Positions 1 to 64,000 of a DNA stretch of 64,000 bases are shown here, one piece after another. This stretch comes from Bryoerythrophyllum caledonicum (Eukaryota; Streptophyta; Bryopsida; Pottiales; Pottiaceae): contig OZ020516.1 in the NCBI GenBank assembly GCA_963971425.1, forward strand, positions 16,852,593-16,916,592, in the 5' to 3' direction. The notes beneath the pieces are model-generated. The model had not been told where the DNA came from. It saw only the letters and a program-made list of their open reading frames with translations, and did no database searches. The position numbers and the translations under genes were made by a program. How positions within the stretch are numbered: position 1 is the first letter of the stretch; every line of letters starts with the position of its first letter.

Positions 1-1
1 A

Positions 2-2879
2 ATCGTGGCAACAAACATGCTGGAGAGCATGATCACCCACCCGACTCCCACGAGAGCAGAGGTCTCCGACATCGCCATCGCGGTGCGCGAAGGCGCGGAC
101 GCCGTCATGCTCTCCGGCGAAACCGCCCACGGGAAGTAAGTAAACCTCCATCTCCTCTCCGATTCCTTTCCTTCTTTCTTCTCTCAGCTGTTTTGCCTGG
201 GTCAGGTATCCGTTGAAGGCCGTTCGCGTGATGCACACTGTCGCGATGCGCACCGAGGCAACCATGCCTGAAGAAGAGGCCCCTGCAAATCTCGGCCGAG
301 CCTTCAAGGTAAGAAAGTACTGCAGAAAAACTCTCATAATTCCATCGTCTCCTACTCATAATTCTTTTGAAAATTTTGAAAAAGTTAGATGGTTTCTATA
401 GCAACAGCATCAACAATACCATATGTTTTTGCTTCGTTTGCTGAGGTGATAACATCTCTTTCCATATCATCAGAAATAATCCTAGTGTTTTTTCTCAGGA
501 CCCCTTAAACACGGCAGCACATTCATAACTAATTCACATCTGAAGAATATGAAATCACTTGGGTTGAGATTGTAATTCTATTGGCTATCACTGAAAAGTA
601 AATTGGTAGAATTCTTTCCTCTCTCCTCTTGTTGGTTGTGGGGGGACTTACCTTATGTAGAATAAAAAATTGTACCTGGCAACCTTCTGATTATGAATGT
701 CAGGACAACCTTCTTATCACCAATTGTCATGGTTTGTGAGATGATTTGTGAGGAGATTTTAACACCTTAATTTCCTGTTGCTTCACAGACACATATGAGC
801 GAGATGTTCGCCTTCCACGCCACTTTGATATCAAACACTCTGGGCACGTCCATTCTGGTGTTCACAAGGACGGGTTTCATGGGGCTGTTGTTGAGCCATT
901 ACCGCCCTGTTGGCACCATCTTCGCCTTCACAAACGAGTGAGAAACCCTAAACCCTAAAGCTACCCTAAACCTAGACCTAAGCCCTGCTTCTTTTTCCAC
1001 TACCCACATCAATTTCATGGGAAGGTTTATACCAGGTCTTGGGATGTAAGAATGGTTAAGGGTTTAGGGTTAAGGGTTTACAGTATAAAACCTTGAAACT
1101 AAAGCTACCCTAAAGCTAACCTAAACCTAGACCTAAGCCCTATTTCTTTTTCCACTATCTACATCAATTTCATGGGAAGGTTTATACCAGGTCTTGGGAT
1201 GTAAGAATGGTTTTGGGTTTTAGGGTTAAGGCTTTACAGTATATTTTACTAAACTCAGATATTTTTTTGCCAAGTCTGACCCTCGGGTATAGTATACACC
1301 CTAAACCCTAAATCCTAAACCCTAAAGCTAACCTAGACCGAAGCCCTATTTCTCTTTCCACTACCCACATCAATTTCATGGGAAGGTTTTTTCCAGGTCT
1401 TGAGATGTAAGTGGTTTTGAGTTTTAGGGTTAAGGGTTTGCAGTAAGAAACCCTTATTTCAGATATTTTTATCCTAAATCCTAACGCTAACCTAAACCTA
1501 GACCTAAAACCTATTTCTTTTTCCAGTACCCACATCAATTTCATGGGAAGGTTTTTACCAGGTCTTGGGATGGAGGAATGGTTTTGGGTTTAGGGTTAAG
1601 GGTTTGCAGTATAATACCCTGAAACTCAGATATTTTTTTGCCAAGTCTGACCCTTGGGTATGCTATACACCCTAAACCCTAAAGCTAACCTAAACCTAGA
1701 CCTAGGCCATTTCATATTTCCACTATCCACATCAATTTCATGGGAAGGTTTTTACCAGGTCTTGGGTTTAGGGTTAAGGGTTTGCAGTACATAACCCAGA
1801 TTTTTTTTGCCAAAATCCAACTCTTGGGTATGATATACACCATACTGGGTTTAGGTTTTAGGGTTTGCAGTAAGAAACCCTAGACTCAGATATTGTTTTG
1901 CTTTTGCAGTAAGAAAGTGCAGTCAAGGCTGGCGCTTTATCATGGTGTAAGAGCGTTGCACATCAACTTCACCGATGATGCTGAAGAGACATTCTGCAAT
2001 GCACTCAGCGTCTTGCAGGTTCTTTCCTTTCCACTTCTCCAACCTTCTCTTTTAACTTCTCTAACCTTCTCTTTTGGATTATAGAGTTGTTTGTAAAGCC
2101 ACCTAAAGTTTTGATAAGATACCCCCCGCATTTGATTTATTACACTACTCTTTTCTCGCTATTAGGTTGATATTAGAGCTTGGTGGTCTCTAATCTCAAG
2201 TCAAATTTTTGGAAACTCAAAACTCTACTCACCTAGAGTTTCCAATAAGTTACTCTGTGGTGTATTAGAGTTTTTAGGAAAGTCTGTCATGGAGAGGAAA
2301 GAAATGAAAAGGACAAGGTGAGATTAGAATACGAAAAGAGAGAGAACATGAGGAATATCATGCGCTCTTTTTTTGCACCAATGAAATGCATGGCAATCAA
2401 TGCTCTTTGGCCCTATCCAATGCAAGCGAAAGCTTTTCCATAGTACCCTTAGTTCTCAATAATTCTCACACCTTTCCCAAGCCAAGTCATCCTATCCATG
2501 TGGTCTCAGTTACTAACATATGACCATAAAGTAGGGGGTGATATAGAGGGTGAAGCCCTTTCACTTTCAAAAAATACTCTACTATACTACTCTTTCTTCT
2601 CTAACTTTCTAAGTGTGGATGAAATATTATCAATGGATGAAAAATGGGATGCATAAATATGATGAAAATGTGACAAAATTGTGAAACATTGTGCACTTTA
2701 ATATAATAGATGTCTTGTATATTTTGGAGCTTACTTATTTTCCTTCTTCTTTTGGCCAACTTTAGAAAAGAGGAATGGTGCAAGATGGGGAAGAGGTGGC
2801 TTTGGTGCAAAGTGGGAGGCAACCAATTTGGAGATCAGAGCACAGTCACCACATTCAAGTGCGTCGAGTGCGGGCTTAA
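2..2879 (+). CDS. Plastid-type pyruvate kinase, 3' part (five exons)
   Basis: This is the C-terminal part of pyruvate kinase, which converts phosphoenolpyruvate and ADP to pyruvate and ATP in glycolysis. Exons read 2-135, 206-308, 789-937, 1910-2018 and 2766-2879 (stop TAA); every junction is GT..AG and the phases agree. The peptide opens with the conserved block ending [17 protein letters not shown], then [32 protein letters not shown], and the C-terminal stretch [20 protein letters not shown]. Wording and C-terminal end match the plant plastid beta-type enzyme (Arabidopsis PKP2/PKP3 class) rather than the cytosolic one; in plastids this supplies pyruvate for fatty-acid synthesis. The 5' part lies outside the window. 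No break is seen. Intron 3 (938-1909) is filled with telomere-like repeats; intron 4 (2019-2765) is ordinary AT-rich sequence. Confidence 0.93.
941..1895. repeat. Telomere-like tandem array inside pyruvate kinase intron 3
   Basis: About five copies of a unit alternating between roughly 155 and 210 bp. Each begins with CCCTAAACCCTAAAGCTA-type sequence, passes through a conserved core containing CATCAATTTCATGGGAAGG, and ends in TTTAGGGTTAAGGGTTTGCAG. Unit edges therefore carry plant telomere motifs in opposite orientations and could pair. Each unit end (near 1073, 1233, 1437, 1605, 1789, 1867) resembles the true exon 4 acceptor TTTTGCAG|TAAGAAAG, so the array multiplies near-copies of a splice acceptor. 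Confidence 0.9.
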
Positions 2880-3479
2880 GTAATCTTTATTATAACCACC
2901 TTGTCAAATATACTTAATGTGCCATATACCAATTTCTAGGCTTGTGGTTTGCTTGTGCACATTTTTGTAACAAATAAATATTTTGTATATAAATTTTGCT
3001 ATAAACTTTGCTATAAACTTTGCTATAAATAAATAATTGGTTTCTTTAGATTGTCAAATAAAATCTTGTCTTTGGTGTATAAATTCCATTTTGATCCAAG
3101 TCAAAAATTGTTGGATACGGATCAAAAAACATAGATGCTTTTTTTATATATAAAAATAAGGGTTATGATTATTATTTAATTTCCTACCATAAGATATATA
3201 AATCTTTTCATTGATCCCTAGGATTCTCATTCTACAACAAATTGAGTATACAGATGATTGTAAGATTTTAGTGACAATTTTTGAGCCTCTGTTCAATAAA
3301 TTTAGATATATTGCACCTTCCTTTAACCTCTTATATTTGGTGTGTAATGAAGTAAGATCATAGAGACCATGGTGGTATAGATTTACACCTTAACCTTTAA
3401 ATTTCTTTGACCATTTCACACCAAAAACATTTTAAAACTACTCGTTTTAGTGTGATGAGTAAGGAAGAAATAAAATTCC
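2880..3479. other. AT-rich intergenic sequence downstream of pyruvate kinase
   Basis: No gene, RNA or clear element is seen. It holds the 3' flank of pyruvate kinase. A short direct repeat of CTATAAACTTTG lies around 2998-3025. Confidence 0.5.
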
Positions 3480-3890
3480 TTTTCAAGTTTTAATGGTAGG
3501 ATCTCAATTCAGACTCTTCAACTTACATACTCACAAAATTTCTTAAACTTTGACCGCACGGAGCAAAAGATTATAGATTTTGAAATACAGAATAGGATTC
3601 ATTTTCTTTCCTGCATTAAGTGGATCGGTAGACTTTGACTTCACTTGGTGTCCAATATCTACACTACACAAGGTCTAAGTCCATAGCCATCATATTAAGC
3701 ATGATATTAGTTCCTTGTACGCCAATTTTTAAAGGTAAAGGAATAGTGTAGCATATTAAAAAAAATTGTGCAAGGAATGGAGGTTCAAAAATCGCCTATT
3801 CATGTGCATTTTTTTTGTGTACTCAATTTGTTTTAGAATGAGAATTCAAATGGTTAATAAGAAGGTTTACATCACATAATGTTGTGGGGA
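3480..3890 (+). repeat. Copy 1 of a dispersed non-coding repeat family
   Basis: Diagnostic blocks are TTTGACCGCACGGAGCAAAAG near 3549, AAGTGGATCGGTAGACTTTGA, AGCATGATATTAGTTCC, and AATTGTGCAAGGAATGGAGG near 3764, followed by GAAGGTTTACATCACATAATG. The same blocks recur in the same order near 23.8-24.2, 30.8-31.1 and 59.4-60.4 kb, and partly near 23.3 and 52.3 kb. No ORF is shared, so this is a non-coding or non-autonomous repeat of unknown class. Confidence 0.75.
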
Positions 3891-4170
3891 AAAAATGGAT
3901 TCAAAAGTTGAGAGAGATGGCTAAGAGAGCTCCACGTTTTCTAGTGAGGATAGGGAGGACTTAGTCTTAGATCTAACACTTACGAGCAGTAAGATGTGGC
4001 TGGACTTGCTCGGGAGCCTTCATTTGTTGTAGATCTCAGATTAGGAGAGGATTTTGGAAGCAGATTGCGTGTTAAAGAATGCTCCAACTCTAGATCCAAG
4101 ATCAGCTTATGAGAAAGTGTGGGAGTGCACTAGATCTATGTGATGAGTGATCTAGAAGTGAGTGTCCATG

Positions 4171-4257
4171 TGTGTTGGTGCATAAGCTGAAAACGAACGT
4201 GTGTTGGCACATGAGCTGAAAACAAATGTGTGTTGGCGCATGAGCTGAAAGCGAGCA
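4171..4257. repeat. 29-bp minisatellite, three copies
   Basis: Three successive 29-bp units of the form TGTGTTGGCRCATGAGCTGAA plus eight variable bases, differing at a few positions. Confidence 0.8.
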
Positions 4258-4329
4258 TCACTGTGTTTATGCATAGTTCAGAGTGCATTAGACACAATTA
4301 GTAGGGAGATTTGACCCTAATCTAGATCA

Positions 4330-6540
4330 TAGAAACAAGATGTGCTAACCTCTCACTAAGTCTTCACCCCGAACCAGACACTCATTTATCCAAGATTGTA
4401 AGGACAATTAGCACAGCTTTGCGCCACAACTACAACCATTCTCCAATCCAAGCTACTTTCAACACCTTGCATTTCACTTGTTTATTGATGATCTTATTAT
4501 ACATCTGCTTCTTCTTTCACACTAACAATACGCACAATAGCAACACATCACATGGATTACAACAGGACGTACTAGCTACTAGAAACCAATCATAGAAACT
4601 CCACCCTAGAGTCTATAATTTAATCAATCACCTACTACATACTACCACCTCTCATTACAAAAACATTATGCATAGTAGCATTTCATTATAAACATAGCAG
4701 TGTTTAGTCGATACTGACAATCCACATGTAGAAGTGTTGTTAAGATCTCTACAAATACAAATCACACAACAACAACACAAGAATTGGATCTCATAGAATA
4801 ACTTGGAAAGACAATATCCAAGTAACAACAAGAAACAATCCCCATCAGGCTACACGAGACAAACAAGGAGCAATCTAGAACGCAACACCAACATGCAGCA
4901 TCAAACCAACTAGAAGTCAACACATCCATTATCACCTTACTTCAACCGAGACACTAGAGACCACATTGCATGACATCATCAAAAACAGCAAGCAGCACAA
5001 GAGCCCAGTCTTGGAAAAATAGAGACGAATCGTACACGAACAACAAGACGGCCTCACCTCGACATAGTTGACCTCAACCCACTCGACAACAACCACCCCC
5101 TTTATCCAACAATTCTCTACAAGACCAATCAGGCCTGATCTCTCTATCCATTGCTTTACTTTGAATAGCGTTTGCATTACAAGATTCATCCAAAACTCCA
5201 AAAAAAAAATCTCCCACTTCACTAGCAAACCTCACCTTTGCACTTAATAATCTAAATAACCCAGATTAAACTAACTGCACGAATCGTTCAAACTCAGCCC
5301 CTAGCATATCAGATTTGATAGCACGACAACATCATCGCTATAATTGTGACCTGCAGCAGTCTTTAGGCCAGTCTAACGTGTTGCCAACAAACTCCACTAG
5401 CACCTGCATAATGAACAATTATCAAGGTAAGTCTCCCAATCCATTTCAATGCCCACGGAGTCTCATACTAGTTAATGCACAGAAAATAATTAAACACAAA
5501 TCAAACCACATAACTAATAATAGAAAGAAAAAATCACTAGATACAATACTTTCACTTAAAAATTAAAACCTAACATCCATAGAACAATGAGAAATCAATC
5601 CACACAAAAGAAACCTAAAATGCAAACATATCACAAATTGCAAGCAAGGAATCGTAGCATTACATGGTGGAACGTACATGCCTACTGCAAGAATATAATA
5701 ACAAATTCAATGGGTCAACCAATAGCGCTCCACCGACAAAAACAAATCCTCGCAAGCAGCATTCCGGTTCTCCAAACTCTTACTCCTTAGACACAAATCT
5801 TCCACGTAACCGCATCTCCCTCAACCCCAAACCTTACCGACCTACAACTGACTCAAAGAGACTATGTTGATCATGAGAGATACAACAAAAAAAACGACAC
5901 AGATTAAGTCTGACCACAATTCCCGACACAACAAATTTCAAGAAATTCCGCCGACCACAAGAAACGACACAACAAGATCAGTCGAACACAACAAGAAACA
6001 ACAAGACCCTGACTCAACCCCAACTCGCTCTGATTTAGCCCCAACTCAGCAAGACCCCGACTCAACCCCAACGGGTCCGACACCAACTCAACCTGACTCA
6101 ACCCCAACTTATTAGACCACAACCCCCCGACTCTCTTGACGACAAGACGGAACAAGAACCTTGACTCTCCCAACCACGAGCCAACGAACCCAAGAATTGG
6201 TGCAACGTTACTAGGACGAGAGAGCACGACCCCAGAAGACCAAGGAAGACAAACGACTTGGAGTTAAGACACAAGCACAACAACGGGAGAGGACACTGCC
6301 GAGAACACCCGTAGAGTAGCGAAGTACCGTTACGGCGCTGATCGAGAAAAGGAGGAGACACAAGCTGATCCACAACCTCCAAGCAACCGGTTCGGTCATA
6401 GTTGCAGCTCTGCCTCAACCATATTTATCTCCTTGGACAAGTCCCCATCCCACCTATCAAGCAAGGTCCCCGCCAAAGCTTCCCCCTGAATCGACCAGGT
6501 AAGTCTCTCCACACAAGTACATCTTTATGACTCCTACTCT
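4330..6540. other. A/C-rich tract, probably retroelement-derived
   Basis: Over two kilobases of A/C-rich plus strand with no convincing gene. The composition resembles the coding strand of the retrotransposon at 17.2-20.7 kb, but I could not match a domain. Positions 5995-6110 hold a degenerate tandem of GACTCAACCCCAACT-like units. The short ORFs in the tract look fortuitous. Confidence 0.35.
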
Positions 6541-6552
6541 TCTGTTACAAAA

Positions 6553-6864
6553 TTGTATGTTAAGAAAATTAAAAATACACGTAGAGTTAACATCATGTCC
6601 AACACTCAACAAAACCTCCACTTTGAAGAAAACATGAATATAGATGGTGAAGGTGTAAGTAATGCACTAAATTCAAAGGAAAAAGGAACAAGAAATAACA
6701 TAGAGATCGAGACAGACAACATCAAGAAGAGCATCAAGAACATGGTTCATAAAAGCCAGTCCCCTCTCCTTCACCACAAAAGCATCAAGAAAAGCAGAGG
6801 CATGAAGGTGAAAGCCAATCCCTTCCCCTTGATCCAACAACCGTGTCTGTCAAGTTTTGGTTAG
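6553..6864 (+). CDS. Short unidentified ORF, hydrophilic
   Basis: A 103-residue ORF, Asn/Lys/Glu/Ser-rich, with no domain that I recognise. It lies between the A/C-rich tract and the mariner fragment and overlaps the latter's first codons in another frame. It may be a remnant of the N-terminal part of a retroelement ORF1, or simply chance. Its reality is doubtful. Confidence 0.2.
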   Translation: MYVKKIKNTRRVNIMSNTQQNLHFEENMNIDGEGVSNALNSKEKGTRNNIEIETDNIKKSIKNMVHKSQSPLLHHKSIKKSRGMKVKANPFPLIQQPCLSSFG

Positions 6865-7232
6865 GGTTTGAAGATTTAAGGTTTGAAGATTTAAGTTTTG
6901 ACTTTGATCTCGATGAAGTTATTTTTCAACAAGACACTGCTCCTGTGCACACGGCTAAGATTGTTCGAGAATGGTTTTGGGAGCAACCACATGATGTTAT
7001 GAAGTGGCCTCCTCAGTCTCCCGACTTGAATCCCATTGATCATGTGTGGGCTTATGTGAAACGAAGTTTGAATTATTATCCCACTGCTTCAAGGAATCTC
7101 CATGAATTGTGGACCCGTATTGAAGAGGTTTATGCTTCTATCAGTGTAGATGAGTGTAGGAAGTTGTATGCTAGCATGCCTGCTCGAATCACAGTTGTTT
7201 TGAAATCAAAAGGAAGTTGGACGAATTTTTGA
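6843..7232 (+). pseudogene. Tc1/mariner-type transposase, C-terminal fragment
   Basis: This encodes the end of a DDE-type transposase. It carries the second catalytic Asp in FQQDTAPVHTAK and a third acidic residue in SPDLNPIDHVW, 34 residues apart, which makes a DD34D arrangement as in mariner (Tc1 proper has DD34E with PIEN). A C-terminal helical tail follows, ending in TGA. The DNA-binding half and first catalytic Asp are missing; the sequence loses similarity upstream of about 6905. It is therefore a 5'-truncated, non-functional copy. I see no terminal inverted repeats nearby. Confidence 0.85.
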
Positions 7233-8360
7233 GTGTATTCTAAAAAGTGCTCAAAAAATCGAGTCCATGTATATATCCAATTTCCAAATTCCATATCTTG
7301 GAATCTATCAATTTAATTTGTGTTTTTTCACTTAGATGTTGTTTATTACTTTATGCTTTACAACTTTTGTATACAAAGTTTTTCAATTTGTTCATCTGTT
7401 CTCATGGCACTGTAGATCTAATGTAACTAACTGAAACATTGACTCAATATTTTGAGCCAATGTATAAGTCATACTGGTAAAAGATTTGATCACATTTCAA
7501 TGTAAAAACTAGAAGATATGCCTAGTCAAAGTAGGCTGACCTTGCCGGGCAAGGGAAAAAAATACTTTTCTTTGCACTTCAAACGCTATAATCTTCACAT
7601 CCGTACGGTGGATTGCAACCAAATTTGTACTGTAAGTTCATATACGTGTCTACTTTAAGACTGTACGGTTAAAAGTCTAAAATAAGACTTTAATGTTAGA
7701 TTTTGTTGCCACTTGTTGATGATGGCAGTCTTGGAGTGTTTCATGAGGAAAATGCCTTGGGCTTTTAGGGGTTAAAGAAACAGTTACACACTCTATGAAG
7801 GGTACCTACAATGCATGCACTCATTGACAACACGTACACAAAAACTTGGATGAAAGTAATGTTTTATCATCACGTGGGAGCATTTTTCATTCTTCCATCA
7901 ACGCGACGTTAAAGGGAAAAGGCCGAAACCCGTTCTTTTTGCCAACGCCCGACGTCCTTGGTGTCAAGGTTTCGCCGACACTGCATCACAAGGTCTCCGA
8001 TGTCTGTTGGGTCCTCTTACCGACACTGCGGCTTCGGTTTGCTCGGTAGCTAGATTGGTGGGAGGCTCTTCTCGTGGTGAGTTCCTGGGATGTGGCGTGC
8101 TCTTGAACACGGTTGCGGTTTTAGTTTCATGCGAAGCCTGGGTGCAACAGCGGTGAAGCAGAAGAGCTGTGGTGTCGCCAGAGAGGGGAGGGAGAGGTGG
8201 CCGATGTGGGTTGCTTGATTTGATTGGGTTCGGCCCTGGCATCTTTTACTGGTCGGTGTTGCTCATGGTGTTTTCGTCGGGGTTTAAACATTTCGGAGAG
8301 GGACGGTTTGCAGGCCGGTCGGATTAGGCTGCCAAGTGACGCGTGCGAAACGGAGTGGTG
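7233..8360. other. Intergenic region upstream of the TIR-NBS-LRR gene
   Basis: No gene is supported. Near 7590-7640 the minus strand carries a distant relative of the dispersed repeat family (the block with CCGTACGGATGTGAAGATTA). From about 7900 the sequence becomes GC-balanced, like the upstream regions of the two NLR genes, and may hold promoter and 5' untranslated exons. Short ORFs here look like chance. Confidence 0.4.
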
Positions 8361-8369
8361 TTGTGATGA

Positions 8370-8816
8370 GAGTGATGGCGAGAACTGGGGTCCTTTGAAC
8401 AGGAACATGCGGGTCCTTTTGCACACTAATCCTGACGATCAGATATCAGATGTCCTTGTGTCCTTTGCAACCTCAAATCCTAACTGGATGTGTTCAGCCA
8501 GAAGACGATGCTCTGACGCGGTGCTTGGATGATAAGATTTATCTTCCTAGATGAATTGCATTTCCTTTAGATGGATTGCATTGTAGAGCTTCCATCTTGT
8601 GTAACCTTGAATCGGAACTGGTTACGTTCACCTAGAAGCTTGATGCGTGGCTTGAGTGCAAAGTTTTTGCTTTTCGAGGTGAATGGCATCGCAGAACGGA
8701 AATTGCATATCGCTGCAGCTGTTGAGTGTTGTGGACCGTGTGATGTACTTTTGCAGGATATGTTGGACCTTGAAGCCGATTTCTCTAGAAACGACGGTGA
8801 TAACGTCAGGTGAGCG
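8370..8816 (+). repeat. Duplicated first-exon block, upstream copy
   Basis: This block is related to 9130-9536, roughly 720 bp downstream. Shared parts are GATGGCGAGAACTGGG (8376) versus GATGGCGACAACTGGG (9137) and GCTGCAGCTGTTGAGTGTTG (8713, 9426). A small exon with intact splice signals (TTTTGCAG before it, GTGAGC after) lies at 8760-8809. It is exactly as long (50 nt) and in the same phase as TIR-NBS-LRR exon 1 and encodes MLDLEADFSRNDGDNV. It could be an alternative first exon or the stub of a tandem gene copy. Confidence 0.7.
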
Positions 8817-9481
8817 AGGATTGGGTTCATTGCACTATAGGCATGTTACATGGGTAGAGCTGCAGATGTGGACTGTTGTGAATCCGGCAGTTACTGGAAC
8901 TAATAATAATCATAGTGCAATAATAATTGAATACAGATGCCATCGGCGAAGCTGAACGAAAGAGATTTGGGAAATGGCAACGACCGACAGCAGAGTGACC
9001 ACCACTTGCAAGCCTCGATAACCCTCCCTATTGCCTGGAACAAGCATTGTGGGGACGTACTTGGATGTTGCTTTTTGCAGCTTGAGCAGAGTTGATTGCA
9101 AGTTGCAGCGTACGAAATGAAAAGAGGTCGTGAGAACGATGGCGACAACTGGGCCGGCTCTTCTGGCAGGAGCGATGCGGGATGTTCAAAGAGCAAGAGT
9201 GACGATCATGTTTCTGTGGTGCGTCCACCGTCTGTCATCCCGAACCCCAGTTAGATATATTCTTTGCACAATATGCTGAAGAGGAAGTGTTCGCTTTAGT
9301 GGGATAATTGCATAGTTGAGCAGGGAAGGGTTTTCCCTGATGAATGAGATAGGCATGTGTTGGATTCTGGAAATGCGTGTAAAATATTGTGGTCGACATA
9401 TGCACTAATAATGATGTGCATCTTGCTGCAGCTGTTGAGTGTTGTGGACTGTGTGATGTACTTTTGTAGGACATATTGGAC

Positions 9482-12400
9482 ATGTTGGACCTTGAATCCG
9501 ATCCGCCTTCAAGTGACGAGGATGACATGAGGTGAGCCACAACTCGAAAGAGGATTGTGCTGAATCTGGCGGTTGGTGTCTGTGTCTGCCTTTTCCTTGC
9601 TAAACCACACCTTTGTCTCTGTCAAGTCTTTTTTTGGAGCACCTAGAATTGTGTTGCAAATGGGAACCTGGAATGCTGGGAAGTGTTAGAAATATGTTCG
9701 CATTGGAATTCCTGATATTCAGATATGGTGGGTTTGTGCGTGCCATTCTGATTTGTAGCTGGAAAGTCATTGACTGTGGGACCGATTGTAGTGCCAGCAA
9801 TCCGGTGTTAGAAGCGAAACACCAAATATTCCTGAGCCACAGCGGGCAGCAGAAAGACTTCACGGAGCTGCTGTGTAGAGAGTTGGAAAGGTGGGGGTAC
9901 AGTCCGTTCTTCGACATTCGAGAAGATAGTTTACCGAAGGGGAAGAAGTTTCCGGAGCTGATATTCCGTGCTGCGAGGCAGTGTCGCGTTGCAGTGTTGA
10001 TTCTGTCGGAGGCCTTTTTCACGACGACGAAGTGGCCAATGCTAGAGCTAGCGGCTGTCGTGGATGCGCAGGAGAAGAGTCGGAAGGAGAATCGTCCAGC
10101 GGTTGATATTCTTCCGGTGTACTTGGGGTTGACGCGAGAAGAGTGTAGGAAGGATGAGAATGTAGAGAGGTGGCAGAAGAGGTGGGAAGAGATGGAGAGT
10201 TTGGAAATGGCCGAGAAGATGAAAGAGATGGACCAGTTGCGAAGGGCGGAAATGCAGGCACAGTGTGAAGCGTTGAGAGAGAGAGGAGAGCTGCGTTCAC
10301 AGAAATGGAAGGATGCATTGAAGGTATTGGGCCCTTCAAATGGTATCGAGTACGAGAAATCATCTCGGCAAGCTGGGTTGATTGACCGCGTTGTAAGCGC
10401 AGTCCGAGGTCTGCTTCGCCCTGCGAACATGGCCAGTGATCTTGGCACGCAAGCAAGAGGACGGATATGCTCGGTAAGAGACGGTTTTGTTGTGAGCAAC
10501 TTTGATTGTTTGGAGCAGTGCTTATGCTGTGAGGATGAGGTACGCCATGATCATGGGTTGGTTCTATTCCGATCCTTGACTTTGGTGGATGGGACCTACT
10601 TGATCAACCCGGGGGGGCCTTAGTTTAATGACATGTATATGGACATTGTTGATGTGAATGGGTCCGAGTGAGTTCCTGGCGCTGATTCTGGATTGTTGTA
10701 TTATAGACTCTTATTGAAATGATATCAAAAACTAGAGCTTCATCAAATGGTGCCCGAGTGGTGGGCGTGTACGGCATGGGAGGCATGGGAAAGACTACAT
10801 TCTGTAAAGAGCTGTGCTGCGAGTTGTCCAAGAGGTTTGAGGGAAAGGTCTGCCATGCCGAAATGGGCCGATTATCTGGGAGCGACCTGCAAAAGCGAGT
10901 GGTGAAGAGCTTGACGGATGTGAACCATCACTCCTTGTCCTTAGCAGATGACTCAAAGGTGTGGCTCCATTCACAACCACCTTTTATGCTTGATGGTACT
11001 CGTGTGCATGCGTGTGATGAGCCATATCTTGTGAGCTCGAAATGGGTACAAGATTGGGAATTGAGTACTTGGATCCATGTTTTATGCACGAGTGTAACTC
11101 GCTTTGTGGAAATTTGAAACACGGTGATAGTAAGTTCTTTTTTGGCACCAAGATTGGCGAGATCAGTTTGATTCATTTCGGTTTGCACCAATGCAGCTGG
11201 TTAGGTAGGAGAGAGGTGCTATTGTGGAACAGTCCACATATGCATATCTTTGAGAAATCATATTCACATGAGACTAGTACGAGAAGGAGTTGACACATTT
11301 GTCTGACGTGGTATTGGGAGTATTGTAGGTGACCGATTATGTTAAAAATCGTATGGCTGGAGAAAAGGTGTTCTTAGCCTTGGACGATGTGTGGCCCGAG
11401 TCAAAGGAGGAGGCCATGGTATACGTTGAGCAGGCCCGGTACGGCAAGGGCAGCATTGTGATGGTGACTGCTCGGTCCATCGATGTACTTCTTTCGTTGA
11501 GAATCAAGAGCAGCAACTGTTTTGAAATGCCAGAGCTGGAGGACGAGGATGCAAGGCGACTCTTCCTTCATCACGCCGCACCAGACTTCCATTCCCAATG
11601 TGGTGAGGACGAGGAATGCATCCGACGTTGTTTATATGAATGCCGTTTTACAAGAGTTGGAAAAAGTGGTGGGCAGTTTCTTCCTTTGGCACTGAAGGTT
11701 TTGGGAGAGCAAATGCATGGTATGGGAGAGAATCCGAGAATATGGGTGGAGAGTTTATGGAAGGAGGACAAGTTTGATGTGGATCGCAAGAAAGAGCACC
11801 CAATATTTTTCATCCTTGGTAGAGGCTATGACTTGTTACGAGCAGATGATCAGCTTTTGTTCATGGATGTTGTAATTTGCAATCCAGAATGGAAGCAAAG
11901 GTGGAATTTTTCTGTTAAGTGGTGTACTTTATTTGAATGGTTGAGCATTGTACACTATGGCACAGCATCAAGGGAGTCGTCTATCAGGGATCGGGTGAGT
12001 GTTCAAAATGCTTTTGTGTTTGGATTTGTATGTTGAGATGAAGTTGAATGGCTTTTGAGGCGTTTGAATGGGGCATTCCGAATTTACAATTGCATAGAGC
12101 AGATGTTTATCTCTTAATGCGATAGGCATCTTTAGTATGGTTACCGCATTGTTGTTTGGGCTTGTATGGGTGTCTGTGGAGTGTTTTTGTACATCTTTGG
12201 AGGGTTGGGATGTTTTTGACACTTGGGTTGTTGTTCGATGATCTTTGAACGTTCAAGCTAGAGATTGAAGTCGGTGTTTAGCATCTCATACGTTTGAAGA
12301 CAGTGATAGACTGCGAGGGGGTCTAGTTGAGGAGTTTGAGAATGAGAAATTGTGTTATAATGTGGTCAAGGATACCCATCTAGTTGGTGACAGTCTTAGG

Positions 12401-13588
12401 TAAATCTTGTGGTTATGAAATGTGCAGTTGCAAGGGTTGAAAGCAAGGGCGCTTTTAGAGGATATTGGAGATGGCAGATGCGGTGTCCATGTTCATGACT
12501 TGTATCGAGAGTTTGCCGAATTTGAGGCAAGTAGAGGTGACTTGGATGCGAGGCGTGTGGTGTGGCATAGGGGGTTGAATGAGCTTTCTATGAACCTTGT
12601 GAAGACGCCTCCTGGCAATTGTTGGTCCCACGTGGAAAGAGTGGGTATTGTGTGTCGTTTGATTGGTCATCCGATGGCAGTGAACGGGGTGAAGTGGTTG
12701 CATTTTGCAAATGTTGTGGTGCTTGAGCTCCAAATTGGTGCTTATGATCAGGTGTTGGAATTGCAAGGATTATCGTGCTTGAGAAGCCTGGCCATGAATG
12801 CACGGAGAAGCGTAGTAGTTGGACTTGGGAAGATGAGGAATCTTGGATGGCTTGATCTATATGGAGCTTGTTGCAGACCTGTTTTGGGGGAAATTTGTTG
12901 CTTGACAAATCTTCAGGTGGCGCGGGTAATGGCGTATTGTTCCTCAAATTCGAAATTCGAACACAAGCATTATCATAATAGTAAACTTCACTTGTGTGCT
13001 CGTGGTCAACTAAGCATGGAGAAGTGCATCAATCTACAAGAGCTTGTAGTGCACTGCTATTGTTTAGAGGCATTGCCCAATTTTGGAGGGATGAAATTTT
13101 TGAGAGAGGTTGAGTTTTGGTGCCCAAGTGCAAGAAAGGGTCTTGAAGGTTTGGGCTCGTAGTTGACTGCACTGCAGAAATTGAGCTTAGCGGGGTGTAG
13201 ATCACTGTGCAAGCGCTTTCCCCGACTCGATGAAGTGGTGTCCTTGCAAATATTGGAAGTCACTAATCTTTTTGAGTTGGAGGTGTTTCCAGATATTTGC
13301 ATGCTGACAAGGTTGCGGAGTCTTTGTATTAGGAATCTGTCGAAGCTTGCATTGATTCCAGGGTTGGGAGAGTTAGTTGCACTGGAAGAGCTTTGGTTAG
13401 ATTCTTTGCCAAAGTTGAGAGAGTTATCAAACATGCGCTTGTTGACGAAGCTACGAAGAATTCGGTTCAATGGAGTTGGTGAGTTGTGGGAGCAGCGACA
13501 GTTGCTTGACATGATTCCATCACAGTTACAATTTTTCACTATTCCACCTCCGCCACGGGGGCACAATGTGTGTGTGCTTGGTATTTGA
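9482..13588 (+). CDS. TIR-NBS-LRR immune receptor with one in-frame TAG
   Basis: Intracellular receptor of the TNL class. Exons 9482-9531, 9792-10473, 10707-10958, 11329-11994 and 12428-13588 join in phase at GT..AG introns, giving 936 codons. The TIR domain (about residues 25-150) has HQIFLSHSG and keeps an acidic residue (Glu102, KWPMLEL) where plant TIR NADases carry their catalytic Glu. The NB-ARC domain has P-loop VYGMGGMGKTT (265-275), kinase-2 VFLALDDVW (342-350), ARS as RNBS-B, FLPLALKVLG (445-454) and HVHDL in place of MHD (571-575). Leucine-rich repeats follow. TAG at 13160-13162 (codon 795) interrupts the LRRs; the frame continues cleanly to TGA at 13586. Counting TAG as one residue keeps that LRR at 24 residues. 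The allele may be truncated, a pseudogene, or read through. The first ATG is chosen because its 50-nt exon fits in phase. Confidence 0.85.
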
Positions 13589-14400
13589 AATGATTGGTTC
13601 GGAAAATTCGTGGACCTACATGAGTGGTACAAGTGTTCTAGTGCATCTATCCTTAGAGATATCGATCCTGAATACCCGAATTGGGATGTACCTCTGATGT
13701 AGTTGTAGTTGTTGGCCAATTAGTGTATTCCACCTTGTACATGACACTCTTGATTCTTCATATTGCATGTGACCATGTTATTTTGTTATCTCTAAAAACA
13801 ATTATAGTCTTGATTCTTGATACCACATATTATAGTGTTATTTTTTTGTTATCTCTAAAAACAATTGAGGGCTGAATTTGTTTATAGAGTAGGTGTAATC
13901 CCTAGTGGATAATGTGGGGGCAGAGCATCTCAAATTAGTAAATTGTTGTTGCCAAGAAGCCTCTAACATCCTAGCCCTATGTCTTGCATTTCACTCATTT
14001 TTTACTATTCTATAACCTTCACTAAGTCCCCTTCTACATTATAGGTAGTAGTTGTGTAAAAGTTTTGTTTAGTGATAGTGGATCTCATGGCATTTTGTAG
14101 ATAATTCTAATGCACACTATCAAAATGGCTCTTCTAGCACTTTGCCCTATGGTCGTTTTTACATTACAAGTACTATTTGCTATATTTGTGAGGTGTAGGG
14201 AACGTTGTTAACTCCAAGATGGAGAAAATATTCCAACTCTCCATTCACCAAACTCCTTTAATTTGTAAGATAATTACACTTCACTACCACTACATTAAAA
14301 TAAAAAGTGTGGTGGTACAAATAGTGTAGTTTCTACTTCATGATTGTTGTGAATAAGTTGACGATTGGTGTTCACATCTGTCGTGTCTTAAATAATAGTG
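13589..14400. other. AT-rich spacer after the TIR-NBS-LRR gene
   Basis: This is probable 3' untranslated sequence and spacer. A short direct repeat (TGTTATCTCTAAAAACAATT, near 13783 and 13846) is the only structure I see. Confidence 0.45.
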
Positions 14401-14418
14401 AATAAATTGACAATTAAT

Positions 14419-15831
14419 ATGGAGCGCCATGCAATCGAAGAAGGGCTGGAAGAAATGTTGAATAATGAGAAGGTGGAAGACATGATGACTAGAAGATTAA
14501 TGGAGGACAAGGCAAAGGAGTTCAAAGCATCAAAGGTGGCTTTTCCAAGGATATTCCAATTCTACTACCCTTCTGCAAGAACGAGAAGCGAGGAGTAGCA
14601 CTACAGCATCACCCAGATCCCTCAAAACACCAAAGTCAATAGTGCTTCAGGTTTAGCAAACAATTTTCATGTGGCTATCCACTTTGAACCCTCCTCTTCC
14701 ATCTTATTGCATGATGATGTTTACAAGATGACAACCCATAGACTTGAAGTCATGGACATTAAGTTAGGTGATGGTATTATGGATCCCATCTATATTCACT
14801 ATCATAGTGTCAAGAGGGGTGGGCAAAAGCGTGTTTGGACCGGGATGTTCAAATTACACTTGCTCAACCCTGAAACCAATGCTCTCATGTTGTTAAAAGG
14901 CATCAAGAGTTTCAGTCTCATCATGGACAATCAAAACATAACTGGAAAAATATATAAAGCTTACCCCCGAATTGCTAACGCTTCTAATCTTTTTGTGCAA
15001 GTGAAAAGTGACACGTTAATAGGTATTTCATCTTACCAACTCATCAAGGACATCCTCATCAACAATTTCAAGTGTGGCCAAGACTATGAGATCACGGAGG
15101 TGTTTAAGGTGGAAGGAGACCTCTATGCCTTCATAGCCGCCACCACTCGTCTTCAAGCCTCCAAGATCCAACTCCAACACATCACCACCCACCACGAAGT
15201 CATCAAAGCAAGGAAGACCTACACCAGTAGACACATGACTCCCGAAGTCAAGGCAAAGAAAGATGCTACATCTTTCACCCTCTTTCCTTTGCCTCTTCTC
15301 ATGAATGTGCAAGATACTACCAATGCTATTCAAAAAATCATGGGAGTAAATAACGTTAACTCTATATGGTTTCATAAGGAAATTCGTGGTAGGCATAATG
15401 GCAAAGCTAATGTCGAGTGTACTAACCCAATCGTATACAAGCAATTTGTTAAGAAACATTTTGTCATTGGTGACTACTATGTGGACTTTGCTCCACATTG
15501 GAAGAGTTTGGAGGGTACACAACCTCCTGTAGAGGAGCAAATCAACGCCTTCGGGTTTAACGACATCAATGCTGCAATAGTCAACACCGTTGCAACCTTC
15601 AATACACAAGATGCCCCCGCCGCCATCACCAAGAAGGAATTGAAGGAGGCCTTGGAAGAGAACAACAAGAAAATGATGGAGGAAAGCAAGAAGTACACCG
15701 ACACTCTACACGATAATGTGATGGAGCATCTAGACAAGATGGAGGAATCCATGAATGCCACAACGCTCGCATTTCAAGCCATGAAGGGGAGAATGCCACA
15801 AAGACTCAAAGATAGACCGCCAAACATGTAA
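14419..15831 (+). pseudogene. Retrotransposon ORF1-like protein, one in-frame TAG
   Basis: A 470-codon frame from ATG 14419 to TAA 15831, broken once by TAG at 14596-14598. After the TAG the frame continues without loss. There is a region of mixed alpha/beta character, then a segment around ANVECTNPIVYKQFVKKHF followed by VIGDYYVDFAPHW that resembles an RRM-like fold, and a C-terminal coiled-coil candidate rich in Glu/Lys/Met. This layout (RRM-like plus coiled coil) is typical of RNA-binding ORF1 proteins of non-LTR retrotransposons. The assignment is inference; no zinc knuckle is seen. An A/C-rich tract follows, as expected if the next ORF of the same element began there. Confidence 0.5.
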
Positions 15832-15879
15832 TGATCAAAGGCCTCAAGGTAATACATAATTACCACCTAATATTCACTA

Positions 15880-16855
15880 CACTTTATATGTAATATTCTA
15901 CTTTATACAAATACCTCTACTATACTAGTACTATATATGTAGTAGCTCCTACATACTTCAATACCATACATAAATATTATATTGTTTACTATCCAAGTAT
16001 TAAATACATTATATGTTATATGTATATACATACCATATCCAACTACTATACCATCTACCATACATATATCAAATACTAGGTCTTTTAAATAAAATATAAA
16101 TATTATGCCAACTACTATACCAAACATAAATACCAAATATTATATACCAGGATAAATACCTATATATATATACACACATACATAAATACATAAATACATA
16201 CAATATTGAAAACACACACACAAATACACCAATAACTACATACACAAATACACCAATAACTACATACACAAATACACAAACAAATACACACAAAAATGAT
16301 AAACAAAAAACCACACAAAAATATATTCAACAAAATATACAAATATTCTAAATTATAAAATAATAATAACAATTAAAATACAGAAAACACACAAGAAAAG
16401 GAGCACAAACCCATAAAGAATTCACACTCAAACATACAAAACTCTTTCCAAAAAAAATCAAACACCACTTACATTAGAAAATACCAAATCCATACAAAAA
16501 CTAATATCTATTCTACCCCCACTCAAACAACAAAACAAATAAAATCAAAGACAAAAACAACTCGAAACATATTCAGAATAAATCCCAAAACAAAAACCAA
16601 AACAAAGTCCCAAACAATGTTTAAAAATGAACAATCTCAAACACAATAACAAAAACAAATACAAAACCAACTTCCAATAACAAAACCACAAACAAAATCA
16701 AGGTCATGATCTTCATCAACAACACAAACTACACCCCCACCACCAACAACAAAAAGCTCTACAACAAAACCAACAACATTAACCACATCCAAAACAACCA
16801 CAATCCGACACAAAACAAAATAACTATTTCCACATCGATAAATAACTCCAAACAA
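15880..16855. repeat. A/C-rich low-complexity tract
   Basis: This tract has very low G on the plus strand, with short tandem stretches such as ACTACATACACAAATACACC repeated around 16222-16275. No gene is supported. Composition matches the coding strand of the nearby retrotransposon, so it may be a decayed ORF2 start. Confidence 0.6.
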
Positions 16856-16858
16856 ATA

Positions 16859-16990
16859 AAGAAGAAGAAGAACTCCGATCTTTGTTGGGGCCAAAGTGAA
16901 TAAAGTGTTTGTTTGTTCCACCACTAAATCTATGTCCACCAGACATAGGTTTGGTAGTATGGAACTACTTCTCCCTCTCTCATGTACAAC
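16859..16990 (-). repeat. Extra copy of the retrotransposon 3' tail
   Basis: Read on the minus strand, it repeats the tail at 17205-17360: GGGAGAAGTAGTTCC, a block around GTCTGGTGGACATAG, AACAAACACTTTATTCAC, a decayed hairpin and a terminal CTT run. The two tails lie head-to-tail about 345 bp apart, so a second element of this family ended here. Confidence 0.8.
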
Positions 16991-17204
16991 AAAAAAAAAT
17001 TATTCAAAACTCAGACCATTCACCAATCCAACTAAATATCCTACATAACACACTTATCAATAGAACATCCACAACACCAATCAAAGAAAATGTTTGAATA
17101 CTTAACCCCATCCTTAGAACCAATGGACAAGATTTCAACACAATGTTTTTTGAAGATAATTCTATACAAATTGACTACCTTATTAATTGTCTAAAAAATA
17201 AGAA

Positions 17205-20200
17205 GAAGAAGAAGAAGAAGAACGCCGGTTTCCAAAGGGGACCGGCGTGAATAAAGTGTCTGTTCGTTCCACTACTAAGACCATGCCCACCGGACAAGGA
17301 ATTAGTAAGTTGGAACTACTTCCCCCTTTCAAGGGTAGACACTATGTAACGGGTAGCCAGAAACCCACCAAGCAAAACACCCAATCAACTAAACATCCAA
17401 CAAACTAATCAAGTAGCCAAAAACACAAACCAACAAGCAAGTAGCCATGAACCTCAAAACCAACCAATCCAGATAAATCAAAGCGGAGAAAAAATCTAGG
17501 GGGGTCTTGTGTATCGGGAAGGGCTTGGTTGTTTTCAATTTTGCGTTTATGTAGTAAAATAGACATGGCATGTTGAGTAGCAATGGTACTGATGTTTTTA
17601 AAGGTGTTTTTAATTATTTCAATGGGTATTTTGAAGGTATCTTCTAGAGTCTTCATAGATGGGATAAAGGTGGTGGCACGGGCGCCGGATGTGATTACAA
17701 TAAGCGGGTCTACATTCCATCCGAGGGCAATGATGTCGTCAATAAGTGGTTGGTATTTATCTATTTTATTTTGGATTGTTTCCCGGGAAAATCTATCGTT
17801 GCAGTATGTGAATTCAATGAATTGAATGGTGTAGTCTTGGTTGATGTTATCAGGTGGTGGGTCATTGTATAGTAAACCTTTAACACAAAGGATGTTTGGT
17901 TTGAGCCTAGCGTTGCAATGACATCTTTGGGTCATACACGAGCATGGTAGTAGCCAAGGGGGGACTGTATTCTCTTGTGGATTATTATTATAAGTGCCGG
18001 CGTTCATTAGCATAAAACATCTCGATTTATTGTAGGAGGTGATTAGTTTTCTGACTTCCCATACCGCATTATTATGTCTTTTAACAATTAGAGAGTGTAT
18101 GTGGTGGTTTTGGCATTTGAGTAGGACATGAAGCCATGTGCCGGGGTCCGTTGAGGGGCATATGGGACATGTTATGGATGGGAATCTTTCTAATTCAAAG
18201 AAGAGTTCTTTGCGAGCGTTTCCCATATACTGACCCATACGGAATTTGATGAGGCATGTTATTTGCGAGTCTGAAATGATGGGGTTTTTCCAAAAGTTTG
18301 TAGAGAGTTCATTGTCTACGTCGCTATTGTTAATCCATTTTTCTATGTTAGGAATATTTTCTATGATTGTGTCAAGGTTGTTGTAGAGGTCTTGTTTTAT
18401 GAGATATTTGCCCAAAAATCTAATTGGGCCTTTGTCGGGGGTATCTTCTTTGGAGGGCCAATCTTCTTTTTGAAAGTAGTATGGGGTAGCATGGGCATGT
18501 TTGTGTGGGTCTTTGGCCTTTTTGTGTGTTTTTTCTCGGCCTTCTTTTGCTAATTTGTCTGCTTGTTCGTTGCCATCAATGTTGGCATGGGCTCTCACTT
18601 TGTGGAGGGTTGTGATTTGTGTACGGTTTTGTAACATTTGGACCATTGATGTTAATATGGTTTGATCGGGGTGGCTATTGTGAAGGGTAGGGTGTGTTAT
18701 TTGAGTGTTAAGTAGGTAGAGTGCATTTATACAATCGGTGATTATATGTGCGGGTTCATCATTGTATTTTGTTGTAATGATTTGTAGTGTTTTGTGAATG
18801 GCCATGAGTTCTGCTTTGAGGATATTTTGTAGTCCATGAAGTCTTTTGGCTAGTTTAATTTCTTTGGTAGAATTATATATGCCATAGCCAGCTTTTCTCT
18901 GCGCCAAGAGCCCGGCCTAATTTGTTCTGGTGGTTTAAAGGAGCCGTCGGTGTAATAACTGTATGCAAGGTTAAATTTTGGTGTGGTATGAGTTGGGTAG
19001 TTTGGGAGAGGGGGAGGTGTGACGGAGTAGTTTAGTGTGTTGTTGACATAGTTTGGTTTTGACCAGTTTTTACTTTTGTTTACGGGGGTTTGTATAGGTG
19101 TGGTGGGGCCAGTTTTGTGTATAGTCGATGTATGTTTAAATTGTCTGATATGGAGGTAAGTTCAACAAGTTGTTCTAGTGAGCCAAGGGTTTGATTTTGA
19201 TGGACACATAGTATTTGTAACGTAGATGGCTCGATTCGGGGTTTTTTTAGCTCGGGTGGAATGGTAGGTTCTTCGTATGGTATTGTGTCTGCCTCAAATA
19301 ATGCAATGATATGGGAATTTGGAAATGGATTTGAATGTTGGTTGTTGTTTTGGTACCAATTGTTGTTTGGTGTGATGATGATTGTATTTGTGCTATTTGG
19401 ATCATGTTTGGCGGCAAGTCTAGCCCAATGTATGGCTTGTTCCATGTCCTTCTCGTTGTGGGGGTGGGCTATACCATTACCGATCCATTTATAGTCAAAG
19501 GCCTTGCCTAGGGATCCGAATATTTTGTCTCTTTCATAAGGTGTGTAGAATTTTTTTAGTTTGGTAGAATATGTGACAGGGGAAGAAAAGTATGATTGTT
19601 CGATGTTAAAGGATGAGATTAGTGAGTCTAAAATGGGAGTGGATATTGTGTATTGCGCATTTTTTAGGGGGTCAATTTTTGGTATTTGGTATTTATACCT
19701 CTGGTATAGCCATATTAGTTCGGTTTCAAAGGGTTGGGTTATTGGTTCGATGTTTGTTGGGGTTTGTAATTTTGTATTATATTGATTCCATAACCATTGG
19801 AGTCGAGTAACGGGGATGGTGTGTAAATGTCGGCCATTTTATTCGTATAGATGTGCTTGGTTGTTATCTATTTGAATTGTGTTTGAGGATGTAAGGATAT
19901 CATTTTCGGGGTTACATTCTGTTGTGTAGATGTTTAAGAGTGGGATAATTGTGGGTGGTGTTACGGATCTTGAGTCTGTAAACTGTTCTTGGGGGTGGTG
20001 GGCTAGGATGATATCCGAGTATGTTTTGTTTTGAATTTTTTGGTAGTATTGTCTTAATTTGTCTGTGTTATGTGTGGAAGTATTGGTGTCGTGTCGTGGA
20101 AAAAGGTCTCTTTGGGGAAGCCATTTATTGTATGTATTATTATTGTGTTGCCATTGGCATAAATATTTTGTGTAGGTATTTTGTATGTTATTGGTGTTTG

Positions 20201-20737
20201 TGTGTTGGATGTGTTTATGGCATATGATGTTATTAATGGGGTATGTGGTAGGGTTTTTGGGGATGTATGTTGGGGGACGGGGGTTGTATGTATGTGGGGG
20301 GTTAGGGGGATTGATTGGTGTGGGGATATTTCTTGGGTATATGTTATTGTTGAGGGTGATGAATGAATCTTTAAGTATATGGGAGTATGGGTGTATGTTA
20401 CAGGAAGTATTACATGTAGTGGAGCATGTTTGGTGGCAAAATAGTTGTTTAGCGACATTTAGGGCACTTTTTATTAGTTTGGATGGGATGAAGTGGTAGG
20501 TTTTCAAGTCCTCATTGTTCATGATGTGTGTGCCGTTGGATAAAGTAATTTGGGTTTCTTTGAAAATATTTTGTGAGAGGAATTTTTGTAGAAGCTTTTG
20601 GGAGAGTTGGGCATTGAGTGTGTTGTGGTTTAGTGTTTCTTGGCGCCATAGTGTTTCTAGTGATGTAGGATTGATGAGGAAGTTTGGGAGTGTACTTTTG
20701 AGGTGGACTTTAGCTATGTGTTTTAATAAGAAGAATG
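17205..20737 (-). mobile_element. Non-LTR retrotransposon, 3' half: RNase H, CCHC finger, restriction-like endonuclease
   Basis: Read on the minus strand from 20737. A long frame to about 19083 includes AIHWARLAAKHDPNSTNTII and has one TAA at 19839; a frameshift follows. Then comes RNase H: YYTDGSF, a frameshift near 18895, ELMAI, TDC and NEQAD supply the four acidic residues. Next is a finger C-x2-C-x9-H-x4-C (CPIC..H..C, near 18150). Last is a domain with LKPNIL, IQFIEFTYC and KIDKY spaced like the R/KPD..E..K-KY of restriction-like endonucleases in R2-type elements; the usual Asp is Asn here. The end is a 3' tail with hairpin and CTT run. No reverse transcriptase is present: the element stops where the CAGGGTT element begins at 20738. 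RNase H plus this endonuclease recalls the Dualen group. Two frameshifts and stops make it inactive. Confidence 0.8.
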
Positions 20738-20860
20738 CAGGGTTACCAATCCGACGTCCTTGGGGGTTGGAGAGCGTCGTAGGACGTCCTAGGACGTCCT
20801 AGGGCGAAGACGTCTTGACGTCACGTCGGACGTAGCATCCGGCGGGGGGGGATAAAATGC
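20738..20860 (+). mobile_element. CAGGGTT terminus with GACGTC array (element A)
   Basis: The sequence changes abruptly from retrotransposon to CAGGGTTACCAATCC followed by a cluster of GACGTC/ACGTCCTAGG palindromes. CAGGG ends are typical of hAT elements. The same start, with the same kind of GACGTC cluster, occurs in reverse orientation at 40748 next to a hAT transposase. The matching far end of this copy is not found. Confidence 0.7.
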
Positions 20861-20959
20861 TTTTACGGGAGGCCCTGGTAAGTTTCTGGACCATCATATT
20901 CGATTAAGTGCCACGCAGCGAGATCGCAGCCGTGAAATTGCGATAGGTCGTCCAATCGG

Positions 20960-21150
20960 TCCTTGCCGTCAGAGCGATCAGACGGCACCTCGGCCGTCCG
21001 CCTGATCGTGCGGGCGCACGACGGCCGTCCGATCAGGCCGACGGCTTTCGGGCCGTCCGATCGGCCGGCCGTCGGATCCACGGACAGCCGTGGTGGCGGT
21101 CGGCCTCATGGCCGTCCGCCACCCTATAAAAGGCCGTCCGCCGCCCTCTT
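20960..21150 (+). promoter_or_regulatory. CGGACGGCC array and TATA box of element A
   Basis: A GC-rich array has about six copies of GGCCGTCCG in either orientation, then TATAAAA at 21125-21131, then a C/T-rich leader running to the kinase-like gene. The array precedes genes at 29.2, 33.2, 40.6 and 58.3 kb too. It may serve as promoter and as transposase-binding subterminal repeats; the second role is inference. Confidence 0.65.
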
Positions 21151-21441
21151 CTCTTACTTTTTCTTTCCCCTCTCAAAATATATTTTTGAGTGGATGTATA
21201 GTGGCTTTGGCTGGCATTTTTCCATTCATTGGCTCCTCATCTTTGGGAGGGAATAAGTGATTCACATTGGAGGGGAGGTTTTGCGGTTTTTTAAAGTTTT
21301 TTTAAAAATTTGTTCGAAACAGTTTTTCCTTAAAGTTTTTTTAAGAACTTATTCCAAACTAGTTTTTTCCTTAAAGTTTTTTTTAAAATTTATTCTAAAA
21401 AGTTTTTTCTTAAAACTTCGAACGGCGGCGGGTTTAAGAAG

Positions 21442-22926
21442 ATGCCGAAGGACAAGAAGAAGTAGAAGATGGCGGACTTTGGAGTAAAGCTTCATCCAAT
21501 CCACGACGTTCCATCTGAGGCTTGCAAGAATTTCCTCATAGAACTGACCGTCAGATTCTATGAGGAAAGTTCTATTCAATCATTAGAGAGCAAGTACGTC
21601 AGATATAGAGATGAAGGCCCCGAAAAGTTCCGGACGGACATGCGACAACATATGATGGACGCGCTTCAAGCCCCGATGTGGAATATGGAGACCCAGAAGC
21701 GCGGGTTTTTGAAGTTCTTGGATGCCAGAGTGCACGGTTCACTATGGAATGCCAAGAACTTGTTGACCAAGTTTGGGAGGTTCAATCGCGCGACGGATGA
21801 AGTTTTCATTGACGTGCTTTTGAAGGCGGATTTAATCGTGGCCCAAATGAAGCCATTTGCCAAGAATCGAAACCGGCGTGGCTCCGTGGGATGGTGGAAT
21901 TCGATAGAGGGGCACCAAGAAGACATGTTGCGAAAAGCCCATCTCATTGCCATTCCGCCAACAGCCGCGGTTATACGAATGGACAATGCGAACAGGAGAG
22001 GTGGATACGCCACCATTCGCAAAGTCCGCATTGAGGGCGCTCCAGGCATTGAACCATTCTGGGAATTTTCCGCCAAATTGTCCAACCAATCGGAGACACG
22101 GCCGAATTTAGCAAAAGTGGAGCATTAGAACGAGTCGATGGCGGTGAGGATTCCACATCTGGGTGTCATCCGTTTTGTGGCCATTCATCCGGACAAGTAC
22201 GAAGGATATGCGTATTGGTGGAATGGCAGGACAATTCGAGAGATGTTGAACCAGGATATCGAGTTTGGTGACGATGTCATCACACATTTGAACTATGGGA
22301 GATTTCCCGATGATGAGATTATTCGAATTCAACAGTTGGTTCGTTTTCGCAAAAAACCGACCAAGCTTGCGTGGGCATTGTTGCGCATTATGAACGAGGT
22401 CCACAAAAGCAACAATCTCCACAATGACTTGTCTCCGGACAATATCCTCCTCCACTTCCCTCCAGACGAATCGCAAGTGTATATTGGAGTATGCAATTGG
22501 GGCATGACCACGAAGGTTAACGAACCAATGCAGTCTCTTTACACATTCACAAAGCGTGAAGATATAGCCGAGACTCTGCGAAAGCGATGGTGGGTGGATC
22601 CGCGGGTTGCATACTTGCACAAACCAGATGCGGGTGTGCAAATGATTCCAAAGTTATCGATGGCTTCAGAGGAGTTCGCTACGGCCCGAATAGCGCAACG
22701 AATCAACGCGCGGACAATGTCCATAGACTACGAGAATCTGCAACAGGAATCTTGGAGTTCCGTAGTATTCTCAAATCAAGAATTTGTAGATACATTTCAT
22801 ATGTACTTGGAGAGAGTCTGCAATGAAAACCGAGAAAGCGCTGGAGGGCTGTTTCATATCATTACACGCTTCAGCGACACATACAACTGGCCCACGCCTC
22901 ATGAGCATTATCGGTCAACGTATTAG
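21442..22926 (+). pseudogene. Element-borne protein-kinase-like gene, two in-frame TAGs
   Basis: One frame of 494 codons from ATG 21442, interrupted by TAG at 21463-21465 and 22126-22128; the next ATG is at 21469. A ~170-residue N-terminal region of unknown fold precedes a kinase-like domain. The N-lobe has a Gly-rich strand (RRGGYATIRKVRI) and EFSAK at the VAIK position; the second TAG falls in what should be helix C (VEH*NESMAV). The C-lobe has the catalytic loop HNDLSPDNILL, keeping catalytic Asp and metal-binding Asn, but VCNWG replaces DFG, so one metal ligand is lost. It resembles a degenerate or pseudo-kinase. It lies directly behind the element A promoter array, so it is probably cargo. 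The 3' end of the element is not visible. Confidence 0.75.
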
Positions 22927-23200
22927 TAATACATAGGTTTTACTTTATTCCTTTCCGCATTATTAGACTATACTAGATAGCATGCACATTTTAAAGTGAC
23001 TATAGCAATAGTCTTAGATTAATATGTATTGCATGCCTTTAAAATTTGGGCACAAGAAGTAAAAAAACCTTGTTTCATATAGCCGTGCAAAGACCGACAT
23101 TTTTTGAATTTTATATGGTTTAGGTTGTGGCATACTTCCGATTTTTTAACTTATCAATGTGTTCTATTTCGGATTTCTTGTATTTCAATTTTTTTTTTAA
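22927..23200. other. 3' flank of the kinase-like gene
   Basis: AT-rich sequence, likely 3' untranslated. I see no terminal repeat that would close element A. Confidence 0.4.
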
Positions 23201-23204
23201 ATTT

Positions 23205-24350
23205 ACCTCAAAATATCCAAATTCAACCTTATGATGATATTTCCCTATACACCAATTTTTAGAGGTAGAAAAGAACTGTAGCAAACTCAAATCAAGTGCG
23301 CAAATACTGGAGTTTAAAAATTGCCATTCCACGTTTTAGTTTTTTGTAAACTATATTAGATTTCAAATGATAATCCAAACCTAGGTTTAGGTAGGTTTTC
23401 AGTGTTCACTACATGTTGTTGAAAAAGCAAAATGTGTAAAATATGATGATCTCTAGGTTTTATATAGAGAACACGTATATCAAATTTTACAAGTTTCGGT
23501 TCGAATTTTTGGAATAGATCATAGTGTCCATGGCACTAAATCATACATAACCTCAACCATTTTATGTTTCTTGAATACAATTTAGCATTTATAGAAATTA
23601 CCCCCATTTGAAACGCCTCCTCAGGCCCGACTCCCTACTCATACAACATGTCTCCTATTTCCCTAAAAATATCGTGACAATTTTGCACCCAAAACACTTC
23701 AAAGTTGTTGGATTCTAGTGCAATGACCATAGAAGGAAACCAAAAGTTTGATTTCTAGTTCTGACCGTTGGATCTCAATTAAGACTTATTAAAAAATATG
23801 TTTACAAAATTTCAAAAACTTTGACCGCACAGATTGAAAGATTATAGTGTGTGAAGTGAAGCAAATGGTTTAGGATCTTCACTGCGTTTAATGGATCCGC
23901 AGACTTTGACTTTACCAAGTGTCAAAATTTTGAACTACAAAAGGTCTAAATCCACTACCTTAAGCATGATGTTAGTTCCTTAGACAACATTTTTTTGAGG
24001 TAGAGGACAGGTGTAGCGTATTCAAAACAACTATGGAAGTAGTTGGAGGTTCAAACTTTGCCAATTCAAACTTTTTTTTCTTGTGAACTTAATGTGTTTT
24101 GGATTACTAGTCCGAATGGTCAATAAGAAGGTTTACACCACATATTAATGTAGAGAAAATAAAATGTAACAAATACAAAGATATGTAGGTTTTATGTGAA
24201 AATTAATAAGATCTTTTGGTACCTCGCCCGACAATGAGTGACAATGTGTGAAAATGTTTGACTTGGGTTGGTATGCTATTTTTAAAATTTTCAATAAAGA
24301 GAAGACTTGTTTTTTCAAGGGAACGGTGAAAAACATTGTTTCTCATGAGG
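23205..24350 (+). repeat. Dispersed repeat family, partial copy plus fuller copy
   Basis: A partial copy near 23245-23345 (CACCAATTTTTAGAGGTAGA) is followed by a longer copy at about 23740-24340. The longer one has TTTGACCGCACAGATTGAAAG, GATCCGCAGACTTTGACTTT, AAGCATGATGTTAGTTCCTT and AAGAAGGTTTACACCACATA. Block order equals that at 3.5 kb. Confidence 0.75.
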
Positions 24351-24853
24351 TTTTCCATGACATTGTCATATACATTCTTCTAAATATTTACATCTGAATC
24401 AGGTGCATAGAAAAGTTAAAAGTTTGATTCAAACTTTGCATGTTTAGGGTTCATGCACGCTTTGGCGACGTCCTCTTCCATCCAATTGTATTCTTTCCTT
24501 GTCCATCATCATATTATTGTTTCAAATGAGATTTCAAATGAGACACCTTACATGTCTTGTAAATGAATATCGCCATATATAACAAATTTGAAAACACAAC
24601 CAACACTAACACACAAAAAACATGCATGAGATCGAATGTGATGAACATATTCTCTAGCCATAGTCTACATCCAAAGTTTTGTCCCTAAAATGTTATTTTG
24701 AAATACACTCCAAAATGTCAAATTTTCGAAACTTTTGTACTAATTTTTTTGCTTATCTACTAGATGAAAATGCACCTAAAAAGCCCAAATCCGAAGTCGG
24801 AATTCCAAAAAAATGAATATTTTGGAAGTTATTAACTCGCTGTTAAGTTAATT

Positions 24854-25496
24854 CTGCCAAAAAAATAGTTTCATCCACTGTGGATGAAATTCTATGCGGC
24901 GGAAGAAAAATCTCGCAGCGGATGAAAATTTCCACAACGAATGAAAATAGCGCAACGAATTAAAAACAGGCAGTGGATGAAAAAAAAACTGTGGATGAAA
25001 AATTAGAATGGGAATGAAAATCAGACTGCGGTTTAAATGTTTGCAAATTGCAGCGGATGAAAATTAGACTGCGGATGAAATTTTGAAAAACTAATTATAG
25101 TATTAAACTACATTACAATGGTTGGACTAATGCGTTGCAAAGCAAGCGCCAACCGCTAGTTTGCATCTATAGAAGTTTAGTACTGGTTTGTGCTTGTTTT
25201 GCAACGCATTATAAAAACCACTTTAATGAATTTTCTATATTATTTAATATTAATAAAAAAGACTCATTTCAAAATTACTTTAAAAAAATTGGAAGACTAG
25301 AGAAGGAGCGGGTTACAAGCATTAAGTGTTTCTTAATAGTGTTCGTGATGATTCTTAACACTTAGCAATAGTCATTCACAGACGATTTTTCTTCTGGAGA
25401 TTGTTTTTCGTCCAGAGACTATTTTTTCAACCACGGACTGTTTTTCCATCCTCTGACTATTTTCATCTACAGTGGATGAAATTGTAATTTGGCCAG
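24854..25496. mobile_element. Small inverted-repeat element (~640 bp)
   Basis: Outer ends are inverted and related: CTGCCAAAAAAATAGTTTCATCCACTGTGGATGAAA trimmed to its core TTTCATCCACTGTGGATG on the left, TTTCATCTACAGTGGATGAA on the right. Between them lie runs of a short GCAGCGGATGAAAAT-type repeat on the left (24895-25078) and its reverse-oriented counterpart on the right (25380-25480). No ORF. It looks like a non-autonomous terminal-inverted-repeat element; target-site duplication is uncertain. Confidence 0.6.
25111..25228. other. Long imperfect hairpin, miRNA-precursor-like
   Basis: Left arm 25111-25154 and right arm 25185-25228 pair over about 44 nt with a ~30-nt loop. The strongest part is AATGCGTTGCAAAGCAAGC against its near-complement GCTTGTTTTGCAACGCATT. 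Size and shape fit a small-RNA hairpin precursor, but many small inverted-repeat elements fold this way and no transcript evidence is available. Confidence 0.5.
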
Positions 25497-25840
25497 ATTA
25501 TATTAATAGTTGATATCGGCTCTCTAAGTAGGGTTTTGATTTAGTTGAAAAAATAAATTGTGTAGAATATTTTCCAAAAACCACATTCTTGTGAGTGTTT
25601 ATAAAGCATTTTAAGGAAGTTCAATGCCTAACTCTGTAGGTAGATTGCTACGACATATTTACTCGGACATCTAGAACCATAACAATTTTAAGCAATGAAG
25701 TATATGCAATCATTAATACAAACATGCATACATTAAAATGTACAGGCATTCAAATATGAATAGCAAAAATGCTTATAGGAAGATTTTGTTGTATTCATTG
25801 ATATTGTGTAATGTATTTGGTATACTACTTCGTGTACTCT
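25497..25840. other. AT-rich spacer
   Basis: No gene or clear repeat is seen between the inverted-repeat element and the truncated retrotransposon copy. Confidence 0.4.
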
Positions 25841-25849
25841 ATAGAGTAA

Positions 25850-27310
25850 TTTCCACACACTAAAATATCCTTAGAGCATAACTTATGGCCATACACAAAC
25901 ATGACAAATCATCACAACACAATACAACAACAAACGCGCACACATATTCATTGACTGTATCAATGCACTTTATCTACTAAACATCCAAATAACAAACCCT
26001 ATCCTCTACAATAGCCATCTCGACCAAACTATTTTAATGTCGTTGGTTCACACGTTACAAAACTGAACACATATAACAACCCTTCACAAAGTTCTGCTCA
26101 AGCAAATATGGATGGAAACGAACAAGCAAATAAACGTGGAAAAGAGGTCCGCAAAAAAATGCATGAAAATGCCAAAGACTCGTACGAACATCCACATGCT
26201 ACCCCATACTACTTCCAAAAAGAAGATTGGCCTCCTAAAGAGGATACCCCCGTTAAGGTTCGGTTTTATTCTTGAACAAATATCTCAAGAAACAAGACCT
26301 CTATAACAACCTTGACACAATCAAATAAAACTTCCCTAATATAGAATAATGGGTTGGCAACAACAAAATAGATTATGAACTCTCTACGAATTCTTGGAAA
26401 AATCCCATCATCTCGAACTCACAAATAACATGTGTCACCAAATTCCGTAATAGTCGATATGTGGGAAACGCCCGAAAACAACTCTTATTTGGAATAGAAA
26501 AATTCCCATATGTAACATGCCCCATATGCACTTTCTCAGACCCCGACAAATCACTCCATGTTCTACTGAAAATGCCAAAACCATCACATACACTCCTTAA
26601 TTGTCACAAGACATAACAAAGCAATATGGGAAATTCAAAAACTATTTACCTCCCATAACAAATCACGATGATTTATCCTCATGAATGCCGGCACCTTTAA
26701 TAACAAGTTACAACCCACAAGGAAATACGGTCCCCCCTTGGCTACTCCCGAGTCCCATGTACGTGCGCAACTTAGCATTGTCTTTGTAACGCTAGACTCA
26801 AAGCCAACATACTTTGCATTCGGGGCCTACCATACAATGACCCTGCACCCGACTACATTAACCAAGAGTATACCATTCAATTCATCGAATTCACATATTG
26901 TAATGATAAATTCTCCCCGGAAACAATTGAAAACAAAATAAATGAATACCAAGTTACCAACCCAACAACCCCTTATTAATGACATCGTTGCCCTCGGATG
27001 GAAAATGGACCCGCTTATTGTAATCACTGCCGACGCTCGTGCCACCACCTTTATCCCATCTATAAATATCCTTTCCAGATACCTTTAAAATCTCCATCGA
27101 AACAATTTCACACACTTTCAATATTAATAACACCGTTGCCATTCAACAGGCCATGTCCATTCTACTACACCAACGCAAAATTGAAAAGAAACCAAGCCCT
27201 CCCCGACACGGTGTCTGGTGGGCAAGGTCTTAGTGATGGAACGAACAAATTCTTTATTCACGCCGAACCCTTTGCGGACCGGCGTTTCTCTTCTTGCTTT
27301 AACTTCTAGG
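25850..27310 (+). mobile_element. 5'-truncated second copy of the RNase H/endonuclease retrotransposon
   Basis: On the plus strand, fragments match the minus-strand element at 17.2-20.7 kb in order: FIDCINALYLLNIQI of RNase H (near 25945), PYYFQKEDWP in another frame, the finger CPICTF (near 26520), FIEFTYCNDKFSPE of the endonuclease (near 26880) and KNQALPDT before the tail. The tail at 27215-27305 has GAACGAACAAATTCTTTATT and the hairpin CGCCGAACC..GGACCGGCG. Many frameshifts are present. The 5' truncation inside RNase H is typical of incomplete reverse transcription. Confidence 0.8.
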
Positions 27311-27666
27311 TGAGAAATACTCAAGGAACTTTAGAGGTACAGGTTGTAAAAAAAAATTGTTTAACATGAAATGATATGAAATACTCTTTAACTTTTATGA
27401 GGTGAATGAAAAGTTGGAATGTATAAAAATTTCTCATTCCACACATCCACATATACTAAAAAATTATCAATAAAATTCATTTGGAAACACGTAGCATGCA
27501 TTGTACATTCATCATCCACATTGACATGGCCGCAACGTAGAAATATTTAATAAACATCAATTTGAAGATCTTAAAGAATGACCTTCTAAATTTACATAAT
27601 AGTCGACATTGTTCTCGCATGAAGACATTATCTACATGGATTACATTACACAAAGACCATGTATGA

Positions 27667-28718
27667 TTAATTGGAATCTGAGTCAGTATCACGTCTTTGA
27701 CTTGGCCCAGCGCCACTTGAGTACGGCCCGCTTGAATAAACATCATATAAGTTATTGTATTGCCTGTTCATGTAGCGAGATTCATCTTTGAGCCTGCGGA
27801 TGTACTCGTTCTGGCTTTGTATTGTGGCTTCATGCATTTGTCTTTCAAACTCGGCATCTTCGTTCTGACGAGGTGGAAACGTTGATGGAGGTGTGTTGTC
27901 TCTCCCATCTAATCTCCGGCCATATCCATCGTAAGGATGGCCATATACGTCGTAATAGACGTGTCCAGGGTTTGGAGTGTCGTGTTCTTTCTCTTTTCTG
28001 GGGGAATTACGACCAGACTCGTACGTATCCCTTGGATCAGTTCGAGTATAGCTCTAAGGGGTGTTGGTCCCTGTACCACATTGGCCCGCCTTCGTAGTAA
28101 TGGCTGCCACTCCCCCCACCAAATGTTATAGGCGCGGAATCCATATCATTGCCACGGTTGTAGTCGTTGTAGTTATGTCCCCCGTACTCTTCTGGAGGTG
28201 TCCGCCGTTGTTGGTGGGCATCGGAATCGTCCCTGGATCTTCGGTTTGACCAACGTGGCCAACAGTCACTCGGTTGATTCCAGGTGGTTGGTATAAAATG
28301 GGCAGTTCGATCCATCAGGCTGACATTCCAGCCCGCCACGGTGCGCCAATTCCACATCCTTGTGTAGGACAATTTCCGCCCAAAACATCGCCATGTTCGA
28401 ATACAACATGATCTCCGGCCTCGAGTTGCGCACACCCACCGCAACAGTGACCTCATGATATCGATGGCGGAAATGGTCGCTCAGACAATTGCTCGCTAGA
28501 CCTTCGCGCCGCGGCCCCGATATCCTCGCTTGTGCCCTGGGCCACAACTTCATGAGGTGCTTTATCTTCACGTACCTCTTGCACATGGTGCAAGTCCACA
28601 GCCTCTCTTCCTCATCCTGCCATCTGTACTCCGCAACAACATATGGATCGTCCGTTGCGTCCCAATCCATCTCGAGCGCTTTCCCCTTTGGTGCAATGGG
28701 CCGGTTGGACCTTGGCAT
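27667..28718 (-). pseudogene. Element-associated CxxC protein (family X), decayed
   Basis: Read on the minus strand from ATG 28716-28718. The first 150 codons encode a protein with WTCTMCKRYVKIKHLMKLWPR and later YSNMAMFWAEIVLHKDVE; then a frameshift near 28300 and another near 28040 lead into a Tyr/Gly/Asp-rich, coiled tail ending at TAA 27667. The two quoted motifs are clearly homologous to the gene at 33.5 kb (TCKKYVKMYHIDKLWPR, YSLLSMVYTEVVLKRKVD), so they define a family. The paired Cys suggest a metal site. Function unknown. Its upstream side leads to a CGGACGG array at 29.07-29.29 kb, as in the other elements. Confidence 0.6.
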
Positions 28719-29074
28719 CTTCCCTAACTAGAACAAACAATTAAATGAATGAATGGGAATTAACCCCTAAAGTTCCTTGACAATTTCCCTCAAAAACTAT
28801 AAGTGATACTAACTTTCAAACCACAAATCCAAAAAATAAAATAAAAATGTGTCTGCGAAGCTCTTATAAAAAGCAATCTAGAATACAAATTTCAGAGAAA
28901 ATTGATTTGTTTTCGAATTTTAGGAACCTGCCCAAAAATCAAGGAATCCCCCCGAAGGAGACTCTCGTCATTTACAGGTTAAATGAATTATGAAATAATG
29001 AGCCACTTGAGGGGGCGCAAGCGATTCGGCAGAATATACCAAAGCGACCAGCTTGCCCACTAGAGTGTGGGAGA

Positions 29075-29290
29075 AAAGTCGGCCGTCCGCATTTTATGCC
29101 GACCACAAGTGGCGGACGGCCTCGGCGGACGGTCTGCGAATCGTCCGAGCCATCCGATGGCGGGCGGCCTCGGGCGTATCGCCCGATCGAACGGCCACGA
29201 TGCCGCCACGGACGGTCGCAGCCGTCCGATCAGTCGCAATCGTCCGATGGGTCGCAGTCGACCGATCGGACGGTTGAGGCCGTCCGCGGC
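29075..29290. promoter_or_regulatory. CGGACGGCC array of element B
   Basis: About nine copies of GGCCGTCCG/CGGACGGCC or one-base variants in 215 bp, far more GC-rich than the surroundings. It resembles the arrays at 21.0, 33.2 and 40.6 kb. The adjoining C/T-rich strand on the right (29300-29400) resembles the leader of elements A and C, so the orientation of transcription is uncertain. No CAGGGTT end is seen. Confidence 0.6.
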
Positions 29291-29409
29291 TGACCCCGAT
29301 CGGTCGACCTCCCATCTTCGGTCCTCCACTTCCTTACGCTCCCTTCCCTCCCAACTCTCTCCCTTCTCAACTCCATTCCCTGGTCCTCCACTTCCTTTTC
29401 TGGAACGGT

Positions 29410-32400
29410 TGACTTTGTACGTGTACTCCAGATCTGGAGATCCAGTCACGTGCTTTTATGGTCGGAAGAATGTCTGGAAGATTTTGTGCGCATTCACGAG
29501 GATATTCCATTGTACGCGTGGAAGCACAGTTTTATATAGTTTCTTAATAATGGTTCCACTTAAAATATCTTACATAACATGTAAGAGATGCTCGTTTCCT
29601 TTTTTTATGTTTGACTCACCAGGAGGAAATTGAAATGGCCCACGGGCACAATGTTCCAAGGGCCAAGGGTACATTGCCCACGGCATAGGCATAACTTTAT
29701 ATGGGAGGATTTTTGGCCTCTACATGAGTAAATCTCCTTCGCAACGAGTTTTTAATTTTGGGCAGGTTTCTAGATTGCGAATATGAAGAAACAACTTTCG
29801 AAATTTTTATGTTACTTTGTCCCTGGGAAGAGCTATTTGAATGTATTAATTAAATCTTTTTATAGATTTGTGGTTTCAAATTTAGTACCACCCATAGTTA
29901 AAAAAAGGGAAGCACGGGCATCTAAAATCCTTTTATAGAATTGTCTATTGACATTCACTCATTGAGGTTTTTCATACTCATCTGAAATATTTTTTTCTTT
30001 AAACGTTTCCCAAAAAAATGATGGTCTTCATTGTAAATTCGCATTTTATTCGAAGTAAAATCATTTCACCATTGTGCAATGTGCAACAAAAATTCTTCTT
30101 TTCCTCAATAAAACTTACAATTTTTTTTTGTTTTTTTCACTTCTTCTTTTGTTCTCCGAAAAGATGTGATGTACACCGATTAATTGACCAATTGCAATAT
30201 GGATAAGCATTTTTAAAAGATATTTAGTTCACAAGTGAATGTAATGTGAATTGGCCATTCTCGAACCTCCACTTGTTGTTGAATTTTCTCGAAGATGCTA
30301 CACCTCTCTTTTACCTCTAGAAATTGGTGTATTGGATATGAACATGATGCCTAACTTTTAAGACAATGGTAAAAGATTTGGAACTCATGTACTTCAAACA
30401 TTACATAGACACCAGAATCTATCGATTCTTGCGATAGTTTGCAACTAATACAATATGGTTCATATATTTGGTTCCTATCGACCGCATGGATAATTAAATC
30501 ATGGGGTTTACAATCCAAACAACAACTTATTCTCTTCCCTGCGTTGATCCATATTCATGGGACACTATGACTTTGACAACACTTCGTATCATATTTAAGT
30601 AATATGCAAGGTCTAAATATTTTACCCTTGTTTGAAACTCTAAAGGAACATGGCCAATTTAGCTAAAAAATTAGTCCAAAACCGTCACATCGAAAAAGAG
30701 GCATAGCAATCACATTTTTCAAGTGATCTTTAGAATTTAAATCGTAAGATCCTAAAGTAGACTTCTATATGAACACACCATGCTCTTATGGTTGCAATCC
30801 CCCACATGGATTGATAGATTACAGTGTGTAAAGTAAAAAAAAAATGTTCATTTTCTTCCATCGTTAACTGGTATTCTAGACTTTGACTTTTCTTTCCCTA
30901 AACCCTGATCCAATCCAAAAGTTCATAATTTTATATTGTTCTGTGAAGCTTGATGTTAATTCCATATACACCAATATAGAGGTAAGAAACGGGAGTAGCA
31001 TATTCAAACAAATTTGTGCAAGGAGTGGAGGTTCAAACATGGCCAATTCACATTTCACTTTTTTGTGCACCCGACATCCTTTTAGAATGTTTATCCAAAC
31101 AATGAATGAGAAGGTTTATAACACATTTTGTACAAGAGAAAACAAGATGTTTCAAATTTAATAAGATGTACATTTATAATTGTCCCTCTCTCTCTCTCTG
31201 GTTCTCTTCTCCTTCTAGTTTACTTGAGAGTTTAATTTTTATTTGGTTGTCCCTCTCTTCCTTTTGTATTATTTTCTTTCTACTTCTCTCTAATTTCCTA
31301 CACTTCTCTTCTACATCTTCCGTCTAACATTTTCTTCTCTTTGTATTTCCATTCTAATCTCCAACATGGAACAAAACATAATATCCAATGTGGTCATATT
31401 AGTAATTGTTTAAGCATGACATAGCATAACATTACACCAAATTCCAGAAATGTATTACTTAAACAATTTATTAAATGCCATGAATTTATACAAAAACCTA
31501 AAGGATGCAGATTGTGCACTGCCGGAATTGGCATGACAAATCATTTGTTGGATCCTACAACCCAAATCAACTAAATATTCAAGGGTGCCCACACTGTCCC
31601 ACCACATTTTAATCGTCTTCACTAAACCACCATGGTTGGCACTATTTGTATGTATTTATGTATCATGAGTAAAAAATGTTGATCAAAATCTATAGTCCAA
31701 ATCCCGCCATGGTTGAAAGATTCTTCGGTTGATATACATAAAAATTGCTACAACCCGAAAATCTTCCATCCAAAGCACGGTACGAATTATAGTTTTAGGG
31801 TTGGAAATTTATTTTTTTTGTTGGAGAAATAGTCAAGGTAATATAGCATTATGTATATATAAAAATTGAACGACCCTAAACGCCTTCACAGAAACTACAA
31901 ATTCAATTGGTCCACTATTGAAATTCTTTGCAATTTCCGGTTCGAATCCTAGAACGATAAAGGTCCACAATGGCAAGATGAGTTTGAATTGTAGTTTTTG
32001 TAGATTTTCATAGTCACCCATGTTGGAAATGGACCCATTTTTAAAGCAAGTTTATTACAAACTTATCAACGTTTCAATCCAAAAAATTCAACAATTTCCA
32101 CATGGCATTCACATGGCAAATAATTGGTGTAATGTAACATATTTCTTACATATAAATTAAAAACTAGCCCCTTCATATATACTAAACCCTTAACCCTAAA
32201 CCTAAGGGTGCTCTTTTTATCTCCGATTTCGAATCTAGTATTACTTTTTCAAACATATTTTCAGTCCAAATACAATTTAACATTAACCCCTAAACATCCT
32301 TGGGGGATAGAAACACTGAAATACAGTAAAAAATCCCTCAAAATTAAATTCCATGTAGAGCTCAATGGGAGAAAAATATTCAAAAAGTAACCGTGAGATC

Positions 32401-32500
32401 CTCTTCAAACATAGCCAAATAATAAGTGAGCCAATTCTTGTGTACTTTGGACATGATTTGGGCCTCTATCCACTCCAAAAAGTGCTACGTTTGGGGGCTG
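29410..32500. other. AT-rich, repeat-laden region
   Basis: No gene is supported. It contains another copy of the dispersed repeat: an inverted piece near 30245-30335 (GAACCTCCACTTGTTG..CCTCTAGAAATTGGTG) and a direct part at 30780-31130 (GTGCAAGGAGTGGAGGTTCA, GAAGGTTTATAACACATTTT). A CT-rich stretch lies at 31175-31330. The rest is featureless. Confidence 0.5.
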
Positions 32501-32514
32501 AAATTAGTCGGGCA

Positions 32515-32690
32515 GACCCTCGCAGCTGTTGTTGAGACCCATCAGCTATTGTCGGGGCCCCAACGACTGTTGTTGGGACCCTAGCAGCTATTGCTGGGGG
32601 CCCCAACCACTGTTGTTGGGGCCCTTTTAGCTGTTATTGGGGACCCTAATTATTGTTGTTGGGGTCCCAATTAGTGCGGATGGGGCATAG
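32515..32690. repeat. ~21-bp GC-rich minisatellite
   Basis: About seven degenerate units of roughly 20-23 bp of the form CAGCTATTGCTGGGGGCCCCA / ACCACTGTTGTTGGGGCCC, alternating two sub-variants. It contains self-complementary GGGGCCCC centres. Non-coding. Confidence 0.7.
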
Positions 32691-33179
32691 TATGGATTTC
32701 AATATGCAACCCGGTTTAGAAGAACTGATTCAAATTTCAATTGTTGGATGTTTTTCATTTATAAAATCATAACGTTCAAAGTTGAATCAAAACTTCTTTT
32801 TTCCTTTGCCTAAGAGGCAATGTCTAGATGGTGCGTAGGAGGACTTCATCATTGTTGCCCCTAAATTTTTTCTCATACTTTTTTCTATGTAGGAAACTGA
32901 GTTAACTATGAAATTCTGTGAGTACATTACTTATTAAGTCTTAATTGAAATCTCATGGTCATAACTAAAAATTGAAGTTTTTTTTTCCTTCTTTGATCAT
33001 TTCACTATAATCCAATACTTTTGAAGTGTTTTTGGTGGAAAACTGTCACAGTACTTTGACATTAACACCTTCCATTACTTTTAACAAAGGAAAAAACAAA
33101 GGAGAAAAAATGATAAAAAAAGGAAAAAAAAGAAAAAAAAAAGAAAAAAAAAAGATCCAAAAAAAAAAGTCCCAGGAGG

Positions 33180-33302
33180 CTGGCAGACGCGAGCCCGGCG
33201 GACGGCCTGCCGGCCTGGTGGGCCCGACCGATTGACCGTCCGCCGGTTCGGACGGCCACCCGGTTAGGTTAGGCGGCCGTCCGCATATACATGCGGACGG
33301 CC
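33180..33302 (+). promoter_or_regulatory. CGGACGGCC array with perfect 12-bp palindrome (element C)
   Basis: After an A-rich run (33085-33172) comes a GC-rich array with CGGACGGCC in both orientations. It ends in a perfect inverted repeat: GGCCGTCCGCAT at 33275-33286, a four-base loop, and ATGCGGACGGCC at 33291-33302. A C/T-rich leader like that of element A follows, leading to the gene at 33510. Confidence 0.7.
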
Positions 33303-33509
33303 ACTTCTTTTTTCCTCACTTCCTCTCTTCTCATGCCGAGTCAGATGTGCTGCACTTACGGTTTTCTGTACTTGTTGCTCTTACTAGGTGACAAAATGGG
33401 GGTCCTTTTATTGTGACCAGATAAACCGTTTCTTAATTTTCCAAACCATTCATTCACAAATTAATACCGGAGTGTCCGCGCTTGTTTATTTTTAAAAGCA
33501 AGCGTTATC

Positions 33510-34067
33510 ATGGCGACGGAGTAGCAGATCGTGGTAGAAGATGTGAATGAAATTGGAACGGGAGAGTCGAAGAAACGGTTCAAATAGAAAAGTGCTACTC
33601 ATGATCTACGGTGGGAGATTTTGGACAATGAAGACATTCAAGCGGAGGAAGGTTGGGAGGCTGAAATGGAGGATTACTGGGTATCGAAGACATGCAAGAA
33701 ATACGTGAAGATGTACCACATTGATAAACTTTGGCCAAGAAATTGCCACATAAGTCATACGACTTACTTTGCTTGCAAGCCGTGGATGTGCAAAGATGAT
33801 CACTTCATTCATCGTGCGGAGGAGGTTTGGCGGGCTTTATTTGGGAATCGCCCAAGAAGCAAAGGGTTTTTCAATTATAGCCTTCTATCAATGGTATACA
33901 CCGAGGTCGTGTTGAAACGAAAGGTAGATTGGAGCACGTTTCCGACTACAAAACAATATCCGCTTAGGATTGGGCAAAAACATAAGCATATTCCTGATTT
34001 ATTCAATCCTGAATCTACCTTGACCAAGGCTATTTTGGAGGAGTTGAAGAAAAACCTCGTCAGATGA
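33510..34067 (+). pseudogene. Second family X (CxxC-type) protein, two in-frame TAGs
   Basis: The frame starts at ATG 33510 and carries TAG at 33522-33524 and 33585-33587 before an open stretch to TGA 34065-34067. TCKKYVKMYHIDKLWPR and YSLLSMVYTEVVLKRKVD align with the minus-strand gene at 28.7 kb. The N-terminal stretch around the TAGs is still readable (Lys/Glu-rich, then WEILDNEDIQAEEGWE). It sits directly behind the element C promoter array. Function unknown; a metal-binding or DNA-binding role is only a guess from the Cys pair and basic residues. Confidence 0.65.
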
Positions 34068-35440
34068 CCGTGGTGGATACCATGCCGAATATACAACCAT
34101 CGATGGAGGAGGTTGCCGTTGTGATAGAGTTTGACAAACATTTGGATATTGTGGTCGACAATATATTGTCAACCACAATTTCCAAAGAGACTTTGGAGAC
34201 AAAGACGGTAGAAGACCCCGTACAATCAAATATTCCGAATATTGCGATTGTAGGAGGTGAGGACAATGGTAACGCGGAACGAGGGGGGGGAAGAATATGG
34301 ATGGAGAAGAAACCGTTGTTCCAAACGTTCAAACTTTGGAAGGCATGGCACCGAAGACAATGGATGCCGGGCCAAGCACTTCAAGGCGGGAAATACTGGA
34401 ACCAAATTCCAAGGACCCGATCATTGATAAGGGTACTTTGATTTCCAATATTGAAGAAATGCTTCGAACAATGCCAAACAAGGATAAGTTGAAAGGCTTG
34501 CTCGACTTGAGTATTAAGTGGGCTGAAGCGTGCGCTCAAGTAACAGAATTTGGTCATCCAGTCGATTTGCCAATTGATTCGAACGAATGGGACCAAATAC
34601 ATGGAATAGTCAGAGTGACACGTATTATGATGGACGGGATTGAAATTCTTGCAGCAATGGCTCCTTATCTTCTAGATATAGCTCATACGTTTTCAACTAT
34701 CACTCCGAGTGTGCTACTAGCCGCTGATGGCTTCGACACGTTGGCTTCCTCTATAACGCCAATGTTTAAAGACAGGATTGCACTAACTCAGAAAGTGATG
34801 CATATGGAGGAGGAGGTCCATAAAAATGAAATGCTCACTAGACACCTTAAATGGGAATTGGAAGATAACAAGCGACAGTTGGAGTCCAGTAGGAGACTCG
34901 TTACAAAGATGTCGGAGAAGATGAATGCGTAGGGTCGTGAGGTGGATGTGGTAGTCATTGAGGACAATGCCGGAACTTCTGACGACCTTTCTCTTTCCAA
35001 GTTTGGAGGGAATGATGCAGAGGATGCCACACCGGTCAAATCTAACAGACCGGCTGAGTCATCTTCTGTTTAATTGGCAGTACCAGCTGGGAATAGCTAA
35101 GTACGGCCAGCAGCGCCTGGAAAAGGGAAGGCGATAGTGGAAGGTGAGGGGGAGATGGAATCGATGTCACAGAAGTTGGAGGTGGCAAATAAGGAGAGAG
35201 ACGAGGCACGAGCGGAACTAGAGACACTGCGGAAGACATTGAGATCGGTGGACGACACACCATGGAACGAGAACACAATGCTTTGGTTGGGTTGGGTTGA
35301 TCGCCTTTAGGACATGGAACCATGGTCTCGAAAGCACAACATGATCTCAAGAAATTTGCCGCCGAATCACAAGAATCATGTGAACTCGTGGATAGATCAT
35401 TGGAGAGATTGAAGAAATTCGTTGAATAACGTGGACATGA
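34068..35440 (+). pseudogene. Element C second coding segment, coiled-coil, decayed
   Basis: A continuation in other frames: 34068-34285, then a shift in a run of eight G (34283-34290), then an open stretch to TAG 34930. Beyond that the frame resumes with TAA near 35071, another TAA and TAG at 35308-35310. The 34297-34932 part is helical with a C-terminal coiled coil (MEEEVHKNEMLTRHLKWELE); the later part is again coiled-coil-like (KLEVANKERDEARAELETLR). No catalytic motif is seen. It may be the rest of the same protein as 33510-34067 or a second gene. Confidence 0.5.
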
Positions 35441-35477
35441 GTTCACGAAGGTTACTATTTGAGGTGATGTACCGGAG

Positions 35478-36679
35478 ATGATGGATCGCACAAACTATCA
35501 TCGGAAGGGAAAGAGCCATGGTATTGACTGGGCTTCAGAAGTGGAGGAAGGATGGTTGCCCTACAATACCTTCTCATCACATTTTGTAGAATCGGAGCGA
35601 AGAGTAATCCATACTTGCGACCTTGTTCCGGCATTCCTCAATGACAAATGCAGCTTGTGCCAAGATCATTTCGGTCCGGAGGGAGCGTATACGTTGGGCC
35701 AATGTGGCGATAACTTTTATATTACTTGCATTTCCGCAGGTTCTATGATATAATCGGCATGTCCTATGTGCCGCTCTCCAATTAGCACAAGATTCTATGA
35801 AGTGATGGGGATAAGAGATGTTATGCCACCGGTGCACGAGTTCAACCGATGGAATCTCCCCTTGGATCAACTTCCGAAGAAATCCTTGAACTATCGTGAG
35901 TGGGAAAACCACTTATGTGAAATAGTGAGTTTTCTTCTCACCAACTATATGAGGAGTATGAGATGGAAATTGATCCATTATTTTGGATGACACAAGACTA
36001 TGAGGTCGAGATACGGGCGCGAGAGATTGAAGATGGCGAGCAACAAGAGTTGTTTTACCGCAACTTTGGAGGGCATTGGAGCACTATGCACAAGCGTTTC
36101 TTCCGATTTCCTCCAAGGAGAGCTGAGAAGGGAGAAGATGATGTATGGCATGAGGTAAACGATGGCATTGAGTTGAGAGATGAGTAGAAGAAGTACAATC
36201 GTACTTTGGTGGAAAGAGCCTTGGTCCTTGCAAAGTTGGAAGAGTCCGTAAAGCTACGGAGTTCAACAGAAGAGGATTCTTTTAAAGACGTAGACTGTTC
36301 TTATTGGGATGCGGTGCAAGCATTTGATTGGAAGATTGGGGACATCATTGGTTATTGGCGGAACGTGCTACTGAAATCGGAAGAGAAATTGTTGGTATCA
36401 TTTTCAGAGAATGACACTTTTGTGAACAACGTGGTCGAACGAATAAAGAAGGCCATGGAAATCTTCGTGGCGAAGAAGGTGGATCTTGGCGGAAAGCGGA
36501 AGAGGGATGATGGCAATGACAGCGACGATAGTTGGTGGTCGGAGATGCATAGGGAAATTGCAACCGTGGATCGAGAGTACGAAGAGGGGGAGAGGATTGC
36601 TAGGCCAAGCCAAAGACCGCGGACTCGTAATATCACTCGAACGGATCATACCGACGAGCCTTCTTCTTCAAGGCAATAG
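35478..36679 (+). pseudogene. Element C RING-derived protein, decayed
   Basis: From ATG 35478 a frame with CSLCQDHFGPEGAYTLGQCGDNFYITCIS, given here only as its Cys pairs, then TAA (35751) and SACPMCRSPIS shows the layout of a RING finger: CxxC, CG..xxxC, CPMC. The zinc-binding His residues expected after CG are Asp and Tyr, so E3 ligase activity is unlikely. After RFYEVMG the frame shifts near 35960 and runs, with TAG at 36185-36187, to TAG 36677 through a Glu/Arg-rich tail containing GGKRKRDDGNDSDDSWW, a likely nuclear-localisation and acidic region. It lies on the same strand as, and directly after, the coiled-coil segment. Whether it was one gene or several is unclear. Confidence 0.6.
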
Positions 36680-36689
36680 AATATGGTAG

Positions 36690-37180
36690 ATGAATGTAAA
36701 GCTTAGCGTGGTTGTTATTTAAAGAATGGTGTGGCAAGAAGTCGGAAGCATGCCGTGGTGGGGCATACTTTTTGAAATAAAGCTTTACAATTTGTAAGAT
36801 ATTTTGTCATCTTGTTAATTCTTTAATTGTATCTAGGTGTTAGAAATATTGTGGTGCATCAAGTGACATGAATAGAAGTTTGCAAACTCGAATTACATTC
36901 TGCTTAAAACAAGAATGTCATGTTTAAGTCATTTTGTATGGAATGACTAAATCTATACACAGAACACAAGACAATAGAATAGCAAAAGAGATGGATGTAA
37001 AACTTGTGCATATATGAAATTTTTTTATTGATATTCGGAATAAATCCAAGAATCAATTGAGACAATAGAAGCTTTTAATGCATACGCAGAACGACTATAA
37101 AGTACCCTAAACTCGAACTACACTATTTACAAACAAAATAAGTGCGGTGAACGCATACTACGTAAATGGGCCAAATTTTC
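36690..37180. other. Spacer between element C and the hAT element
   Basis: AT-rich; probable 3' untranslated sequence of element C on the left. I looked for a CAGGGTT end and did not find one. Confidence 0.4.
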
Positions 37181-40100
37181 CTACTCATTCACGTCGGTAG
37201 GAAGTTCGTAATCGCTATCATCTTTGATTTCAGCTCCACTAGATCCCAAAGGGTCGTCTTGATTATCTGTGGCGAGTTCTTATTTGATTCTCCGTTTGAT
37301 CGACAATGTTTTAATGGTTTTGAATCTCTTAGAAGTTCTAATGATATCAATGGGATTACTAGGTCGCGTGCGAAGAAATAGATGCATGGGAGCTTTACGT
37401 TTCTTCGTGTCGTTTGTAGGCCACCTAGGTTGTAACCCTAAACCTCCCTGAACCTCGGGGTGCTATATGAAGAGCTTAGACAGAGGTACATCGCCATTAC
37501 TAGATAGGCCATCGGATTGGCGTTGCGGCGTTCGGGGTCGCACATGTTTTGAAAGGGACACCAAACCGTGGGAGGATTTCAAATTGGTTGTAGTGACCGT
37601 TGCAAGAGGGGTTGCAAATAGAGACCGCGACGCACGACCTTGCAAGGACGGTTGATTTTTAGAGGAGGATGCCTTCATCTCCGTAACGTGAATGAGACTC
37701 CGTGTACCGCCGTAAGTACCGCCCTCCATAGTTTTCTCTCCGAGAACAACCGTGTCGTCTAGGATTGGCTCTTTTGGTTGTTTGCTCGCGGTTCTCCGCA
37801 AGTGCGAGACCGTGGACGCCTTCCTCAACACTCTTCACTGAGGACCCTTGCTTTATTTGCCCGTGTAATGCCGTTGCACATGAGGATGATAAATCTTCTC
37901 ATCCTTTGTCCTTCGTGTCTTCCGGAAGCGGAGTCAGTCCACGACGAAGGATATTATTGCTATTGACCATGCCGTCTCCATTCAAGTACCGCGCTATGGG
38001 CAACAAGTCATCTTTTTTCTCTGCAAGAACGTCGTCATCGACAAAATCATACTCGGTGATTGGGGCGTCGTGAGTATGATCCATACGTTGAGAAGGGCTG
38101 CTGTCGATGTTATTGTCTAGATGTTCTGCATCGTAATTAGCAAGGGCACTGGTGCTTGAATCGTCAGAGTAGTCCTGGTCATCCAACACACGTGGTTGTG
38201 GATCTTCTAAATCCAAGTTCTCCGCGTATTACCTCTTCTCATCTGTCAGCTTTGCATTCGCAAGCAACTTCGAGTTCGTATACACAAAGACCAAGTCATC
38301 AGCCCTTCCCGATAATAACCGATTCCGTTTCTTTTCATGGACGAAAGAGTAGCTACTCCAATTGCGTTCGCAAGAAGAAGATGACACTCTCTGCGCTAGT
38401 ATTCTCTTTGCAATTGGTGCAAGGAGCTTTCCACAAGCACCTTCAAAATCCCACCAAGCATACGGAGAACATTTTTGGTCCTTAGGATTCAACATGTCAT
38501 GGAATGGTACATCCTTGTTTCGAAATGCAAGGAACTCGTTCACCACGTCCGGGTAAATCTTAGGATCACATAGCTTTTGTAGTACTCGTTTGCATGCCGT
38601 GATGACATCCGGATCATCGGCCAACTCTTCGTCATGGAGTAAATAAGGATTGAGAAGTGCACCAGCGGAATGTAAATCCGTGGTCATCATCCGTTTCCGT
38701 GCGTAGAACTCGTCCTCAGCAATGAACGCTAAATTGCTATCGAGACAGAATGGTTCATTTCGCAATTCTAGGACATGCTTCTCGAGGTCGCGAAGGATGT
38801 GCAAAACCTTGGGCATGCAAGGTTCCTTGGCATCGAATTCCCGAAGCGCATACACTACAGGGGCTACCATCTCTTGGAAGTTTGTGCACCGCTCCCAGAA
38901 ATGCTCATCTAGAACCACACTTTTTATGGCTCGAGAGATGACTACTTTATCTCTAGCCGAGAGTGACTTCTCAGAGGCGTATGCCTTCCATTCAGGATCA
39001 ACGACGGTTTGCTCCAATGATTCCTTGACCTTCAACAGGCGATCTATCATTATGAAATTACATGCAAATCTTGTTTGCCCGGGGAGCAATAGGCTGAACT
39101 TCGCCTCGTGTTTACGAAACACGGAGAAGAACATTTGCCGATTTTTGACAAACTTAATCAAGAACTTGGCCTTCTTGAGAGTTTCTTTTACCCATGTAGC
39201 CTTCCGCCACTCCTCCAACAATGAGTCCATGGCATGCACGGCTTATCCTTGAATTTATATGTGTGGATATTTCTTGAAGACCAATGCTGAGGCATTGAGC
39301 ATGATTGGAGCATTGTCAGTACACACCTGAAGAATGTTGTGGGGGCCAACTTGTTCAATGAACTTGAACATGATGGATGCCAGGTACGTAACGTTCTTTT
39401 CTTTGCCCGTAGTATCTACAGCTCCCAAGAAGAGCTCTACAGCGGGAGACACGAGCATTGCATTGTACAAAGGGCGACTAGTCACAGACGTCCACTCATC
39501 TATGGCTAGAGTTCCTCCAAACTTCCGAACACTCTCGAACAGTCTTTTATTGAGTTGTGCTTCCAAATCAGCATTCGCTTGTCCCAACAACCTTGTCCGA
39601 ATGTCATGGTAAGAGGGTGCGACATATGGTTTTTTGAAAGAGGCAGTCTTCATCACGACTTCCTTGAATGCAACATTCCGTGCTATAGCAAACGGCACGT
39701 TTGTTTCGTAGAAAAACTTCGCCCACACTTTGTCTAGCTCCCGCCGCTCCACTTCTTGAAAGCCCTCTTCGAGTACGGATTGCCTCACCAATCAGGGGAA
39801 CGTGGCACCTACACTTCCTAGTTTGGTGAAGTCGTGGAAGGTGGGGGTCGGTTCAACCATGGTTGATGGTAAAATCACGGGGGGGGGGGGTTTGAGTGGA
39901 CCCTACACAAGAATCTTCGCTGGTGGACTTGGGCGTGCTATATCATGAGGTAGGCGCAGATTTCAATGGTAGGGTGGGGCAATGTTCAGAGAAAAGTCTC
40001 CATTGTGTTTTGGGTAGTGGCCACAACAATTTTTAAACAAAGTCTATACGCGGGGTATCAATTTGGTGCAGAGGCCAACACCGCTATTGCGCTTGCCAGA

Positions 40101-40319
40101 GAGTTCTTCATACCCGAGATGACTTAGCTGTCGTTCTAGCCTTCTTGCAAAAATGCGGTGACAAAGATTGCATTGGACGGAGTCGGTCTTCCTGCCTTGT
40201 ACTTCAGTGATTTCGACATACCAAGGAGACCAAGGTATGGTCGCCATTCTGATGGGTGTAGTATCGAGAAATGAACAAACGTGATAGGTAGTATGTGAAA
40301 GAAATATCAAGAGTTCCAA
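37181..40319 (-). pseudogene. hAT (DUF659-type) transposase, decayed
   Basis: Read on the minus strand from about 40319. An N-terminal zinc-finger remnant (QCNLCHRIFARRLERQLSHL) is followed by broken sequence, then the catalytic core 39791-39255 with LAIDEWTS and VCTDNAP supplying two Asp. Two TAA codons (39240-39254 region) precede VHAMDSLLEEW. The long segment 39239-38229 ends in SSSCERNWSSYSFVHEKKR, the hAT dimerisation block with the third acidic residue. An acidic tail continues through several stops and frameshifts to TAG 37181. All three catalytic acids survive, but the gene cannot make an intact enzyme. Its 5' side leads to the array and the CAGGGTT end at 40748. An intact relative elsewhere could mobilise the related elements here. 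Confidence 0.85.
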
Positions 40320-40499
40320 AAGAAACTCTGATATTCAAGACTTCCGAACTCGATGATTACCAAACAATAGATACACAATGTAGCTCAAAGCTCTTGGGAA
40401 ACAAAAGTTCAGAAGTGAAGTGAGGCTCCATGTGCTGTTTTCTTTATACTCACGGTGATTACGACCGTTGTGGACGATTCATTGTCAATCTAATAGGGG

Positions 40500-40748
40500 A
40501 CGGGGGAGCTGTCGTGAGAAGGCCGTCCGCCGCGGTGGACGGCCACGCGGACGGGGGTTGCCCGAAGCAGACGGCCGTGCGGTCGGCCCAAGCGGACGAA
40601 ATGGACGGTCGGCCGGGCCTGCGGATGGCTATTTACCCTCGGGTAAACTGACAAAACTCGTTATGTCACTGGACGTCTTGATAGGCCCGAGGACGTCCTC
40701 CGTCCGGACGACCGCACGTCAGGGACGTCGAGCGTCCTGACAACCCTG
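40500..40748 (-). mobile_element. CAGGGTT terminus, GACGTC cluster and CGGACGG array of the hAT element
   Basis: Read on the minus strand from 40748: CAGGGTTGTCAGGACGC, a cluster of GACGTC/GGACGTCC, then GGTAAATAG and an array of GGCCGTCCG-type motifs, then the transposase start. This is the same order as element A at 20738-21150, which ties element A and its relatives to this transposase. Confidence 0.8.
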
Positions 40749-40835
40749 GACCAAATACATGCAATATATGCGCGTATTACGAAATTTGTACGTCAATACA
40801 CATTCATTTTTGTCGATGAAAATTTCGTGCACAAT

Positions 40836-40990
40836 CTTTCCACTGGTTTAGGTTATCTTTCCACTAGTTCTCGAGAATCTTTCCAGTGGTTTAGGGTATC
40901 TTTTCAAGAATCTTTCCAGTGGTTTAGGGTTTCTTTCCAATGGTTTAGTGTACCTTTCCAGTGGTCTGGAAAATTTTCCACTGCTTCCAC
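40836..40990. repeat. Minisatellite of CTTTCCAGTGGTTTAGGG units
   Basis: About seven imperfect units of 18-27 bp with the core CTTTCCAGTGGTTTAGGGTA, adjoining the left inverted arm of the next element. Some units contain a TTTAGGG motif. Confidence 0.8.
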
Positions 40991-40999
40991 AATTCTGAT

Positions 41000-43830
41000 G
41001 GTCGGTTCAAGTGTGGCCTTTTTGGCATTCCATAGTTGCGTTGCCTCGCGACCATCCAAATTGAAGACTCGCTAGGAAAAGATCTGGTTGTTGATGGAGA
41101 AGATTCAATCTGTGTCGTTCATCTCCGGTGGGGGGGCCGGTGCATTACCCCTCCATATTTATTTACTTGGAATTTTCAACCTGAAAGTTTACTAACCTGA
41201 AGTTTATTACCTGAAATTTCGATGTGCTAGTGCATGTGCTGGAATTTTCTGAGTAATGAGCATTTTGGCCATTTTCTTGTCTTTTCTTGAATTTTGTATT
41301 CCCAAAAATGTATTTTCTTCTAGGCTTTCTAATTAAAGAAGGTGAGAGAGCCTTAAGAAAGTAAGATTGACTTGGGATTTGCCAAATATTTTGGCCACGG
41401 CCTCTCTACTTGGTCCCTTGGGCTTTCACACTACAAGGATCCAAACTCCACATACTACATACTTTAATATTTTTTCCAACTCCAAAACTCCGTCTCTCAA
41501 CATAGTTTGGTCCTCACCAAAGTTTGGTCATCAACAAAGTTTGGTCCGTGATCCGTGTGTGAAGCCCCCCTTAATTTAGTATAAAAATTTAGTTGGGTTG
41601 AGATGTCATTGTGCTGAAAATAATTTGAAGCTTTCATGAAGTTACCACCATTCATCTCCTACACAAAAATATGGTTATAATAATATGGACCATTTTATTT
41701 ATCTTGTCTTTGAAAGAAAACACATTTGGAAAGCTTTCTAGGACAAATGCCGCCATGAAGAGTTGTGAATTAGGAGGGACATTGAGGATATGTTATCCTC
41801 TATGAATAATGACGTGGAGGCAAGGCCTTTGTGTAGCAGAGCAAAGACAAGGAACGCAATTGCAATTCCTAAACCTTGAGGTCGATTCACACTGGTGGGA
41901 GAACAATCGTTGAGTGTCACAATTGCCAATATGTGATTGCAAAACTAGTGATAGTGTTGCTCAAGGCACCACGGCCTTGGTGTAGTGGCTTGAGTCATGG
42001 CACACCGGTGAGGTGGTTGTGAGTTCAAATCCCCATGCCGGTGTGGTGCCTACCACCATAGTCCACCCAACTATGGTGGGGGGTCTTGAGACCTTGTTGT
42101 ATGGGTACCCAAAAAGCCCTTGAGGGGATGACATGTCGGTTGTGTTTAAGGCACTTAGTGTAGAAAAGTGTTTACCTTCGAAAGGGGAAAGTAGCTCTAG
42201 ATTCAGTGTCCTTTGTCCGATGGCCATCAGATCAGTGAATAGAATGAACGAACACTATTTTCACGCCGGTCCCTTCGAGGCCGGAGTTCTTCTTCTTGTT
42301 GCTCGAGAAGGAGAAGGATGTGAAGGTGAACAGGATGTGAAGGTGAACAGGATGTGAAGCTGTTTTTCAAAGATTTGAATATTTATTAGCAATATAGCAC
42401 CAAGATTATAGGTTCATATAAAGGTTTTATATAATATACATCTTACATACAACTTTATATTTTATTATTTATAACTAGTAAATCCCCGTTATTCCCAAGG
42501 GACCAAAGACAATTCATAGTTAAGTAAATGTATGATTTTATTAAAATTAAAAAGATACTAAATGACAATAGCTTAACTGAAACTAGATCTAAAATTTAAC
42601 TTAACTTGAACTTTTTCCCATTCCAACAATGAATGACTTCTCAATGGTTATGGATTAATGGTCATAGGTAAAGCCCGTGGCCAAGGGCCCAACTTTACTA
42701 GACGGACTGTAATCTTTTATATATAAAGAGAAAGATTTATATAATGGTAGTTGTTACTACCATGATATTATAGGTATTGTATTTGCATCATTCATTATTG
42801 AATGTATATTTATTTTGGTAAGTTCAATATTTATGTATACTTTGTAAAATTGAAATACATCTTCTATGTAGAAAAAAATAAATTGTAGTGCATGTCCATG
42901 TATGATAGTTGAAAATTGTATAAAGAGGGTATGGATTTTTAAAGCTTATTTTTCCAATATGACTAATATGATTATCCAAACATAGTGGGACTAATGTGAC
43001 TAATTCCTAGTTTGAAGGTTAGTGACATTAGTCACATTGAAAACATAATGTTTGCAAATCCACTACTTATTTATGCACTTAAAATCCACTGTAAGTGCAA
43101 AGGTTTTCAAATAAATTTGAATTTAAAAGATATTGGAGATATTTATGAATTCATGATATTTAGTGAAAATGTGGGTAAATGATCCAAGAAGTTTGCATTG
43201 AAATATCTGCTTTAATGAAGTGGATGCAATAATGGGGTTTTAAGTATGTGCTCTAAGCCTAAAAATAATTGAAAAGAAAGAAGATCATAAAGTTTGTAAG
43301 TTAGTGACATTAAATATATTGTATAAAAACTATATGTTGGAAAAAAATATTAAAGTATGTAGTATGTGGAGTTTGGATCCTTGTAGTGTGAAAGCCCAAG
43401 GGACCGAGTAGAGAGGCCGTGACCAAAATATTTGGCAAATCCCAAGTCAATCTTACTTTCTTAAGGCTCTCTCACCTTCTTTAATCATAAAGCCTAGAAG
43501 AGAATACATTTTTGGGAACAAAAAATTCAAGAAAAAACAAGAAAATGGCCAAAATGCTCATTACACAAAAAATTTCAGCACATGCACTAGCACATCAAAA
43601 TTTCAGGTAATAAGTTTTCAGGTTAGTAAAATTTCAGGTTAAAACTTTCAGGTAAATAAATTTGGAGGGGTAACGCACCGGGCCCCCCACCAGAGATGGA
43701 CGACACAGATTGAATCTTCTCCATCAACGGCCAGATATTTTCCCAACCAGTCCTCGATTTCGAGGCTCGCTAGTGACGAGAGCTGCGTTGGGCCACAACC
43801 CACCAAAGTCGGACCTAGGTTTGCACCAAC
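41000..43830. mobile_element. Element with long inverted arms (~480 bp)
   Basis: The left arm (about 41000-41480) and right arm (43336-43830) are reverse complements. They are nearly identical in the inner ~400 bp, for example CCAAACTCCACATACTACAT at the inner edge, and more diverged toward the outer ends. The 1.85-kb centre holds repeats of AAAGTTTGGTC (41510-41550), the SINE at 41965-42305 and AT-rich sequence. No transposase ORF is seen. It may be a foldback-type or Mutator-like non-autonomous element, or two identical elements inserted in opposite orientation. Confidence 0.7.
41965..42305 (+). mobile_element. tRNA-derived SINE with retrotransposon-like 3' tail
   Basis: The head carries RNA polymerase III promoter boxes: an A box in TTGGTGTAGTGGCTTGAG (41977-41994) and a B box in GTTCAAATCC (42023-42032), about 45 bp apart, as in a tRNA gene. 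After a body of unknown origin, 42160-42305 matches the 3' tail of the retrotransposon at 17205-17360 block by block: CGAAAGGGGAAAGTAG, TTGTCCGATGG, GAACGAACACTATTTTCACG, the CCGG hairpin and a TTCTTCTTCTT end. Three short GGATGTGAAGGTGAACA repeats follow. Confidence 0.8.
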
Positions 43831-43849
43831 CATGCCCCCATATAAACTG

Positions 43850-46800
43850 CGTGCAAACTGTTGGGTTCACATCCTCCTCCGTTCGTATGAGGTAAACCAA
43901 CATGTATAACTTACTTCTTATTGCTTTTGGTAACTTTAAGTAACTCTGTGTAACTTTTAAGTTACTTTACATATTGGGCAGCTCGATGCATGGAGCTTGG
44001 GCAACGTCGGTAAAATCTAGGTGGGTTCCGCTATAAAATTTTGACGCCCTAACAGGCTGTGGATCCGTACTCATGTGCTCAGACCAAATGTTTGGGTGGG
44101 GCCGAGTACAACAAAGATGCAGAATGCGGCACGCAAAGATCGACCAAACGCATCTGAAGTTCTTTTTCCACACGATCAAGAGCCACCGTCTTCAACGGAT
44201 CGCCATAGTCTTGCTACACGAGCGTCTCGGGGGAGAGCTTCGGCAGCCGCAGATCTGCTCGGATCCCCTCAAGACTGGCCTTCATGAAGTCCCCCGGCTT
44301 CCTCCGAAGTCCCCTCCGTTCCCCCGCTCCCCATCGCGATGTTCCCTGCGGGATAGGGTTTTCGCTCCGCTCCACTGCCACCTGCCTTCTGCGCTCTCTG
44401 CTGCCGCCGCCGCCTGCTTTCTCCGCTCTTCTGCCCCCGCTTCCACATCCTTCTTCGCGCCTGCTCGTCGACGTCGGGAGCTGCTCCTCAAAGTTGCTCC
44501 ATCGCTCCTCCTCGACGTCGCCCCATCGCTTCTCGACGTTGCCTCTTGTCGGCGCAACTTGCACTGCTCTGTTTTGCCTGCTACTCTTGTTGCTCCTCAC
44601 TGTTTGGCCTGCTCCTCATGCTGCTCTCGGCCGCTCTTCTTCTGGTCTTCACCGACGTCTGGTTGTGATGTGGCGTTTGTGGAAGTTGATCTAGTACTCC
44701 AGCTTTATTGATGGTATTGAGGGTTGTTCCGTTACTCTTGCTTTGTGCGTCTAACTAAGTCTGTTAGTAAGTCTGTCTGTAGTACTTTAGCCAAACTCCT
44801 TTTATTCTACCATTACTCTAACTGTGGAGTTGTAAGGTGAGTAAGCACTGCTTAGGGTTTGAGATGGGGCAGAGTCCTGTGAAGCCGCCCTGTAAACTAG
44901 TTTCAGCGACCAACGGTAGCACCTCCGATCTGCAAGAGTGCAGGCTCTCTATCTTATCAAGAATATTTCACCACTATTATGAGTCGTAGTACGTTGTTGG
45001 AATTTATGTTGTGCTGGTTTTTCATGGCAGCGCCTGCCGGCCGGTGAGTACGAACGTGTGTGCAGGAGGCGACCTGTGCTTCACATCGTCATGAGAGAAA
45101 TGTTTAATCTGCCGTCTTGCGCGAGTGGTGGAGCTCTTTGATTCTAGAATGAGGATCGGGATCATTGAGAAGTCCTGGAATCGCTGTTCAATCGTTCAAA
45201 GGCATGCTCTCTGTTTTCCTCGGTCAGCTTCGTCTTTTGACCAGTTCTCTGATATGCGTGTAGACTAGATCTGTGAAGACTTGGCTGTTCTGCCGCAGCG
45301 GTCGATGCTGACTATTGTTGGTAATCTCGGGTCAGATGACATGCCAACACTTTCCACAACTCTGACTTGACCTGGAACATTGCAGGGTTATTGTCAACGA
45401 GATCCTCTCGGTGGTGCATTCCGGTCGATTTGGGGTTCAACAAGAGCTCTGAAGATAAAGACGCCAACAGTGGTGCCCCTCCCGTTGCTCGTTGGTGGAT
45501 TAGTAGATTCAATAGTGAAAACCTCCGCACTTATCACTGACACTCGCTTCCACATAAGATCTGTTCCGGCATTGTGCTAGAGAGCTTCTGCTGTTGAAGC
45601 TCTGGTGGACAAGAGGACGTGCAATTGGGTGGCCAAGGGCTAGCTCTAACCGGTATGGATCTCCCCTTTTTTTGATAATCCTTGAACATCTATGGCTAGT
45701 TGTAGTCGTAGTGGTTTACTGGTGAATGTATTACTGGTCAGTTGGCCTTGAAAAGAGGTCGCGTTTGGGAATTGATTTCTTTGCGAAGTTCGTAAGGGAC
45801 AGCAGTAGGTTTACCCGTTTTATGTTTTGCTTGCAGTCGCTTCCCTGGGAACAACACTGAATCATCTGCTTTACGTGGGAAGGGCTATGTGGGTAGGATA
45901 TATTTGTTCCTTCTGTAATATTTGCACCGTCCTTACCTTCCTCCTTTCGTTTGGATTTTTCTTCTTCTTTCCATGCAAATTCAAGGTTGCTAGTGACAGT
46001 GGTAATTTAGTGTCCTGGAGGAAGCGAGCAACCCATGTCTTGTCACTTGGACGATGCTAATATAACCGTGCAGTTGATGGCTTATCATCAAAGGAGCGTT
46101 TGCACCTCATGAATGGATGTTGCTTACTCTTCTTTGATGTTTGGCAGGTCGAATTTTCTCGATGGACGACATCTAGTCGTGCCCATTGTAATGACCAATC
46201 GGCTTTAGGGTCCTGTAATGCGCTGGAGCAGTGTTCAAAAGGTATGATGTTGATATTAATTTGTCTGTAAGTTTTAGGATTGCCTGAATGAGATTCAAGT
46301 TCCTGCAGTACTCGACATGTTCAGTCCTGCCTAGGCTTCCTACACAGCCATAGATATCAGCTGGCCTATAACTGAGGTCATAGTCCTTGCTTGCTTTGTC
46401 TTCCACCAAGTCTGATTTTCGTCATCACTTATGAATTGATTTTGGTTAAGACCTTGTATAACGGTTGTTTACCGAACATTTGAAGTATCATTCTCAGTCT
46501 GCGAATGATGTCCCGACTTATATCTGATAAGTGTGGAATATGCGTTTCCTTATTCGCCAAGGATTTGACTCCTGGAACTGACGAGCAACATTGTCACTGC
46601 GATAATTCTGTGTCAGGTGGGAGCTCCAGACCTTGTGAATTCATATCTAGGCGCCACAGCAGATAAGGGATGGTTGGTGTAATCTTTGCCTCTTGTTGGG
46701 TCCTCTGAAAAGCCAAACTACTTTCAATCATAGGTAATATGGTGATTTTGTTCATCTCTCTTTCAGTTCTATGCTGCTAGAATACGGTTTTGAGTCTTGA

Positions 46801-48670
46801 AACATTCTACATATGTGTATGTTTAGAGAGGGCTGGCTCAATTTACATGGGACTACAATAAATCCGCTGATATGGAGACCTTCATCAAGGCAGTCGTCAT
46901 GGACACTTCGAGGATTCTTGAGGTATCTTTTGTTTAAGTGCGTAGGTCAGTCAACCCTGGTTGTTCAAACTAATTATAGGCCAGCTCCGGGCATGTAAAC
47001 GTCAAGAGCAACTACTGGTGAGCGGCTTCTTTTGTAGCCGGTCTACTCGACTTGCGTAACGTTTTTCATCGTTGACATGACAACAGGGTTTGTGGGCAGA
47101 GGCAGGCCTGGCAGCAGCAATACAGTAGATAATCGCGGTGGGGGCACTTACTGGTGATTGAGGTTCGCTATTCACGAATTTTCAAGTGTTTGCAAACGTT
47201 TCATTGTTGATAGTCGTGTACTAAGGTGAACGTAAAGTCTTACATACAATTGTAATTAGGGAATCGAATGTGCAGTATTGGCCTGAATTAGTTGGTACAT
47301 TTCTGTTGCATTTTGATCGGTTTCTATCATCGCTGGGTGACGTCTTGAGCTTCTGAGTGCATGAAGTCCTTGCTCTTGATAGTTATCGTGCGTTGCTCCT
47401 ACTTTCTAAGCTTCCCCTGAACGAGATCATGAAAGACAAAAGGCTCGCTGGTAAAAACGTTTCTGCGAGTAGTGTAGATGATTTTTACCTGAGCGGTTGG
47501 CGTTTTCCATGTGGTGGCGCGGTTGTGTTCTCGATATGTACGTCTTTTTGTGTGTTAGTGAGACGTCTATGAACGTGGATCTACTCCATGTTTCTTTTGT
47601 TCATGTTTTGGTTTCAGTCTCTTCAAACACATTCTTAGCCGTGGTACCCTGAACAATTGCCGTGGGGTCCTACTAGTTCGGGGATCTTTGAATTTGAAAG
47701 CTGAGGTAGAAGTTGTTTGAGAATAGTTACTTTTGTCAGCGTTTTTGTCAGTTCCACGTGGGTAAGTGCGGGCTGATACCATAGACGATCCTTTTTTTAT
47801 ATAGCTTGTTAAAAGAAACTCTGTTCCTGATAATATTTGCTAAGTGCACAAAGGACTTGTTTGCCTTGTCAGTGCGAATCCCATGTGAGTTTGATTTTTC
47901 CTTGTATGCGTGCAAGTCCACTTGCCTCGGATTACTCACGTTATTGTTTATGGAAAGTTCAAATGTATGACTAGTTGTTTGGGTTTGAAGAATGTTGGAT
48001 CGCATTGGAAGTTTTTTAACTCAAGTTCTCATGATTTGGGCAAGACTTCCAATAATCTAAATTCCTCATTATATTGAAGTATAACCCATGTTAAGAGAAG
48101 AGTCTCAACGTGAGGTAACATGGCAAAGCTCGGAATTAGATAGTTTCATACTAGTATTGTTGTCACAAATACCATAATACCTCCTTGTGTCTGTCTCCAG
48201 CATTGTTGTTTTCAGCAAAGACATTGCTGGAAACTTCGCTTCTCCTTCGTTCTCTGTGTGTGCAAGGTAGTTGTGCATAAGGTTTATTCTCCATATTGTA
48301 TTCATCTAGACGAACCGGTTTCTTTCTCAGTTTGATGGCTGCCAATTCGAAATGATAAGGATCAGATTGCAATAATCAAGTTTCATGTTTTGAGACAGGT
48401 CTTAGGAGCTGAGTAAACACACTTATACATCTCCAATTAGACTTGCATTGTGTTTGAGTGGGATGTGTGGAATCGCGTATGATCATGCTTTGCAATAGCT
48501 GTTACATTCCAACTTGTGGCTCGTCAGGATGAAAGTGCATTATAATCATGTGGTTTTGGCCCTCTTAATATCTACTTCATTGGACCTTGTCCATGGAATG
48601 CATGGCATGGATTTGGTGTTGACCTTCTGGAATTAATGGGTGTTGTTGCATCGTTGCTTTCATACCAGAT
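43850..48670. other. Upstream region of the RPW8-like NLR gene
   Basis: No coding exon can be defended. At 44280-44660 the plus strand is C/T-rich with CGACGTCGCC-like repeats; ORFs there are low-complexity and unsupported. From 44700 to 48670 composition is balanced, with many GT..AG possibilities, resembling the region in front of the TIR-NBS-LRR gene. Untranslated first exons and promoter of the NLR gene are likely in it. No recognisable mobile element. Confidence 0.4.
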
Positions 48671-48672
48671 CG

Positions 48673-51600
48673 ATGGCAGATCTGATAAATGCAACTTTAG
48701 GTGCTGGTTTTGGAGTGGTTGCTAGTCCCGTCGTCGATCAGCTGATCAAGGGTTTGAAGTTTGTATACCACTGCCGAGGAGAATGCCGAGATTTGGGCCA
48801 GGCATTGGAGAGAATTAAACCTTCTATGAAGAAAATATCTACTCACTATAGACATGATTCCGCTTTGGAGATGTGGTTGGATGCGATTGGGAATTGTGTC
48901 AAGGATGCAACCATGGTTTTGGAGAAGTGTGAGAGACCCAACACATGGCATAGATTGACCATGGTGTTCTATGGACGGAAAGTATTAAAGTTACGTGATC
49001 ACATCAAAGAACTTGTGGCCGAGGCACCTCTCTTGCTTCTAGCGCCCAAAAGCTCTAATTATTGTGTTATCAAGCAAGATGTCCCTGAAAAGATTTTTGG
49101 GATGGAGGAGTACTTCACGCGAGTCAAAGCCGCTCTCTTTGAAGGGCATAGCAGGAAGGGCAATAGTTGCTTTGGCATTCGTGGCATGGGAGGAGCTGGA
49201 AAAACTTTGCTTGCCCAAATGGTGAACAATGACGAAGAGATCCAAGAGGTCTTTGGAAAGGACTCTGTAATCTGGATTACTGTTGGACGTGATGCTAGTG
49301 TCTCCAAAATTTACAAACGCATGAGGAATCACTTAAAGGGTTGTTGTGAGGGTGGAACACTTGAAGACCAACGCACAGATTTGATGAATGCCTTTGCATC
49401 CGCTCAAGCTCTACTGATACTAGATGATGTGTGGGATGATTGTTTACGTGAAAGGAAGGAAATGGTGTATTGGTTGAACATTGCTAAAGGATCAAAGTGT
49501 GTCACACTTATCACCACACGAAATGAGTTAGTCACCCGCCAATGCGTCAATGTTGGAGAGGAGATCATTTTACGACTTTCAAAAGAGCAGAGTTGGCAGC
49601 TCTTTTGCACCCATGCATTTGGTTCTAATATGCCAACGATGAATGCGGACATGGAGGACATGGCAAGGGCTGTGTGTGAGGAATGTGATTGCCTCCCATT
49701 GGCATTGAGAGTCATTGGATGTGCTATGAAGGGCAGGAGTGATTGGGGGAGAATGTTGCGCCATATGCAAGCCCCTACCATGCCTAACCAAAGTATAGAG
49801 CAACAACTATATGCACACCTTCAAGTCAGCTATGATGCGTTGGATGGGCCAACAAAAGTATGTTTTTTATATTTTGCAGCATACCCTGAAGATTATGAAG
49901 TGGAGGTGAAAGAATTGTTTGAGATTTGGGTGGTAGAAGGAATTTTTGGAGAGGAGCTTAGTAAGCAAGAAGCTATGGATGAAGCACAATTTGCATTGGA
50001 AGTATTGGTGCAACGATCCTTGATTGAAGTGTCAAAAGTGGATGGTGAAGGGGCACTTGATCAAGTAAAAATGCATGACATACTACGTGATCTCGCTAAC
50101 CAATTGATAAACAAGGGTGATGAAAGTGATCGGAAATGTTTGTTTAAGGTGGTGAAGGGTTTTGTGGATTTTCCACGTTCGTGGTTGGGTTGTGAAATGA
50201 AAGTGAGAAGGTTGTCGTTGTGGGGCGGTACTATCAAGCGCTTTCCTGAGGAGGTCTTAGCCCATGACTTGAAGATTTGTATGTTGCATGGTGACTTTAG
50301 TGTAAAGATAGATCGGATGAATTCAAGTGGATCCAACTTGGATGATTGGAGTATTGGAGAGAAATTCTTTGGAAAGTTACAAACATTGAAACTTCTGCAA
50401 ATTTCTGGATATAGAAATGTAAAGCAACTTCCAAAGAGCATAGGAGGATTGGTCTCCCTTCAACACCTCAACCTTTCATATTGTACGGAATTAAAGCAGC
50501 TCCCAGAGAGTATGGGAGGATTGGGGACCCTTCAACACCTCAATCTTTTAGGGTGTGATGCATTGAAGGAGCTTCCAGAGAGCATTGGAAGATTGGGGTC
50601 CCTTCAACACCTCAATCTTTCAAGGTGTGATGCATTGAAGGAGTTTCCAAAGAGCATGGGAGGATTGGGGTCCCTTCAACACCTCAATCTTTCATGGTGT
50701 CGCGCATTGAAGGAGCTTCCAGAGAGCATTGGAGGATTGGGGTCCCTTCAACACCTCAGTCTTTCATGGTGTCGCGCATTGAAGGAGCTTCCAGAGAGCA
50801 TTGGAGGATTGGGGTCCCTTCAACACCTCAGTCTTTCAGGGTGTGATGCATTGAAGGAGCTTCCAGAGAGCATGGGAGGATTGGGGTCCCTTCAACACCT
50901 CGATCTTTTAGGGTGTCGCGCATTGAAGGAGCTTCCAGAGAGCATTGGAGGATTGGGGTCCCTTCAACACCTCAGTCTTTCAGGGTGTCATGCATTGAAG
51001 GAGCTTCTAGAGAGCATTGGAAGATTGGGGTCCCTTCAACACCTCAATCTTTCAGGGTGTGATGCATTGAAGGAGCTTCCAGAGAGCATGGGAGGATTGG
51101 GGTCCCTTCAACACCTCAATCTTTCATGGTGTGATGCATTGAAGGAGCTTCCAGAGAGCATTGGAGGATTGGGGTCCCTTCAACACCTCAGTCTTTCAGG
51201 GTGTGATGCATTGAAGGAGCTTCCAGAGAGCATTGGAGGATTGGGGTCCCTTCAACACCTCAATCTTTCAGGGTGTGATGCATTGAAGGAGCTTCCAGAG
51301 AGCATGGGAGGATTGGGGTCCCTTCAACACCTCGATCTTTCATGGTGTATCGCATTGAAGGAGCTTCCAGAGAGCATGGGAGGATTGGGGTCCCTTCAAC
51401 ACCTCGATCTTTCAAGGTGTGATGCATTGAAGGAGCTTCCAGAGAGCATTGGAGGATTGGGGTCCCTTCAACACCTCAATCTTTCAAGCTGTTTCACATT
51501 GAAGGAGCTTCCAGAGAGCATTGGAGGATTGGGGTCCCTTCAACACCTCAATCTTTCAGGGTGTGATGCATTGAAGGAGCTTCCAAAGAGCATGGGAGGA

Positions 51601-51975
51601 TTGGGGTCCCTTCAACACCTCAAGCTTTCACGGTGTGATGCATTGAAGGAGCTTCCAGAGAGCATTGGAGGATTGGGGTCCCTTCAACACCTCAAGCTTT
51701 CAAGGTGTCGTGCATTGAAGGAGCTTCCAAAGAGCATGGGAGGATTGGGGTCCCTTCAATACCTCAATCTTTCAGGGTGTGATGCATTGAAGGAGCTTCC
51801 AGAGAGCATGGGAGGATTGGGGTCCCTTCAACACCTCGATCTTTCATGGTGTATCGCATTGAAGGAGCTTCCAGAGAGCATGGGAGGATTGGGGTCCCTC
51901 CAGTGCATTAATCTTTCTAAATGTATGGCCTTGAAGCAAGTTCCGGAGAACATCAACAAATTGGTATCTCTTTGA
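48673..51975 (+). CDS. RPW8-like NBS-LRR receptor with 21 near-identical LRRs
   Basis: An intact, intronless 1100-residue intracellular immune receptor. The start at 48673 is chosen because it opens directly into MADLINATLGAGFGVV, the usual beginning of an RPW8-like domain; an ATG 33 bp upstream (48640) is less likely. RPW8-like helical domain, residues 1-120. NB-ARC: P-loop GMGGAGKT (171-178), kinase-2 LLILDDVW (247-254), ITTRN (280-284), LPLALRVIG (341-349), CFLYFAAYPED (397-407), MHD (467-469), so all switch motifs are present. Residues 596-1099 are 21 LRRs of exactly 24 residues with consensus LQHLxLSxCxALKELPxS. RPW8-type NLRs in seed plants act as helpers that form membrane channels; whether this one is a helper or a sensor is unknown. 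Stop TGA. Confidence 0.93.
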   Translation: MADLINATLGAGFGVVASPVVDQLIKGLKFVYHCRGECRDLGQALERIKPSMKKISTHYRHDSALEMWLDAIGNCVKDATMVLEKCERPNTWHRLTMVFYGRKVLKLRDHIKELVAEAPLLLLAPKSSNYCVIKQDVPEKIFGMEEYFTRVKAALFEGHSRKGNSCFGIRGMGGAGKTLLAQMVNNDEEIQEVFGKDSVIWITVGRDASVSKIYKRMRNHLKGCCEGGTLEDQRTDLMNAFASAQALLILDDVWDDCLRERKEMVYWLNIAKGSKCVTLITTRNELVTRQCVNVGEEIILRLSKEQSWQLFCTHAFGSNMPTMNADMEDMARAVCEECDCLPLALRVIGCAMKGRSDWGRMLRHMQAPTMPNQSIEQQLYAHLQVSYDALDGPTKVCFLYFAAYPEDYEVEVKELFEIWVVEGIFGEELSKQEAMDEAQFALEVLVQRSLIEVSKVDGEGALDQVKMHDILRDLANQLINKGDESDRKCLFKVVKGFVDFPRSWLGCEMKVRRLSLWGGTIKRFPEEVLAHDLKICMLHGDFSVKIDRMNSSGSNLDDWSIGEKFFGKLQTLKLLQISGYRNVKQLPKSIGGLVSLQHLNLSYCTELKQLPESMGGLGTLQHLNLLGCDALKELPESIGRLGSLQHLNLSRCDALKEFPKSMGGLGSLQHLNLSWCRALKELPESIGGLGSLQHLSLSWCRALKELPESIGGLGSLQHLSLSGCDALKELPESMGGLGSLQHLDLLGCRALKELPESIGGLGSLQHLSLSGCHALKELLESIGRLGSLQHLNLSGCDALKELPESMGGLGSLQHLNLSWCDALKELPESIGGLGSLQHLSLSGCDALKELPESIGGLGSLQHLNLSGCDALKELPESMGGLGSLQHLDLSWCIALKELPESMGGLGSLQHLDLSRCDALKELPESIGGLGSLQHLNLSSCFTLKELPESIGGLGSLQHLNLSGCDALKELPKSMGGLGSLQHLKLSRCDALKELPESIGGLGSLQHLKLSRCRALKELPKSMGGLGSLQYLNLSGCDALKELPESMGGLGSLQHLDLSWCIALKELPESMGGLGSLQCINLSKCMALKQVPENINKLVSL
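50458..51969 (+). repeat. 72-bp tandem repeat encoding the LRRs (21 units)
   Basis: Twenty-one head-to-tail units of exactly 72 bp, most differing at only a few codons. A long invariant stretch includes GGAGGATTGGGGTCCCTTCA. Variation concentrates at three sites per unit: the codon after LQHL (Asn/Ser/Asp/Lys), the codon before Cys (Gly/Trp/Arg/Ser) and the one after it (Asp/Arg/Ile/His). The low divergence implies recent expansion or gene conversion. Confidence 0.95.
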
Positions 51976-52254
51976 TTTTTTTGATGTTATGAATTCTAAG
52001 TCATCATTCAACCTTTTGAGTTTTTCACATTTGGGGATTCTTCAAGTAGTAGGATTGTAGGAGTAAAAAGTGTGAATGCTATACGATTACATAAACACTA
52101 TGGTGGGCTTGTCAGATTTGATTTTTGTTTTTATTTTTGTGTACTTGGATGATTTACCAATCATACGTTCTTCTTGAGATGATTAGTCTTTGGAAGCTTT
52201 GCTCTAGATTTTGTTGTGGGATGATATGGTAGCGAATCCTAGGTTGTCATGTTT

Positions 52255-52600
52255 ATCATAATTATATTAATTCCATAAACACCAATTTTTAGAGGTAGAA
52301 AAGGAATGTAGCGTATTCAGAAAAATTGTTTAGGAATGGGGGTTCAAATATTTGTCAATACACTTTCTATTTCTTTGTGAACTAAATATTTTTTAGAATT
52401 AGAATCCAAATGGTCAATGGGAAGGTTCACACCACATCATGTAGTAGGAAAAATGAAAAGTTAAAAAAATTAAGATATCTAGTTTGTATGTGGAATAGAA
52501 AAAGTTTTTGATACCTTGCCCAAGAATGTGTGAAAATGTTTAACTTTGGTTAAAATGCTTCTATACACTGAAGACAATATTTTCTTGAACATTTTTTTAA
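52255..52600 (+). repeat. Dispersed repeat family, partial copy
   Basis: Contains ACACCAATTTTTAGAGGTAG, GTAGCGTATTCAGAAAAATTG and GGGAAGGTTCACACCACATC in the family order. Confidence 0.7.
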
Positions 52601-54120
52601 CATTTTCCAAGAAATAATATTATCACCCTGCTCACTTTCAGGAATAACTCCAGTGTTGTACTTGGTGGATGACCACAGTTGTCACTTGGACTTGTGGTCT
52701 TCAATGGATCAGCATCAAGTCATGAATCACGCAAATGAGGTGGTGATGGAAATCAACGCACTCGGCTTGAACTTCAAATTGTTTACGTGTTCTTCTGAAT
52801 TAATTGATTCTATTTATGGACAGTGCAAGTCATATGTTGCTAGACTGTCCGTCCTTCCCATGTGGCCACTTAGCTCACCCATAACTTTCATGCCTCTTAC
52901 TTGTACCCTAAATAGTCCCTATCATTTTCATTGTCGATGCTAAAGTTGTCATATTTTAACTATATTTGCTTATAGATATCTAACTCAAATAAGTTAAGGC
53001 TAAGTGTAGTGTTAGAGATGACTTTGATGAGAATTTAGTAGAGGTTCAAATTTTAGATATAATTTTGGAGAAGGTTTGGAAACTTCATCCAGACAGAAAC
53101 TCCATCCAAAACCTCCATCCACATTAGCAGAGGTTATAAGTTAGTGGAAGTCATACCTTAGTAAAATATAACTTTTATGATGTAACAATGTACCACCCAA
53201 TTTATAACTTATATAATGTAACAATGTAACACACTCTTTTTCACAATATAGCACCCCATCTAAGTCTATAAAGATTGAGAATGGTTGGAATAAGCATTTT
53301 GTACCTAATAAGATGAAAATGAGTTCTCCAAGCCCATTCTTCACCTCTAGAGGTGAAAAATGTCCATTCTCAATCTTCAAAGATCAGGTCCCTATTTTCA
53401 TGGAAAAAGAATCCCATTGATTCATTTAGAAAATGTAACATTACACATGCAATTGCTGCTTTTTGATAAGAACTTTACAATTACTCATTTCTTTCTCAGC
53501 TTAATCATGACTGAAATGGATGAATTACTCAGGATTTTTAAAGGTCTGCGACACATACTCGGCATGCAAATCCATGGTTGCATTGAAAGAGTGGTTGCAT
53601 GGCAAAGGAGAGCCTCCTATGCACGGGGCAGTTCATGTATATATTATATGCTGGTGACTTAAGTCTGATGTTTCTCGTGCACATGACTTCACACATCCAT
53701 CATGTTGTGGGGACAACCTGCATGACATGAACCCTCTCCATGTTGAGAAACTCATCGACTTCTCATCAGATGGGCCTATAAAATACAAGAGGGATGATGC
53801 ACTTTCTCACGTGTGCTGGAGAATCTGGCCACCATGTGAAAGATTTCAAACTCCATTGCATCTTTACACTTTAACTGGGGAAAGAAAAAGGGGTGAATAA
53901 ATATTGACATATGTGACCCTAGATGCAGAAAAAGCGTGTAATCCTATTCAATCAATGTAATCCTAATCCTAATCCTTTACAAAATTAACCCCAACCAATG
54001 CTCATTTAATTTACTGCTCACTCGGCTAACAGTACTCCTCAACATTCTTCTGCTTAATGTATGTACAGCTATTCACATTGTTGTTTTCAGATCTGATAAA
54101 AAAATCATAACAAGCAACTT
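52600..54120. other. Spacer with weak coding-like islands
   Basis: Short open stretches at 52653-52943, 53360-53662 and 53720-53880 show no domain that I recognise and no consistent exon structure. An inverted pair sits around 53265-53400 (CTCAATCTTCAAAGA against AAAGATTGAGAATGG). It may contain a decayed gene, but I cannot support one. Confidence 0.3.
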
Positions 54121-54121
54121 G

Positions 54122-55989
54122 TTATCGTGAAGGATGATGCTCGGTCTCATCCTTTGCAACCACCTTACCCCCAGACTTTGACAGTGATGCTGGTGTTCGT
54201 TCAACAACTCTATCTTGCAAAGTGCTTTTTTCTCTCAGTGGGCTTGGCAATTTGGGAGGATATAGTTCACATGCAATACCACTCAAGGAGGCAACACCAA
54301 ACAATGCTTGATTGCTTGGATTTGGAGGCGAAGCTGATTGTCGTCGAATTGGCAGTAAAGAGGGGGTAGGCAAATTTGGGTGGTTTAACCTCATTCTTGC
54401 TTCTTGCACCGCAAACTCTTGGTTTCGGTTAGTATAAGGTCCTTTGCGTACCCTGTAGAAGAAAACTTTACAATACTACATTACAACCAGACATGGTTTG
54501 ACATTGCTTGCACTTAAAAAAATTAGTTTTTGTTTGTAACTGAATGATGATGGCTATGGTTTGATAAGAATACCTATCTTTTCTCCTTTCCAGAAATCGA
54601 GCCAAGGATGCTTTTCTTGCTTGAGGGAGTTCAACTACACAACAAGGACAAAGCCAATCAATAAGACATGAAAACATGCCCCATAATATCAATAAATAAC
54701 ATTAGTGGCACACAATTATCAAACTCTCACCAAAAGAAAGGAAATAGTACAAAAGAAAGGAAATAGTACAAAAGAAAGGAAAATATATTCACCTCCTGTA
54801 GGAGTGGGAGCTGACCCATTGGCCCCTGATGATGGTCCAACATAAGTGGTGGTCGTCTCCTGTAGGGTGGGAGATGCAACATAAGAGGGTAGCTGACTAT
54901 CAACATGGGAAGACATGGAGCTCCCTTGCCCCGCCAACAGCATGATAGCCTGAGCCTGCATTGAGAACCAAACACTAAAAGTTAAGTTGTTACTTTTTTC
55001 TCACAACGCGTCCAAGGTCATGTTGAGTAATTTGTAGTAGCTCACCTTGTCAAGTGGTACTTTGTCGTACACATTGACCGTGCCCGCAGAGAAGATGGAT
55101 AGTTGGGCCATTTGCGGTTGCTTTCCATTGCTCACCAGCAACCTGTGATGTTTTTCATAGTCAGATTGGTACTTTTAAAACAATAATGAGAACATGTGAG
55201 TTTCTGTAATTACAGTACCTTTCAAAGGCATGCACTAGCATCATGTTTACTTCCTATTGTTGATGCCCACTTTGAGGCTTCATTGTGCTGTAGAATGGGA
55301 CTAGCGACCCAAACGCTGTGGTCTGTGTGGTGGACAAAATGTGAGAGGGCTCGGCATGTGAGATGTTGGCACAAGCTTCATTGTTGTAGCCATTGCATGC
55401 TTATTGATCCACAGTGGCCGGCTCAGACCTACGCATCCAACAAAAAAACAAAAAATATCACTCCATTGCATCACAATTCAATGGCTCCAAAGCTATCCCC
55501 ACCAGTCTAATGACAAAAGCACAACCATCACCTACCCATGTAACATCCCAAATACATGACTCACCATCACCACAAAAGAAACATCCACATTACACCACAA
55601 AAAGCATGCAAAGCCTTCAACACTGTGTACAAACTACCCAGATCAAGAATGAGCAAGAAGACCATATACAAAATACAATGAGAAAGAAGTACTGGTCTAA
55701 TAGATAATCTAGAAAAGATGGCATGGAGATGATTACCTCCTGCACTACGACCACCACCACCAGATGGGTGAGCAAACGGCGATGCCAATGCGGTGTTGAC
55801 GCTCTCAGCCCAATTGCGGAAGTTGGATGATCCCTGCACCGCCATGGAAGTGGCGGTAACTTGCGCGAGGCGGTGGTACTCCGGCACCACCACGCTCGAC
55901 GTCAGCACGGGCTTCGCTAGGCACGTTGACGTCATGCCGCGTTCCTCGCCCAGCCCCACGAAATCTATCGCCACCGGCTCCCGCGCCAT
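54122..55989 (-). CDS. JAZ-type jasmonate repressor (TIFY plus Jas), one in-frame TAG
   Basis: A repressor of jasmonate-type signalling that normally links COI1 and MYC factors. Minus-strand exons: 55989-55737, 55399-55219, 55142-55046, 54955-54793, 54634-54574, 54452-54122; phases agree, 361 codons. The N-terminus MAREPVAIDFVGLG fits JAZ proteins. The TIFY-type domain is QLSIFSAGTVNVYDKVPLDK joined to AQAIMLLAG (about 158-186), with SIFSAG for the usual TIFYxG. The Jas motif ELPQARKASLARFLERRKDR continues as VRKGPY across the intron typical of JAZ genes (233-258). TAG at 55254-55256 (codon 133, GHQQ*EVNM) interrupts exon 2; its 5' acceptor is weak (AATAAG) and could be 18 bp further in. So exon 2 is the uncertain part: either the allele is broken or the exon is spliced differently. 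Confidence 0.85.
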
Positions 55990-56195
55990 TACTCCCCTAC
56001 CACCAAACCTAGTCCCAAAAACTCTCACCGACTCTTTCTCCCCCCTTTCTCTCTCTCACTAAGCCTCTTCAACTTGGGGACAACGATGCTCCTCCAGAGC
56101 CTCACCAACACTCAACACGCTCGTCATAAGTAGAATTCCCACCACCTCGTCCTAAGATGCAAAATTTCACCAAGTCAACTTAGCTGGGCTCTCGA

Positions 56196-56545
56196 GTTCG
56201 CGCGGTCAAGCTAGCGCACCCTACGAAACTGTCTGCAACCAAAGGTGGAGTCTTTCTTGCTCCTCTCCTCTCCTCGCATGTGATGGTGGTGCTCGGGTTG
56301 GGATTGGAGTTCTCGCGGCCAAGCTAGGGCCTCCAGGAAGCACAATCTTGCAACCGAACTGTCTGCAACCACACTGTAGTCTTTCTTGCTCCTCTCCTTG
56401 CGTGTGATGGTGATGCTCAGGTTGAAGTTGGAGTTTTTCGCGGTCAAGCTAGTGCTTCCACGATCTTGCAAGTGAACGGTCTGCAACCAAACTCGAGTCT
56501 TTCTTGCAGCTCTCCTCGGGTGTGACGGTGGTGCTCGGGCTAGGA
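56196..56545. repeat. Three ~120-bp tandem repeats upstream of the JAZ gene
   Basis: Three imperfect units begin CGCGGTCAAGCTAG or CGCGGCCAAGCTAG (56196, 56313, 56438) and contain GTCTGCAACC and GTCTTTCTTGCTCCTCTC, then TGTGATGGTGGTGCTC. They lie 200-550 bp upstream of the minus-strand start, so they fall in the promoter or 5' leader. Confidence 0.8.
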
Positions 56546-56559
56546 TTGGCGGGAGGCAA

Positions 56560-57985
56560 GGGAGGGTGTGGCGGAAGGTATTGATGCTAGGATCGAGCTT
56601 CCTATTATTGTTGTAACTTGTGGCAATATTCTTCTTCTTCTTCGTTCTCCTTGTGTCGTTGCTGGGGCTGCTGCTGTTGCTCTTGATACAGAGTGGAGAG
56701 GTGAGGTGGTACTACTGTAGCAAAAATGCACGTGCTTTACATGGTTTCCACTGCGTGCCTCGTGCCTACGCCTTGCCCGTTGCCCGCGCCTTTCTCGAAA
56801 CCCGCTTTGCTTACTTTGGCTTCGTTGGGTCAGGGTTCGGAGATGCGGTTGGTTGGGTTTGGGTTCGGGTGTGGAGTTGCTTCGGAATGAATTCGGGATG
56901 GGGTTGGTTCGGGGCGGGGCGGAGTTACCCAGACAAATATTTTAGATTTTCCAAAAATGTTGGCCATTTTCCATTGTGAATTAATTAAGTATGAAAGTGA
57001 TTAGCAATTATGGTAGTACTGTTCGGTTTTGATTTGTAATTGGAGTTGAAGTTGAAGTTGGGTTGATTTGATAAGATGTTTGACGGGCTTGGTAAGGTTT
57101 GGTTTGAGTGTGGTAATTGGTTTGAGTTTGTTTGTTTCCACTGGCGGTCATGGGGTACTTACTCCCTTCTCCCGGAGCGTAGACATTGATGCCCGCCTAC
57201 AAGCCACACCAGTATCCGTGGGAAGAGTAAGTTCAGCTCCCCTACCATCAAGGAAACTCCCTCTGATTTGTAATACAAACGCATCTTATTCTTATTTTAC
57301 ATCTGTCCTTCCACATTTTCCATTTTACATGTGCCCTTTGACATTTTCCATTGAGGTTCTCCTCCCCTTAGAGCATCTCCACCAGGGCATTGGACCAAGA
57401 GAAAAAACCCGTTCTGGCATGCCCGTTACACAGCCATGCTCCACCACAGGCAACATGCTCGTCATCCCACTCCGGGTGATTGCAATGATATGGTGTCTAG
57501 ATGGCAAAAGGAGATGATATGGCATACCTTCCATGGAGGCAACAATTTTTTTTCATAAAACCGTCTGTAGCGCGAGTGGCTACACACCAACCGACCATTT
57601 GATGATGTTTGGCGATTCCTTGTGAATGTGCGGTAAGAAACTATGGCTTCCATTGTGAATACGTAGATACTACAATGGCGACACTAATTTTTCATTTGTC
57701 AATTGAATAGTAAATTTGTTAGGCTCCTTCCATGCTTCACGGTAGCTCATGTGGCGACTTTCCTAAACAAATGATCTTTGTTTTGACGATGTGGTTGAAG
57801 ATAACATGTGCCATTGTGGCGACATATAGGATCCTACAATGTGGGTTGACTAGTTCTAGAAGATGATGACCAATGAAAAATAATCATTGGGTTTTCTTCT
57901 AATCCTGGTTGCAAGATCGCCTATGCATTAAGAGTCCGCTGCGTTTGCAGCTTCCAAATTAGCCAACGCTGCTAATCGGTCCCTC
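56560..57985. other. Intergenic sequence
   Basis: No gene is supported. A GGGTTCGGG-like G-rich stretch lies at 56815-56935 and a GAGCATCTCCACCAGGGCAT motif, seen at ends of some small plant DNA elements, at 57371. The latter's partner end was not found. Confidence 0.35.
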
Positions 57986-57989
57986 GTTG

Positions 57990-58224
57990 GAATAGAATGA
58001 GTCTAGGGATTTCTTCTTCCCGGCGAGGATGCAAACACAAGTGAGTTGACATGCGTTTGTACAGGCGCTTGGCGTCCGGGAATCCAACTGTCTTCCCAAC
58101 AGTTTTCATACTTCTTCTTCGGGTTCTTGAGTGCATTTCTTGGCTCCCAGAATTGGACAATGAACATACCAAACTCTGCATGTCGTCTTTCGTATTCATT
58201 GCTGAGCAAGCTGTCTCCATCCAA
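57990..58224 (-). pseudogene. Fragment of an unidentified element-associated gene (element E)
   Basis: From ATG 58224 on the minus strand, 73 codons include HAEFGMFIVQFWEPRNALKN and CWEDSWIPGR before the frame is lost. No known domain is recognised. It begins right behind a CGTCCG-rich array and a CAGGGTT end, the same layout as elements A to D, so it is probably the start of another cargo gene. Confidence 0.45.
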
Positions 58225-58235
58225 ACCAGGATTGT

Positions 58236-58321
58236 TCGGCCGTCCGTCCGTCTGGTAGTGTCCGTCCGTCCGGCTGTCCGTCCGATAGAGGCTGTTGTTC
58301 GTCCGATAAGGGTCAACCCTG
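58236..58321 (-). mobile_element. CAGGGTT terminus and CGGACGG array (element E)
   Basis: Read on the minus strand from 58321: CAGGGTTGACCCTTATCGG followed by repeated CGGACGGACGGAC. It is shorter than the other arrays and lacks the GACGTC cluster. The flank GGTCAACCCTGGTTTGACC is itself an inverted repeat, which blurs the exact end. Confidence 0.55.
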
Positions 58322-58419
58322 GTTTGACCATGACTCGAGGTAAATCAATTTACCCACTACCACGAAGGCGACTACGTGGCTGACACGTCGTCAACAGGGT
58401 CACGCGCGTGCAGACAGGG

Positions 58420-58757
58420 GGCGGGCGCGTGAAGGGGTCGGGCGCGTACGGAGATGGGCCGGGTGCATACTGAAGGGGTCGGGTGCGTGCGGAGATGGGC
58501 CGGGCGCAAACAGGGGAGGACCGGGCGCGTACCGTGTTGGGTCGGGCGCGTACAGGGGTGGACCGCGCGCGTACTGTGAGGGGCCGGGCGCGTGCAGGGA
58601 GGACCGCGCGCATACCGCAAGTGGCCGGGTGCGCACGGTGAAGGGCCGGGCGCATACTTCGAGGGGCTGGCACGTCCGACCAAGGTCGCGCGCGTTCGTG
58701 GAAGGGCTGTGCGCGTTCGTGGGGGAGGGTTGGGCGCGTTCGTGGAGGGGGCTAGGC
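58420..58757. repeat. GC-rich ~21-bp minisatellite next to the gap
   Basis: About sixteen units of 20-22 bp of the form GGGCCGGGCGCGTACNGNGA. It runs up to the assembly gap, which probably exists because of it. Because 21 is a multiple of three, all six frames show long spurious ORFs. Confidence 0.85.
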
Positions 58758-58763
58758 CTCGCG

Positions 58764-58963
58764 NNNNNNNNNNNNNNNNNNNNNNNNNNNNNNNNNNNNN
58801 NNNNNNNNNNNNNNNNNNNNNNNNNNNNNNNNNNNNNNNNNNNNNNNNNNNNNNNNNNNNNNNNNNNNNNNNNNNNNNNNNNNNNNNNNNNNNNNNNNNN
58901 NNNNNNNNNNNNNNNNNNNNNNNNNNNNNNNNNNNNNNNNNNNNNNNNNNNNNNNNNNNNNNN
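58764..58963. other. Assembly gap (200 N)
   Basis: Exactly 200 N, so a placeholder; true length unknown. ORFs across it are artefacts. Confidence 0.99.
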
Positions 58964-59320
58964 CACATCTCCCACACATCTCCTCACACCTCCCACACAT
59001 TGTCTCTCTCCTCCTAACCCTACCCTCTCACTCACAGCCTCATCACAACTTCTACCAGGAGTGTGCGCTCGCACACCCCTCCTAGGACTACCCACTTGAG
59101 CAAAGGATTGATATCCTTATTGATACCCGGAAATCCAAACCCTAATCCAAACCCTAATTTGCTACACCGGTTGATAACCGGTTGTGATACCAAGGAGCTC
59201 ATACCCTGGTCGTGATACCCTGGATATTGATACCCGTAGTACCTTGGTCCATAAATAATGTAGAGAATATCTAACCCAAATATCGTTAAAATTGATTGTT
59301 TTTGTGCAATTAGAAAGCCT
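58964..59320. other. Post-gap flank with GATACC repeats
   Basis: A C/T-rich start (CACATCTCCCACACATCTCC) is followed by repeated TTGATACCC and TGATACCCTGG and CCGGTTGATAACCGG between 59105 and 59245. It may be part of a long terminal repeat or of a minisatellite. No gene. Confidence 0.35.
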
Positions 59321-59329
59321 CTACAATTA

Positions 59330-60370
59330 ATGTTTTTTTTTAGTTTTAACCGTGGGATCTGAATGACGACTTATTAAGTGATATGCTCAAAAAATTTCAT
59401 GAAGTTTCACCGCACGGATTGAAAGATTATAATGTTTGAAGTAGTGAAAATGCTCATTTTCTTCCCTGCGTTTTCTGGATCAGCAGTCTTTGATTTCAAT
59501 TTGTGTCACATTTTTGCACTATAAAAGGTCTCAATTAATTACCATAATGTTAAGCATGATGTTAATTTGCTACATACCGATTTTTAGAGTTAGAAAAGGG
59601 GTGTAGCATATTCAAAAAAATTGTGCAATGAGTGGGGGTTCAAAAATTCACCATTCACGTTATGTTTTTTTGTGAACTTGATATCGTTTGAAATGAGAAT
59701 CCAAATGGTCAATACGAAGGTTTACATCACATAATGCCGTAGAAAAAATCAAAAGTGAATCATACAAAGATCTCAAAGTTTTATGTGGAAAGGTAGAAGT
59801 TTTTTCGTACTCTCCTCGAAAATGTGTGACAATGTGTGAAAATAATTGACTTGGATTACTATGCTTTTTCACCAAAGAACTAACAACATGGTTAACACAA
59901 TGGTATTGGATTTAGATCTCGTGTAGTGCAACAGTTTTTAGGGGTAGACAAGGGGTGTAGCATATTTTTTTTAAATGTGCAATGAGTGGAGGTTCAAAAA
60001 TTCACAATTCACGTTATGTTTTTTTGTGAACTCGATATTGTTTTAAATGAGAATCCAAATGGTAAATAAGAAGTTTTACATCGCACAATGCTGTAGGCAA
60101 AATCAAAAGTGAATCGTACGAAGTTCTCGTAGTTTTGTGTGGAAAGGTAGAAGTTTTCTGGTATTCTCCCCGAAAATGTGTGACAATGTGTGAAAATAAT
60201 TGACTTGGATGAATATGCTATTTCACCAAAGAACTAACAACATGGTTAACACGATGGTATTGGATTTAGATCTTGTGTAGTGGAAAAGTTTTTAGAGGTA
60301 GACAAGGGGTGTTGCATGTTCAAAAATATTGTACAATGAGTGGTGGTTCAAAAATTCTTATTCCATACTA
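59330..60370 (+). repeat. Dispersed repeat family, three tandem copies (~350-bp period)
   Basis: A full copy starts near 59340 (TTTCACCGCACGGATTGAAA, GGATCAGCAGTCTTTGAT). The 3' part is then repeated: GGGGTGTAGCATATTC at about 59598, a variant at 59950 and one at 60305, each followed by GTGGNGGTTCAAAAATTC. Between them, AATGTGTGACAATGTGTGAA recurs at 59819 and 60173. Confidence 0.85.
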
Positions 60371-60420
60371 ATAGTGACTATTGTTTTGTAATGATATATA
60401 GGTTTTTTGAGTGTTGCGTT

Positions 60421-63400
60421 ATGGCACCACCAAATATTGATAGAATCTGGGAGAGCCACGGTTGGTGGATTGCAGAAGTGGATGAGTCGAGCGCCTTCTT
60501 ATGGGTGACGGATTATCCCTATGAGCTGGGAAAGCGTACATCGGCGTTGGGGAAGAGTTTTGGCAAAATCCAAGCAATCACTCTTCGACGTGATGATATG
60601 GTATACGTTACTTGCGCAGTGGGTCCAGGTCAATCGGAGGTGAAGACTTCTCTTTCGAAGAAGTTGCTTTTGGCACCTGTACCTTTGAATCTTCTTCAAA
60701 ATCCAGGTCAGGTGAAATTCCTCAAATCATTGCAAACGTTTTGGTTAAACATCTCTCTTGCGGTACGTACTGCAAGACACAACAACGTCTTATCCTATTT
60801 AGCGTTATCACCGGAGATGGTGCTGAAGGCTAAGAAGATTATGGAGGAACATATTAGATATGAAGCATTTCGGGAGAGGGACCCATCACGTGCGACAACT
60901 CAAGCCCCACCAGCAGAACCAGAAGAAACAGAAGTTTATCGAGTTCTTGCTGAGCCGTTGCAACTGGATTGGCGACCACTGGAGGGGGGGAGGGGAAGTG
61001 GAGGCCAACATCCTAGCACAACTTCTGAGGTACAGACATTACCGAATCCTCCATTAACGAGTAGACGTCCTACAAAGAGGCCACGGCGTGTTGACAGTGA
61101 TGTAGTTTCTGGTTCAAGAGAAAGCCCATCAACTTTGGATCCAAGCGGGAGGAGGTTGATTGGGAGAAGTGCAAGATCGGGTGGCAGGATTCCTAGGTCG
61201 GGACTCAGGACATCTCATGGTCATCGTAGGGCCCCTACATCTACACCGGAAGATGTAGCTGATTTGTCAGCCATGGCGCCGGAGGAAGAAGATTTTCACA
61301 ACCTTCCAGACAGTATACCAGAGGATTTTGAAGACAATGCGGAGATACCACAGGATCTTCCAACTTCAATGTATTTAAAAGCACCAGTGCCTACAACGGA
61401 GGAGATTGCGAAAGGATCAGTGTGGGGGAATTTTGTGTTTAAGGCACACATAGACCGCATTGTCTGTGTGGAGAACCCGGAAACGAACCACCGGGTTTTA
61501 TCACAGAAGAAGGTCAGAGAAGTATTTAACCGCTTAAGAGACCCAGAATCTACGAGTCGGGTGAGTAGATTGGTACTTTGACCGATCAGATACATCGTAC
61601 ATACTACCACCGATGATGGTGTCATTGAGAAGGAGGAGCTGCCATTTCCGTTGGTAGGAACCGCACGAGAGTTTGAGCGCATGTTCATTGCACACGGGAG
61701 TGCTTCTGCACAGGGTGCGATGGGATCGCAGTATTCTTGGCTTCAAGATCATATCATTTGGGAACCGGTGGATGGCCAACACATAGTAGCAGCTTGTAAG
61801 TTTGCACAGCAGCAGTGGAGAGATGGTACTATGCCTTTAAATGAGTACCTGGACACGTTTGAGTGGCGGGAGGCCTCTTTTGTGGTGTACGATGATCGTC
61901 GCTTTTACATTGAGAAGTCTGCGCGGATCAACGTGGCAGAGTTCCAGAGACAGTCATATTCTACCATGGAGGAGGATTTGAGGAAGATCCGTCAGATTTG
62001 GGATCTATACGGAAGGCCTGATAGCACACTACGTGCGGACGATGCACGCAGGGTTGTTGCTTTGGTGAGTGCGGCAAGTGTAGTGCATAAGTTGCCCAAG
62101 GGGGATGGAGTTGTCATGGTGAAGAGGTTGGCCAAAAACATGGAGGATCTGACCAATCATGCATGGAATCCGAGCAATGACTGCTTCGAAGCTATCATTC
62201 AAGTATGCAAGGACTACGAAGACGGCATTCTCTTTTACAGCAAGGAGGAAGTAACAAGTGGAAGGACATGGCGAGGAAGAAAGAGTTGGATCCAAATGTG
62301 GACGTACGACCAACAAAAAAGGAGATGACGCAGAATTGGTTGAGGCCGTTAGGTAGGGTTCCGAATCCATATTATCTTCGGTTGGCTAAGTCTACTGCAG
62401 CGAAGCCGGTAGGGGAGGATGGAGTAAGACCACGTCAAGAATATTACTTCGACGGTGTAAAAGACAAGAATCCACATCCTCGTACGATTGCCGGTGTGGT
62501 TGACCGATATCATAGACGAGAAGCTGTGATGAATTCCATCCGTTGGTTGATGGTGGAGAACAAGGAAAGTACACCTGATTCCATGGAGGAGTTCTTTCGT
62601 ATCCGTGTAGGAAAGTATTTTCCGAGGAGTAACGCACAACTTGATACGTTTGGGAAGCTTTTGAATGCTACCACGAAAAAAACTTGGACTGCTCATGTGC
62701 GGGGAAAGGTGTCTAAACTAGAAGACATAGGCTACCTCATCCCCCCTTCCATCAGGTTTCATTATGGTGACATTGCAGCAGGGGGGCGTGGATACATTGG
62801 ACTGTCCGTGGATGTGAGAGGAGAAGCTACTGCTAATTGGGAATGGCAGATGGAAGTCAAGAGGCCAGGCCAGAGCGACACAGAGAATCTTCTTCCGGTT
62901 CAGTGTAGAAGAGGGTTATTCCGCACCGACTACATAGAGTTGGGGAAACCATGTTTGTGGGTGATTGATTGTCGACGTGGCGGTGGGAGGCATGGAGATG
63001 GTCATTGGGGAGACGCCCAGTTATCCGCAGTTTTTGCACAGTTGGCATTATGGATGGCAAATATTGAACGATGGAACGTCATCTTCTTGTTACCAGCGGC
63101 CGTGTATGCCAACGAAGACTTTTTCACGAAGGTGAAGCTTCCAAAGGGATGTACTATGCGACGTGGATGCTGGGCATTTGATCCCAACTCGGTTAATCCC
63201 TATGCTCTCGATTTTACAGAGAATGGGCGTCTGGAGCAAGTAGTACAACCGATTGGCGATGTTGTGATTTGTATGCAGCACCCTGTAGGTACATCTCCTG
63301 GCCCGAACTATGTTTCTGGAGACGTTCCACTTCCAGTTGTTTTCTTGGATCACTGGAGTGAGGCACGCCAACCCTCTGAAGTTGATTCACTTGAGAGATC

Positions 63401-64000
63401 TCCATCAGAGCTGGTAAGACTAGTGGGCTCATACTTGCCCCGTGGTTGGGGTTTAGTGGCGTGTAACATATCTACGGCCATTCCCACGATCCTTGAAGGA
63501 GATTTCCAGGGATCTGAGGTTTTCATCATTGACGATTGTACAGACAAAGTTTCATTTCTGTACAATGAGTTGTCCGACAATTTCCAAGGACAACTGTTGG
63601 TCAGGACTGGTGGAACAAGTACTGGTTGCAACATCGTACCTGAGACCGAAGAGGCGGTTGGTGGAATGAGGAATGAAGACGACAATGAGGATGGAGGTGG
63701 TTTAAATGAGAGATTGCCACGTTCAGGTACCACTGAAGATTTCTCATCTCGCAGTGGTTCAGACGCCGATGAAGATGGAGTGAACCAGTCTCCTCTAAGA
63801 GACAGGATTCCATCAACGCAGCGGGCGGTGGGAGATACTTCAGGGCAGACATCTGCAACACCTACAGAGAGGATGCAAGATACCGGTGTAGTATATGTTA
63901 GATTGGCGGCAAGGGCAGGAGGGGGGCGTACATTTGATGGTCCTAGGCTGGAGATGGAGGAAGAAGGATTGGATTCATGTGAATTTTTTTCGGTGCAGAG
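60421..64000 (+). pseudogene. Long unidentified protein gene, open at the window end
   Basis: A reading frame from ATG 60421 with TGA at 61579-61581 continues in the same frame to about 62248. There a one-base shift leads into a frame that stays open for about 580 codons to the end of the window. The protein is over 1190 residues. It has an N-terminal region with WITDYPYELGKR-like wording (WVTDYPYELGKRTSALGKSF), a basic Ser/Arg/Pro-rich middle (RPTKRPRRVDSD, a likely nuclear signal) and a large folded region with GYIGLSVDVRGEATANWEWQ, CRRGGGRHGDGHWGDAQLSA and a later VFIIDDCTDKVSFLYNE. The visible end is acidic and Ser/Thr-rich. I recognise no family. TGA could derive from CGA. The breaks suggest a transposon-borne or decaying gene. 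Confidence 0.6.

Follow-up and report, generated by a model that had tools for sequence, protein, structure and literature searches.

A decayed, probable four-gene hAT-superfamily transposon of about 20 kb in Bryoerythrophyllum caledonicum

Genes and repeat arrays of the locus

The stretch of DNA analysed, hereafter the window, is 64 kb long (C3:16852593-16916592) and belongs to a genome of 437 Mb in 894 contigs. Between 20738 and 40748 lie four genes in two convergent pairs: a kinase-like gene facing CxxC-A and, beyond a central spacer, CxxC-B with its RING domain facing a hAT transposase, with a repeat array ahead of each start. The features are listed here, E1-E6 and F1-F6 denoting copies elsewhere in the genome.

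20738..40748, plus strand: whole four-gene hAT element (probable), 20,011 bp and gapless; colinear with the paired copy E6, ends as in E1-E6
20738..20822, plus strand: A-end, CAGGGTTACCAATCC plus five GACGTC sites
20966..21140, plus strand: A20 array, whose inner edge bears TATAAAA
21442..22926, plus strand: kinase-like gene, broken (TAG at 21463 and 22126, NWG for DWG)
27667..28718, minus strand: CxxC-A gene, with a frame change near 28350
28768..33324, no strand: central spacer between the divergent CxxC genes; parts are common to E1, E3, F1, F3 and F4, and E6 has an assembly gap there
29083..29286, minus strand: B29 array, before CxxC-A; a counterpart array occurs in F1
33199..33300, plus strand: C33 array, before CxxC-B
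33510..36679, plus strand: CxxC-B gene with RING domain; in E6, CxxC and RING share one frame with two stops
37184..40247, minus strand: hAT transposase gene of about 1020 codons, with ten in-frame stops, three of which fall in a linker of low conservation, and a change of frame near 37.8 kb
40497..40711, minus strand: D40 array, three exact and eleven one-mismatch sites
40672..40748, minus strand: D-end, CAGGGTTGTCAGGACGCTC plus three GACGTC sites
58227..58321, no strand: E58 array, lying between CAGGATT at 58227 and a minus-strand CAGGGTT at 58321; outside the 20738-40748 element

The transposase gene matches the DUF659 (E 2.8e-23) and hAT dimerisation (E 2.9e-9) domains, and its alignments reach 65.5, 68.5 and 47.8% over 586, 349 and 203 columns, the first two of which overlap. 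It contains LAIDEW, VCTDNA and SSCERNW, which may hold the hAT catalytic D, D and E. The family has 150 relatives, 120 of them listed; the six among those 120 with an organism given are from flowering plants, at 26-30% identity. No solved hAT structure was matched.

The window copy of the kinase-like gene, previously placed at 20.7 kb, scores 18 bits, under the Pfam cut-off; 11 of 18 relatives match Pkinase. This family comprises 39 relatives among 138 candidates, and a weak predicted model (pLDDT 61) has a kinase fold; no host parent was identified among the 39 matches, which carry no organism assignment. CxxC-A and CxxC-B are 35% alike over 115 residues (E 1.4e-14), and 56 of 103 candidates proved to be relatives, nine nearer A and 47 nearer B. 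The predicted CxxC model has a confident core, with 135 of 203 residues at a pLDDT of at least 90, and found no fold match in the PDB. Arrays do precede both genes, as the preliminary description had it, but the gene it placed at 29.2 kb runs on the minus strand from 28718, and the CxxC motif as such is present only in this 28-kb gene. A RING-derived part had also been described after the 33.3-kb gene: in the window it falls below the Pfam cut-off (25.8 against 27.3 bits), but the same frame passes in E6 at 35.1 bits. There CxxC and RING lie in one frame, and CxxC-B is therefore read as one long CxxC and RING protein. Relatives of the kinase, CxxC and transposase (P0016, P0185 and P0063) each lie on a contig of 879,700 bases, which we take to be one and the same; the gene set would then occur together in another assembly.

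CGGACGG occurs 26 times in the 64-kb window against 1.71 expected, a count reached by none of 100 shuffles, and 25 of the 26 sites fall into the five arrays A20 (sites over 20994-21140), B29 (29083-29286), C33 (33199-33300), D40 (40523-40706) and E58 (58240-58284); the remaining one, at 21631, is inside the kinase coding region. All 14 window occurrences of CGGACGGCC are in arrays, every array having some, and each array beats shuffles of its own sequence (the largest fraction, for D40, being 0.0042 of 5000). GACGTC is found 19 times in the window against 7.06 expected, with eight of the 19 in the A20 and D40 ends, clustered on the outer side of each array. On its own, CAGGGTT shows no enrichment across the window (12 against 9.45; 22 of 100 shuffles reach 12). 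An inward CAGGGTT outside the array is found within 100 bp of two of the five arrays (0.004 under random placement) and within 250, 300 and 500 bp of three of the five (0.0008, 0.00165 and 0.00675 respectively). The combination of array, CAGGGTT and GACGTC cluster reported at 20.7 kb and, reversed, at 40.7 kb is present at the A20 and D40 ends.

All four gene starts are preceded by an array, at a distance of 302 bp for the kinase, 365 bp for CxxC-A, 210 bp for CxxC-B and 250 bp for the transposase. A C/T-rich leader, earlier said to accompany both ends, is raised on three of six array sides, namely A20, C33 and rightward B29 (0.72-0.73; about 0.02-0.03 each, uncorrected), but not at D40 (0.43, counted from 40497), nor on leftward B29 (0.62) or E58 (0.42). 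B29 is also flanked by a leader-like inverted pair, at 28795-28983 and 29712-29899, 66% alike.

E58 has a CAGGGTT-type end near 58.3 kb, in agreement with the preliminary description. Exact 8-bp flanks (ATCCAAAC) bound 58227-59144, from CAGGATT to a TAGGGTT-type end, this being one of 1977 candidate pairs; five of 120 letter-permuted motifs give such a pair, none of the 120 beside an array, and the right flank lies inside a 12-bp tandem, AATCCAAACCCT.

A number of other features occupy the window. A minus-strand retroelement with RNase H and PCIF1_WW (17405-20737) has a frame that runs into the A-end, and a second retroelement piece, 77% alike, lies on the plus strand within the four-gene element (25862-27209). 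Beside the D-end is an inverted-repeat element (41045-43773) with arms of about 430 bp, 86-96% alike. Dispersed AT-rich repeats, about 59-79% alike, occur both inside and outside the element (3394-3893, 23111-24281, 29977-31175, 52252-52587 and 59253-60369). Further out are degenerate ACCCTAAA-type repeats (945-1902), a DDE_3 endonuclease fragment (6753-7232; E 5.9e-12), a TIR-domain frame (9604-10623) and an open NB-ARC/LRR gene (48637-51975) in which a 72-bp LRR unit is repeated 20.4 times at 92%, its RPW8 match being under that domain's cut-off. The last two, the TIR-domain frame and the NB-ARC/LRR gene, give the window a plant-like character.

Copies elsewhere in the genome

The joint end pattern of CAGGGTT followed by GACGTC matched 612 times forward and 718 times in reverse, against 135 and 128 for a reversed control (1330 against 263), although the 1330 matches take in other end types too. 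Two recurring types, all on C1 among the matches listed, correspond to the window ends at 20738 and 40748 and face each other. An additional end type, CAGGGTTGTCATACTGGACGGACGTC, recurs many times on C1 among the matches listed, and probably marks a further hAT family whose ends are of the GACGGACGTC type. Seven facing pairs of A- and D-ends were picked by eye from the matches listed.

E1: 10,549 bp, two duplication mismatches
E2: C1:6547901-6554580, 6,680 bp, no mismatches
E3: 11,852 bp, one mismatch
E4: 10,546 bp, no mismatches
E5: 7,231 bp, no mismatches
E6: C1:13548916-13565461, 16,546 bp, no mismatches
E7: 26,131 bp, six mismatches

The 8-bp duplication is exact in four of the seven pairs, has one mismatch in one and two in another, and fails in E7, which was dropped as a paired copy for its six flank mismatches. 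Swapped flank pairings of E1-E6 (n=30) gave 3-8 mismatches. The expected hAT family with CAGGGTT ends and 8-bp duplications is thereby borne out in E2, E4, E5 and E6 exactly, and in all six copies allowing up to two mismatches, but not in the window copy, whose flanks (GAAGAATG/GACCAAAT) mismatch at four of eight positions, within the swapped range; the window copy therefore either has one altered flank or is composite. For 20738, 40748 and 58321, the window by itself yielded no partner end clearly above chance. CAGGGTT forms the terminal inverted repeats of the window element and of E1-E6, the pairs having themselves been picked by that motif; past CAGGGTT, the A- and D-ends are unlike each other. 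Clustered subterminal repeats are provided by A20 and D40 in the window; arrays are also present in E1 and E3-E6, with none in E2.

It is very improbable that the arrays are ordinary promoters shared by unrelated host genes, with CAGGGTT nearby by chance. The array-to-start spacing would suit such promoters, as would the unenriched CAGGGTT in the window; however, a lack of paired ends and target duplications is contradicted by the six other copies, and the colinear block is itself multi-copy.

E6 contains all four genes in window order between an exact duplication. Identity between E6 and the window segments 20738-28767 and 33325-40748 is 92-93% internally and 78-89% towards the ends. The 4.6 kb between these halves coincides with a 200-N gap in E6, whose four genes are therefore linked through scaffolding. 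In E1, E3 and E4 the kinase and CxxC-A are seen, and in E5 the RING side and transposase, each copy having a 200-N gap in place of the remainder; E1 reaches 1.8 kb and E3, with breaks, 3.4 kb into the window's central spacer. E4 has complete, uninterrupted reading frames for the kinase (494 aa, start 932) and for CxxC-A (410 aa, start 8799).

Six further D-ends, F1-F6, were read for 24 kb each. From its D-end F1 runs without gaps through the transposase, CxxC-B, an array, spacer, an array and CxxC-A, the match being lost at window position 26753, which confirms the D-end half and centre of the element. F3 has the same order with a gap; F4 has CxxC-B and a transposase into which an insertion has come; F5 and F6 have transposase pieces, F5 also having an additional A-end at 2,488 bp with two flank mismatches and a gap; and F2 has only a distant CxxC-A. 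No kinase was found in the 24 kb read of any of F1-F6, nor an A-end in that of F1. The family is multi-copy in the genome, its copy number being a rough impression.

Fusion in the window of two neighbouring elements, one with the kinase and CxxC-A and the other with CxxC-B and the transposase, would account for the mismatched window flanks and for copies with only one side (E1, E3 and E4 against E5). We consider it improbable: both halves lie inside E6 between matching flanks, F1 and F3 keep the order from D-end through transposase, CxxC-B and central arrays to CxxC-A, and where copies look partial, the absent portion falls at a 200-N gap. Cargo-only, non-autonomous copies, which had been proposed, are not proved, because each apparently gene-less copy holds such a gap.

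E2 stands apart, having ends 99% like those of E4 (163 and 124 bp) around unrelated DNA. This interior, bacteria-like by eye, contains frames matching UDPG_MGDP_dh_C (E 2.4e-32) and a caspase domain (E 1.7e-14), along with a weak glycosyltransferase match; E2 includes a 200-N gap, and its interior may be either foreign cargo or a mis-assembly.

A single element and its proposed working

From its sequence, the segment 20738-40748 is very probably one decayed copy of a four-gene hAT-superfamily transposon of about 20 kb. The preliminary description saw the right parts, and genes besides the transposase are indeed carried, each behind an array, in E6 and the window; however, it took one element for a promoter-sharing family whose members carry different genes side by side, whereas all four are in one element colinear with E6. 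The window copy is dead, with ten transposase stops and mismatched flanks. An intact transposase was not found among the copies matched: every one (window, E5, E6, F1 and F3-F6) is interrupted or read in more than one frame, and the present mobility of the family is putative.

In this reading the transposase would excise the element at its two unlike CAGGGTT ends, and insertion would create an 8-bp duplication. Promoter function for all four genes is the most likely role of the CGGACGGCC arrays; since the central arrays are not terminal, they suggest that an array is a promoter at the least. The end arrays most likely double as sites bound by the transposase. The other proteins, namely the kinase, RING and CxxC proteins, would belong permanently to the element and might regulate transposition or the response of the host. 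Tentatively, we propose that a lineage of hAT transposons has a built-in control module. Its kinase, its RING protein and its two members of a family with no PDB fold match would influence transposition or host silencing in trans; expression of each would be driven by the CGGACGGCC array, also recognised by the transposase, and the set would have been kept together across several species.

It is conceivable, though somewhat doubtful, that the accessory genes are instead inert hitchhikers, captured once in a Pack-hAT-like manner and copied along without a role. Gene capture of the hAT type is documented in PMC8903248 and PMC3260210, and the accessory gene copies are broken in the window and E6. 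However, E4 has a full-length, stop-free kinase and CxxC-A, each gene has kept its own array, and relatives of the kinase and CxxC families persist in public contigs at 28-87% identity to the queries. A 20-kb hAT element that combines a kinase, a RING protein and a new protein family, multi-copy in this genome and with relatives of each gene family elsewhere, would represent a cut-and-paste transposon equipped with permanent accessory functions, and it makes testable the idea of a transposon regulating itself or its host by phosphorylation or ubiquitin.

Comparison with known transposons

Elements of the hAT superfamily are best known as single-gene transposons, Ac/Ds of maize having an 8-bp target duplication, whilst the genes of the non-hAT element MuDR are convergent and driven from its ends. 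The present element has four genes in about 20 kb, in contrast to one gene in 4.6 kb for Ac/Ds, and differs from it further in having internal CGGACGGCC arrays and ends that are unlike beyond CAGGGTT. It shares with Ac/Ds, as treated in PMC3260210, a hAT transposase, a CAGGG-type end and short subterminal repeats; the same paper describes AAACGG subterminal repeats bound by the Ac transposase, the position occupied here by the end arrays, and calls gene capture by hAT elements rare.

Pack-hAT and other Pack-TYPE elements similarly have coding DNA other than that of a transposase between hAT ends (PMC8903248). Here, however, whole genes are present, each behind an array and from families found in other genomes; E6 and the window combine a transposase with passengers in one element, unlike Pack-hATs, which have a host-gene fragment and no transposase. 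According to PMC8097297, the zf-BED domains of hAT proteins frequently favour CGG, a preference that fits their own subterminal regions, where such proteins bind CGG sites; for the arrays here, binding is a prediction. MuDR likewise pairs a transposase with a helper gene, whose function PMC2563033 gives as unknown. Here too convergent genes are seen in the sequence at array-bearing ends, from which they may be driven as in MuDR, whilst the hAT transposase, the four genes and the central pair of arrays set the present element apart from MuDR.
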